Origin: Branchiostoma lanceolatum
Lineage: Eukaryota > Chordata > Leptocardii > Amphioxiformes > Branchiostomatidae
DNA length: 64,000 nucleotides
Reading direction: 5' to 3'
Assembly: GCF_035083965.1 (NCBI RefSeq)
Contig: NC_089738.1
Location: 19,246,734-19,310,733, forward strand
The notes below the pieces were generated by a model, which was not told the DNA's origin, did not search any database, and was given only the letters and a program-made list of their open reading frames with translations. This document shows, piece after piece, positions 1 through 64,000 of this stretch. Numbering within the stretch: the stretch's first letter is position 1; each line of letters begins with the position of its first letter. Both the position numbers and the translations under genes were made by a program.

Positions 1-3000
1 CAGGGAACTACGCTTTCAACATCGAGTGGAAGAGAACAAGGTTCACCTTCCGCGACGTCAAGTCCAACTTTCCCTACGGGCTCTTCATGGAGAAGGTAAG
101 ACTCAGAACCATAAATAAAATCGTAGGATTTGAAACCTGGGATTTCCGTCTTTTTTTTTATGGTGGGCTATAATACAAAACAATGCCTGTACCAAAGCTA
201 TGGGCCCTTTTTGAAGACTACCCTGAAAATCAAATGTTAGGTCACCCTTGTCGTTAAACAGTTGGCTAACAAAGCACATGTTTTATCAAACTTTATAATA
301 TTACAAAGCAATGTTTTGGTCCTATTTTCTGTTTCCATAAAGTCACATCTGTGTGTCATTTCAGTGTCCTATATCTTTTCAAAACCTAGCATGGCCTACA
401 TACTTAAACATCTTCTCTATAGTGTAATACTATACATGTATACTGTCCGCAGCCTAACACTATAACACTGTACATGTATGTTGTCCCCAGTCTTACAGTG
501 TAACACTGTACATGTATGTTTTCCCTTACAATATAACACTGTACAATCATGTAATGTTATATATTTCAGCATGGGCCCAGAGGCATGACCATGTGTGCCC
601 AGGCCTACATACTCAAACATCTACTTAAAAATGTAACACTGTACATGTATGTTGTCTCCAGCCTTACAATATAACACTGTACAATCATGTAATGTTATAT
701 ATTTCAGCATGGGTCCAGAGGCATGACCATGTGTGTGCAGGCCTACATACTCAAACATCTACTATACAGGGATGGCTGTCTACTGGAGGAGAAGGGGAAC
801 TCCAACAACTTGTGAGTTACTTTTCATTGTCTTAAATTTTTAAGTTGATGTGTCAGGAAGGACATTAAGGTGTGCGGGCTCACCAGTGTTGACCCGCTGG
901 ACAGAGCCATTTGGAAGCGCGGTGTGTGAAGACTAGCCGACTGCTGCCCACCCCTGTGTCAGGGAACCCCGCAGCAGTATAATCAAATACTGGATACTAC
1001 AGCCTACATATCACTATTTGATGCAAAGGTTCCTAAAGAGGCCAGAAATCTGGTTGTCTATCCTAAGACAAAGAAGAAAAAGAAAGAAATGCATTTGATG
1101 GAAAGTTCAACTTTACTGTCCTTGGTGCTGAATCCCTGTTCTGTTGTGTCCAGTGTTGTTCTTTCTCTAACCATTAGTTCTCTCTCTCTCTCTTTCTATC
1201 CAATTTAACGTCTTTTGTTCCCCATCATCTGGGGGTTAGACGTGCTTGCACATTGATGGGGAAGCCCCAGAACTCCTCATCAAGTGCAAGTCCTTTTTTG
1301 TAGCAAGAGTTTTTACGGCTGGATGCCATTCCTAACGCCAACCCAAACCCTACTGCTGGGCTTAGGACATGGGAAATGTGTGTTAAGTGCCTCTCCCAAG
1401 GGCACAACGTCTGGGTGCATGTCCGGACATGTCTGGGTACTCCACTGGGGATTGAACCTGGGTCTTATTGGTTCATAGCCGGATGCTCTGCCACTGTGCT
1501 ACACAGACGCCACACAGTTCCTCTTGATGAAATCCTGGTCGCTGTGGTTCAAAATGAAACTGCAGACAGGAAGTGTTAAAGAGCGAAATGATTGTTGTAC
1601 AGATGCTGTCCTCAGTGCTGAAGTCCGGGCTGTTGTTAAATTACAACTTCTTTTGACCTGTCCGATGGAAAGTGCCAAACATCGCAGCTTACCAAATTCT
1701 GTTTCCAGCAGCATCGTGTCTTTGATTTGTTGGATAACCTCAGTCAAATTCTATAATGAAGATGAATTAGGTTGGATCACTATATGCACCAGATGAAATG
1801 AGTAGTAGGTAGTAGTAGTAGCCAGTATTTTGATTATTACCTTAGACCTTAGACCTTAGATCCTCCTGCAACTTGGTTGCATAGGTCAACTTGGCTTCGG
1901 ATACTTCTTCTCCAAAGGTTGCGGTCTTGTGCCGCTACTGCCATTTCCTCCAGTGAATGTAATCCCAGCTTCTTCCCGTCGTTTTGCAGTGTTCGCCTGA
2001 GAGTGACCTTAGGCCCCCTCTCGGAGTGCCTTTCGGTTTCCAGGTCATGGCGATTCTGATTATACCAGATGAAATGAGACAAAAAGAATCCTAAGTTACA
2101 AAAGGCCACCATAGAAAGTGACGAAACAGCTGCAACAACAACAACAAAACAAAAAAATGTGTTACCATATTTTTTTTTCTTATGGTTCTGCTCGGCTAAG
2201 GAAATCGTGATGGGTGAGATGGCTGCAGCTATTTGGTGTGAAAAGGCATCTAACTCAAAATTTAAAAAAAAAAACAGAATCACATATTCCCCATGGTATT
2301 CAGGTTGGTGACTTTTCAATCCTTATGTTTTCCTCCGGCAGGTTGGTGGAGAGATTCAACATGGGGTTCTTCGAGGACCAACGAGAGGACGCGCTACTGC
2401 ACGCGCTCGCAGACATCCTGTGGAAGGCCGGGGAGAGGAAATACGCGGCCGTGACGATCGTCGGGGAGAAAATGTGCATCACGCCTTCTCCTGAGCTGAG
2501 ATTCGACAGCTACACAGAGAAGGTATCTTGGTATCTTATAAGATTTCGTGTGGTTAGCTCTCATAGACCCCAAAGGGGTTTGATTCAACAAACCCCTTTG
2601 ATAGCTACAGAGAGGTTACTAGTATGTTGTCTTATTTAAATTTGATTTTGGGGTTTGAGGAGAAAGCAATAACAACATTTGTTGATATCAATAAGACAGT
2701 AAATGACAAAGACTCAGACAGTGTACAACTAACTAGTAGTATGGAATCTTTTGTTGAGTAGATAACTGTAGTTTCCTAGAACAATTGTTGAGCTGTAGAA
2801 ATTTCCATACATTGTATCATATATTTCATTGTTGAACACTGATACTATTTGTTACTGAGGTAATACTTAAAATTTATTTTGTATTGATTAAGGATTTTGC
2901 TCAAGTGTGGATGTTTTTTTTCCTATCCCTCCACAGATTCTCATCTACGAGTTTACTGAATTTGAAGCCCTCTTGAAGTTTTTAAGGAGAAATATTGACC

Positions 3001-6000
3001 AGGTAAGTGAAAGAAGAAGACTTTTTAAAACCTGTGTCTTTTGAAGATATTTTGATAATATCTGCATTTTTTGCTATCTTAATTTTGAGGTTATATTTTG
3101 GGAGAACAGTTTAGAGAAAGGGAGTTAATAGTTACTCAAGCAACTGTATGAAACTTTGAAACAGTCAGAAGTTTCAGACAGCATCCGCTATCTTTCGTCA
3201 GTGACTAGAGGAAAGAACTGGGAGAACCAGGTTTTATACCAAAACTCCAGTGTACATGTTGTTGCAGTGTTCCTCACAATTCAGTTTGTTGATGACATTG
3301 GCTTTGAGAAGTTATATGTTTTTTTCCTCATAAATAACATGAGCCTGTTTTTTCCTTTCCTTCCTACCAGTTCCAAGGAGACTTCTCACCAGGCGGGATC
3401 CTGATGGTTTACAGTGCAATGTTATCTAGGACCTTCCCAAGGTAAAAATCTTAGATAATCATTTTATTTCATTAAATTGCAACAGGCAATACTAGACATC
3501 CCAGGCAGCAACAGCTGATATCAGGCGTCTAACACATAGCAAGTACAAAAAAACAATGTTGTAATATTACGCAATTATAATCATTACCTTCTACACCAAA
3601 AGACAGTTACTGAGGCAACAGGATAAAGTTTAAAAAATTATATCCAGTTGCTTGAGTTACTCACTCACTGTGTCTTTTGGCATATTTCATTACCTGGATG
3701 TCTAACCTTCATCGACATTACCTTCTACATGATATATGTTTCTTCCTATCGTCTGATGATGTTAAAAGTTGAACTAGATTGAGAAGTTTGTTCAATCCTT
3801 GTATGTACTAAAGAATGAACTGTTTTGTTGCAGACTAGTTCAGGACATGGATGAATACAAGACTCCCACCATGCTGACGGCAGCAGAGGGCTGTACTACC
3901 GTGAGTACTGAACATGTCTCAAGGGTCTGGAGTCTCAGGAATGTTGTTTTTTCTTGGAATCTTATAAACACTGTCACAAGATGTCTTGTTTCACAATAGG
4001 ATGTTTATGCAAATGATTTTGTTACAGACCTGGGCTAGCTTACAGACGTGACTGTCATTCTCGTATCTGACAATAAATCTCTCAGATTTGACGATTTTGC
4101 AGCAATCTCTTATTTTGCCTTAGTTTTGCTCCACTTACAATCTCTTTTCAGTTATTGTTAATTTGACATTGTATTGGTGGTATTGCAATGTAATAATGAA
4201 AATTCCTTTTTTAAGACAGAAGCAGGCAAAAATAAAGGACATCAATATTGGTTTACCTTTTCTAAGATGGTCTCATTCATTTTACATTTCTGTTTCCCAC
4301 CCAGGCGCTGATGAACCTGTTCCTGACGGGCCGCGCGGTGTCGTACCTGTTCAACGGGAAACTCGCGTACGACAAGAAACAGAAACCACTGGTGAGCACC
4401 GTTTCCATGGCAACTGACATCTCTTTCTTACTTTGTGAACTTCCTTTGGTCGAGCTCCCGCTCGAACCAAACTCATCTCATAACATCTCATAACTCCCTA
4501 TTTCATCCATAACATTTTAGAAAGACTTTTAGTGTCCCTATCTCAATTCTTTTGATGAAGTTGTCCAAAGTTATCCAGTAGATTTTTTATGTGTATCTTT
4601 ACTTTTTTTAGAACTTTAGATTAATTATGCATTGACTGTCTTGATTGTTGTTTCCTAATGTATGTCTAATATTGTATTCATCTATGTAATACTATCTAGT
4701 ATGTAAATCATGCATGTTGTTGATGATGCTATTTGCATACTTGCATGCTGCATCGTGGAAACTTGTGAACATGCTTGGTAAGCTGGTCATTTGTAGCTGT
4801 CAAACACAAGGTTTATGGGGTTTAAGACAAATCTAAAGTTCAAGAAATGTTACTGTCTTACTTTTCCAATTGTTATTACACAACCTTCTTACTCTGTTAA
4901 TAAGTTGACCAATCCGTTTATCTACCAAATCTCCCATTGCATGCAGATAAAGAAACTGATTCCCTCAAATAGCCTATTATGAATAGATTGGGAATAGTTG
5001 TTATTCAACCTTTATTTAATTTAACATGAATTTGATCTTTTCTTGTATGCCATATGCTGTGTTCCTAATTAGCCCTTGTGATAAAGTTATCATATATTTA
5101 TCAAAGCATGTCCTCTTTTTTTGCGTCATGTTCTGCAAGTAATTAATTTGTATTTGACGTTCATATTGTTCTGCTATTCTTCCAGCCATATCCTTTAATC
5201 GGACAGAAAGAGAGAGCAGAACTCGGATGTCTCTTCTGGGACAAGACCGAGTTCGAGGTGCAAGACAAAACTGAGGTGAGAGACTGTTAGAAACTGAAGT
5301 GAGAGACCAAGAGACTGCCCTTGGAAGTAGCAAATATCTTCGTGCTCTGTACTAACTTTGAACTACCAACACTTATAATCAATATCAAATAACTCATCAA
5401 TAAACAGTGCAGTGTGTGATGATAGCAACTTAAAGAAATTTAAAAGAACAGGACTTAGTGGAAAGTTCCATAAAAGTGTCACAGTTTTTTCAGTCAATCT
5501 TAAGCCTTCTTTAGGTGCATAATTCTGGAGATTTTTTGCCAATGTCTTAGATGAGTTTCCCCATTAAAAATCCCATCTACTGTGACCATATTCTTAGAAT
5601 CCCTTGTGTGGCCACTATGGACAGGTGTGACTATAGTATAACATAACATACCTTCTATGCCTTGTGATCATAAGTTTAAATACTGAATTTAAACTTATGA
5701 TCTTTACCTTGTTGTTTCTTATCCCATGTTCACCAGGTCGGGAGCATGTTGAAGACACCCAAGCTGCCCATCTGGCTGACGTGTGTGAATGACGTCTACG
5801 GCGTTTTGTTCTGTACGATACCCGACCTGCTGTCTCACTGGCGCAAGGAGCACCGCTTCTGTCTCTTCTACTTCACAGGACAGGCCAGTCAGATACAGGG
5901 AACTAAGCTTACCATAGGTAAGGAGTCTACTTTACAGGGCAGGCCTCCCAGATACAGGGCACCAAGCTGACCATAGGTAAGGGGCACAGCTTCTATCTCT

Positions 6001-7318
6001 TCTACTTCAGTCAGGACAGGCCAGTCAGATACAGGGAACCATAGGTAAATCTTTGAGATTTATAAAATGTGTAGTTCTGTTGGGAACAAATTGATTGTCT
6101 TCAGACAGTGTAGGACCCTTACTCTCATCAATAAGTGTGGTGGGACCTTTAAGGCACTCAAGCTTAATCATCTAAGAGGACATCCCTTAAGTTGAAGCTG
6201 GGTACTTATTTTCACCGGAATCGGGTAAGAAAATTGGCATAGATGTACCTCTCCAAAGAAAACTATTTTGGGGCCTGCTAGGGATTCGAACCCAGAGCAT
6301 ATAAAGTTTTAGTAAACAACTCTAACCACAAGGCCACCTTGCCACTACTTGCCCTATATATTGGCCCTTGATACAATGTACCTCTGTCCTGTTTGTTTTG
6401 ATTTATTTTTTTTTTGTAAAAAAAAGGACAGCTGGGGCTACTCAACTAGCCAAAGTCTATTACAAAGGGTTAGCCCTGGGAACAATATTCAATAGTAGAA
6501 ATACATAGAAGAAACAGAATTAACAAAAACCAGCACATAGACTAAGGTATGTATAATATTGTTAACCAAGCAAAACTTAGGTTCACATTACGTTACGTTT
6601 TTTTCACCCACCCAGACAACCGGAGTGGAAGGAACGACCCAGATGGAGACGACGAAGAGCAGAAGATTCCGTCCCTGGAGAGGTGTATCCTCACGAAGTA
6701 AGTCTTGTGGGTTTAAAGATGTCTTGACCTTAACTTTCTGTCAGGTAGTTTACTGGTAAGGTGTTTGTTACCTTTGTTATTTTCACTGGCTTTGGTGAAC
6801 CTTTGCTTGCAGTCTCAGTAAGTTGTTTTGTGAACAGGATAACAAAAGTTTCAAAAGAATAACAAAACAAAAAGTGCCTCTTACCTTACATTTGTGACCA
6901 TAGTATGCTCAGAACATTGGATACCAAAACTGGCACTTAAGCTGCAGTACCATAGAAATCCATCAGGAGGCATCCCCCGGCCACATATCCACATGCCAAA
7001 AGTGACAGTCAATTGTCGACAGCTTCAATGGTGAGTTATGCTGATAAGCCACAAATAAACAGAAAGAAAGTAAGCCACACCCGCTACTGAAAACTGAAAA
7101 GTTTACTCACCTACATGTATGTAGCAGCTTGTTCTGCATACTTGTTATAATACTCTTGTCAGATTTTGTTACACAGACAGATGCATTCAGGACAGCAATT
7201 TGACTTGGAGGAAACTGTTTTTGTATTTGCCTACAAATAAATGCCACCTCTTTATATCCATCCCCACAGGTGGCCAGATGCAGTGGTGAACTGGAACGGA
7301 ACTTCCCCATTTGTGTAA
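1..7318 (+). CDS. MINDY4B: MINDY4B-like pseudo-deubiquitinase, 3' eleven exons (5' end outside window)
   Basis: Spliced exons read by eye with consistent phase: 1-95 (partial), 708-811, 2342-2522, 2937-3002, 3371-3441, 3834-3900, 4305-4391, 5186-5275, 5737-5917, 6616-6697, 7270-7318; about 356 aa visible. The fold markers of the FAM188/MINDY-3/4 deubiquitinase domain are present: FRDV..YGLFMEK, VQAYILKHLLY, LMNLFLTGRAVSYLFNG, TPKLPIWL, LLSHWRKEHRFCLFYFTG and the C-terminal SLERCILTKWPDAVVNWNG. In active family members the catalytic Cys sits in GGPCxV just before VQA and the catalytic His in xxHxTVxF after PIW. Here these read HGSRG (Cys to Arg) and NDVYGVLF (His to Val). Both key residues are missing, so cleavage of Lys48 ubiquitin chains is not expected; binding or scaffolding remains possible. 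Family assignment is firm; the 4B paralogue is inferred from the dead active site. Confidence 0.85.
391..640 (+). repeat. Tandem partial copies of MINDY4B-like exon 2 with its splice acceptor
   Basis: The true exon 2 starts at 708 after a TTTCAG acceptor. Exactly 138 bp upstream (570-628) lies a near-identical copy of the acceptor, its AT-rich leader and the first ~58 nt of the exon, reading HGPRGMTMCAQ then AYILKHLL; it then runs into a repeat of CTGTACATGTATG units instead of completing the exon. A third, more decayed copy of the AYILKHLLY piece is at about 391-420. Short units of TAACACTGTACATGTATG fill the gaps. Neither extra copy has a downstream donor in register, so both look like decoy pseudo-exons inside intron 1. 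Confidence 0.75.
1213..1512 (-). mobile_element. tRNA-derived SINE
   Basis: Read on the minus strand, the element starts with a tRNA-like head: GGCGTCTGTGTAGCACAGTGG (pol III A-box-like) and GGTTCAATCCCC (B-box). It is followed by the body CCAGACATGTCCGGACATGC and CGTTGTGCCCTTGGGA. The same body follows a different tRNA-like head at about 53694-54005, which supports a SINE family rather than a true tRNA gene. It lies in intron 2 of the MINDY4B-like gene. Confidence 0.75.
1843..2062 (-). mobile_element. LINE 3' end (C-terminal tail of reverse-transcriptase ORF)
   Basis: On the minus strand this stretch translates to a Lys/Arg-rich C-terminus with LRRTLQNDGKKLGLHSLEE and AAQDRNLWRRSIRSQV, the pattern at the end of CR1/jockey-like non-LTR retrotransposon ORFs (compare [12 protein letters not shown] in the element at 52 kb). 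It ends in a short TAAGGTC repeat tail at 1843-1860. It is 5'-truncated and intronic. LINE clade is not resolved. Confidence 0.6.
3590..3716. mobile_element. Degenerate hairpin MITE (same family as 9494-9587)
   Basis: Imperfect inverted arms ACCAAAAGACAGTTACT and AGTTACTC..GTCTTTTGGCAT flank a short centre, followed by ATTACCTGGATGTCTAA and CTTCATCGAC. The same 3' flank follows the perfect hairpin at 9494-9587 and, inverted, precedes the one at 62878, so the mobile unit probably includes it. Confidence 0.55.
5918..6050 (+). repeat. Tandem partial copies of the end of MINDY4B-like exon 9 plus donor
   Basis: Exon 9 ends in ACCATAG followed by GTAAGG. Immediately downstream the last ~50 nt of the exon, including its donor, are repeated at about 5932-5982 and again, shorter, at about 5983-6045, each ending in ACCATAGGTAA. 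The pieces start with CAGGCC(T/A)..CAGATACAGGG. They offer alternative donor sites but would insert extra residues or shift frame; they look like slippage or unequal-exchange products. Confidence 0.7.
6277..6350 (-). mobile_element. tRNA-like SINE head fragment
   Basis: Minus-strand sequence GTGGCCTTGTGGTTAGAG followed by GGGTTCGAATCCC matches pol III A- and B-box patterns in tRNA spacing, but the acceptor stem does not pair and no mature tRNA fold is convincing. A related degraded copy is in plus orientation at about 29288-29385 in an RTK intron. Interpreted as a SINE remnant. Confidence 0.5.
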
Positions 7319-10164
7319 AAGACTCAGAGGATCACCTGTTGCCCTTACACAAGGCTCTCCCCTGGAATTTGCTAAATTGGTGCTGTAGATCTAGGAAAGG
7401 TGAAAGTCATTCCCAAACGAGCGAATGTTGATGAATTCTAGCACAATGACATATTGTTGAAGACTGACAAGGTAGTGATAAGACTGTAAAAAGTTGGTGC
7501 AGCACTATTTGATATTCCACTACTAGTCTCCAAGCAGATATTGGGTAGAAGCCTGTGTTACACAGGCTGTTTCTTCCAGGTGCTATTTGGACCTCCTCTG
7601 TTGTAGAGCTGGTAGAATCTTGATTTAGTCAGGCTTGTTGTAAGAATTGTAGAATTTTCTGATTTGCTCTTTGCAGGGTACTGTCATGAAAAACAGCAGA
7701 TCCAAAAGAAATTCTACCCCGATATCTGCTTGAAGATTAGGGAGAGACCTCAAGCTTACAGTACATTTGTAAGGCAAAAAGCCACAGAATCCTGAATATT
7801 GTTGCTGAATATTCTTTTACAGACCGATATGCACCACAAACAAACCTGGCGGTGAGAAAGATAAACAATTTTGAAAAATGGATTTGGCCAGCTTTGAAGT
7901 GTGGAAACAAATGAGTGAAATGATTTCTTGCAGCAGATTTATATTGTGTAAATTAAAGAAATGATATAGATGGTGTTTAAAGATGACACTTTTTTTATTA
8001 AGAAAACAGATATTTAAGCTTTTCTCAGAAATTATGATAGAAATTGAAATGCAAGCCAGATTGAAAATAAATTTTATCAAATGATTGTAATTTATGCTCT
8101 AACTTATAAGCAGGGATCAGACACAGTGAAGCATCTATTAAGTTAAAATAAATATTAGATATGAAAGGGTGTTTTTTTACAAAAAGTTGTCCTTTTGTTA
8201 CTATTTTGATAGCCATTTATTGTATACAATCTTTAAAAGACGAAATTTTATAAAATAGAAAATGTATGCGTATTTTTCTTGTCTCGTCACCATGACTACA
8301 GTTTATTATGATTGCTATGAAATAAACTATTTGTCAGAAAGGAAATGTATTTGCTGTATTTGTTTCAGGATAGAGGAGATGGCAGCTGATCATGACAGAA
8401 AAGAGCGTTGCAACAGAACTGAGTCAGCTTACAGATGTGATTTTGTGGCAGAGACTGCCATTCTCGTATAGGGCTGTTTAGCCATAGTCGATGCTGTAGG
8501 GCTGTTGTGAATTAGGATTTTACCATGGTCAATACTGACCGACGGAGGCCATATAGAGAGAGAGAGGACATAACAGTGTTGTTTCCTGTCAATTTGTGAT
8601 ATGAAACTGCCAGGTGTTACATCTAATTACAGCGATTTAGTTTTTGTATGTTAATTGTTTGTTTCAGGCTTGATTGCCCATTCACATATATACACATCTA
8701 AGCACACATAAACAGATCACATTTCCCCCGGCGATGAAACCTTATGGTGGTCAAACTGTGGAAGGCTACATACCAATGCTAAAAAATCCCCAACTTACTA
8801 AGTGTTTAAACTTCCGGTGTAAACGCAATAGAAGCACATGAAGACGGTGAACAGTGTCAGACACTGACAAGTTCGAGCTTCCCGGTGCCACTTTCTTAGA
8901 CGTTCCATCAGCAGTGTTGGAGAAGTGTCCATAATCTTAGGACAACACACACGCAACAAAGCAACACAAAGTAATTCATAGTCTGTCAGTAGTAATCATG
9001 AGCCACAACGTCTTTCAATGTAATTTCAGAACCCCTGTTTTTGTGTGGACGCTTTTATCCGGAGCTAAAATGTTTGCAAGTCTCTTCGGCAAGATGAAAA
9101 ACATCAAGACAACAGCAAAGTTTAATTTCGTTTCTTGACTTAACTTAAAAAGTATACATCAAATGTTGCAGAATAAAGGACAGAAAAGCTGGATCTTCAA
9201 ATGGCCTAAAGCCGGATTTCATATCTTATGAATGTGCAACGAATGTTGTCACTTGCGCCGTTAACTAGTCTAGCCAGACCACTCCCTTTTACCTACACCC
9301 AACAGTACAGTGTAGAATACAGTGGTGAACAGACGGAGTGTCGCCTGTACGTTTAAATGCACCAACAGTGTCCGTGGGTACTAGATCATAGTCAGGACTC
9401 TGACAAATGTTTGGATTGTGCTTCCTCACAGCGAGCACGTTAAAGAGCCAGTTTGAGCCCCATCGAGCCACAACGCAGACACCCTTCAAGTGACGCCAAA
9501 AAGCAATTACTCAAACAACTGGATATGATTTTGGATTTTTGATTTTCCAAAATCATATCCAGTTGTTTGAGTAATTGCTTTTTGGCGTATCTTATTACCT
9601 GGATGTCTAATCTTCATCGACGTACCCTTCAAGTGAGTTCTGCTCCGAATCAAGGCGAAACCGATCTAAGCCATTCTCACCTGCCCGTGACGAACAACTC
9701 AACCTGTTGAAAAGGAGAAGATTGTTAAAAACAGGTTAGCATACCTTCCGTTTTTTCATTACCTACAGTTTCAACCTGAGAGTGGCAAGAAGAATTAAGA
9801 ACCAGGTTTTAACTTAGGGATAGTGGCCTTTTTCTTGTAACTCTTCATGGTCGTACTTTGTGCAGACACTTGCGTTAGATATAACGTTCAAAATATAAAG
9901 CTACTCTTAGTAAAATTTAAAGTTAGAGAAAATAGGGTTAAACAATTACAATAAGGGGTGGTACATTATAAGAATTTTGCTCACGAGGCAGAAGACTACA
10001 TTCTATTTAGAGAAATTCCCGGCACCAAGTAATCACCTCAAAGACTATTCCACTGACAAAGTTCCGTCATAGCTACGTCACACGGAGTGGTCACAGTCAT
10101 TGTTGATATGTATAACTAGCGGTTATAATAACATACGGCATTTTGCGCTTTTCTCAGACAGACA
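7319..10164. other. Intergenic: 3' UTR of MINDY4B-like gene, hairpin MITE, 5' region of LRR-Ig gene
   Basis: No convincing coding exon seen. AATAAA-type signals occur at about 8066 and 8321 and could end the upstream transcript. A perfect hairpin element lies at 9494-9587. Just before the LRR-Ig start codon, a pyrimidine stretch ending TTTTCTCAG at about 10157 looks like a splice acceptor, so that gene may have an upstream noncoding exon. Confidence 0.5.
9494..9587. mobile_element. Perfect 42-bp hairpin MITE
   Basis: Left arm 9494-9535 (starts CGCCAAAAAGCAATTACTC) and right arm 9546-9587 are perfect reverse complements over 42 bp, separated by a 10-nt loop. Related hairpins occur at 62878-62992 and, decayed, at 3590-3690. 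This foldback structure and its recurrence mark a miniature transposable element. Confidence 0.75.
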
Positions 10165-13100
10165 ATGTGTATTAACAAGAAGAGACTGGTGAAACATCTG
10201 ATTCTTCTGCTCATGATCTTGAAGAAAGGTGGACCGGCCAAACCGTGTGCACAACACTGTCTATCGTTTTGTGACTGTAGTTCCCAAGACCTCAGGGGTG
10301 TTCCTCAAGATCTACCCATAGGTGTCGTGAAGCTTCAGTTAAGAGACAACGACATCGTATCCTTGAGCCAGTCTGACTTTTCCAGGTACCCGAAATTGGA
10401 AGAGATCTTATTGCCTGCAAATAGCATAACCAGAATTCAGACGAACACATTCTCAAATCTGCTCCAGCTTGAAACGTTGGATCTGGGTTTCAACCAAATA
10501 ACAATTATCGAACCTGGTTCAGTTTCAAATCTCCCAAAGCTGTCTTTGCTTAGTTTGTACTACAACAAGATAACTGCCATTCATCTTGGTTCATTTTCAA
10601 ATCTCCCAAAGCTGTCTTTGCTTAGTTTGTACTCCAACAAGATAACTACCATTCATCTTGGTTTATTTTCAGGTCTACCCCAACTTACCTATATGTCCCT
10701 GAGTCGCAACCAGATAACTGTCATTGAGCCCAGTTTATCTTCTAAAAAACATCTACTGGATATGTCACTCTCCGCCAACAAGATAACTAACATTCACCCT
10801 AGTTTATTTTCAAATCAACCCCGACTGGAAACTTTGAGCCTTTCTAAAAACCAGATAACAATCATCCAGCCTGGCACATTTTCAAACATGCCTAAGCTGA
10901 ACTGGCTGCGCCTGGAATACAATCAGATAACTAGCATTCAAGCTGGTTCATTTTTCAATCTGCCCCAGCTACGGTGTTTGGACCTGCGGTTCAACCAGAT
11001 AATCAACATTCAGCCTGATTCACTTTCAAATCTAACCCAGCTTTTCAGGTTGCAACTTAAGTCCAACCTTATAAGTAGCATCCAGCCTGGTACATTTGCA
11101 AACTTCAACAATCTCGAATGTTTGGACTTGGACTCCAATAGGTTATATAACATTCCCATCGACATATTTTCAAACCTACCCCGGCTGAAGGAATTGTCCC
11201 TGAGCGATAATCAAATAAAGACACTGTCAGAATATCATGCCCTGATATTGATAGGAACTGTACACCTTACAAATAACCCATGGCAGTGTGACTGTAGAAT
11301 GGTAACATTCAGGGAAAATATGGCCGGGGCACAGTTTGAGGATGAAATCAAATGTAAAGAGCCCAGGCCGTTCTTTGGAAAGAAGCTCAAAGATATAAAC
11401 TCAGAGGATCTGATCTGTGAAGCACCGAGAATCGTGAGGTTCGAAGTGGTAGGTGCAAATAGTACCATGTTAAAAGGGGAGACACTCTTTTTGCTGTGTG
11501 AAGTTTCAGGCATCCCGACACCAGACATCACAGTCACTCTCCCGTCTGGGCAGAATGCAACTGTTGAGTCAGGAGGGAGAGTGACTGTGGGAGTGAATGG
11601 TACCATCACCATCAAAGATATTGCTGCAGCAGATTCTGGTCAGTACGTCTGTTTTACAGCAAGTCTTTTTGGTTCCGCGTCTGCCACACTGTCTACTGAA
11701 ATTGAAATGCTGACATCAGCACGCCCATCATTATATAAAACTTCATCATCGCCAAGTGCAATATCCGTTACACGTGGCAACAAAGATAGCGCCGCTGACC
11801 GAACTCTCCTCTACCTTTCTGTTTTCATTGGTGTTGTTGCGACCATGCTGATATGTTGTCCTGTCATTGTAATTTTCTATAAGAGAAGTGCCAAAAAGCC
11901 TCCACAAGTACCAGTAACCTGTGCTACTTTCAATAATGTTCTACCAGTTGTAACAGTACCCGATAGTGCTTTAGGGGGGCATGGGATTTCTTTCAACTCC
12001 GAGACATCCTCACTGGCTGTAACTAGAACGAGTGCCGGTGACCAAGGGGGTCAGGGTCGGGCTTTGACTCAAGGAACAGCCCAAGCGTCTGTATCAACTG
12101 ATTCCGTATCCAGGCAAGATATCAATGTATATGAAAATGACAATGTTGATGAAGTAATATCAACTCATTCCGTATACGGACAAGATATCAATGTATATGG
12201 AAATGACGATGATGTATTACCAACTGCAGAGTCTGTATCCGGGCAAGATATCGATGTATATGAAAATGATGATGACGTATTACCAACTCATTCAGTATCC
12301 GGACAAGATATCAATGTATATGAAAATGAAAATGTTGATGAAGTAATATCAACTCATTCCGCATACGGACAAGATATCAATGTATATGAAAATGACGATG
12401 ATGTATTACCAACTGCAGAGTCTGTATCCGGGCAAGATATCGATGTATATGAAAATGATGATGACGTATTACCAACTCATTCAGTATCCGGACAAGATAT
12501 CAATGTATATGAAAATGAAAATGTTGATGAAGTAATATCAACTCATTCCGCATACGGACAAGATATCAATGTATATGAAAATGACGATGATGTATTACCA
12601 ACTGATGAGTCTGTATCCGGGCAAGATATCAATGTATATGAAAATAATGATGACGTATTACCAACTCATTCAGTATCCGGACAAGATATCTATGCATATG
12701 AAAATGACAATGAATTAGTACCACCTGATTATTCCGTATCCGGACAAGATATCAAGCTATATGAAAATGATGATGCTGATGAAGTATTATCAACTGGTTC
12801 CGTATCTGAGCAACACATCAATATGTATAAGAAAGATGATGATGGTTCAATATCTGGATGTTTTGTGTCAATGAAACATGCCAATATGCACGACGACGGA
12901 GAGAACGCAATGTCTGCGGAGCATATTGAAATGCATGACGATGACGAAGCAATATTTGATGATATTGAAGATCAGATAGACGTTTCTGAGCATGACAGTA
13001 ACGATCAGAAAGCAAAGTTTGCTTCTTCCAAATCCATGTATGACAAAGGGAATGACAAAGAAACATCTGTCTCCTTTCAGCTAATGTCTAAGAATGAGAA

Positions 13101-13293
13101 AGCAGAACAAAGTGCTTCTTCTAGATCCATGTATGACAATGCGAAAAAGAAAGAAGCTTCTGTTTCTGCTCAGCTCATGTATAAGAAGGATAAAGCAGTA
13201 CAAAGTACTGATCAGTTAATCTATGGGAGGGACAAAGACGAAGCTACTGAAACTGCTAGTGTCTATGGAGCCTCTGAGGTGGGTCTAAACTAG
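10165..13293 (+). CDS. LRR-Ig single-pass receptor with tandem pYxN cytoplasmic repeats (1042 aa)
   Basis: One uninterrupted coding exon. Order: signal peptide (~1-25, core LILLLMIL); LRR N-cap with CxxxCxCxxxxL (~28-51); thirteen 24-residue leucine-rich repeats (~54-365, LxxLxLxxNxI); LRR C-cap NNPWQCDC (~370-420); one Ig domain with both Cys (LLCEVSG..DSGQYVCF, ~425-510); TM helix (~547-573); ~470-residue acidic tail. The tail carries twelve ~21-residue units, SVSGQDINVYENDDDVLPT (residues ~647-899); eleven keep Tyr-x-Asn, and one more YDN lies near the C-terminus. pYxN is the Grb2-type SH2 ligand. LRR-Ig proteins are an expanded, presumably innate-immune or adhesion family in amphioxus; the ligand is unknown. 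The start fits the signal peptide. AATAAA signals follow at 13329 and 13383. Confidence 0.92.
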   Translation: MCINKKRLVKHLILLLMILKKGGPAKPCAQHCLSFCDCSSQDLRGVPQDLPIGVVKLQLRDNDIVSLSQSDFSRYPKLEEILLPANSITRIQTNTFSNLLQLETLDLGFNQITIIEPGSVSNLPKLSLLSLYYNKITAIHLGSFSNLPKLSLLSLYSNKITTIHLGLFSGLPQLTYMSLSRNQITVIEPSLSSKKHLLDMSLSANKITNIHPSLFSNQPRLETLSLSKNQITIIQPGTFSNMPKLNWLRLEYNQITSIQAGSFFNLPQLRCLDLRFNQIINIQPDSLSNLTQLFRLQLKSNLISSIQPGTFANFNNLECLDLDSNRLYNIPIDIFSNLPRLKELSLSDNQIKTLSEYHALILIGTVHLTNNPWQCDCRMVTFRENMAGAQFEDEIKCKEPRPFFGKKLKDINSEDLICEAPRIVRFEVVGANSTMLKGETLFLLCEVSGIPTPDITVTLPSGQNATVESGGRVTVGVNGTITIKDIAAADSGQYVCFTASLFGSASATLSTEIEMLTSARPSLYKTSSSPSAISVTRGNKDSAADRTLLYLSVFIGVVATMLICCPVIVIFYKRSAKKPPQVPVTCATFNNVLPVVTVPDSALGGHGISFNSETSSLAVTRTSAGDQGGQGRALTQGTAQASVSTDSVSRQDINVYENDNVDEVISTHSVYGQDINVYGNDDDVLPTAESVSGQDIDVYENDDDVLPTHSVSGQDINVYENENVDEVISTHSAYGQDINVYENDDDVLPTAESVSGQDIDVYENDDDVLPTHSVSGQDINVYENENVDEVISTHSAYGQDINVYENDDDVLPTDESVSGQDINVYENNDDVLPTHSVSGQDIYAYENDNELVPPDYSVSGQDIKLYENDDADEVLSTGSVSEQHINMYKKDDDGSISGCFVSMKHANMHDDGENAMSAEHIEMHDDDEAIFDDIEDQIDVSEHDSNDQKAKFASSKSMYDKGNDKETSVSFQLMSKNEKAEQSASSRSMYDNAKKKEASVSAQLMYKKDKAVQSTDQLIYGRDKDEATETASVYGASEVGLN
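12103..12861 (+). repeat. In-frame minisatellite encoding YxN docking repeats; 189-bp higher-order unit
   Basis: Twelve in-frame units of 20-22 codons. Units 2-4, 5-7 and 8-9+ form a higher-order repeat of exactly 189 bp (the TACGGACAAGATATC junction recurs at about 12172, 12361 and 12550), near-identical at DNA level, so the array expanded recently. Unit 12 has lost the motif (YKK). Copy-number polymorphism is likely. Confidence 0.9.
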
Positions 13294-13328
13294 GACTACC
13301 CATGAAAAAACATGTACTGCTGTAATGT

Positions 13329-13388
13329 AATAAATCGAGATGTGATAAAATTTACATCTGTGTGTTTTATTGTGACGTGTAAAATAAA
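13329..13388 (+). terminator. Polyadenylation signals of the LRR-Ig gene
   Basis: Two AATAAA hexamers, at 13329-13334 and 13383-13388, lie 36 and 90 bp after the stop codon, followed by GT/T-rich sequence. These are the natural 3' end signals for the receptor transcript. Confidence 0.65.
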
Positions 13389-14164
13389 TGATATAAAAAA
13401 CCATGTTGATATCCTGTTCTTATTTCCACACTCGTCTCTTTTATCAAGATTACTACAACCATTCTGATCTAAGTTGTGGAACGGAGATCATGCAGCTTAT
13501 GACTGGACGTCTTGTGCTGCGATGTTAGTGCATGGCAAGAAGGTGATTAATGTTTACAATGTTTCCACTGCAGAGGCGTTATGCATTGTAAGTAATATGT
13601 CAAAGTGAAAACCCTTACTTGTCATCTTCTCTTGTCTTAACACATGTCCAGACTTTTACATGTTTTCTTAATGTCTCAGGGGCCTTTAGAATTCACACAT
13701 TACAAAAAAATTCGCTGCAAATGCACAGTTCTAAGTATGAAATTAATTTTTCTTTTCCCGATTCTTTGATTTCTTATGTAGGCATGATATCAATGAATAT
13801 TTTGAAATGACGATTACCAAGTATTACTAACTGATATCGTATCAAGGCAAAATATACATATCATTGTATTTGAAAACTATAGTCCCCTCACCTCGTACAT
13901 TGGGTGTCATGTTTCTCATTATGCAGATAATGTCCTTATTTTCATAAATCATATCAGCTGATCATCTTTTCTATCCAAGTAACACAAGTCGTTCAATGTA
14001 TGAAAGTCTTATTTTAGCAAAGAAGGCTGTTGTAGCATTTCTCCAAGAAATTTACCGGTCCCCCGAGTGAATTGTCGTCTTGGGAAGGTTTTGTCTGTGA
14101 TCCTTAATTATCGTCCAATAACGCCATCCGTGACTAACCGAATGATTCTTAAGTGACTCCACTT
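13389..14164. other. Intergenic gap between convergent LRR-Ig and RTK genes
   Basis: No gene, clear element or strong structure seen. It should hold the 3' UTR of the minus-strand RTK that stops at 14165. A short piece (about 13786-13870) resembles the receptor tail repeat (GGCATGATATCAATGAATAT.., CTGATATCGTATC) and may be a decayed spill-over of that minisatellite. Confidence 0.35.
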
Positions 14165-17100
14165 TCAGAAGTACAATGCCTCCGACTCAATGAAATCTGA
14201 GTCTAAGTCTAGCACTTCTATCTGCTCCTCGCCGATGACTTTAGCGCTGCCTTGCCGCTGTTTCCTTTTGTTATTTTTTGGGGGAACTTTGTAGTAAACC
14301 GCCCCGATCTTAGCACCATATTTCGAGGATCTCCCCGACAGTCGAGGATTAACAAACTGGACCTCGGCAGAGTTCGAGTCAGAGTTGTCCTTGCCTTTCT
14401 CTAGCCGTTTGTTTTTCCGGGGAGACCTGTTGGACACGCCTTTGTTCGCCTGAATCTGGTCACGATCCTTTGATGAATCATCCCCCTGACCAATGGTGAC
14501 ATCCTTCGCTTCATTGGATCTCCTGACATCTTCAACAGATGGTTGAGAAGTCTCAGCTCTGTTTTCTTTAAGATCCTCCGATGCTTGAGACGTTCCCGAG
14601 GTACTGGACGCCTCCAGGCTTTCCTTGGAAGACGCGAGGCTGTCTGTGAAGATTCCCGAACTCTTCTCGTCGTCTGAAGACGCGGAGGAGAGCTTGAGGT
14701 AGCTGACGTCAGCGTTCTTCTCCACCAGGCGGTCCAGCTCCAGGTGCAGCTGCTGGAACCCCGGGCGGCTGAACTCGTCCCACTGCCAGCAGCTCAGCAT
14801 CAGGTTGTACCTGTGGCAATCAAGTCATTGAAAAGTTACTTCTGTGATAGATAATTATGAATATAGATATAGATATATATATAGAATATAAAATATACCG
14901 CTATCGCCTGCCTTTACGCATAAAATTGTCTCCAAATTAACGTAGAATGTGGTGATGGTTGGTGGCAAGTGCAAGTTCCCCTTAGCATGAAGTAGATGTG
15001 TCAAATTTATTTTGTTTCTTGCATTCAAGTTAAGTAAACACCAAAATCTATACAAACCCACCTCACCTCAGCACTACTCGTCAGCGCCCTGTATAATGAA
15101 CATTATTCAGCTCTGCTGCTAAGCTGAGGACATGGCAACAGCATAGAAAAAAACAAGTGCCAAATTGAAATCGCCGTGGCAACATCTGTCCACCATTTAG
15201 GTTAACTTTTAATCTGAAGTACATTGAATAACACATTCTACATTACAATTTTGAGGGGGCAATTGCTTTGGAAGAGTCTTTTTTGTGCACATATGCAGTA
15301 AACGAAAGTTTTTACGTACAGTTCCCAGGGGCACCCCTGCGGGCGATGCTCTCGGTGTCCCCTGCGCAGTTCCTCCAGCAGGGTGCTTCCCAGACTCGGG
15401 TAAGGAACGTCCCCTAGCGCCGCGATCTCGTACAGCACCACTCCGAACGACCAGCTGTGGAGGTGGGATGTTCATATTGTATTTGTTACTACCCCAAGTT
15501 CTGTAAAAGTTAAGCGTCCATCTGACATAACTGCAACCCTCAACCCTGGGACGACCGTTTTATCCCAAATCGACCACCAAATTTTTGTGTACGCAACTCT
15601 ATCCAACACTTCAGATTTTGAAAATATAATTTTGGATGTACATTTGTCTACAGTCAATCTATCACCTGTTGAAATTCATGCTAGTTTCTCTTTTATTTAT
15701 ACGTGCACGTGTGATTAAAAGATGTAGGAATTCGAAGATTGGGGTTTGCAACCGATTTGTCCGAAATACTTCACCAGAATCATTCCCTATATGCAGGTAG
15801 ATGTTTTAAACCCAGGTACTCACACGTCGCTCTTGCTTGTGTATCGGCCCTCCCTCAGCAGCCTTTCCGGCGCCATCCACCTGACGGGGATCTTCTGCTC
15901 CGCGTCCTGCCGCTGGTAGCCTCGCTCGTAGACGTCTGTGGCCAGCCCGAAGTCTGCGATCTTCACCACCAGGTCCTCTCCAACAAGAACGTTCCGGGCG
16001 GCCAGGTCGCCGTGCACGTACCCAGCCTCGGATATGAAGATCTGCTCCGACAACAACAGAATTTGGTAACAACAAGCTAGATCTTCTTCAAGAAACAAAA
16101 ATATCAATGTTCAGTCTAAAGAGTTGTCAGCTTTGCTCTGCGCTAAGTGACTCATGTGCTTGGACTGCGTATTCCTTGGGATCATATTTTCATTAACGTT
16201 CGATCCGTAGAAAGACAAATACTATACTGTAACAGTATACTTTGGAACTCACCATGCCGTTTGCTATCTGCCGTCCGATCTGGTACATCTTCAACTCCGT
16301 CATGTCATAGACGCTGTTCAACACGTTCGCCAGCGGCTGTGGGGGAAGAAATGCAGCTCTAAAGGTACAAGTATGATAATTTCAGTACAAAAACAAAGAT
16401 GTCTCAGACATAAAGCCAGCCTGCAAGTAGCCTGGAACCGATCCTATTCTAGCTTCAGTTAGCTTCTCTGCTCGCGTCCAAGCATAATACGACATACACG
16501 TCTTTGATTTTTAAAGCTTCTAGTCTGCTGGCGTAGAGGACTTAAGAAAAAGACTAGTAGACAACTTTTCGACCAACTCACAACCACAGATGTCCTTACT
16601 GTCGACAATGACATGTAGTAGGACGGGACGCCATGGACAGCTATATGTAACAGGGTCTGAGATAGGGGCTTTATGCTCTTGCTATATCAGATGTCTTCAA
16701 ATATGCCTAGATCTTCTCACCTGTCGGCACTTGAGCAGGAACTTCTTGAGGTCTCCATACGCCATGTACTCCGCGACCAGGTAAGGCGGGTTGGACAGCG
16801 TGCAGCAGCCGACCAGACCCAGCAGGTTCTGGTGCTGCCCCAGATTTATGGTCGTCTCGATCTCACGGACAAACGTCGCCTTCTCTTCTACAGTGGCGCC
16901 ATCTAGATGCATAACATACATAATAAATTGGTCATGAGAAAGTGCTGCTGTAACAAATCTTACATTGATGCAGCAAAGGTTAATCTTGCACCAAACACAA
17001 AAGTGGGCATTTCCTCTACACTGACGCCATCTACACATGGCGGAGTGGGCCCTACAGCATTTCAGTTTACTTGAGTACAAGCACAAAGTACAAACTCATT

Positions 17101-20100
17101 TAAGGCCTAGTCTACGGCCCTCTTAAGCGTCACTGACCATCCAGTTTGGCCACGTTACGTAGTAGGTCGGACTTGCCGCTGAATTTCGTGCGTACAGACT
17201 GCATGCCTAGTATAGAATTTGAATTCTGTTTTGTTCTTCACATTCTTTATAACAATAAGCTACTTCATGGTTTGAAGCGTGCGTGTGCAGTTTGATGCAT
17301 CCTGGGTAACATATCAAAGTCATTCTTACTTTATGGCCAGAGGCCTCCATCTTTGACGCAATGAAATCCACAATGTATTAAAAAAAACTGCGCAATTCAG
17401 ACTTTGAACTAGCTTATTGCTGGGGCTTACCATGAACAGTCTTGACCACTACAGTCCTGTCCGCTGGCAGTCCGTCTGCAGTTCTCCTGAGAGTCGCCAG
17501 GTGGACGACCCCGAAGGCGCCCCTGCCGATCTGTTCCCTCAGCTCCAGGTGGTGCCGGTCCACTTCGTACTTCAGGAACTGTGGCCGGGTGGGCACCGGC
17601 GGGGGCACCTGTTCCAACGGGTACACGCGGTCTGTGGGAGAGATTGCAAATTATGTTTAAGAAGCCGCTTCACGGTCTAAACTTCACACTCCGTAGCCGA
17701 CTCCCTTAGCATACTATTCACTCTATTTGGCGAATTTCTGCAATTTGTCCAGCCATCCACGGAGCCTGGTAGAGGCTATCGTTAAGTAAGCGGTTTCGTG
17801 GTTAAAAGTGCGCATCCACGAGGTCAAAGATCAAGTGCAGGCAACAAATCTATTCCCAAATCGTGTGAATAAAATCTAACACATAGACGTACCTAAGATG
17901 AACGGATGGAAGTACCAACGCCCCTTCTGTGTCTCGGCGCGCGCTCGTTTTTTCTTCCCCCACCAGCACCTCAGCCCTCCCGCCAGCAGGATCGCGACGA
18001 CCAGCGTTGAGCCCAGTGCGATCAGCGCGATCTCCAGCGGTGTCATCTGGCTATTAGCAAGTGTGGTAATATGTGAGCCTTCTGAAATTTCAAGAAAATG
18101 CTTGCGGTGAATCATACTATCAAAAACGCACCAAATATGACACGTGACTCGATAAAGACTTTAACTTAAAATTTGTATGTTCAAGTCATTTACATCTTCG
18201 GAGTTTGAAAATTAAGTGCATTTCAGATAGATGAAAAAACCCTCCTCCGAATGCATGCCCATCACTACTACACCCTGCTTCAGGTTAAGGTTCAAATGAA
18301 GAAGTTACCTCAGCACTTACAGCAAAGAAGCAACTTTGCAATGGTGCTTGTATTCTCGTTTGATTTTTGAAATCATTATCACCAGGCAGAATTCTTACCA
18401 GTAGTCACTGCTGTCACACCAACAGGTGGAATCGCAGCTACAGCGATCGGTTTGGGCCCTGAAATTGAAGGGAAAAAAGATACATCTATCAAATTGTTCC
18501 CAATATGGTCACAAACAAAAGAAAATGAATATGTAAAGCAACATTGTTATGTGGGTAACTACTCCGAGAAGAATAACTTTGTTTTTCAATTATTTTGACA
18601 AAAATAGACGATCAAACATGTTCCATAACGGGCCATCAGAGGTCTTAAACTGTTACTTAGAAGAATAAACTTACCGACTTCAACTGTGGCATTCTTGACC
18701 GACGAGTTGCCCAAGTAGTTCCAGGCGACCACAGTGTACACGCCGGAGTCTTCCATGGTAACATCTGTGATTGTCAGGGTGCCCAGAGTGGCGTTCACCA
18801 CTGTGGCAGTAGGGAGAGAACCGTCCAACCTGCCCCACGCGTATGTGGCAGGCGGGACACAGTCGGCTGTTGCCCGCAGAACCACGGTGTCGCCTTCCGT
18901 TACAGTGGGACTGGGCGTCACCTCGACTTGTGGTACCTCTGGAGCATCTTTATGAAACGGAAAAGTATCAAGTTGTCTTAAGGTGTAAGAATAAAGCGTA
19001 CCACCATGTAGTAAAGACAGTAATGCAAATACAATGAATGTAGTGGAAAACGAAGTCAAGGGAAATCAAAAACAGGAGATTCAGTCAAATAAATTCGCAT
19101 TCCCACCATTTCCCATTTTCTTTCTCCATTTTTTCTTGAAGAGTTACTTTATACTTTAAACTTACAGTGGACGATGAGTTGTCTCTCCGCTTCGTGTTCA
19201 GAGACATCCGAGAAGGAAGCCGTGAAGGTGTAGTTCCCTGCGTCAGCCGGGCCTGTTCCGTTCAGCAGCAGGCTGGAATCACCGATAAAGCTAACCCGGT
19301 CCTATATAAAGCGAGAGGAGGAAATAATGCGTTACACATTTATCCTGTACAAGGTCCTGTTTGATATTCATCAGGTGTTGCTGTTATTCCATATGTAAAA
19401 TGTTCTTCGTTTACGTTTGTTCTAGTACGGCGGGCGTTACAAACTTCCGGGGACCTTTGACCCTCTCCTGGTCCCCGGAAGTTGGTAACCCACTAGAATT
19501 AACGTGAACGAAAGACATCTAGCCGAAGGAGTGATATACAATGAGGCTCACCAATACATTTACAAAGTCGTCGTCAAGAAAGCATCACATTTGTCTTGCA
19601 CAGAATGGCACTTACTTTGTAGTCTTCGAACCCGATAACTAAGTCCCCTATCCGTCGCATGATGCAGTTTCCGTCGGGATCCTTCCAGACCTCGTGTAGT
19701 ATGGAGCCGCCCGGACGGAGACTGTAGGTCCAGTTCAGCTGCGCAGCCCCGCCCGAGACAACCTCGCTGATGCCGTCGTCGCGAAGGTAAACATCGTTCT
19801 CTACTGTAGGAATTTTGAAGATAGGCACAGAATTAAAACAGGGAATACATCTGTAAGTAGTAAGCAGATGTAAGATCCAGTCCAGTTTCAGTGTTAACGT
19901 GCGACATTGCGTCTTTTCTGCAGGTTTCAAAATGTACACTACTAGCAAAACATACTAGACGTCGCACCATCAGGCGTAAAGCACTAAAACTGAGTTCGAA
20001 CATTGAATTTGCTCGAAGATTGAAATTAAAACAACGATGATTTAAGAGTGAGATTTATCAATGCAACATTAAAAATCCATGAGGTATGGTCGATTCAGAT

Positions 20101-21326
20101 ATCGGTGTCCAAGGCTTTCTTAAAAAGGTCTCGATAACAATATTTTGTTTTGTTTTTCAAAATCAAGTAGCTGTCTTTTGGTACCCTGGTGAATTACGAG
20201 AATTGAAATTACACTTTTATTCAAGGTGAGCATCATTTGCCTTGTTTGCTTCCCTCAGAAGTCGACTACCTAAATTTGCCGGTAACGGGATATTACAGGA
20301 AATCATCTATACTGATAAGGTGAAATCTGAAACGGTACCTGGCAGTGTAGTGGATGGTGCCGTGGTTGTGACCGGAGTCGTTGGAGATGTAGGGAGCGTG
20401 GCACCAGGCGTTGTAATCGCAGGTGTAGCTGTAGTGGCGGTTGTAACCACTGTTGTCGGTGTCGTTGACTGGGGTGTGATTGTGGTTACGGTACCGATAG
20501 GAAGAGTTGTTGTCGGTTCAGCCCCTGCGATTGTCGTTGTGCCATGTGTAGCAATGGAAGGATGCGTCGGCATGGTTGTTGACTGAGTAGTTGTTTTCGT
20601 TGTGGCTGCTTGGGTTGTCGTTGTGCCTGCAGGTAAGGTAGTGGTCGTTGCCTGAGTTTGTGTGGCCGCTTGGGTTGTCGTTGTGGTGTGTGTAGCACCA
20701 GTAGGATTCGTCGGCCAGGTTGTCGGCCTGGTCGTTGCGACTCCTTGGGTTGTCGTTGTGGTGTGTGTAGCACCAGTAGGATTCGTCGGCCTGGTTGTTG
20801 ACTGAGTAGTTGTTGTCGTTGCGACTCCTTGGGTTGTCGTTGTGCCATGTGTACCAAAGGAAGGGTACGCCGGCCTGGTTGTTGTCGTTGCGACTCCTTG
20901 GGTTGTCGTTGTGGTGTGTGTAGCACCAGTAGGATTCGTCGGCCTGGTTGTTGACTGAGTAGTTGTTGTCGTTGCGACTCCTTGGGTTGTCGTTGTGCCA
21001 TGTGTACCAAAGGAAGGGTACGCCGGCCTGGTTGTTGTCGTTGCGACTCCTTGGGTTGTCGTTGTGGTGTGTGTAGCACCAGTAGGATTCGTCGGCCTGG
21101 TTGTTGTCGTTGCGACTCCTTGGGTTGTCGTTGTGCCATGTGTAGCACCAGTAGAATGTGTTGGCAGAGTTTGCAGGGTTGCAGTTGTTGGTTTTGTTGT
21201 TGTTGTTGTTGGCGCTGTTATTGTATTCAGCGTCGATTCTGGAGTCGTTTCCGGTAAAGCTACGACTGAAACAGCGAGAAAAAATGTTTCAGGAAGAAAT
21301 TGTTCTTACTTGCATGCATATATATA

Positions 21327-21361
<35 letters not shown>

Positions 21362-24300
21362 AGATGGATAGATAGATAGATAGAGAGAGAATAGATAGAT
21401 GGATAGATATATTTAGATAGATAGCTGACTATGTTTAGCTAATGAATGTTACCATAACGACATCGCAATTGGTTCGGCAAACTAACTCTTTCTTTCTTTC
21501 TTACTTATGAAATAACAAATGCTGACATTTGCTAAAGATTTACCGTGCCCTTCCGACACCATAAAGGTAAGACAGCCAACCTTGCAGAGTCAGCTGAAAA
21601 GTCTGTGACGCCCCATCAGACGACACCATGTAGAGTTGGTAGGTTCCGGAGTCGGACGTTGTGACGTTTTTCAGCCGCAAGCCAGCATCTCCAACTAGTT
21701 CTACCCGTCCCTGCAGAATAACATGAGCTAACGTTAGTTATCATTAACCCCTAAGTACAAATGTAATAGGAATACATGTCATATACTTTTGGAAAGGAGC
21801 TTTTTTTTAAATGTTCAATTCAATTCTTAATTGACCACACATAAAAAATAATCAATAACATGCCAAACAAGACCTAAAACCCCTGTCACACTTGTGCGTA
21901 AATACAAGTCCGGATGATTAACATGCTTTGGGTTTAGAATTTAGGGTTCAGGTTAAGTTTGCAGTCGAATAAGTGATTTCGTAGATTCGATCACTAGGCT
22001 GCACAATGGTGGGAAAAGTAGAAAACAACTTTCTCCCCACAAACATTACTTAAACCAAAAAAATGTTAATGTGCAACTCACGCGCCCTTCAATATACGCA
22101 CATGTGTGACGGGGCCTAAAGTTAGGGAGACCCACACTTGGCGTGTTCTGCAGTACAGTGGTCGATTCTAGCACAACGTTATCGACATTAATAAGAAAAG
22201 AATGAAGAGCTCTAACTTCTTACCTTGTAGGCTTGGGAAATGTACTCAATGATCGTTCTGCTGGCTATCCCTGTGTCCGGTAGCTTCTTCCATGTTTGGA
22301 ACAGCGGTGCGATACCAGGTGGCATTGTGTAGGTCCACTGCAGGTCGGCGTCAGAACCCGCCGTGACGTAAACTGTGCCGCCATTTTGGATGCCTGAAGG
22401 TCAATTGAAATAAGGAACAGCTGTGAAAGAGCCCATAGATACGGAGCGTATGGAGCGAAAAGAAGAAAAGAGAGGAACATATTGCAAGAAAAGGGGATGA
22501 AAAATACCAGGTTTCGCCCCTGAGGCGTTACCATAAACAGGAGGTACTAGTTTTCATTAAAAAAAAAACATGTCTTGTTCATGTGGCTTATTTTCAACAA
22601 AGTTAACCTTCATTGTACAAGATAAATGTAGGAGTTTGATACCGAATTTGTATTGATAATGGTTATTGGGATAGGCAGCTGAGAGATGGTCAATGATGAC
22701 ACGAGTTTGACTTCGTTATATACTGTTGGACACTTGTATGACTTTTCTTATTTTTCATTTACTTCATTTCACCACAAAACAAGGCTTACTGTGAGCCATG
22801 GCACTCAAATATTTGGGTTACACTAACTGGGTTGTGATGACAAATGTTTGCTAATCTTTGACTTGAAAAGTTTGAGGTTGTGCCCGTCGGGGAAGCATTC
22901 AGAAGGGATCTTGTTCCAGAAAGATATAGGAATTAAGGACAGAAGCTTTCAGCTGGAGACTTCCTCCTGAGATGTGGAGAATGGAAGAAGAAAGTTAGAT
23001 TTTCCTCCGTGGAAGTGGCAAAATGTGTCCTAGCTGAGAAAGTTCGGAGGTGTGGAAAATAGAGCGAAGCTTAGCGGAGCGCCAATATCGGCTCTAATCC
23101 TTTGTGACCCGCCTTCACATTATCAACCATTCAACTTGTCCTTCAAATGGATGAAAAGCACAAATAGCTTATTCTCTTTCAAATGGAACTCAACAATATG
23201 GATGTATAATTAGACAATATTCAGTGATATACGACATTATGGTAACGATAAAGGAACGACGGATACATGACCTGCCAAAATCAACTTTGCAAAGTTTTTT
23301 GTCGAGTTTACATTACCAAGTCTCCCTAACCCTTTTAAAAAATCAATTTCAACGCCCCGCAATAAACTTTCCATAACCCCAGTCCATGCCACTGTTAAGT
23401 CGGTTTGTATATTAACATGTTTCTGTTGCTTGGTCCGGGCCGTTAGTAAATTACTGAGTTTGGGGTGTTATTAAATACACACGTCCATTACAGAGATCTA
23501 GTGTAAAGCAATTGACTTTTAAAAGAGATAAACGTTAAACGAGGTTTTGTTAATTTGCACCAGAATTCGTTCGTTGCCGAGTTCTTTGTTTGAAATTCTT
23601 TGATTGCCCTGCATTCCGTAATCATGGAGTACTGTAGAATTGCGACAATAAGCTCGCCTGCTAACATTACCTGCCTGGCATTAGACCCGTTACTTAGCTC
23701 ACCGCTAAGCATCCGTTTGTAACGTTGACTACAATGGTATCCATTCACCCTGAAAACGCTTTTAAGCAAACTGATTATTAACTATCCAACTCTTCTGGTA
23801 TAATCAAGGTGTCATTGTCATATAACCAAGATTTTGATTGAGAGTAATTATTTCGGTCGTTAAGGGTACGGCCACGTTCATATGGAACATGAAGATTAAT
23901 GTATGTTAAATTAATTAATTAAGCAATTTTTATATTGAAAAGTCTCATGTTAGCTATAGTCTCATTGAAAAGTTATAACAACTGCGTTTGTGGTGCATTA
24001 TAACAATTGTCTCACAAATTAATGAACTTAACATAATTTAAAATGCTGTATGATATTATAAACATGTCCGTTGCTATGGAAGTATCTTATTGTTAGCAAC
24101 GGTTGCCGTAGAGACATGCCAGCCACTTTGAATGGTCAGGAAATAAACACTCTCCAGCTGCTTGTGACTCTCGCCAATTTTGACGTCATTTGGACAAGTA
24201 TTATACCAGTTATACTACTTTATTTTCAATTCATGGCATTATTGCCTCATTTGCATAAATTTGCATAAAGAGCCCCAGAACCATAATGTTCACCGGGACC

Positions 24301-24621
24301 ATGGAACAACATACCTGAAAATGATCAGGAGACATCAAGTTTGTCTCGGTTTGTTCTTTCTAGGCGTTTCTATCCGGCTTTCCATTTAGTTATGTTTTTT
24401 TTGTCCGCTGACAAAAAAGACGTTAAAAACAAACAGCCGGGGCCAAAAAACTGCTTTAAAGAGTTGAGTTAAGAAGATAAAAGCACACTCAGGCAAGTAA
24501 ACATGGTGGCGCTTGAAAAGAATGAAAACTGACCTGTCTGTCCGTGCCCCTTCCTCACCAGGGTGGGAGACAGAAACATGGCGATCAGAGCCGTCTGGAG
24601 CAGCCGACAGACCGCTGGCAT
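14165..24621 (-). CDS. Receptor tyrosine kinase A: SP - Ig - mucin stalk - Ig - Ig - TM - kinase - Ser-rich tail (~1206 aa)
   Basis: Fifteen exons (5' to 3'): 24534-24621, 22224-22393, 21581-21710, 20339-21265, 19616-19800, 19166-19301, 18675-18947, 18399-18458, 17893-18078, 17431-17631, 16721-16902, 16253-16336, 15824-16041, 15320-15454, 14165-14810; phases sum to a whole number of codons. Signal peptide MPAVCRLLQTALIAMFL; Ig1 over two exons (~30-129); Thr-rich stalk (~130-438); Ig2 over two exons; Ig3 (~546-636); TM ~670-691; PPPVPTRP juxtamembrane; kinase with GRGAFG (754-759), VVVK (Lys ~782), HGDLAARN (Asp ~886), DFG (904-906), MAPE, SDVWSFG. All catalytic residues are kept; HRD is HGD. 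Closest in pattern to the FGFR/PDGFR/Tie-like group, exact family not assignable. The C-tail has VSYLKL, VYYKVPP and basic clusters. Ig Cys pairs are missing. Confidence 0.88.
17003..17036 (-). pseudogene. Duplicate fragment of the RTK A alpha-C exon start
   Basis: Minus-strand ..TAG then ATGGCGTCAGTGTAGAGGAA reads as a second start of the exon at 16721-16902 (DGATVEEKATF versus DGVSVEEMPTF), about 130 bp upstream of it. After ~12 codons similarity ends and no donor is in register. A fragmentary exon duplication. Confidence 0.5.
20339..21265 (-). repeat. Mucin-like exon of RTK A with 153-bp VNTR
   Basis: A 927-bp exon in frame with its neighbours (phase 1-1) encodes ~309 residues dominated by Thr/Pro, e.g. 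GATHTTTTTQGVATTTTRP. A 153-bp (51-codon) unit recurs (TGTAGCACCAG landmarks at 20919 and 21072; a shorter 75-bp step between 20691 and 20766). Expected to be heavily O-glycosylated and rod-like, holding the outer Ig away from the membrane. The other minus-strand frame that is rich in Q and R is a shadow of the repeat. Confidence 0.85.
21317..21424 (+). repeat. Microsatellites (TA)n, (GA)n, (GATA)n
   Basis: Adjacent simple repeats in the intron just 5' of the RTK A mucin exon: TATATATATA, a ~28-nt GA run, then GATA units. No function inferred. Confidence 0.9.
22750..23045 (-). mobile_element. LINE 3' relic
   Basis: On the minus strand, with frameshifts, this reads WNKIPSECFPDGHNLKLF then KSKISKHLSSQP, the pattern at the extreme C-terminus of L2/CR1-type reverse-transcriptase ORFs (WNxLP...FK..L). 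It sits in the long intron between the first two RTK A exons. Short and decayed, so the clade is not assigned. Confidence 0.45.
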
Positions 24622-26109
24622 GGTGTCCTGGACGTGCCGTTCACAATCCCTATTCTTGATCAAAAGGTAGATGCTTCGAATCCCGGATACAGTCAGCTTC
24701 TCCGAGCTCCGAACGCCTACATGCTCCTGTAACTGAAAGGTTGCTATCCGTCGTTTCCTTGTTTGAAGATCCACACCTGGAGCACGTTGAAAGAGTCCAT
24801 CGTACTTCCCTTATGAAAGAATAGTGTCCGTGTTCCTCGGTGCGCACGACTGCTCAAAATCGACAAGAGCTTGTCCTCCTCAACTCCGAGTATAAAACTT
24901 GTAATGCTGTGCCAAGTGGCGGCTACCATCACAGCTTAAGCGGTGCGGCTGAGAGGGTTGTTTGTTCCCGTCGCCAGGAAACTTTCTAAAACAAACAACG
25001 GCGTCATCATTCCAAGGTGTGTCATGGGGCGTTTTGAAAGGTCATCGGCGTCAGGTGCACGTAAGGTCATCGGCCTCTACCTGGGGGAATGTCTAACAAA
25101 TTCAATAGAAAACATGGCGTGCTGAAAGTATTCTGTTGCCATGTTGTATATGTGTGGTAGTCATAGCACTGGAATAACGTATTTCAAACACTCAATCGTT
25201 TAAAGTTTATTGTGGCTCCTAATGAACTTGTCACTTCTCAGGAAAAGGGGCATGTCACACCGTTTCATTTGCCGAACGATGGCTATGTCGCAGCACAATA
25301 AGAGCTGAGGGCAAGTCCGGGTCACATTTCTCCGTAGCTGGACAGGGTTGGCGTTTGCTGCACGGACCAACAGGATAAGTTTACACCACGTCCTGGGGTG
25401 TTTGTCAAACTCAACAACGTTAACGTAGCGCCAACTTTTGCCGAGGCTTCTTGGTTACGGAAGTATCTGTTTTTGAGGGATGGTTGGGTTTGGCCATCGA
25501 GGCAATGCATTTTATATTCGTGTAACGTTACAGTTTTTCGAATTCAGTTATATTTTTTCTATTTCACTCACTCACTCACTCACTCACTCACAAACTCACT
25601 CACTCACTCACTCACTCAAACAATCATTCACTCACTCACTAAATCAGCCAAATAAAGACCACACCAATTCTGTAAATACTGTAATAAGAACATGTAAAAA
25701 TTGTCTTCTTTAATTGTATGGTCTCCATGTGAGGCCAACACATTGGTGTCCTCCTGAAGGCTTACCATGTACTAAAGTAATAATTCTAGCATCTGCTGCA
25801 CTTCCAAAGTGGTCTGCCAGAGGTCGCTGCCAACTTTCCCTTTGGTAAAGAGGCCAATTATGATATGATTGTAGCATCGTACCGGCAACGTTTTATCCTC
25901 TTCTTCTTGATTTATGCAACACTTACTAGTAGGCTAGTACGAGAGAAGTACGCACTTGGGATAGTGATAAATACACGTAGTGGCTTACATGCAACGTTTA
26001 AAACCGTGAGTAAAATAAAGACAGAAACTGTGAATATCATTTTCTTGTAGGTCTAGCATCTTCTATATCTCTATCCCGTGCCTCTATCTCTAAACTCAAG
26101 ATAAAACAA
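24622..26109. other. RTK A 5' flank, with segment shared with RTK B 5' flank and 49.6 kb
   Basis: No coding exon seen. From about 25296 to 25640 (GAGCTGAGGGCAAG.. GGTCACATTTCTCCGTAGC .. TTACGGAAGTATCTGTTTT, then a TCAC run) it is clearly related to 38100-38463 and 49597-49870. It should hold the RTK A promoter; no sharp TATA box was identified. Confidence 0.5.
25564..25640 (+). repeat. (CTCA)n microsatellite
   Basis: About 19 TCAC units with a few interruptions. The same repeat sits at the equivalent position upstream of RTK B (38404-38463), so it predates the tandem duplication. Confidence 0.95.
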
Positions 26110-26312
26110 AAACGAATTTCGCAAGCTCGCATGTAGCGGCCATTGGCTGGTCGTTGTCACCATGAAGGTCTTGGTTGTGACGACACTCAGGCGTGCATGA
26201 GTAGGCACCTCTACTCTCAGGGGTGCAGTACATGCCATCCGAACAGGAGGTGCTGTTGCACAGGTACGGGAACCCCGAGGCGTGTTGAGATGCCGATGGG
26301 GCTAAATACATT
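26110..26312 (-). pseudogene. Orphan last exon of a secreted lectin-family gene
   Basis: Minus-strand acceptor ..TTTAG at about 26313 followed by an open frame SGFPYLCNSTSCSDGMYC..AYSCTPE closely matches the last exons of the lectin genes ending at 51518 and 62640 ([18 protein letters not shown] and RGMAYQCSSASCPDGMYC), including the 3' UTR beyond the stop. The family stop TGA, set within GAGTGACGTCAC, has become TGT here, so the frame runs on ~24 codons. No other lectin exon is nearby: the next sequence is RTK B's stop at 26468. A truncated relic at a duplication junction. Confidence 0.75.
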
Positions 26313-26467
26313 CAGTGTTCACGATGAAGATTTTTTAACAGTTCGTCATGCAAAACTGATAAACCAAAACGCCTGTCCACATAGACCAGATTTTATCGGT
26401 CCTTTGAGTTGTCTTCTTGGGCAGTCAGTTCTCAGAAGCACAGTGCCTCCGACTCAATGACTCAGTT

Positions 26468-29400
26468 TCAGAAGAAGAGAGCCTCAGACTCCATGACATC
26501 AGAGTCGAAATCTATAACTTCTATCTGCTCTTCTCCGATGACTCTACCGCTGCCTTGCTGCTGTTTCCTGTGGCTGTTTTTGGGCGGAACCTTGTAGTAG
26601 ACGTACGGATCCGCCCCGATCTTAGCACGATCTGTAGATCGCGAAGATCTCCCCGACCGTCGAGGATCAACAAACTTGATCTCGGCAGAACATGAATCGG
26701 GGTTGTCATGGCCTTCCTTCAGCCATTTGTTTCTCCGAGGAGACTTGCGTGTGTTCGTCCGAACCTGGTCACGATCTTTTGATGAATCATCCCCCTGACC
26801 AACGGTGGCACCCTCCGCTTCATTGGATCTCCTGACATCTTCAACAGATGGTCGAGAAGTCTCGATGGTGCTATCTTTAAGATCCTCCGATACTTGAGAC
26901 GTTCCCGAGGTGCTGGGCGCCTCTAGGCTTTCCTTGGAAGACGCGAGGCTGTCTGTGAAGATTCCCGAACTCTTCTCGTCGTCTGAAGACGCGGATGAGA
27001 GCTTGAGGTAGCTGACGTCAGCGTTGATCTCCACCAGGCGGTCCAGCTCCAGGTGCAGCTGCTGGAACCCCGGGCGGCTGAACTCGTCCCACTGCCAGCA
27101 GCTCAGCATCAGGTTGTACCTACGGCAATGAATATATTGAAGAGTCAGACCTTTTCGGCTGTCATTACTTATCTAAGTATGGCTATGTCAACTTAGAATG
27201 TGGTGCTGGCTGGTGGCAAAGACACAAGATAGACATTCACTTCTCATTCAAGGCAAAAAATCCCAGAACTATCCAGACCAATTACAGATGTACCAAATTG
27301 AAACACTCTTGGCAAGCTATGTCCACCGTTGATGTTCACCTTAACCCTGAAATACATATTTCTACAGAACATCATAGAACAGAAACATTTTGAAGTAGAA
27401 CACTATATAGCAGCTTTACATGTATTTTGACAATCAATCAATCGATCAATCAAACAAAAAAATAAACAAATAGATAAATATTCGTATTGGCGACCGTCTC
27501 ATAAAACACGCAACCATTGCTTCCTGTGTCATGTAACAGCCGTTTGTGTGTGTGTAGCTAGAACTATTGGCAGCTGTGTGTATTTCAATGGTCAATGATT
27601 TGGAAGAGCTTAGTATCCAATATTCTTTTGTTACATGCAGTAAAGGAACTTTTGTACGTACAGTTCCCAGGGGCACCCCTGCGGGCGATGCTCCCGGTGT
27701 CCCCTGCGCAGTTCCTCCAACAGGGTGCTGCCCAGACTCGGGTAAGGAACGTCCCCTAGCGCCGCGATCTCGTACAGCACCACGCCGAACGACCAGCTGT
27801 GGACGAGGAATATGTACATGTATTTGGAAACAACGGCGCAACATAAAACGACAGTTCTTTACTTAAAGCTGTGTTCCTTCCAAGGAATTGATACAACCCT
27901 CAAAAGTAGCGGGCATGTTTAGGGCACCGACGGCTTGGATGGGATTCGAACTCGCGACCATTTGTCCAAAAACGGACGCGGCTTTCAATTCTTATCTATG
28001 TCAGTTGGATTTAGGACGTTCTTGGTGTACTCTCATTGACATCTTGGTGATCTAGGCTTTCTGTGTTGGCATCCGATGATGATATCCTCGACGTCGACGA
28101 GTTTACTACGGGTCCATTAGTGACACTACATTTTTCAGGAGAAGCATTTTTTGTTGTCTATCGAGGTATGCTGTTTAAACCCAGACTTTCAGGTACTCAC
28201 ACGTCGCTCTTGCTGGTGTAGCGGCCCTCCCTCAGTAGCCTTTCCGGCGCCATCCACCTGACGGGAATCTTCTGCTCCGCGTCCTGCCGCTGGTAGCCTC
28301 GCTCGTAGACGTCTGTGGCCAGCCCGAAGTCTGCGATCTTCACCACCAGGTCCTCTCCAACAAGAACGTTCCGGGCGGCCAGGTCGCCGTGCACGTAACC
28401 AGCCTCGGATATGAAGATCTGATCAGACAACAATGAAACAAGCGAGATTGTCTTCAAGAAGCAAAAATATTAACGTCAATCTGGGAGCGTTGTCAATTTT
28501 TGTTCTTCGTTAAGTTAAGGAGACTGTTTAACAAACGATTGTTTAAACTATGTCTTCCTTGATATCATATTTCCGCAGGCATTTTATCTGAAATAAGACA
28601 AACACTTTATTGAAATTGCAGCACTCACCATGCCGTTTGCTATCTGCCGTCCAATCTGGTACATCTTCAACTCCGTCATGTCATAGACGCTGTTCAGCAC
28701 GTTCGCCAGCGGCTGTGAGGGAAGAAATGCAGCTCTAAACACAAGCATGATAATTTCAGTACAAAAACAAAAATGTCTCAGACATAAAGCCAGCCTGCGA
28801 GTAGCCTGGAACCAATCCTATTCTAGCTTCAGTTAGCTTCTCTGCTCGCGTCCAAGCATAATACGACATACGCGTCTTTCATTTTTAAAGCTTCTAGTCG
28901 GCTGGCGTAGAGGACTTAAGAAAAAGACTAGTAGACAACTTTTCAACCAACTCACAACCACAGATGTCCTTACTGTCGACAATGACATGTAGTAAGACGG
29001 GACGCCATGGACAGCTATATGTAACAGGGTCTGTGATAGGGCTTTATGCTCTTACTACATTAGATGTCTTCAAATATGCTTAGATCTTTTCACCTGTCGG
29101 CACTTGAGCAGGAACTTCTTGAGGTCTCCATACGCCATGTACTCCGCGACCAGGTAAGGCGGGTTGGACAGCGTGCAGCAGCCGACCAGACCCAGCAGGT
29201 TCTGGTGCTGCCCCAGGTGTATGGTCGTCTCGATCTCACGGACAAACGTCGCCTTCTCTTCTACACTGGCGCCGTCTATATGGAAAGCAGGGCTTGTGGT
29301 TAGAGTTGTTGTGTTAGAAATTCAGAAAATTCAATGTAAAAGGTCTGGCGTCAAATTCCTAGCAGGCCCCATTGTTTTGCCCTTTCTTCGTGTATTTCTA

Positions 29401-32400
29401 GGACCTGGAACTCCAACCTTGACACCGACAATGTATCACAGTACACATGCGCAAATCAAACATTGAACTAGCTTATTGCTGATCCTTACCATGCACAGTC
29501 TTGACCACTACAGTCCTGTCCGCTGGCAGTCCGTCTGCAGTTCTCCTGAGAGTCGCCAGGTGGACGACCCCGAAGGCGCCCCTGCCGATCTGTTCTCTCA
29601 GCTGCAGGTGGTGCCGGTCCACTTCGTACTTCAGGAACTGTGGCCGGGTGGGCACCGGCGGGGGCACCTGTTCCAACGGGTACACGCGGTCTGTGGGAGG
29701 GATTGTAACAAGATATGTTCAATAACTTGAATAAGCCGCTTCACGGTCTAAACTTTACATGCCCTTGGTCAAAGGTGAAGGCCAATAACATGTGTAGTCC
29801 TTTAGGAACTGTGGCCGGATGGGTACCGGCGGGGGCGGCTGCTCCAACGGGTTCACGCGGTCTATATAAACAGCAGACAAGATACATTTGATTACAGAAA
29901 ACTCTACTAGTTTTGATGGCATCCAATGGCGCCACCACATTGACTTATAGTAGATTTTGTGCAAATACAACGAGGAACGGGAACCAACCAAATTTTCAAC
30001 TGTCACTCCGGCCTTCATCCAGGAAAAGGACTTATTGTTCTTGGTACCCTGCCTTACAGGCATGTTACCATGAATGACAATAGCCGGTGTCACCCCCCCC
30101 CCCCCCCCCCGTCTATGTTTATAGACTTTCAATGGGTGCGCATTGCATTTCACTTACGAAAACGCGATGACTTTGTACCCCACCTGGAGATTAACTCATA
30201 TTCTCCATTTCAAGTACAGGAAACTGACCTATTCTAAATATATTGAGGAGAAAATCTGATACAGCTTTAAAGACGTACCTCTGATGAACGGATGAAAGTA
30301 CCACGGTCCCTTCTGCCTCTCGGCGCGCGCTCGTTTTTTCTTCCCCCACCAGCACCTCAGCCCTCCCGCCAGCAGGATCGCGAGGACCAGCGTTGCACCG
30401 AGAGCGATCAGCGCGATCTCCAGCGGTGTCAACTGGACAGGTGGGTTTACCGGAGGCGGAGTGATATGCAGGCCTTTTGAATGGTAAAGAAAGGGCAGGC
30501 GGTGAATCAGACTACCAAAAACGTATGTATTTTACGTATGCTCAAGTCATTGACATTTTCGATATCTGAAAACTGACAAGTGCTCCAAATAAGAAACAGA
30601 AGCTCATTCCGTCTCTTTCACATCCTTCGTCAAGTTTAAATGACGACATGATTACAGCAATTACAGCAACAGCAAAAAATACAGTGACATTCTTGTTTGA
30701 TTTTCGACTCATTTACCAAGGCAGCATTCCTACCTGTCGTCACTAATGTCGCCCCAATGGATGGAATCGCAGCTACAAAGAAAGGTCTGGGTCCTGAAAT
30801 TGAAAACAAAATGCAATTACCATTTTTTGCCAAATATTTGGTCACAAATAATAGTACTGGAGTATGCAGTGGAGCAATGTTTTAGGGTAAGATGGTTAAG
30901 TCACCCCAAGAAGATATCTTTGTTTGTCAATCATTATGTTTTCATGTTTCTAAGGAAGAAACAAATTATACGTAAAGGGCCACCAAAGATACTTCAACAT
31001 TTTTTCTTAAAGGGATGTACTCACCGACTTCAATTGTGACATTCCCGACCGACGAGTTGCCCAGGTAGTTCTCGGCGACCACAGTGTACACGCCGGCGTC
31101 TTCCATGGTGACTCCTGTGATTGTCAGGGTTCCTAGAGTGGCGTTCACCACGGCGGCAGTAGGAAGAGAGCCGTCCAACCTGCCCCACGTGTATGTGGCA
31201 GGGGGGAAACAGTCGGATGTTGCCCGCAGAACTACGGTGTCGCCTTCCGTTACAGTGGGACCGGGAGTCGCCTCGATTTGTGGCACTTTTGGAGGATCTT
31301 CATGAAACGAAAAAGCAGTAATGGTTGTCTTAAAATCTAAAATCACTCGCAGCTAATATCAAAATGAAAGAAAATAGATACAAGTGAAAAGTCTTAGGAA
31401 ATCAAGGTTTTCTGTATGTTAGGCTTGTGTTTTGAGTACACCCTCACATGTATTTTAGTAGTAGGCGTCTAAATGTACTTTGTAAAAGTTTGTATTGGAT
31501 TTTGTATATTGTTCAGTTACCAGGGCTCCCCTTTAGTAATATCCTTCGGCTAGTTGGGTAGCCCTGGCTGTACTTTTTTTTGGAGCCAAATAAGTAAATC
31601 AAATCAGCCAAACAGTCCTGAGATTCAGCCAAATAAATTCAATTTCACGTCATTTCCCAATTTCTTTCTCCATTTTTCTTGAAGAATCACTTTATACTTT
31701 TAACCTACAGTGCACGATGAGTTGTCTCTCCGCTTCGTGTTCGGACACATCCGAGAAGGAAGCCGTGAAGGTGTAGTTCCCTGCGTCTGCCGGACCTGTT
31801 CCGTTCAAGAGCAGACTGGAGTCACCGATAAGACTCACCCGGCCCTGTGTAACACGAGAGAATGGGAAGCGTTTGTAGTCCATGGTACCCAACAGCAGAA
31901 GCAGGAGTTGTTTATTAAAATGCTATATTTCTATGAATACAAAATCGACCGATTTTCGTACAATTACACCACAAGGAAATGAACTATTTATAATGAAATA
32001 AGAGAGAAGTGCCTCCTGTGTGGTGCAAAGTTGCCGATGCAATTAATATTTTCGGATTCAGAAAAGCAGTCTGTTAACCAGAATAAATGTTTTGGGTGGA
32101 TTTCACCTTTAAACGTTTATCCCGCACAGATCTTTGACCGATTATACGGTCTACAATATAAGTGCTGTTACTCTCTCCTAGATTTCTTTTTGTAACATTT
32201 GTTCAAGTGCGGCGGGCGGTCCTAGCTTCCGGGGACCTTTGACCCACTCTTGTAAGAAGCGAGTGGGCATCCTGAAGTTTGTACCGTCCACCGTACGAGA
32301 AAATACAAACTTCCGGGAAGCTTTGACCCACTCTTGGCATCTGTAAGAAGCGAGTGGGCCATAGGCGATGTCCGGAGGTTTGAACGTTCCACCGTACGTG

Positions 32401-35400
32401 AAAATTTTAGACAAAAGACATCGAACAAAGGGAATAATACAAGGATAGAATGAAGCATCAAATTTTGCTCACACAAAGAGAATGTCACTTACTCTATATT
32501 CTTCGTTACCGAAAACTAGGTTCCCTATCCGGCGCATTATGAGTTCGTCGTCTGGACCCTTCCAGACCTCGTGGAGAATGAAACTGTCGGGGCGGAGACT
32601 GTAGGTCCAGTTCAGCTGCGCAGCCCCGCCCGAGACAACCTCGGTCATGCCGTCGTCGAGAAGGTAAACAGCGTTCTCTATGAAAGGAATTTCGGAAAAT
32701 AAGCTAAGAAAAACGCAGATTACCTCTGTGAGTGATACAAATTCCAGTTGTAAATATAATAAGAATTTTCTAAGCAGATGTAACGATCCGGTTCAGCGTT
32801 TTACGCGTGATTGTACGACAATGCGTCTTATCTGTTTAAGGTTTTATAACCTGCACTACTAAATTTTTATTATTAATAAAAATGGTACCGATTGGAAGAG
32901 TTGTTGTCGATCCATCCCCTGTAGTGGTAGTTATGCCAGTGGAAGTTGGTGTCGGTGCAGTTGTCATTGCTTGGGTTGTTACTGTTCCATGTGTCTGAGT
33001 TGGTGTCTGTGTGGTCGTCATGGCTTGGGTTGTTATTGTACCATGTGACTGAGTTGTTGTCTGTGTAACTGTTGCTAGAGTTGTCGTTATACCTTGTAGC
33101 TGAGTTGTTGTCTGTGTAGTTGCTTGGGTTGTTATTGTACCGTGTGTCTGAGTTGTCATTGCTTGGGTTGTTACTGTCCCATGTGTCTGAGTTGTCATGG
33201 TACCGATTGGAAGTGTTGTTGTCGATTCACCCCCTGCGATCGTTGTTGTGCCGGCGGAAGCTGTGGTTGGTGCAGTTGTAGTTGCCTGGGTTGTTACTGT
33301 TCCATGTGTCTGAGTCGGTGTTTGGGTTTGTGTAGAAGCGTGCGTTGGTCGGGTTGTTTGGGTTGGTGTTGGTGTTTGTGTAGAAGCGTGCGTTGGTTGG
33401 GTTGTCAACTGTGTAGATGTTGCAGTTGTCGTTATACCCTGTGTGGTAGTCTGAACTGATGTCGCTGTAATCATTTGGGCTGTCGTTGTGCCATGTGTCG
33501 CTTGTGTAGTCTGGGTTGGTGTCATCGTAATGGCTTGGGCTGTCGTTGTGCCATATGTCGCTTGTGTAGTCTGGGTTGGTGTCACCGTAATGGCTTGGGT
33601 TGTCGTTGTGCCCTGTGTCGCTTGTGTGCCCTGTGTAGCTTGTGTTGGCCTGGTAGTCACTTGGGTGGTTGCAATTGGTTTTGTTGTACCCTGAGTTGTA
33701 GTCTGGGTTGGAGTAGGTGTAGTTATTGGAGTTTGTGTGGTGGGACGATGTGAGGGATGAGTACCATGCGTGGTAGTCTGAAGTGGTGTCGTTGTAATCA
33801 TTTGGGCTGTCGTTGTACCCTGTGTGGTGGTCTGGGTTGGCGTCATTGTAATCATTTGGGCTGTCGTTGTGCCCTGTGTAGTAGTCTGGGTTGGCGTCGT
33901 TGTAATCATTTGGGCTGTCGTTGTGCCCTGTGTGGTAGTCTGGGTTGGAGTAGGTGTAGTTATTGGAGTTTGTGTGGTAGTCTGGGTTGTAGTCGGTGTA
34001 GTTGTTGGTGTGTGTGTGGTGGGACGATGTGAGGGGTGAGTACTAGCTTGGGTTGGCCTGGTTGTGGTTTCGGGGGTAGTTGTAGTTTCAAACATGGTGG
34101 TTGTAACAGTTGTCGATGTTGCAGGTGCCAGGGTTTGAACTCCTTGTATTTGTGTTGCTGTTGTTATTGGGACCAGTATTGTTGTATTCCCTGGGAGAAG
34201 GGTTGGCAGGGTTATAGTAGACTGGCCCCCAGTTGAGTTTGTAGCTTGGGTGGATGACTGATTAGCTGCGGCGAATGTTGTTGACTCTGTTGTTGTGTCC
34301 AGCGTCGATTGTGAAGTCGTTTCCGGAACAGCTACGACTGTAACAGCGAGAATAAAGTAGTTATAGAGATTAAGAAATCGTTAATGATCAAATGTTCACT
34401 GGTTCATATATTACATGCATAGTATTCTAGCTATCTTTAAGCGATGAATGTTTCACCTCAGGCACCGCAACTGATTCGATGTAAAGGAACAAATTCTGAC
34501 ATTGATGAGAAAGATTAATGTTTTTCCCAAAAAAATGTAAAGGGAACACAGTTAAAAGCTCCCCAAATTATAATGGTAAGACATTCAAAAAATTATTGAT
34601 TGATTGGTTCATTGATGATTGCATGATTGATTGATTGATTGGTTTGTTGGTTAATTGATTGGTTGGTTGATTGGTTGATTGATTGATTGATTGACATCTA
34701 ACCTTGCAGAGTCAGCTCCAGAGTCTGTGACGTCCCATCAGACGACACCATGTAGAGTTGGTAGGTTCCGGAGTCGGAGGTTGTGACGTTTTTCAACCGC
34801 AAGCCAGCGTCTCCAAACAGCTCTACCCGTCCCTGTAAAATAACATTATCAATTAACCGATTAAGGTTAGATATCCACACTATACGCAAGGTAGCAGTTA
34901 CTAAAGTAACTGGATAGAATTGGAAAACGGTCATCGTTTCAGACAGCATCCGCTGTCTTTCATCAGTGACCGAACGAGAATCTGGACTTATCGTGTTTTT
35001 AGCCAGAACTCTGAACCAAACATCCCCCTTTTAGTTGCCTGTGTATTTTTATTTCTCCGACAAACGTATGAAATAAATTTGTGTGAATTCTCCATCTCAA
35101 TATTAAACATATCAAGATAAAAACACCAATAGCACGGCAAGCTATCCCTGCAGACTGGAAACTTGTCGCCTTCCACCAAGTGGCACGGTTACTCTTTTAT
35201 TGGACTGGAAATGAATTATCATCGTGATTTTTACCTGATAAGCTTGGGAAATGTAAACATTGCCCGTCTTGCTGGCGATCCCAGTGTCCGGAAGTTTCTT
35301 CCATGTTTGGAACAGCGGTGTGATACCCGGTGGCAGTGTGTAGGTCCACTGCAGGTCGGCGTCAGAACCCGCTGTGACGTTCACTGTGCCGCCATTTTGG

Positions 35401-37240
35401 ATGTCTAAAGGTCAATTGAAATTAGGAATAACTGAAATAGTCCATTGCTACTACGTGTGTAGAGCGAAAACAAAAGAAAAGACAGGAACATAGTATCAGA
35501 AAAAGGACATGAAAAAATTCAAGGCTTCGCTCCTGAGGCGTTGCTAAAAAACAAGCAGCACTTATTTATGATTTACTTACATATGCCTTGTCTGTTTGGC
35601 TGATTTGCACTCGAGTTAACCGTCAGCTGTTTAAGGTAGCCGTTTGGCACTTATTTGGAATGGGTTAAGGGATTCCACAGTAGGGAGAATTCGAAGGTTG
35701 ATATTAATTATAACACGAGAATTACTTTTATTGACACCATTTGACACTCTCAGTCTGGAACATGTATGCAAATATCGGAACCCCTCTCCTGAAATCCACT
35801 ACACATTATCAAACATTTACCTCGCCCTACAAACGCGTGATAAGAACAAATAAAACATTTTGCACTGATATATGGCACAATGATGATGGTATCCAAGCGG
35901 ACATATACATTGCACACAACCCACTAAAGTCAATTTTGCAAATTTTTGTGCCAAGTTCATATTACAACATTCCCTTTTATAAAAGAAATTCCTTCTAAAG
36001 CTCCTCGCTTTTATTTAGCGATAAACTCTCGTCTTGAACCTACTCCATGCCACTGTTTGGCCGGTTGTATATAGTTAACAGACCGGGCATTTTTCTGTTA
36101 CTTTGCATGGCCCGGTGTTAAATTACCAAGTTGGAGTGCTGCACACACACGTACATTGCAGGGATCTAATGTATTGTATACTTATACATATCAAAGATAA
36201 ACAATGTTTTATTAGTTCGTAGCATAGTCCGTGCGTTGTAGAGTACTTTGTTTGAGATTCTTTGATTGCCGTGCTTTTCGTAATTACGGAGTTCTGTTGA
36301 AGCTGGTGGATATGTTCAATAGAGTCGTGAGAATAATCTCGCCTGTTAACATTACCTGCCTGATAATAGACCTGCTCTCGGCTTAAGCCTCTTTTGTAAC
36401 AGTGAATGGAATGGTAGCAATTTTCATGTAAACGCTTTTACGCCAAATGATCACTAACTCTCCGAGTCTTCTGGTAGCAGGTGACATTGTCAAAGGTTTA
36501 AACCAGATTTCTCGTTTGAGTGTTTGAGATGTTTCGCTCGTTAAAAGCACAGTCGCGTTCATTCGTTGCACATTTCTTTTGTACAAGGGATTTCAGACAG
36601 GTTTTGTCAGAGTCAGCGGTCAAAAAGGACCTACTACAAATTTTACCCCAAAAGACATCTGAAATTTGTAAAATATATGCTAGACGTTGTGTGTTGAACA
36701 AAATTCACCTTTTTTTGGGACAAAACAGGTTACAAACAAAAGGCTACCATAGATGCATGTTAGTAACAGCTAACATTGTAAGGCGAAGTATTATAGTTAC
36801 CTAGAAACCTGGCAGGCTTATTAGCTAACTTAATAAACGCAACAGGAAGGAGCGCTTGTGACCTGTCCTAGCAGACGCTCGACTCCGACTGGGTTCTGAC
36901 GTCTTCTTTTATGCCTTTTTATCGACTTTTTATTTTGTGAGGGTTCCATTTAAAGGAAAGATATACGACAAAAACAGTCTGATCTTAATCTCTGCCTAGA
37001 GAGTATGCGTGAGAAGATTCAGTACTGTGACACTCAGTCAAGAAAACCTAGATGCGCTTTAAAGGAATGGATAGAGAAGATAGAAAATACAATGAAAGAT
37101 CAAATTAACAAGTTTTACAACTTCTATCGTAGTTTTGTTGTGTTTATCTCACCTGTTTGTCCGTGCCCTTTCTTCACCAGGGTAGGAGACAGAAACATGG
37201 CGATCAGAGCCGTCTGGAGCAGCCGACAGGACGCTGGCAT
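26468..37240 (-). CDS. Receptor tyrosine kinase B, tandem paralogue of A (~1385 aa)
   Basis: Exon-for-exon match to RTK A: 37153-37240, 35235-35404, 34703-34832, 32889-34337, 32493-32677, 31709-31844, 31025-31297, 30734-30793, 30279-30473, 29490-29690, 29094-29275, 28629-28712, 28201-28418, 27662-27796, 26468-27119; phases close to 1386 codons with stop. Signal peptide MPASCRLLQTALIAMFL. The stalk is longer than in A (~483 versus ~309 residues). The kinase is complete (GRGAFG, VVVK, HGDLAARN, DFG, MAPE). Activation-loop tyrosines DVYERGY match A. The TM exon is 9 nt longer. The tail (~217 aa) has SYLKL, YVYYKVPP and basic patches and diverges more from A than the kinase does. The extracellular ligand is unknown; the differing stalk suggests paralogues with different reach. 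Confidence 0.88.
29799..29861 (-). pseudogene. Duplicate 5' half of the RTK B juxtamembrane exon
   Basis: After a minus-strand ..ATATAG acceptor this reads DRVNPLEQPPPPVPIRPQFL, matching DRVYPLEQVPPPVPTRPQFL of the functional exon at 29490-29690. It then loses similarity (KDYTC..) and no in-phase donor is evident. It lies in the intron between the TM exon and that exon. Inclusion would add a second proline-rich SH3-ligand-like piece; probably a non-functional duplicate. RTK A has no counterpart. Confidence 0.6.
30093..30110 (+). repeat. Poly-C run (18 nt)
   Basis: An 18-nt C homopolymer in an RTK B intron; length may be affected by sequencing or assembly. Confidence 0.9.
31485..31605 (+). 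mobile_element. SINE 3' tail fragment
   Basis: CTTTAGTAATATCCTTCGGC followed by TAGTTGGGTAGCCCTGG and an AAATAAG-rich tail matches the tail at about 60960-61027 (CCTCCGGCTAGTTGGGCAAC.. AATAAATAAA). The tRNA-like head is missing. Intronic in RTK B. Confidence 0.5.
32195..32400 (+). repeat. Short tandem repeat with inverted pieces in RTK B intron
   Basis: Two copies of CTTTGACCCACTCTTG plus TGTAAGAAGCGAGTGGGC, joined by CACCGTACG(A/T)GAAAAT. The RTK A intron holds one related foldback copy at about 19430-19495 (CTTCCGGGGACC ... GGTCCCCGGAAG). Function unknown. Confidence 0.6.
32889..34337 (-). repeat. Mucin-like exon of RTK B with 54-bp repeat blocks
   Basis: A 1449-bp exon encoding ~483 residues of Thr/Pro/Gln-rich sequence. 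The block PTQTTTQGTTTAQMITTT repeats with a 54-bp period (GTAATCATTTGGGC at 33794, 33848, 33902), alongside variants such as THGTVTTQAMTT. The unit differs from the 153-bp repeat of RTK A, so the two stalks expanded independently after duplication. Confidence 0.85.
34596..34694 (+). repeat. (TTGA)n microsatellite
   Basis: TTGATTGA/TTGGTTGA units directly after the donor of the RTK B Ig1 second exon (read on the minus strand). No function inferred. Confidence 0.9.
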
Positions 37241-39547
37241 GGTCACCCAGGCTGTGTCCTGGTCGAACGGTTCGAGATCCCTGTTTAAGATCAAAAGCTG
37301 GGTGGTTCGAATCCGAGCTACATGTACAGTCTGCTTGTCTGAATGCCGAGCGCGAAATTTGCACTCCTGCTTTTGCAATCCGTCGTTTCCTTGTTTGAAG
37401 AGCCGCACCCCTAGCTCGTTGAAAGAGTCCAACGCACTTCCTCTGATAAAGTAGCGTGTACAAATTGTACGCACGACTGCTCAACATCTATATCAAAGCT
37501 TGTCCTACTCAACTCCCAGTACAAGACTCGTCACGTTTTGCCATGTCGCTATTCTGTGCTTTAGCAGTGCCACTGAGTGGAGTGATTGAATTTGTTTCCT
37601 TATCCACCATGTGACGCCACATCAGGAACTTTTCTAGAACCAACGATGACGTCACCATTCCAAGTCAGTGCACGTGAGGTCATCGATCTTTGCCTGGGGA
37701 AAATTTGTAATAAAAGAACGGGCGTGCTGAAAGCACCCTGTTACCATGTTGTATAGGTGTGGCACTTATACTACTCGAAGAGCTGACTTCTAATTACTTA
37801 ATCCTTTATGGGTTGATAGAAGTACGAGTTGATTATGTCCCTTCCTTGTTCTTTCCTGAGATAGTATAAGGTAGCAATATGATCCATCGCACGACAGTTG
37901 TACGACAGTCGAACTATCTTGCGACAGTCGTGGATGTGTCGAACAAAATTCAGCTGTCTTGCGACGGGAAACGGTTGTCGTAGATACTTGTCGACCGTGG
38001 GTTCTGTACTAGCCTACCCACAAAAAAACAATCGCACTACTAATGTGGACACCCCTTACTGGGTTAGGTTCACTTGAAGGTATATCGATTTTCACGGCTA
38101 GTTTGTCTAACTGAACTGAGGCCACGTTTCTCCGTATCTGAGCAGGTATAGTGATGAATGTACGGACAACCTGTACAAGTTTACATCCTAGTTGTTCAGT
38201 GTTTATCAAACTCAAGTCAAGAACGTGGTGCAAAGTTTGGTCGCAAATTTGTGGTTACGGAAATATCTGTTTTGCTCGGGGGCTGGGAGTGGCCATTTAG
38301 CCGGTGTAGTTTGCGTGCTACTTCACCGTTGAAACTGCGTTGAAATCACTAACCTTTTTCCGACAATCATTTTTCACTTACTCGCTCACTCCCCCCTCTC
38401 TCTCTCACTCACTCACTCACTCAATCACTCACTCACTCACTCACTCACTCACTCACTCACTCAATTATGCATCCATTTCTGCCGAATGCTACTACCCATA
38501 TCCCACCGGGCATGGTGGAGACTAGCCTGGTAACCTCACCATCGAGAGCTCCTCGCTATCTCTACGGTGCTGGGAGTGCTGCCCGCCCGGCCAGACCCAT
38601 TGGCGCACGCCGGGGAATTTTCACGGTAAAACAAACCATTGATTGTTACCAGCCTAAAGGTTGATCAATACCGTGTACGTGACAACATTGTCGTAAGCAC
38701 CAAAGTCTCAAAGTCTAAGGTCTTAATGTTGATACTATTGTTGGTGAGGTGAAAAGCAGCGTCTATCAACAAAACAACTCGTACTCGACTTGACGTTCAA
38801 AGTCAATGATAGAAGCTTTATTGAGGCTTTATTGGAGAATATCCATCAGTAGTGTGCCCGAGGGCACATCTGTAATCTTCATGGACTTCTTAACATTAAA
38901 GACAATTACAATTACTACATTTCCCAATGCTTACCACGCACAAGTACATACAAAACTATTACATCATTGATAGTTAATTGTTAGAATATTGTCGATGAAA
39001 TCGTGAAATGATGGTGACAGTCAAGGTCTTGCTCTTAATTTGTCTAACCTGAAGGTTACCTTTATAGCTTTCACGGGTTTCCACATTAATATTGGTTTTA
39101 ACTGAAGTAAACGTGTAGCCTTATTCTGTATACAGGGAGTTTATATTCTCTATTTGTAGTGTTTGACCAAACTTGGTCGCGATAGTCAACATCTGATAAT
39201 GTAAGGTACTCGATTTCCATTTCTAACAGTCCATAAATCTAACACCTTTTAACAAAATTGCACATAGTATATTTCCTTTGGAAATCTTTGTTTTAATTCA
39301 TATATATCCCAAACATTTCATGTTAATCACATGGTGCCTTACGATATGATATCTGAATATCAAATACTATAAATGGGTGAAATATTTTCTGACAAAATTA
39401 CAAACGTTCATCCTGACATCTGCTTGGATATAATGAAGCACAATTACGTGACCAAGTATGAATACGGAGCGGACTATTCCTCTGCCTGAGGCAGCAAAGC
39501 ATTCATGCGACTTGTATGAAATCCATACATCCATTGCCAGATATTGC
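37241..39547. other. RTK B 5' flank and 3' flank of the secreted Cys-rich gene
   Basis: No supported exon. About 38100-38463 is paralogous to the RTK A flank and to 49597-49870, ending in a (CTCA)n run at 38404-38463. At 38650-38740, GGTTGATCAATACCGTGTAC is a shared repeat with about 49507 and 42440. TTTATT (AATAAA on the minus strand) at 38818 and 38829 could end the gene at 39548. Confidence 0.5.
38404..38463 (+). repeat. (CTCA)n microsatellite
   Basis: About 15 CTCA units; positional equivalent of 25564-25640 upstream of RTK A. Confidence 0.95.
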
Positions 39548-42500
39548 TTAAAACATACGAATCTGTATCCATGCATAGATGCTGAACAACATGATGTAAG
39601 GAAACATGCTGTGCTGCGGGGTGTAGTACATGCCAGTTGCACAGGAGGCGCTGCTGTATCCCCGGCCGTTGTTGTTGGTATCCCGGGCTGGAGTAACACA
39701 GGATATGTTTTGAAAAAGTTTTTCATGCAAAAATGATACAGTAGACGTATATGGATACTGCCCCCTCCCAATAGCACAATTCAACTGCTCTTTTAATCAA
39801 GATCAAACAATTCGTTCATTACCTCTTAAAAATAAATAAAAAACTATATATTGACTTTATTCTTGCGTTTGAAAACATATATAGATGATCACCCCCCCCC
39901 CCCCCCCCCCCCACGAGGTAAAAGCAAAAAGCTGCATTGACTCCCCTGTTTTGTGTAACGACACCAAGGCTACTCACTTGCACACAGGGCGTACTTGTTG
40001 TAGTAGTCGTCTCCATGCAGCATGTTGTCAGACCCGAATTCCACTCCTCTGGCACCGGTTTCTCTAGTATAGATCGAGCCAGTGTAGAAGTACACAAAGG
40101 TGCCGAAGAGGGGCGGACACTGCCAATATCTATCATTACCACACAGCTTAATCGAAAGTGCGCCGAGGGTAGGCGTACGACAGTCAGAGCCATCGGGAAG
40201 GTCAAACGCGATGCAGTCATCGGACCAGGTGGGTAAGGCATGGAGACACTTTGTGCCTGACCTCCAGCACGGATACCCCATCCCCGTCGCCTCGCAAGTG
40301 TCCTTTACGTTGCCCTGGGTCATCGGTCCGGTCGCAAGGACCTTAAAAAAGGCCCAGTTGTCATGCGTGGTCAGGTACACCTGTTTATCTAAAATGATTG
40401 ATAAATTCTGTTATAAATCACAAGTTCATGTTTCTAACGGGTGGGTTACAAGAACATAAAACTTAGATATCGGAATCGATATCGGCCAGTAAAATTGTAA
40501 GCTCCTGGCTGGCTGTTGAACGTGCGCCAAGTAATAAGAGTGCATCGTAGGATATTGGAGTTTTATTTGTTAAACAAGCAGTAAATCTCACATGCTGACG
40601 TTTCGGTGTTGTGTAACAAAGAAAACTACCTTATCCTATGTTCTTCTATAAACCCGATGAAGTTATTTTCGGAATAGTGCATCGTATATGTTATCGTATA
40701 TACACCGCGTGCACAATGAAAAATATGGTAGGTTCCTGTGTCATTATTATTTGAAAGCCAAAGGATTTTGGTATGGGGGTAGCTTTCGCTTTTGAGATGA
40801 GGAAGGGGTAACTTTGACCTGAGAGCCTATTTTGCATAGGAATGTACATGAAGAGTCGGTTACATGTATTGCATGGGGAGGGGGGGGGGTGAAGTTAAAC
40901 AATCCATTTCGGAGTGTGGTGGTGTTAGGGCGATTCACCTCTGCATAAGGTTGATATGGAACAGTAACTTTACTTTTTTGCATACCGACCTTGATCACAG
41001 CTGGTTCCTTCTTCGCAAGGTGTACAGGTGTAGCTCCCCAGACCGTCATCAGTACAGGTTCCGGTTGCACACGGGGAGGACGCACAGTTACTGACCTCTG
41101 GAATACGTAAAGGAATTATACAGTGTTATAAGTCATTGTTGCCTTAGTATTGTACATCTTTATAATGACATTGTAGGTACCATTATTGTGGTATATCAGC
41201 AAGTGCCGAAGTTATACCACTGTCTTTTGTTTCTTGATAGAGAAGGGAGCTCTGGTCCCACTGAACCGTTTTGTTAAAGGCAATTGCTTCGTTAGAATCT
41301 GCTATCATGTGTATTCTGACCATGAAAAACATGATAATTTTGTGAATTGAAGATAACCCGGCCTATCAATCCCCTCGAGATAAAATGCAAAGTTTTTTCA
41401 ATGACCTCGTCTGGTGTAACAAGATCGAGGTTACAGCCTCACCTGCACACACGGCGTATTTGTCGTTGTAGTCCTCTCCAGGCAACTTTTCCACGTGTGT
41501 GTCGTAGTCCATTCCCCAGCTGCCACCTTCAAACATACGCCTGTAGAGAAAGATGTCATCAAGGGGCTGGCAGTTCAGGTAGTCAGTGTTTCCGCACAGC
41601 TTACTCGAGAGGACGGCGAGAGTTGTACAGCTGATATCGACCTTGTTAAACGAGATGCATGCTAGCTCCCAGTTCGACTTACACCTACCCCCACCTGTGC
41701 CGTAGCACACATTCTCCATCTTCGCGTTTTCACACGTTTCCAGCAGATTGTTACCGATCATCTGTCCCTCCACGCGAACCTTATAAAAGGCCCAGTTTTC
41801 ATGTGTGGCCAGGAACACTCGTTCACCTGAAAAGATAAGAAAGTATTTTATCGCCAATGAATATCTAAAGGGAAAGGGTTCGTTTCAAAACCAGTATTAA
41901 ACAGGTGGAGCGGATTCACTCCGGGTAAAATGACGTGATGATGATGTTGCCAAGTACCAGAACACCTTACCAATTAATCTACATATAATTATTTGGAATC
42001 TGAACTAGAGAACATGTAAATGATGCGAATTCAGAAATCATAATTCACAATGTCCGGATGAAATTATTTTTTTTTTTCAAAATCCTTTATCTTATATCTA
42101 AACTGCACATACCTACATGTATATGGCTACCGCACCAGGCCCTTAAATATGCCCCAATTGACCTGGAAGATGTCCTGTTATCTATTACTCATATTGTGCT
42201 GTATTTCTACATGTGTGTGCATGGAAACTTGCAAACAAGATACGTATAGTGAGTACGCCTTTGTACTTCAAGCCGTAACCACATACTATACTGCACAATT
42301 AACAACAGTGATCGTTGTTTAAAACTCCTTCATATGTCGACATTTGCACAACCCGACCTAATAACTTGTTTAAAGCGACGGATGTGTTACTTGGGGTGAA
42401 CGTCCGGACGGCCTATGGACGTCACGTACAAAGTGCAGAGGTTTGGTCAATAACGTGTGCGTGGCAACGTTGTCGTGCGCAACAAACTTTCTCAAAAAAC

Positions 42501-43704
42501 AGGTATTCATTTGAATTAACATTTGAATGTCATCGTGGTAGCAGTGAATTGTAAGACACAAAAGGAAACCCTGCTCGACTTCGTCCAATGCCAAAGATAG
42601 ATTTCACACCGAACATTTTCTTTCATATAATGTTATACTGTCCAAAAATTTTCATCTTGATCAACGTGTGACAAAGGATTTGGAATCTAATAGCCATCTA
42701 TTCTTACTAGTATTAGTGGAACGTTTTCTGACAAAACACGTAACAAACGTCCACCCAACATCTACTTGAAGAATATAGACTACACCCGAGCACGTACATA
42801 TTGACGTCACACAGTTTGTAAATGTGTAAACTATTCCTCCAACCTGAGTGGGAGCATAAGCATTCCTGCCAACTGTATGAAAGCCATACTACTTAAAATG
42901 TACGAATCCGTATCCAGACCGTGTACTCATTGCGCACTCGACAATTTTGTAATTCATCGAAAAAATGATTAGCGTTCCAGATTATGTATTTGCCTTTTGG
43001 ACGCTATCGACACACACACAAAAGTGTACTTTGCATTTTGTCCTGCTGGCAAATAATTGAAATGGATTTTTTTGTCGAATCGACAGAAAAAGGGGCGTTA
43101 GTTTTATACGAAGGTAAAAGGGACGGTCAAAAAGTACTACGACATTACGACATCGTCACGTAAAGACGTTCAAATTGCGCCATTGGTGTGCCCCTGACTC
43201 TGAGACTAGAGTTTGTGAGTTCGATCCCGGCTGTGTCGCTCACCCGACATGCGCGCTATTCGAAAGGAGGACGGGACTGTTCATTGTGGCTGTTATAAGG
43301 ACTAGGGGAATTTTAAAGGTACAATGAACCTGTAAATGCGGTACATAGTATCTGTCTTCTCTGTCACGACCAGTGGAAGATAAGTGCGTTAAACCTAACT
43401 GTATAACTTTAACTTTCATTTTCAGTGTAGATAAGATGAGGACAGTTTTATGAGTCAAAATCTGATCATTCGTTTACACTGCCAGTTGAGTCAATGACAG
43501 GTTGCACAACAGTATTCGGAGGGTGAAAGTGCGACATATTTGCATCATAAAAGTAAGTAAAAGCGCTGAAGTAATGTGGGCTAATCCAAACAAGACTGAG
43601 ACTAGCGAGGGCCTTGCTCCTGATTAAGAACTGATTTCATGTCTACCTTGTGCCGATCCCGGCCAGACGATCACGGCTGAGATGAAGAGCAGAAACTTCC
43701 ACAT
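39548..43704 (-). CDS. Secreted protein: two copies of an unnamed Cys-rich domain flanking an EGF (~366 aa)
   Basis: Exons 43647-43704, 41443-41826, 40990-41097, 39978-40388, 39548-39687, every boundary phase 1, totalling 367 codons with stop. Signal peptide MWKFLLFISAVIVWPGSAQ; domain copy 1 (~20-147); EGF-like CASSPCATGTC (~148-183); domain copy 2 (~184-320); short tail. Both copies share V(F/Y)LxTH(E/D)NWAF(Y/F)KV, TCE, C(I)xF, LSxKLCGN, CxPL, DYxxKYAxCA and conserved Cys. I do not recognise this domain by a family name. The tail exon is homologous to the Cys-rich last exons of the F-lectin genes but has lost most Cys (SSASCATGMYYTP) and ends in a hydrophobic stretch (IMLFSIYAWIQI). Probably secreted or surface-held; function unknown. 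Confidence 0.8.
39892..39912 (+). repeat. Poly-C run (21 nt)
   Basis: A 21-nt C homopolymer between the last two exons of the secreted Cys-rich gene. Confidence 0.9.
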
Positions 43705-44195
43705 CTTTGCCGTCTGTTGAGCTGAGTTAGACCGTGGTGCGTCGTGAAGAGACTGTTTTACGAGTTGGGTTGTGCGCTACTTCTGTATGAGAATGGTCTT
43801 ATATGCGATTAAATAGACTGCTGATTGGTGTGGGCCACCGTAAGACGTCACAAGGTCAACATCACATCCATGACAACAAGGGCGAGTTGCGCAAACTCTC
43901 TAAACTGGCACGAGGCAGAACATGTGAGGGGGGTATTGAGGTGACGTCATAGTATCAACGGCCGGTTGATGCAAACAATGCTTAGATAAAAAAAGATTCA
44001 CAGGTAGGTGTTACTGGAACTGGGAGCCAGCATGCATCTCGTTTTACAGGGTCGATATCAGCTGTACAAAACAGATTCACGTTCTCTTCAATGTGGGCTA
44101 GGGCATTTTAGAATGTTCTAGTACCTCAGTTGGCACGAAGTAAGCCAAAACGTATCTCCTTTTGGCTGACCAAGAAAGCTCCTTCAAAAGAGATA
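42438..44195 (-). repeat. Segmental duplication copy 1 (1.76 kb: intron 1, first exon, promoter)
   Basis: Runs from within intron 1 through the signal-peptide exon and promoter. Near-identical to 44359-44432 plus 47495-49180 (1758 versus 1760 bp after removing an insertion). Copy 1 is at the working 5' end of the secreted gene. It includes a tRNA-like SINE piece at about 43180-43255 (GAGTTCGATCCCGGC). Confidence 0.9.
43797..43949 (-). promoter_or_regulatory. Promoter of the secreted Cys-rich gene: TATA-like box and CRE
   Basis: On the minus strand a TATA-like CATATAAG lies ~95 bp before the ATG (43797-43805), and a perfect palindromic cAMP-response element TGACGTCA lies at 43942-43949, 238 bp before the ATG. 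The same arrangement occurs in the duplicate at 48.7-48.9 kb and before the F-lectin gene at 55.9-56.1 kb, which supports function. Assignment is by sequence pattern only. Confidence 0.6.
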
Positions 44196-44432
44196 CAGGG
44201 CTCGAAATACTGGGTGCATGTGCACCCAGTGCACCAAATTTTGGAGCTGTGCACCTAATCTTTTACTGTGGGTGCACTGGTGCACCCAGATATTTTCGTA
44301 CGGTTTAATGTGTAAAGGTATCACTGCACACTATATAGACAGCATATTCTTGACATCTGAGGTTTGGTCAATAACGTGTGCGTGGCAACGTTGTCGTGCG
44401 CAACAAACTTTCTCAAAAAACAGGTATTCATT

Positions 44433-47400
44433 ATCTACGCCGAGTACTTGTACTCGGAGTAGATTATGTTTTCGGTTGAGAAATCTGTTGGGTGGGTCTA
44501 AAAGTATGTCAAGAGCATAACTCAAGAAAACTTCGAGTAATCTTTATGATTTTTGGTAGGTGTGTAGTGGTTGTGCAAAGGAAGGTCAAGTTCGAAAATA
44601 GTTAACCTTGCGTTTTTCAACAGTACTGCAGCGCACTTTGCATTTTTTTGAGTTTGTATGTAGGCAAAAAAAGTGACGGAAACGTTGATGGATCTTCATG
44701 ATTTTTTGTAGGTGTGTAGATATTGTAGAAACGGAGGTCAAGTTCAAAAATGATTTATCTGGCGCTTTCCTACAGTACTGCAGCATGATTTGTGTGTACG
44801 TGAGTTTGTATGTCGCCAACATAACTCGAGGAGCTGTTGACGGTTGTGCATGATATTAAGTGGATAGGTATGGGTGTCAAAGAGGAAGGTCAAGTTCGAT
44901 AATGGGCATCCTAGCGGATATTTAAGGTACTGCAGCGGAGCTTCAAAGTTTGAGGCCAAATTTTCTGGAGGTGTCAAGTTCATCATTTTTAGGTGGTAGA
45001 TAGCTTCTGGGTCAGCAAGTAAGTGGTGTAAATTAAGACTCCCTAGCTGCTTGTTTGGAACTGCAGTTGGCATTTTTGTTGTTACCTTTGGAGACGAATA
45101 ACTCCAGCAAGGATTGATGGATTATCATAATTTATGACATGTGAATAGTTTGGGTGATGCTTTACGTTATTGAATACTTATCATGCAAATAAGGAAATAA
45201 TTTGCATAATAAATGAGGAAAGTTTATCAATCCGCCAAAAGCTTGTAGTCAAATGTCATGCAAGTGTTATAGTCATGATTTTTATGTGGTTTATAGCTCT
45301 TGGGGCAGGGAGTAAGTGATGTAAGTTTAGACCCCCTAGTGGCTTGCTTAGAACTGCAGTGGGCTTTTTTTATGTTACCTTTGGAGGCAAATATCTCGGG
45401 TAGGGTTTGATGAATTTGCATTGTTTTCGACAGGTAGCTTATTGAGGTAATGATTAACAAATCGAGATGTATGTAATTGTAATCAAGGTCTAATTAAGTG
45501 GTGAAATAGGCCTGTTTATAATTGCGTTAAAGTACCTCTTGTTGACCTACATCCAAGGACAACACCTGTTTGCCACTTGGGCTCAAGATTGATGCTCTGC
45601 ATTCCTTATATGGGTCAGGCAGCACTACATAACCCGGCTTGGAGGGAGCTTATGTCAACAAACACGAAGGGAGCTTACATCAACAAAGACGGACAGGACA
45701 GGCCTGGCGGACAAGTCAAAAAGAAAACAATTGAACATCACCTGGACACGGCGTTTCTCAATTCACCTCCATTATGCTTCAACTGTGCACTTGTGACTAT
45801 AACGTTATACATGGCACGTTACAAGAATTCTTACACAACATTTATGTGAAAACAAAAATGAAAACGTTGGTGATCGATAGATATAAGAAATTATGTGCAA
45901 GCAGCAGGCACTACAGAAGGCATTATACTAAGCTTTATGTGGTTTGTAAAATGCCGTTGTATATACCACACTTACGCTGGATGTGGACCACATGTACAGT
46001 CCTTCGTAGATGAGAGTACAAAAAGGTTCTTGTACAGATAGTGATATAAATATCCTCAAAACCAGGAAAGCCTTCAAAACAGACCCATCAGGAGCACTAG
46101 CGTTGCACGTCTTTAGGACCGACCCCGAGGTACACGAGCACAATATACAACACCCGACTAAACTCCTCTCCAGGGTGTTTCACATTAAAGCCAGAGACAC
46201 GAAAAAAGATATTATAAAACAGCAACAGTCAGGTCTCACAAATCTAAAACTCCACAAAACCAAGTAAAACAGGAGGCTTAAGAGAGATATTGTCAATAGC
46301 AGTAGGGGCAAGAGTCATAGTCACTGCCCCTGGCGTAACGTTGCAGACGGAATTGTTAAGGGCGCATTCGCAACAGTAGAAGGCATTGACAGCACGGGTC
46401 ATGATGTCCACACCATCCTCGTAAAATTCGACAGTGATCGCGTTGGCAAACAAGCACTTTCCGACGATACAAGAAAGATTTACCCAAACGCGGTACTCAT
46501 TAAAAGACAACGTTTCATTCCCCAACGGTTACGACAATCCAAGTACAGCGAGAACAGTACCCTCTGTCTTTAGCATGGGGCTGTACATATACTGATTTGC
46601 TAGTAGTTCGAGGTAAATCACTGGGCAAAATGTCCCCTTTGAGCGCAAAGCTTATTTTTTCCCCAGGTCAGTTATATGTTGCCTTAAGTCGTGTTGAGTT
46701 TGAACGGATTGTATCTATTGGGATTTAAACTGTATGCAACCGGTGGATGTCTTCTACTTCGTGGAAACCTTCCTGAATGGCCAACAACAGACTTAACATT
46801 TTCTGCCACAAGCAACGGCCTTTAGAACAGACAGAAATGGAACAGGAGGAGGGGCGATGACTGTTCTATATTTCAGAGATGGACTGGAGTGCACACATGT
46901 AGCTACCACAGTCACTAAACTATCGACCACAGTCAACAGCATTAACATCTACAGACTACACTCCTTGCCTGAAGCCGCCTTTATCGATAGACTACAAAAA
47001 CGTCATACATCAACTTCCAAGTGACATCTTGACAATTATCCTTGGTGATTTCAATTTTGACCTTTTCCTCCCCAAATCCTTGTAATCCGTAACGGGACAG
47101 TTCAAGCTCCACTGACAATACCGGTAGTACCCTTCTAGATCACGTTTATGTCCGTGGACATGTACAAGACAGAGTCACTGTAATCATCATCATCTTCTGT
47201 GTTGCCTTGAGATAACAGCAAACTGCTACTTAAGGTAATACTGTTCATACACACAAAGCTACATTTTTGACATGTTAACCTTTGGCACATATAATTCAAA
47301 CGCTCTTCTAACAACAGCAATTATGATTACATAGGCATTGATTGTAACATACATTTCTAATTTAACTTGCAAACCACCATACCCTGTACATAACACACAT

Positions 47401-47494
47401 GTACACATGTCAATTAATTCTCTCTGACACTCTCTGCACTCTTTATAGAAACCCTTGCTTATTCGGCGGAGATATGTGTTCGTGGAACTCTAGT
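44433..47494 (+). mobile_element. Decayed Helentron-like rolling-circle transposon
   Basis: Boundaries come from the interrupted duplication. The 5' end starts with a stem ATCTACGCCGAGTAC/GTACTCGGAGTAGAT; near the 3' end, TTCGGCGGAGAT is a subterminal inverted match to ATCTACGCCGA, an asymmetric arrangement known for Helentrons. Inside the left part are ~151-bp tandem repeats (AGGTCAAGTTC at about 44584, 44735, 44887) and a diverged pair of blocks at 44990-45130 and 45290-45400. Plus-strand coding relics follow: helicase pieces (LHVFRTDPEVHEHN, LSIAVGARVIVTAPGV, VKFDSDRVGKQA, QLYVALSRVEFERIVSI) and endonuclease-like pieces (LGDFNFDLFLP, TGSTLLDHVYVRG). Frameshifts and stops make it non-autonomous. 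Confidence 0.7.
46010..47190 (+). pseudogene. Helitron/Pif1-type helicase and EEP-endonuclease remnant
   Basis: Conceptual translation in several frames gives, in order, ALHVFRTDPEVHEHN and VFHIKARDTKKD (about 46095-46210), GGLREILSIAVGARVIV (46270-46320), HTILVKFDSDRVGKQALSDD (46410-46470), GQLYVALSRVEFERI (46665-46710), then endonuclease-exonuclease-phosphatase-like INIYRLHSLPEAAFIDRLQK and LGDFNFDLF (46940-47075) and TLLDHVYVRG (47125-47160). Order and spacing match the 3' half of a Helentron protein. Multiple frame changes and stops show decay; the Rep domain is absent. Confidence 0.68.
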
Positions 47495-48631
47495 TTGAAT
47501 TAACATTTGAATGTCATCGTGGTAGCAGTGAATTGTAAGACACAAAAGGAAACCCTGCTCGACTTCGTCCAATGCCAAAGATAGTTTTCACACCGAACAT
47601 TTTCTTTCACATAATGTTATACTGTCCAAAAATTTTCATCTTGATCAACGTGTGACAAAGGATTTGGAATCTAATAGCCATCTATTCTTACTAGTATTAG
47701 TAAGTAGTATTATACGTTTTCTGACAAAACACGTAACAAACGTCCACCCAACATCTACTTGAAGAATATAGACTACACCCGAGCACGTACATATTGACGT
47801 CACACAGTTTGTAAATGTGTAAACTATTCCTCTAACCTGAGTGGGAGCATAAGCATTCCTGCCAACTGTATGAAAGCCATACTACTTAAAATGTACGAAT
47901 CTGTATCCAGACCGTGTACTCATTGCGCACTCGACAATTTTGTAATTCATCGAAGAAATGATTAGCGTTCCAGATTATGTATTTGCTTTTTGGACGCTAT
48001 CGACACACACACAAAAGTGTACTTTGAATTTTGTCCTGCTGGCAAATAATTGAAATGGATTTTTTTGTCGAATCGACAGAAAAAGGGGCGTTAGTTTTAT
48101 ACGAAGGTAAAACGGACGGTCAAAAAGTACTACGACATCGTCACTTAAAGACGTTCAAATTGCGCCATTGGTGTGCCCCTGACTCTGAGACTAGAGTCTG
48201 TGAGTTCGATCCCGGCTGTGTCGCTCACCCGACATGCGCGCTATTCGAAAGGAGGACGGGACTGTTCATTGTGGCTGTTATAAGGACTAGGGGAATTTTA
48301 AAGGTACAATGAACCTGTAAATGCGGTACATAGTATCTGTCTTCTCTGTCCCGACCAGTGGAAGATAAGTGCGTTAAACCTAACTGTATAACTTTAACTT
48401 TCATTTTCAGTGTAGATAAGATGAGGACAGTTTTATGAGTCAAAATCTGATCATTCGTTTACACTGCCAGTTTAGTCAATGACAGGTTGCATAACAGTAT
48501 TCGGAGAGTGTAAATGCGACATATTTGCATCATAAAAGTAAGTAAAAGCGCTGAAGTAATGTGGGCTAATCCAAACAAGACTGAGACTAGCGAGGGCCTT
48601 GCTCCTGATTAAGAACAGATTTCATGTCTAC

Positions 48632-48689
48632 CTTGTGCCGATCCCGGCCAGACGATCACGGCTGAGATGAAGAGCAGAAACTTCCACAT
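48632..48689 (-). CDS. Duplicate signal-peptide exon (possible alternative first exon)
   Basis: A 58-nt exon with ATG, MWKFLLFISAVIVWPGSAQ and an intact GTAGAC donor, identical in protein to the first exon of the secreted gene at 43647-43704. Its own promoter copy carries CATATAAG (~48783-48790) and the CRE TGACGTCA (48926-48933). No matching second exon lies between here and 43.7 kb, but phase and strand would let it splice across to the exon starting at 41826. It is either an alternative promoter giving the same protein or a dead fragment. Confidence 0.55.
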
Positions 48690-49596
48690 CTTTGCCGTCT
48701 GTTGAGCTGATTAGACCGTGGTGCGACGTAAAGAGACTGTTTTACGGGTTGGGTTGTGCGCTACTTCTGTATGAGAATGGTCTTATATGCGATTAAATAG
48801 ACTGCTGATTGGTGTGGGCCACCGTAAAACGTCACAAGGTCAACATCACAGCCATGACAACAAGGGCGAGTTGCGCAAACTCTCTAAACTGGCACGAGGC
48901 AGAACATGTGAGGGGCGTATTGAGGTGACGTCATAGTATCAACGGCCGGTTGATGCAAACAATGCTTAGATAAAAAAAAGATTCACAGGTAGGTGTTACT
49001 GGAACTGGGAGCCAGTATGCATCTCGTTTTACAGGGTCGATATCAGCTGTACAAAACAGATTCACGTTCTCTTCAATGTGGGCTAGGGCATTTTAGAATG
49101 TTCTAGTACCTCAGTTGGCACGAAGTAAGCCAAAACGTATCTCCTTTTGGCTGACCAAGAAAGCTCCTTCAAAAGAGATATCACCATCAACTGCAGAGAG
49201 GCATATCGTAAAATGTGCCAACTTGGCAGTTTTGTAGTGTACATTACAATTGACCATTACCATTGGCACATAGTTAAGTGTATATGACGTAACACAACAT
49301 GCCGTAACACTGTATTTCGTAACCACAACCTATACTGCTCACTTGGCAACAGTGGCAGATGCTTCAACCTCTCCAAACTTTTCAATTGAAAACCCCTTCA
49401 ATTGCACAAACCAGACCTGACAACACCGCTGTTTCTCGAGATGGAGATCTAATTTGGTGTGAACGCTCAGACTGCCAATTGACATGCCACGGGGTACAGA
49501 GTGCAGAAGGTTGATCGATACCGTGTACGTGGCAACATTGTTGAACAATACAAAGCCTCATAAACAGATTTTAATGTTGATACGATCGTTGACTTA

Positions 49597-49870
49597 CTGA
49601 GCTGAGGGCAAGACTGGGTCACATTCCTCCGTAGCTGAGCAGGCGCAGTGTTTGATGCAGGGGACACTTGTGTAAGTTTATATACCCAGGGACGTCGTGC
49701 GATGTTTGTTTTTTTCAACTCAAGATGGTTGAGCCAAATTTTGCCTGGAACTATTTGGTTCGGAAATCCGGGAATTGTCTGTTTTGTTTGAGGGTTGTGT
49801 GTATCAAGCCAGACGATGTAGTTTGTGTGTAAGTTTACTGTTTTTGAGAGTGTGTTTCAATCAATGATAT
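49597..49870 (-). repeat. Third copy of the RTK 5'-flank segment, no RTK attached
   Basis: GAGCTGAGGGCAAG, GGGTCACATTCCTCCGTAGC, TTCGGAAATC..TGTCTGTTTTG and GTGTAGTTTG-type blocks align in order with 25296-25560 (RTK A) and 38100-38385 (RTK B). No kinase or Ig exon follows on the minus-strand side. It marks where an RTK copy was lost or never completed. Confidence 0.6.
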
Positions 49871-49971
49871 TTTTCCGACTATGTTTTCTCCATTTTGTGA
49901 GTCTATGCGCCGTATTTGCAGCGGTCACATGTGAATGTACATTTGCTTTATCAGTAAGGGATTTCCAAGTG

Positions 49972-50560
49972 TTTGTTTGTTTGTTTATTAGGAATCTCCA
50001 TTAGTTACATTGAACTATTCTTCCTGGAGTCCTCTACACACAATCGAATAAAATACATAACAACAAATTATACAGATAATGTTGATCAGACAACTAGCAT
50101 AAATCAATCATTAACGTTCTTAACCATATCATATTATGCAATACATTAAATTACTCATAACGTCAGTAAATCAATTCATCATTATCCTCATTCAATTAAC
50201 ATAAACAGAAACATTATTATCATATTATATCATACATGTACATAATATTATCATATATTGGATATTGTGGAGGTCAGAGGTCATGAAATATACGGATGTC
50301 ATATAGTCAAGTTTACCACCATGAGCTGATAGGTGAGTTTTTATGTCTTTGAGTTTTTGTCCAGGACCAGATTTTTACTTTGAATGCACGTGGATTTGAG
50401 GATGTAATGTGAATTGGTAGAGTGTTGTATGTTCTGATAGCTCTGTATAGGAAGGTTCGAGTAATGGCATTAGTTCTGGGTTTGGGTAGCAGGAATGCTC
50501 CTTTCTGTGCTAGTCTGGTGTTGTGAGAATGTGCGGTGTTAATTGTTTTTAAACGACTGA
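49972..50560 (-). mobile_element. LINE 3' end with (CAAA)n tail
   Basis: Minus-strand translation at about 50330-50530 gives QKGAFLLPKPRTNAITRTF, LYRAIRTYNTLPIHI and PRAFKVKIWSW, the C-terminus of a CR1/L2-like ORF. The 3' UTR runs to a (CAAA)n tail at 49972-49990. 5'-truncated. Confidence 0.6.
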
Positions 50561-51393
50561 AAATGCATTTTGGCTGTTTTTCCTTTACTACTTTATGGAA
50601 TATGTTGATAGTGTCTGTGCAATATCTGATGCACCCCCATAGTCTTCCGCGAGAGGTCGCTACTCACTACTAGTATACCTTTCAACTAGCCTTGTTTAAA
50701 CTAACTGTAAGAACCCATTTTCTCGGCAAATATTGGCATTTAGGAGCTGAAAATTACAGGTAAGGGTTTGGCTATCTTATTTAGTTAGAAAAATAGTCTC
50801 CTAGCTATGTTTGTAGTCTCCGGTACACCCTGAAATGAGTTCAGTCTGGATGTGATCATTTCTTGTGAAGATAGGTTAAAGGTCACCAAGGCTTATTTTG
50901 ATGCTGTAGCGACACTTTCCACCTTCTGGAGTCTGCTCGAAATCACTAGATGGGCACTTTAGAGGTCAGATTAGGCTGCCGATTGGAGTATTCAATGGAC
51001 TTCAGGTAGATGACGTTTGACAGCCTTTTTCTTACATGTTTTCCATCTATAGATAGGAGATTGGATTGGTGGAATGGGGATGGATTTGCCATTCCATTCT
51101 TTAGTAAAATAGGCCAACTTTTCATAAGAGAGTGTGGCATTCTTCCTGCAACGCATTTTCGTCTTCTTTTTGGTGTGTGCAACACATCGTAGTAGGCTAT
51201 CAAGTACATAGGTGCGATTGTGATACATAGTGGTTATCAGGCAACGTTATCTGATACTAAAATCTATACTTTCATATGTTTTATTCATACTTTTATATTT
51301 TCTATTCATACTTTTATATTTTGACTTGCCCTCGTAAAAGGCGAGAGTAAAAAAAATGGACAGAAACTGTGAATTTCATTTTTATGCAGGTGG

Positions 51394-51399
51394 TTTATT
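51394..51399 (-). terminator. Poly(A) signal of the F-lectin gene
   Basis: AATAAA on the minus strand, ~120 bp after the stop, in a context (AGAAACTGTGAAT.. GCAGG) that recurs around TTTATT at 62502 after the neighbouring gene's stop. Confidence 0.5.
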
Positions 51400-51517
51400 G
51401 ATCCCCAACGTCTTCAATCTCTGGTTAGTTTCTAAATTAGAAAAAGAGGCATTTGAAAGGCGCACATGTAGCCGCTATTGGCTGTTTGTTGTCACGTGGG
51501 AGGCTTCCGTTGTGACG

Positions 51518-54500
51518 TCACTCATGCTTGCATGAGTAGGCACCTCCACTCTCAGGGGTGCAGTACATGCCATCCAGACAGGAGTCGCTGCTGCACTTGT
51601 ACGGGAACCCCCGGGCGCGATGAGGTGGGTCTAGATGCACATAGTTTTCACAAAGTAGATTTTGTTAACAGTTTTTCATGCAGAGATGATAAAAAACCAA
51701 ACATATAAAGAATATGTACATGCATAAAACTCCGTAAAGAGTGTTTTGGAGAGAACTTGTAATGATACTTGAATAATGAAAAATGAAAAAAACAAATCAG
51801 TATCACTGTAATTATCAATAAAATGTAGGTCTTGATTTAGTGCTGTTCAATGATACGGATTGCTTGATGAATACAATTTCACCAACAACATGTGGCATCT
51901 ATGATATCATAACGAAAACTGTTCTCACGACAATGGTAGTCAACCCCTAAGTCCTCGCAGATCCAGTTATGGTGACACGGGTCTGGGTTACACCAGTCTA
52001 CGTCTGAATAAAACAAATAAAATCAAAACAGGACGAATGGTTGAATTGTGTTGTAACGGTATGGGCATATAGCAGGAATTTGTATTCCATGCTGAAAGCC
52101 CTGGTCTGGCCCGTGGTGACATATGGCTGCGAAGCATGGACACTTCATGCTAAGGACACCCAGAAGATCCAAGCCTTTGAGATGAAGTGTTACAGGAAGC
52201 TACTAAGGGTCAGCTGGACAGAACATCGTACAAACAACTCAGTGCTAGAAGAGCTGGGGATTCAAAGGTCACTACTGAACATGGTACAGAGAAGGAAGCT
52301 GCAGTACTTTGGCCACGTCACTCGAGCGCAGAACATCTCAACCCACATCCTGCAAGGGAAGATCTGCGGCACCAGAAGCAGAGGGAGGCCACGCAGGAGA
52401 TGGGGAGATGACATAAAGGATTGGACAGGACGGTCACTTGCAGAATGTACCCAGAGGGCGAAGGACAGGGAAGGATGGAGAAAGCTCGTGCTGAAAGCGA
52501 CCATGGTCCCCGACCCTCAAGACTGAGGATGGGACTAGGTGAGGTGAGGTGTATTTGCTAGAATGTGTGACAAATGTAAAGCACAGTCTACTAAATTCGG
52601 TAAATAGCTTCATCTCGTTAACATGCGGTCCCAACCGTGACAGAAACTACTCCAGTCGTGAACAAATGTGACAGGTATGTAGGCTCAATCGCGTTTGGGA
52701 CCCCATCCTTGCTGTAACGCCACCATGCGGCCAGAAGTAGTAGAGCACATTCAGCCCATGATGATGGTTGCTGAGGAGTTACAGAATGCTGGCCAGAAAA
52801 AAATGGTTTCGAGCCGGTGTTAAAAGAACCTCATTTTCCTATCACACCAACCTGACTCACAGTGGGCCATTTCTACACGGCCGCCCAAGCTAAGAAACCT
52901 ATATCCACCTGTTGGTGTCAATCTACCAGCGCAGTTTGCTCTAAAGAAAATGACCGACCTTGATCACAGTTGGTTCCTTCCCAGCCGAGCTCACAGCTAC
53001 ATGTGTAGCTCGCAACCCCATCAGTACAGGTTCCGTGGATACAAGGGTTGGTCGCGCAGTCATCGATGTCTGGTAAAATTATCAGATATTAAAGTCTTAC
53101 ACAGCAAGTGATTCTCTTATCTCTTCCGGGAAGGATATTCAACTTCGACGGGTTACTGTTTTTGGTTGTGTGTTTTCTCACCAATAACACAAAATCATTT
53201 TGATGTCCCAAAGGAACATGTCAATTTGGGCCCCCTAGTAGTATTCTCAGGTACAGGCCGACACCCCCGTGATACGGTGTAGTATGGTCTACTCCATAGT
53301 CTGTCTGCATGGCCATTGAAATTCGTTGGGGCACCCTGCTTATGTTTGTGATTTTTTTGTTGTTGATGGATTAGTAGTTTATTTTTTTATGTGGCTTGGT
53401 ATTGAGGTACTGTATATTTGTTTTGTACATACAGACCTTGTTCACAGTTGGTTCCTGCCCAGCCGTTCGCACATCTACATGTGTAGCTGGCAGGGCCATC
53501 GATACAGGTTCCGTGTACACATGGTGATGACTCGCACTCATTGATGCCTGGAATAAGTGCAAGTATCATATAGTGTTATATGGCATATTTTTCATCCACA
53601 TCACTATCATCACAATATTATCATCATCATCATCATCATCATCATCATAATCAACACCATTACCATCATCATTATTATCATCATTATTATAGTGGCGTCG
53701 TGTGGCGTAACGGCTAGAACATTTGGCCGTCAAACAAAGTAACCCGAGTTCCATCCCGACTCGCCCCCAGACATGTCTGGACATGCGCCCGGACGTTGTA
53801 CCCTTGGGAAAAACACAAATTTCCTCACTCAGGTGATAATGAGTACCTAGCTTCGGTTAGGGACGTCCCTCGGATAGGACGTTAAATGGAGGTCCCGTGT
53901 TTGGGGAGAGCCACACCCTGCGCACGTTAAAAAACCCACCACACCTTTCGATAAAGAGTAGGGGCATCCCCCGGTGTGCGATGGTCCAAACCTTACAGTC
54001 TGGTCTGGGTTGACATCTTGAAAAGGTGATAGTCACCTGTTATGTCAATCCTTCCACAAATGTGGTAAATCTGAATACATAAAATCCCATCAACACTGTA
54101 TATCAACAAGTACATCAGCAAGTGCTGGGGGGGCACCGTTATTCCACTGTATAAGAGGGATGGGTCGGGCACTCTTGCACTATTACAGAATCTACACTTC
54201 CATACCAGTGTAATCGACACATTCAAAGAAATATCTACCATATGATGATAAGAGTTTAAACAGAATATAATTGTCATCATGTAAATTGAGTGAAAGTGCA
54301 CTAACCTGTGTCACAGTTGTGTCCTGTCCAGCCGGGCTCACAATAACACGAGTAGCCCCCGATGATATCAGAACAGGTGCCGTGGACACAAGGGGAGGAC
54401 GCGCAATCATCCGTTTCTGGAAAAAAATTAAGCTACATAAACTTTATTTAAGATAGAAGAGCAGAAAAATATTTAACGATTTGCTTTTTCAATTACTTTC

Positions 54501-55872
54501 TTTACAAACGGAATATGTGTGGCAGCACAGACAAATAACCTCCCTTTGTCTATCGTTAAGAAATGTGCTGCTAAGTTTTGCTAGATTTGGAAATACTTTT
54601 CCGTAATGATATCTCGCAATGATATAAGAAACCTCCATACTAATTACACATATGCGTAATGCCATATAAGGGGAATGAATGCCAAAGAAACGAAAACATT
54701 TAAACGTATTCCGAAACTTAGTCAATAGGGCTCCTCGGCTCTAGTTTGAATGGAAAGTGAATGAAGAAAAGGCCTACCCCCAGATACTAGGACTTCGCAC
54801 AGGGTCAGTCTTCGGAATGGTCCGGGAAGACGGATGCCCACGTACCGTCCCCGCATCCCATAACACGAGACGGAAATGGCTGGCTGGTTTGGGTCGATTC
54901 GATGATCATCTCCACACTTAAGGTTCTGTCCAACCTGGGGGGAATCCCCGATGTGGATGTCAAAGTGGTCAAGTTGTTCCCCACAGCAGTCCTGGCGGTT
55001 GAAGATGTCCACTCTGTAGAAAAAACAAACAAATCAATGATACAAAGTTGCCACATTTTATTAGTCAATGGGTGGAGAGTAATTTGCTGTCCACGTACCT
55101 GTCAATGATGTGCTCTTGGCCAAGATCTACCCACCAGCTTGGATTACTCTGATCTAAGGTGGATGCGCATGAACCAGCCGAGAAGTCGGTGTTGGTGTTC
55201 CCGTCTACAGCAGCGCTGGCAGGCCCGATGTTCGGATCCGGATGGGTGCTTGATTGGTACGCTGGCTTTCCCTGGGCGACATTTTCACCTGCCGTAAGAG
55301 GATTATGATTAAAAGTGCCATATTTACATCGATGACTCAAGTTGAGCAAAATGTTTTCTATTCCCATGACAGCACAGCCAGCATTATATTCCGGGTCTTA
55401 ATTTTTTTATTCAGCGGCCCGAAATATGGACAAGGCCCCGGCGTCGAGAAAAGACGGGGTCGTCCGGTAACTTTGCCCCCGCTTCCCGGCCCCATCGGGC
55501 TGGGCTCCGGGCGCCAGCGGAGTGGGTGACCGCCCATCCCCGACCGATTCCGTCTGCGCGGAGGGGGACGGGGGTGGACGGGGTGGCGGCGCAACAGAGT
55601 CGACCGTGGCGGGGCGGGGCGGGGATGGTCGCCAAATAACATGAGAAAGTTAAATCATTGTCGGCTTGCACAAAAAGCTATTCAGTGCGTAAAAATGCAA
55701 CATCACCGTAAAACTATGCGGGAAAGCTTTATCATATCAAAAATGGAGCACCTGACCTGAGTGTGGACCCTTACTTCTAGTTTAGAACACTACTGCCACA
55801 AATTGTTTGCCTACCTCGCGCCGATTCCGCCCAGACGACCACGGCCGCGACGAACAACAACAACTTCCACAT
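51518..55872 (-). CDS. Secreted F-type lectin with three EGF domains and Cys-rich tail (~334 aa)
   Basis: Exons 55815-55872, 55099-55288, 54778-55013, 54306-54416, 53437-53547, 52959-53069, 51929-52003, 51518-51630; phases close to 335 codons with stop. Signal peptide [20 protein letters not shown]-type lectin (FTP/F5-8C-like) domain over two exons (~20-161) with [34 protein letters not shown] and [11 protein letters not shown]1-3 (~162-272: [39 protein letters not shown]); a half-EGF exon [10 protein letters not shown]; tail [19 protein letters not shown]-type lectins bind fucose through His and two basic residues (H..RxDx4R/K). Here the first Arg stays, but the site of the second reads Gln (RQDCCGEQ) and the His position reads CAST. 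Sugar binding may be altered. A LINE sits in the intron at 52 kb. Confidence 0.85.
52073..52560 (+). mobile_element. 5'-truncated LINE 3' end in F-lectin intron
   Basis: Plus-strand open frame with [53 protein letters not shown] and [12 protein letters not shown], the standard C-terminus of CR1/jockey-like reverse-transcriptase ORFs, ending at a stop near 52526 and a GAGGT-repeat tail. It is antisense to the lectin gene, between its half-EGF and third EGF exons. Reading frame intact, so relatively young. Confidence 0.8.
53619..53690 (+). repeat. (ATC)n microsatellite
   Basis: A run of ATC triplets with interruptions, directly 5' of a SINE; intronic. Confidence 0.9.
53694..54005 (+). mobile_element. 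Full-length-looking tRNA-derived SINE
   Basis: tRNA-like head GTGGCGTAACGGCTAGA (A box) and CCGAGTTCCATCCC (B box); body CCAGACATGTCTGGACATGC and CGTTGTACCCTTGGGA; 3' part CACGTTAAAAAACCCACCAC and GATAAAGAGTAGGGGCATCC. The body is shared with 1213-1512 and the 3' part with about 59090-59160 and 60845-60930. Confidence 0.75.
55416..55632. other. Strongly GC-rich patch in F-lectin intron 1
   Basis: About 215 bp of C/G-rich sequence (e.g. CGGGGCGGGGCGGGG, GCGCCAGCGGAGTGGGTGACC) in otherwise AT-leaning introns. It resembles rDNA spacer or expansion-segment composition, but I cannot match it to a conserved rRNA core. Could be an inserted fragment or a CpG-rich regulatory patch. Confidence 0.4.
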
Positions 55873-55950
55873 TTTTGTCGCCTTTTGATCTGAGTTAGAC
55901 TGTGGTACGATATGAGTATAATCTGTGCGCTACTTCTGTAAGAAGAAGGC

Positions 55951-56102
55951 CTTATATACGAGAATACAGAGTGCTGACTAGTGTGGCCTTCGGTAGGACG
56001 TCACCAAGTCTACATCACATCCATGACAACAGGTGCGACTTGCGCAAACTCAACAAACTGGCACGAGGCAGACAAGGTGACCAGCGTGTTAAGGTGACGT
56101 CA
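55951..56102 (-). promoter_or_regulatory. F-lectin promoter: TATA box and CRE
   Basis: Minus strand: TATATAAG at 55951-55958, ~80 bp before the ATG; CRE TGACGTCA at 56095-56102, 223 bp before it. The region 55873-56105 is alignable with the promoter of the secreted Cys-rich gene (ACTTGCGCAAACTC, AAACTGGCACGAGGCAG, CACATCCATGACAACA shared). Confidence 0.62.
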
Positions 56103-56589
56103 TGGTAAAGACTGGCCAAGAATATTTAGACCAAAAATTCCCGCAAAACATATCCATGTCTGCTTCGATGTAGATGTAGACCGGATGTTGGCACGAGGAA
56201 AACGTTTTGTCTTTAATGTGTCTTGTATTAAAACGTTGCCTTTTTACTTTTGAACTAAGCTGTTCTATTCAGACAAAGTGATGCTAAAGTGGATCAGCTG
56301 ACACAGAGCATTGTCTCTCCAGAGCACAGAAACGGACGATATTTTTGTCCTGTGTTGACTTTTGCCGATAACAATTGTCCATGAACGGTCGGCCGGCCCG
56401 ACACCTCCGCTCTACAGAAGGACATCCTGGGGATGTTTACGAAACTTCAGAACGACAAACAGGCAACAGTTGTTTCGTTCCCAGATATCCTGGGTAAATA
56501 TCTGGGTTCGGAGCGTTGATACGCATGAGCCTTGTTTTTTCGTAAAGTCCCAAAACGACTTTGTTAAAGCGACGTAAACAGTTCAACTA

Positions 56590-57124
56590 CGAGGGGTGAT
56601 CAATAAGTCCTCACCTATAAATGAGGTCCACAACTCAAATTTTGGGGATAATTACGTAGTGTGACATCTTTTAGCAATATGCACCAAACTTCAAATTAGT
56701 GTGACCCTTACTTTTTAGACGTCCATTTGAAAACTATCAGGTAGGTGACGAGAAAAACAAGGGTGCACTGTGGTCAGAGTTGTGTGGGTCAAGTTCTTCA
56801 TGCCATGAATCGGCATAAAATCTGCGAAGACATTGTCAAAATGTTTGATAAAGATTCCCTTCTAATTTCAACTGAAAAGAAGTGGGTATCTGACTTTCAG
56901 CAGGGCAAGTCGGCCTGCACACCTCAGGTCACAGCTCAATTGTCCATGTTTCTATCCTTCTACCTCACCTAATGTTACTGAGGGTCATCTGTAAAGTAAT
57001 GTTCACAATGAATTGAAGCTTGGTGGATATTGCTAAAAGATGTCATACTACATGATCATGGCCCAAAATGTGAGTTGTGCACCTTATTTCTGGGTGGGAC
57101 CAAGGACTTACTGATCACCCCTCG
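56590..57124 (+). mobile_element. Mariner-like deletion derivative with TA target site
   Basis: Inverted termini CGAGGGGTGATCAATAAGTC and its reverse match GGACTTACTGATCACCCCTCG, flanked by TA on both sides (56588-56589, 57125-57126). Inner TIR similarity extends ~60 bp (CACAACTCAAATTTTGGG). The 535-bp body keeps a transposase N-terminal piece (ICEDIVKMFDKDSLLISTEK, KWVSDFQQGKSAC), so it derives from an autonomous mariner but lacks the catalytic core. It interrupts copy 1 of the tandem triplication. Confidence 0.85.
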
Positions 57125-59554
57125 TACCTTTGCAGTCCGAATTGCGCCCGTTGTTACAGGGGATGTGTCATGGCGTAAAGTCGACAGCCCCGTGTATGAG
57201 GGAGATTAATGATCAGGCCTTAGCCTAAAGCGCCAAACCTCTGTATGTAAAAGAGCCCAACACACTTATCAAGATGAGAGGGTTGATTGGGCAAAATACG
57301 GAAACCGTGGCGAAGTTGCATTGCGCTGCAAGCCGCTTTAGATTGAAAAGGGTATCATGCTTCACCTCAGTTGAAACGGTGTACATTTTCTAGAGAATAA
57401 AAGTTATATCTGGTAAGTTGACTGTGATACACTGGTACTGTATGTACGAAAAAGGAATACCAAGGTTTCCGACTGTAGCGGGTCTACCTGCCGTGTCCCT
57501 CGCCCTACAAAGAGTCCCCAGATTTCTCCTTTTATGCTTTAGTCACAGTTGGATAAAGGATCCCAACCGGGTGGTTTACGAGCTGTGTTTTTTTTTTACT
57601 CTCGGGCCTGACGGGACACTCTGTGACTACTGGGCTATTTTTGGGCACGACCTGGCCGGAGAATTATTTCAATGCCTGGTTAAAATCAACCCGGGGCCCG
57701 ATAACAATTAGGCGCCGTGAGCTAATCGTCAGAACAATGAGGGGTGCCCAACGGTGTCCGGCAGTCAACCTGGACAAAGTTGTGTCTTCGAGGGCCGACC
57801 GAGCTGACACCCTCTACGGGCTCCGGCGCAACTGTAACCGAGCTTTATTAAAATAAGGTGATGCTAAAGTGGATCAGCTGACATTGTTCTTTTTCTCTCA
57901 AGAACATAGAAACGTAAGATATTTCTGTCCCGTGTTGACTCTTGCCGATAACATTTGTCCATGAACGGTCAGCCGGCCTGACACCTCCGCTCCGCGCGAG
58001 GACTTCATGAGGTTGTGTACGGGCATGAAACTACAAAAGTTAGGGACGGCTTTTTTTTACCTGATAAACATGCAGCAGTTGTGTCATATCCAGCCAAATA
58101 TATACTTTGTAAATATCTGGGTAAGAAGCGTTGATGCGCATTAACCTTGGTTTTTCAACCTGTCATATCCACTCTCCTGAAGTCCATCAACGACCTTGTT
58201 AATAAAAGCGACATAGGCAAGTCAATGACCTTTATAGCTCGAAGCAGAATGGTACCCGTTGTTACATCATTCACAAAACCGTTGACTACAAGAAGTCATC
58301 AATCATTATATAGTTATAGCATTTACACGTTGAAAATGTTTCAATTAGCTTACGCATTGATCAATGGTTTACAAGACGCATTTGCTGACTTTCTTTCGCG
58401 TTTCTAAAGCGGGTACCCGGGTATCTCACTGGAACTGTAGCACGTTGAATTTCTGTCACAAAATACAAATCGTTTTACACTTTGTGTGTGTGTTTTAGTC
58501 ATAGCTGCACAATTTGCATCATATTTCCATTATAAAGTCAATCTGTACATTTTGCATGGTATTGCAATGCAAGGGTAATACAGTCCAATTTATGTCGTAG
58601 CGACGCTTCAAACATGCGCGCAGTCAAGTGGGATACTCTCGTATTTTTGGCGACCGCCTTTGATGTTAGCATAATGATAACCTTCAAGCGAAGGGCAGTC
58701 TACAGCGGAGGCAGCTTTCCGATTGTTGACTTGTCTCATCAATGAATAACCTGAAAATGGTTTCATTTTTTAAGAATCTGCGAGGAAAGGCCAAATGGCA
58801 AGGAATGCATAAGGCTGTTTATTACTTGATGTAAAACGTTATCACTGTAAACAATGAAAATGAATTAAGGGCATGAAATTGACACGCAGTCACAAAAATG
58901 TTTAGGCGATCCCACTGCCTCATCGTATAGATAAAGTTCCCGGGATCCCAAGGAGTGTGTTCGATCCTTTGGTCGGCCCGCCCCAGCTCGGATACTTGTA
59001 AGAGATTCTATTAGTCATTTTGGATAGTGACATTAAGCCGACTGCCCCGTGTATGAGGGAGATTAAGGATTTAGCCTCAGGTGTTAACACTCTGCACGTT
59101 AAAGATTCTAACACACTTCGAGAATAATAGGCTTGATGTGGGTAAATACGCGAGCCGTAGCAAAGTCGCATTGCAGTGCTAGCCACTAGAAGTTACAAAA
59201 AAACACCTCAGTTGAAACGGCGGAAAATTTAGTACAGGAGAAAAGCTACACTGCACGTTCGAGAAAGGAAACCAGGATGTCCAATTGTACCGGGTCTACC
59301 TGCCGTGTCCCTCGGCCTCCAAAGAGTGGTAGGCCGGCTACACGACTAAGCCTGCCTCATGGCCATGGGATTCGAGTTATGTGGATCAGCTGATATTGCT
59401 CCTTTTCTATCCGGTGCATGGAAACGCGTGGTATTTTTGTCCTGCCTTGAGTTATGCAAATAATGTTTGTCCATGAACTGTCAGCCGGCCCCGCACCTCC
59501 ACTCCGCACGGGGGCGTCCTGAGGATGTTAACGATCCTACGATAACATGACTTA

Positions 59555-59848
59555 GGCCCAATTTACACTTGTTCAATGAAACTGTAGTACTACACATGGT
59601 AGTCTACTACTGTAGTAGACTTCAGATTCACGTCCACTTTACACTCAACGACAGGTGTTCCTGATTGTCACGAAACCCGGTTCGAAGTCTCGCAGAATCT
59701 CCACCGAAGTGTAGTACTACTACCCCCGAGGTTGTAGTAGACTTCAGTAGTAGTTTTCTTTTTACACACAGAAAAAAGGTGTAGTTTACTACAGTAGTAG
59801 ACTACCATGTGTAGTACTACAGTTAAAAGGACAAGTGTAAATTGGGCC
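59555..59848. mobile_element. Harbinger-like MITE, 294 bp, TTA target duplication
   Basis: TIRs begin GGCCCAATTTACACTTGT and extend ~70 bp (CTGTAGTACTACACATGG); flanked by TTA at 59552-59554 and 59849-59851. TTA/TWA duplications and GGCC ends fit PIF/Harbinger. No coding sequence. Confidence 0.8.
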
Positions 59849-60199
59849 TTAGTGCATGACTGATAAACACGCAGCAGTTGTGTCGCTCCCAGTCATACTC
59901 CGTAAATATCTGGGTTTTGAGCGCACGTTGGTGCGCCTTAGCCATGGTTTTTCAACCTGACATACCCATCTTCTTGAAGTCCCCAAACGACTTTGTTAAA
60001 GCGACGTAAGCAATTCAATGACCTTTGCAGCTCGAGGTAGAATGGCACCCGTTGTAACAGCATTCTTAAAGACGTTGACCACAAGAAGTCATCAAGCATA
60101 ACATAGTTATAGCATTTAAAATTTCAAAATGTTTCAATCGGCGTAGACCAGTGGTTTATTGTAGCTTCAGCGGACTTTTGTATGCGTTTCTAAAATACA

Positions 60200-60610
60200 C
60201 CTTTCTCACGCGGCGGACATGATAGAATGAAGACGAGGCCAATGAGGCAAAGAAGCAAAAATAATGTACAGATTTAGTTTTCGTCCTAAATCACATTAAG
60301 TTTTAAAATATGATATCCAAGTATCAATATTACAACTAATGCAATGTACAAAAAAGATGCAGCAATTTAAAGCTTCGTTGACCGATCCCATAGTCTCCGC
60401 CCTCCTCTGTCAGAGCGTAGAAATGCAAAATAAAAACATAGAAATGCAAATATTTGACGGTCATGCAGCCACTTCCTCATTGGTCGATTCTCTAATTATC
60501 AGGTAATCATTGGCTAAACTGGTAATTATGATTGACAGTTAGGATCGGTCTAATGTTTGCCACAAGGGCCTCGTTTTCATTCTATCATGGCCGCCGCGTC
60601 AGAAAGGTCT
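60200..60610. mobile_element. Inverted-repeat element (~410 bp)
   Basis: Left end ACCTTTCTCACGCGGCGGAC then ATGATAGAATGAAGACGAGGCC; right end is its reverse complement with a few changes (GGCCTCGTTTTCATTCTATC, ATGGCCGCCGCGTCAGAAAGGT). TIR ~43 bp, AT-rich centre, no coding frame. Present in copy 3 of the tandem unit but absent at the matching point of copy 2 (about 58408). Superfamily not assigned. Confidence 0.65.
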
Positions 60611-60844
60611 ATTGGCGACCACCTTTCAGGTTTACATAGTGATAACCTTAAAGCGAACGGCAGTCAACCATGGAGCGAGGTTTCCAAAGGTTAACTTGGG
60701 CTATTAATGAATAACCTGAAAATGGTTTCATTTTTGTAAGAATGTGCGGGGAAAGGTCAATGACGAGGAAGGCTGTTTCTTGAGGTAAAACGGACAACTT
60801 GCGGGAACGAAATATGAAAGACGACAAATTAGGCTTGTTGCCTG

Positions 60845-61028
60845 AGTGCTCACACCTCGAGCACGTTAAAGAACCCACTGCAATTATCGAAAAGAGAAGG
60901 GGTCCTTCCCGGTGTGAGTGGTTCAAAACCTACAGTCCTATGGCCGCACATGGGTTCGCCCTTAGTAATAGCCTCCGGCTAGTTGGGCAACCCTGGCATG
61001 TACATGCTGAACCAATGAATAAATAAAA
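60845..61028 (+). mobile_element. SINE 3' part with (AATA)n tail
   Basis: GAGCACGTTAAAGAACCCAC, TCGAAAAGAGAAGGGGTCC, CCTCCGGCTAGTTGGGCAAC and an AATAAATAAA tail match the 3' part of the SINE family at 53694. The tRNA head is not seen. Confidence 0.55.
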
Positions 61029-61329
61029 AGATAGAGTGTATTTTCCCTGTATAAATAAATAAATGAAGTAAAACACGCGAAACAAAAATTACTCCTTTCC
61101 ATATTATGTATATTCTGGATATGCATTTTTTTTCTCAAACTGCCTGGCCAGGCCCCGACTTGGAAATGTGACCCTAGCATAATAGGGAGGGAGGGAACGT
61201 TCACTGGTGAGATTAGGCACTCACCCCCTCACTCACACTACAACTCTACTGATGTCATAAGAACTTTTTTTAGTTCTTGAATTCTTGAAGTCCTTTTGTG
61301 AAACCATAAACTTACTTTGTAGAGGTCCC

Positions 61330-61830
61330 TTGTAGATGGGGTCGTGTGGCGTAACTTTATACTTTGTTGTTTATTTCGGGCTCGACATAGAAAACCAGTG
61401 TACAATGATGCGTACTAAGTAAACAGGTACATTTCTGTCGATTAACTTCTTGAACAGTGTGTATTGGTTTACCCTATCAAACGCTTTAGAAGCGTCAAGA
61501 AAACAAACGAAGACAGGCGAACCTCGGCGTTTCAATGAAGAAATTATCTATTTGAGAGAAAAGATACACATGTCGGTTCCATAGTGTGTTTTAAACCCAA
61601 ACTGATTTGCAGGAGAGGCCAGGTGCTTCTCGAGACGGGTAAGCAGGAGGGATTCGAATAATTTAAAGATTGGGCTGGAGATGGCGGTAATTATTTCTTA
61701 TAGAAGGGTTCAAATTTTGCTTTTTGATTATTGGAATAAGGATGACCTTCAGTAAAACAGTGGGGACATAACCATGCCTCAGCATGGCTGAAAATAAACG
61801 TCATGGTGTTTGCCCAGAACCATATAGGTC
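61330..61830 (-). mobile_element. LINE reverse-transcriptase domain fragment
   Basis: Minus-strand conceptual translation over several frames gives VILIPIIKKQNLNPSIRNNY, LFESLLLTRLEKHLASPANQ, FGFKTHYGTDMC, VCFLDASKAFDRVNQYTLF and KKLIDRNVPVYLVRIIVHW, the fingers/palm of a non-LTR reverse transcriptase with the LDASKAFD motif. Frameshifts and stops make it dead. Upstream and downstream parts are absent. Confidence 0.7.
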
Positions 61831-61979
61831 ATGGATTCACTGAACATACTTTTCCTTTCTTTACTCAGGTGGAAATGAATACATAACTTAGGTTAGGGAC
61901 GTCTTTTGGAATGGAATACGCATGACTTCAAGATAGTGGCCCATGTGGCCTTGCACTGAACAAACTCGTTACATAACAT

Positions 61980-62500
61980 TGGTTTCCTAGTGAGGGCTTT
62001 CCTAGTGCAATATCTGATGCAATTCCAAAGACTTCTGCAGGAGGTCGCTACTAACTACGCCTTTCAGAATATGCCATCCATGTATGACATTCTTCCTGCG
62101 ACGCTGTAGCCTCTTATCTTTATTTGATGTGTGCAACACTGACTAGTAGGCTATGAAGAGACGGGCGCACAGGTGTGATAGAGGTACATACTGGCTTACA
62201 GGTTACGTTACCTGATACTGGAATTTATATTGTGATGATATTTTTTTTCCATTTGTGTATTGTGGTTTTGACTCACCCTAGCAAAAATCATGAAATTGAC
62301 ATAAACTGTGAATATCATTTTCTTGCTGGTTGTTTATTGATAGAACGTCTTCTATTTATATCTCTATGTCTCAACGAAATATGTCCATTCTGGATATGAA
62401 GTGAAAGTGGCAGTGGGGGCTTCCCCACCTTTGAAACTCCATATGAAAGGCTCGAGTAAAGCATGGACAGAAACTGTGAATTTGGTTTTTGCTGCAGGTA
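61980..62500. other. Duplicated 3' flank of the lectin-family genes
   Basis: CAATATCTGATGCA, GGTCGCTACTAACTA, CATTCTTCCTGCGACGC, GTGTGCAACAC and ATAAACTGTGAATATCATTT align in order with 50605-51400. AGAAACTGTGAAT-type blocks ahead of TTTATT occur twice (about 62300-62335 and 62468-62507), so the poly(A) region itself is duplicated. Confidence 0.5.
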
Positions 62501-62501
62501 C

Positions 62502-62507
62502 TTTATT
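62502..62507 (-). terminator. Poly(A) signal of the right-edge EGF gene
   Basis: AATAAA on the minus strand, ~133 bp after the stop at 62640, in the same context as the F-lectin signal at 51394. Confidence 0.5.
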
Positions 62508-62639
62508 AGTAGCATCTTTTATCCCTATGTGGTGCTTCTTTCTTCAGTTATCTTTCAGCATGCTCTAAAAGCATTTTCAAGGCACGCATGTAGCGGCCAT
62601 TGGCTGGTCGTTGTCACGTGGGAGGCTTCGGTTGTGACG

Positions 62640-63859
<1,220 letters not shown>

Positions 63860-64000
63860 CTACGGGAGCTTCTAGTCTATAACGTATTTGCTATAATCAA
63901 TGCATAATACTATTGTCAATTAGTGTACACGAGCATGAAGAGGTGAACAGATGAAAAAAAGAATGATAGGACCAACCCTTGCTAGCAAAGCATCTTTACT

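Follow-up and report, generated by a model that had tools for sequence, protein, structure and literature searches.

The lancelet gene described here encodes a receptor with leucine-rich repeats (LRRs), an immunoglobulin (Ig) domain, one transmembrane (TM) helix and a long acidic tail, in which eleven of twelve tandem units present the sequence Tyr-x-Asn (YxN). The receptor tail is real and unusual. Read from its sequence, it is best taken as a multivalent phosphotyrosine scaffold that would recruit adaptors of the Grb2 family, and we hold this single reading with moderate confidence. Its main rival is neutral expansion of the array.

The receptor gene and its neighbors

The gene is intronless, with an open reading frame (ORF) of 1042 codons. 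Its principal features are as follows.

10165..13293, + strand: single-exon coding sequence of an LRR-Ig-TM receptor with a long tail (ATG at 10165, stop at 13293, 1042 aa)
10324..11277, + strand: about 14 LRRs with a period of about 24 aa (aa 54-371; Pfam LRR_8, E = 2.6e-80, and motif positions)
11440..11694, + strand: Ig domain of I-set/Ig_3 type (aa 426-510; Pfam Ig_3, E = 3e-09; I-set, E = 1.4e-08)
11806..11880, + strand: TM helix (aa 548-572) followed by KRSAKK; sole hydropathy peak above 1.6 (maximum 2.86, spanning aa 545-575)
13329 and 13383, + strand: AATAAA polyadenylation signals

Pfam thus places the LRR array and then the Ig domain within one protein. Cysteine patterns flank the LRRs on both sides by eye, and Pfam lists no cap family at E ≤ 1. 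Adjoining LRRs at 10515-10671 share a 72-bp period with 95% matches in Tandem Repeats Finder (TRF), which is a recent duplication inside the ectodomain. The TM helix was called with a hydropathy threshold of 1.6, and an N-terminal hydrophobic stretch seen by eye stays below that threshold. Given the positive-inside rule, the single TM peak and the order of the domains, the simplest reading is that the 470-aa tail faces the cytoplasm. No Pfam family at E ≤ 1 has its best stretch inside the tail.

In the 64-kb window (the whole stretch of DNA analyzed) tblastn at E ≤ 1 found no second copy of the LRR-Ig gene. The sole match (E = 0.15) lies in an Ig-bearing ORF of a kinase gene, and we rejected it as a copy. 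Pfam was also run on ten ORFs from other parts of the window, the second kinase gene being represented by one kinase ORF. Three matched tyrosine-kinase models, one Ig and two F5/8 type C, and four had no match.

15820-16110, 16697-17095 and 28197-28469, - strand: ORFs matching tyrosine-kinase models (Pfam)
18586-19065, - strand: ORF matching Ig models (Pfam)
about 14165-21305 and 26468-34380, - strand: two similar receptor-kinase-like genes in tandem (ORFs and Pfam)
54722-55397, - strand: F5/8 type C (galactose-binding) ORFs, of which one passes the curated cut-off and the other falls short of it (Pfam)

These data, together with the ORF list, point to a pair of similar receptor-kinase-like genes past the 3' end of the LRR-Ig gene, both on the - strand. 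By their ORFs both have a Thr-rich repeat ectodomain, an Ig domain, a TM-like segment, a tyrosine-kinase domain and similar C-terminal tails. The adjoining kinase genes to which the earlier note had pointed are real by Pfam, but their adjacency provides no evidence of a functional link with the LRR-Ig gene. In the open frames that encode the Thr-rich parts of the kinase genes (20593-21161 and 32944-34020, - strand) TRF also detects tandem repeats, one with a 153-bp period and 100% matches and others with periods of 54-60 bp. The LRR-Ig gene is therefore not the only one here whose open frame holds a recently expanded repeat. Elsewhere in the window an ORF at 52008-52526 on the + strand resembles by eye the C-terminal part of a LINE reverse transcriptase.

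The tail array, its conservation and its history

The tail contains twelve contiguous tandem units of 20-22 aa, occupying aa 651-904 (from 12115 to 12876). The motif tyrosine lies in YEN in ten units, in YGN in unit 2 and in YKK in unit 12. This bears out the earlier note, which had described YEN or YGN in eleven of twelve units of about 21 residues in an acidic setting, with another YDN near the C-terminus.

12115..12810, + strand: units 1-11, with eleven YxN sites (Tyr 656, 678, 699, 719, 741, 762, 782, 804, 825, 845 and 866; spacing 20-22 aa)
12811..12876, + strand: unit 12, Tyr kept and Asn replaced (YKK)
12166-12180, 12355-12369 and 12544-12558, + strand: second-Tyr sites, one per higher-order copy
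12721..12732, + strand: PPDY (aa 853-856), a single PPxY (a motif type bound by WW domains) where unit 10 ends
13020..13205, + strand: two 93-bp (31-aa) lysine-rich repeats with YDK, YDN (Tyr990, 13132-13134) and YKK

Units 1-11 have a net charge of -60 over 232 aa. Both the tail and the array fall on the disordered side of the charge-hydropathy boundary (0.414 against 0.468, and 0.415 against 0.506, respectively). The C-terminal 95 aa (13006-13290) change from strongly acidic to near-neutral and lysine-rich, with a net charge of +2, and hold five more tyrosines, in YDK, YDN, YKK, YGR and YGA. In units 2, 5 and 8 a second Tyr (SVYG or SAYG) stands seven residues ahead of the YxN Tyr.

The units were listed with a pattern that required [QE][DH]I, two residues and then Tyr. 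Since the pattern asks for Tyr and Ile, their fixation follows from the way the list was made, as does in part the fixation of Gln and Asp, and the pattern also decides where the array is said to end. However, a DNA repeat family found without the peptide rule (D2) contains the same twelve array copies, all with TAT at the end, and as the units are contiguous no Tyr-less unit is concealed among the twelve. The 26-nt core of the unit occurs at 11 sites with up to three mismatches, compared with none in 100 dinucleotide shuffles. The tail has 12 YxN sequences, where shuffles gave a mean of 1.57 and a maximum of 6, and none of 2000 reached 12. Since the units are copies of each other the sites are not independent events, and the surprise lies in the array rather than in eleven gains.

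None of the 22 tail tyrosines lies in an ITIM, ITSM, YxxPhi, NPxY, NxxY, YxxP, YDxV, YxxM, YxxQ or Y[ED]x[ILV] context, where the ITIM-type pattern was [ILVS]xYxx[ILV] or YxxPhi. The pYxN class is the only tested phosphotyrosine docking class present. A PPxY count of one was reached by 32 of 2000 shuffles, which is weak for one of 17 motifs tried, and a single RxxK and a single PxxP are unremarkable. The sole PDB match to the tail, CroV588 (whole-sequence E = 2.3e-05, best stretch i-Evalue 0.11), was rejected as a repeat artefact, its alignment tracking the repeat rhythm and not YEN. Three stretches of viral contigs match the array peptide pattern, and none encodes a relative.

Over the twelve units Tyr is fixed (12/12) and Asn nearly so (11/12), whereas the direct neighbors vary, with four different residues at each of -2 and -1, three at each of +1 and +3, and two at +4. 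Yet Gln -5, Ile -3 and Ser -9 are each found in 12/12 and Asp -4 in 11/12. Tyr and Asn vary less than the residues beside them, though no less than others of the core. The idea in the earlier note that Tyr and Asn should be held against the linker, examined here between copies only, is favored by the adjacent positions but draws no support from the rest of the core. All the Tyr codons are TAT and all eleven Asn codons are AAT; without synonymous differences, selection is indistinguishable from recent copying. Within the unit, constraint at the protein level shows most clearly in the codon variety of Ser -9, kept in 12/12 through three synonymous codons, and of Gly -6, kept in 10/12 through two.

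The unit lengths of 66, 63 and 60 nt all preserve the reading frame. They alternate as 22+21+20 aa to give a higher-order period of 189 bp, for which TRF finds 3.6 copies with 93% matches.

12115..12303, + strand: higher-order copy 1 (units 1-3)
12304..12492, + strand: higher-order copy 2 (units 4-6), 3/189 nt differences from copy 1
12493..12681, + strand: higher-order copy 3 (units 7-9), 4/189 nt differences from copy 2

Copies 1 and 3 differ at 7/189 nt. The 189-bp array is a young expansion, as had been claimed. Because its copies differ individually, a mere duplication in the assembly is disfavored. Six codons have changed, each of them non-synonymously. With about 25% synonymous changes expected, the probability of zero in 6-7 changes is 0.18-0.13 without selection, and the differences neither reveal purifying selection nor disprove it. 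For the motif Tyr and Asn codons to have escaped change altogether, the chance probability is 0.53.

Units 10-12 are more diverged than units 1-9, and array-like sequence may extend further.

12874..13002, + strand: possible degenerate units 13-15 (tentative), without Tyr or Asn at the motif positions
13767-13876, + strand: decayed relic in noncoding DNA, roughly two units spaced 65 nt apart (D2 family, 82% and 71%; blastn E = 0.004 and 0.014)

By eye units 13-15 resemble unit 12 and one another, 13 against 14 scoring 35, with His, His and Ser at the position of the motif Tyr. When scored with a profile built from units 1-11, unit 14 reaches 16.12 and unit 15 reaches 15.88. Of 2000 shuffles 264 and 282, respectively, do as well, so neither score is significant, and unit 13 scores lower (7.88). 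Scoring units 14 and 15 on the scaffold, minus the Tyr, +1 and +2 columns, was less significant still (735 and 1079 of 2000 shuffles). If these units are counted, Tyr falls to 12/15 and Asn to 11/15, which leans against preferential conservation of the motif, although their membership of the array is not significant. The relic lies 474 nt past the stop codon and beyond both AATAAA signals. Its local score of 81 compares with a maximum of 48 in 100 shuffles and 61 for the best unrelated chunk of the window. It may be a remnant of a longer array, or of a duplicated neighbor gene. A second apparent relic (23737-24071, score 61) was rejected as a long gappy alignment; a shorter query scored 46 there, compared with 72 for the relic at 13767-13876, and the last of these scans covered the chunks away from the LRR-Ig gene and that relic.

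Proposed adaptor docking and its rivals

From the ORF, the domains, the TM peak, the array with its motif class and acidity, and its recent expansion, all of which are observed, we infer a cytoplasmic tail that would be phosphorylated, bind adaptors and give a signaling output. The LRR-Ig ectodomain would bind some ligand, and on clustering a Src-family kinase would phosphorylate the Val-Tyr-Glu/Gly-Asn sites. Each pYxN could then bring an adaptor with a Grb2-family SH2 domain, either Grb2 or GADS and possibly one of Grb7 type, and the SH3 domains of the adaptor would draw partners such as SOS, SLP-76 or WASP. With eleven near-equal sites 20-22 aa apart, valency might provide both signal gain and clustering. 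The assignment of pYxN to the Grb2-family ligand class, made in the earlier note, agrees with the literature. Binding of pYxN is reported for Grb2-family SH2 domains (PMC10065799), for that of GADS (PMC6669380) and likewise for Grb7 (PMC5623053). The Asn at +2 is reported to be needed by the Grb2 SH2 domain, its loss costing 2-3 orders of magnitude in a model and at least 100-fold as measured (PMC12521615; see also PMC10065799).

The fit to the kinases is mixed. Lck and c-Src are reported to have a strong preference for Ile, Leu or Val at -1, whereas ZAP-70 prefers Asp at -1 and acidic flanks (PMC5889215). In units 1-11 the -1 residue is Val in nine, Leu in one and Ala in one, so that ten of eleven match the Src-family preference. 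On the other hand +3 and +4 are Asp, Glu or Asn, whereas Lck and Src have a moderate preference for a hydrophobic residue at +3, which weakens the proposal. Negative charge near LAT sites is also reported to lower phosphorylation by Lck (PMC5889215). The sites thus appear to suit a Src-family kinase best, while their acidity may hinder Lck.

Docking is favored because eleven of twelve units carry YxN while no tail tyrosine falls in another tested phosphotyrosine context, because Tyr and Asn are fixed beside varying neighbors, and because every unit length holds frame. It is weakened because three residues that binding of pYxN does not need (Gln -5, Ile -3 and Ser -9) vary no more than Tyr, because the conservation of Tyr and Asn may be mere recency, and because unit 12 lacks the Asn and the possible units 13-15 lack both residues. 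The rival explanation that we take most seriously, while judging it less probable than docking, is that the array is a young coding minisatellite. A unit that held YEN by chance would have multiplied through unequal exchange, without any selection on how many sites there are, even if one or two of them may still serve the receptor. The wholly non-synonymous codon differences and the untouched motif codons are both compatible with this at the chance probabilities given above. The decayed relic nearby and the further tandem arrays in open frames of the window point the same way. Neighboring copies are only 3-4/189 nt apart, below the rate of 1 SNP in 34 nt that PMC12373286 quotes for lancelets, although for B. 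belcheri the paper itself gives 1 in 174. Yet neutral spread does not readily account for the frame being kept by every unit, for the more diverged units 10 and 11 retaining YEN despite changed flanks, or for the presence of one phosphotyrosine docking class where the others tested are absent.

Alternatively the tail could be a disordered acidic region selected for its charge, its length or a partner that reads another part such as the QDI core, with YEN incidental. The high negative charge and the synonymous codon variety of Ser -9 and Gly -6 would suit such a region. But CK2-type sites are not enriched (15, compared with 16.22 in shuffles), and Tyr is fixed next to varying -2, -1 and +1 positions, and we regard this explanation as improbable. 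We consider it very improbable that the receptor is an ITIM/ITAM-type immunoreceptor like amphioxus BbLcLRR. It shares the LRR ectodomain, single TM, tail tyrosines and amphioxus lineage, but its 470-aa tail has no ITIM, ITSM or YxxPhi, and Pfam lists no WSC domain in the receptor at E ≤ 1. Taken together, the docking interpretation of the tail is partly supported.

Comparison with known systems and lancelet signaling

Transmembrane adaptor proteins are defined by a very short ectodomain, and LAT has no large one. The receptor, with an LRR-Ig ectodomain and about 545 residues upstream of its TM helix, falls outside that definition. LAT and related vertebrate transmembrane adaptors nevertheless share with it a membrane-anchored acidic tail and several pYxN sites, which in LAT dock Grb2 and GADS; LAT was compared by motif contexts only, by eye. 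The Grb2 sites of human LAT are given as Tyr171, 191 and 226, the last being YEN, and LAT is reported to condense with Grb2 and Sos1 (PMC6624021). The gap from Tyr171 to Tyr191 is 20 residues, compared with the spacing of 20-22 aa here. However, the three sites described in LAT have Asp or Glu at -1, which suits ZAP-70, whereas the lancelet receptor has eleven near-identical repeats with mostly Val at -1.

Vertebrate LINGO, LRIG and LRRC4/NGL similarly have LRRs followed by Ig. Matches of the receptor to PDB sequences include LRIG1, LRRC4C and LINGO-1 chains; most are to generic LRRs, the best being the IGF-binding acid-labile subunit. We know of no pYxN arrays in the tails of LINGO, LRIG or LRRC4/NGL. 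Many similar docking sites for one SH2 class within a disordered region occur in p130Cas (a YxxP array) and nephrin (YDxV sites), but these are of another motif class and are not near-exact tandem repeats in an LRR-Ig receptor. No earlier report of such an LRR-Ig receptor was found among the literature matches listed, from a search with subscription journals mostly outside it.

Among amphioxus proteins BbLcLRR is alike in its LRR ectodomain, one TM and tail tyrosines. As described, it differs in having 699 aa, a WSC domain, no Ig among the domains listed, three ITIM or ITIM-like sites and phosphatase recruitment, where the present receptor has Ig and YxN sites (PMC8211107). B. belcheri Lck is reported to phosphorylate BbLcLRR on three tail tyrosines, after which it inhibits T-cell signaling in Jurkat cells (PMC8211107). 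B. belcheri Grb2 is reported to precipitate FrLRR, which has no cytoplasmic tail (Zhan et al. 2023, PMC10199209), and a mediator such as a co-receptor has been suggested (PMC10199209). Amphioxus is also described as having SLP-76, with a WW domain, GADS and Itk, while a LAT-like molecule was reported as not found (PMC5431462). In the same report amphioxus GADS failed to bind human LAT, so its ligand preference may differ, which counts against docking.

The docking proposal is worth testing because in amphioxus an LRR receptor is phosphorylated by Lck, Grb2, GADS and SLP-76 are all present, and one group found no LAT-like molecule. A bolder extension, which we think improbable, is that the receptor is the missing LAT-like platform of a lancelet Grb2/GADS-SLP-76 pathway, built inside a recognition receptor. 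Its eleven duplicated sites would then have a gain tuned by allelic copy number, and the PPxY could provide a second contact, with the WW domain that sets lancelet SLP-76 apart. With eleven sites of the pYxN class, the receptor is a candidate for a LAT-like platform or for the mediator between Grb2 and FrLRR. If copy number varies among alleles, these would provide a natural valency series, relating the number of docking sites to signaling in one protein.
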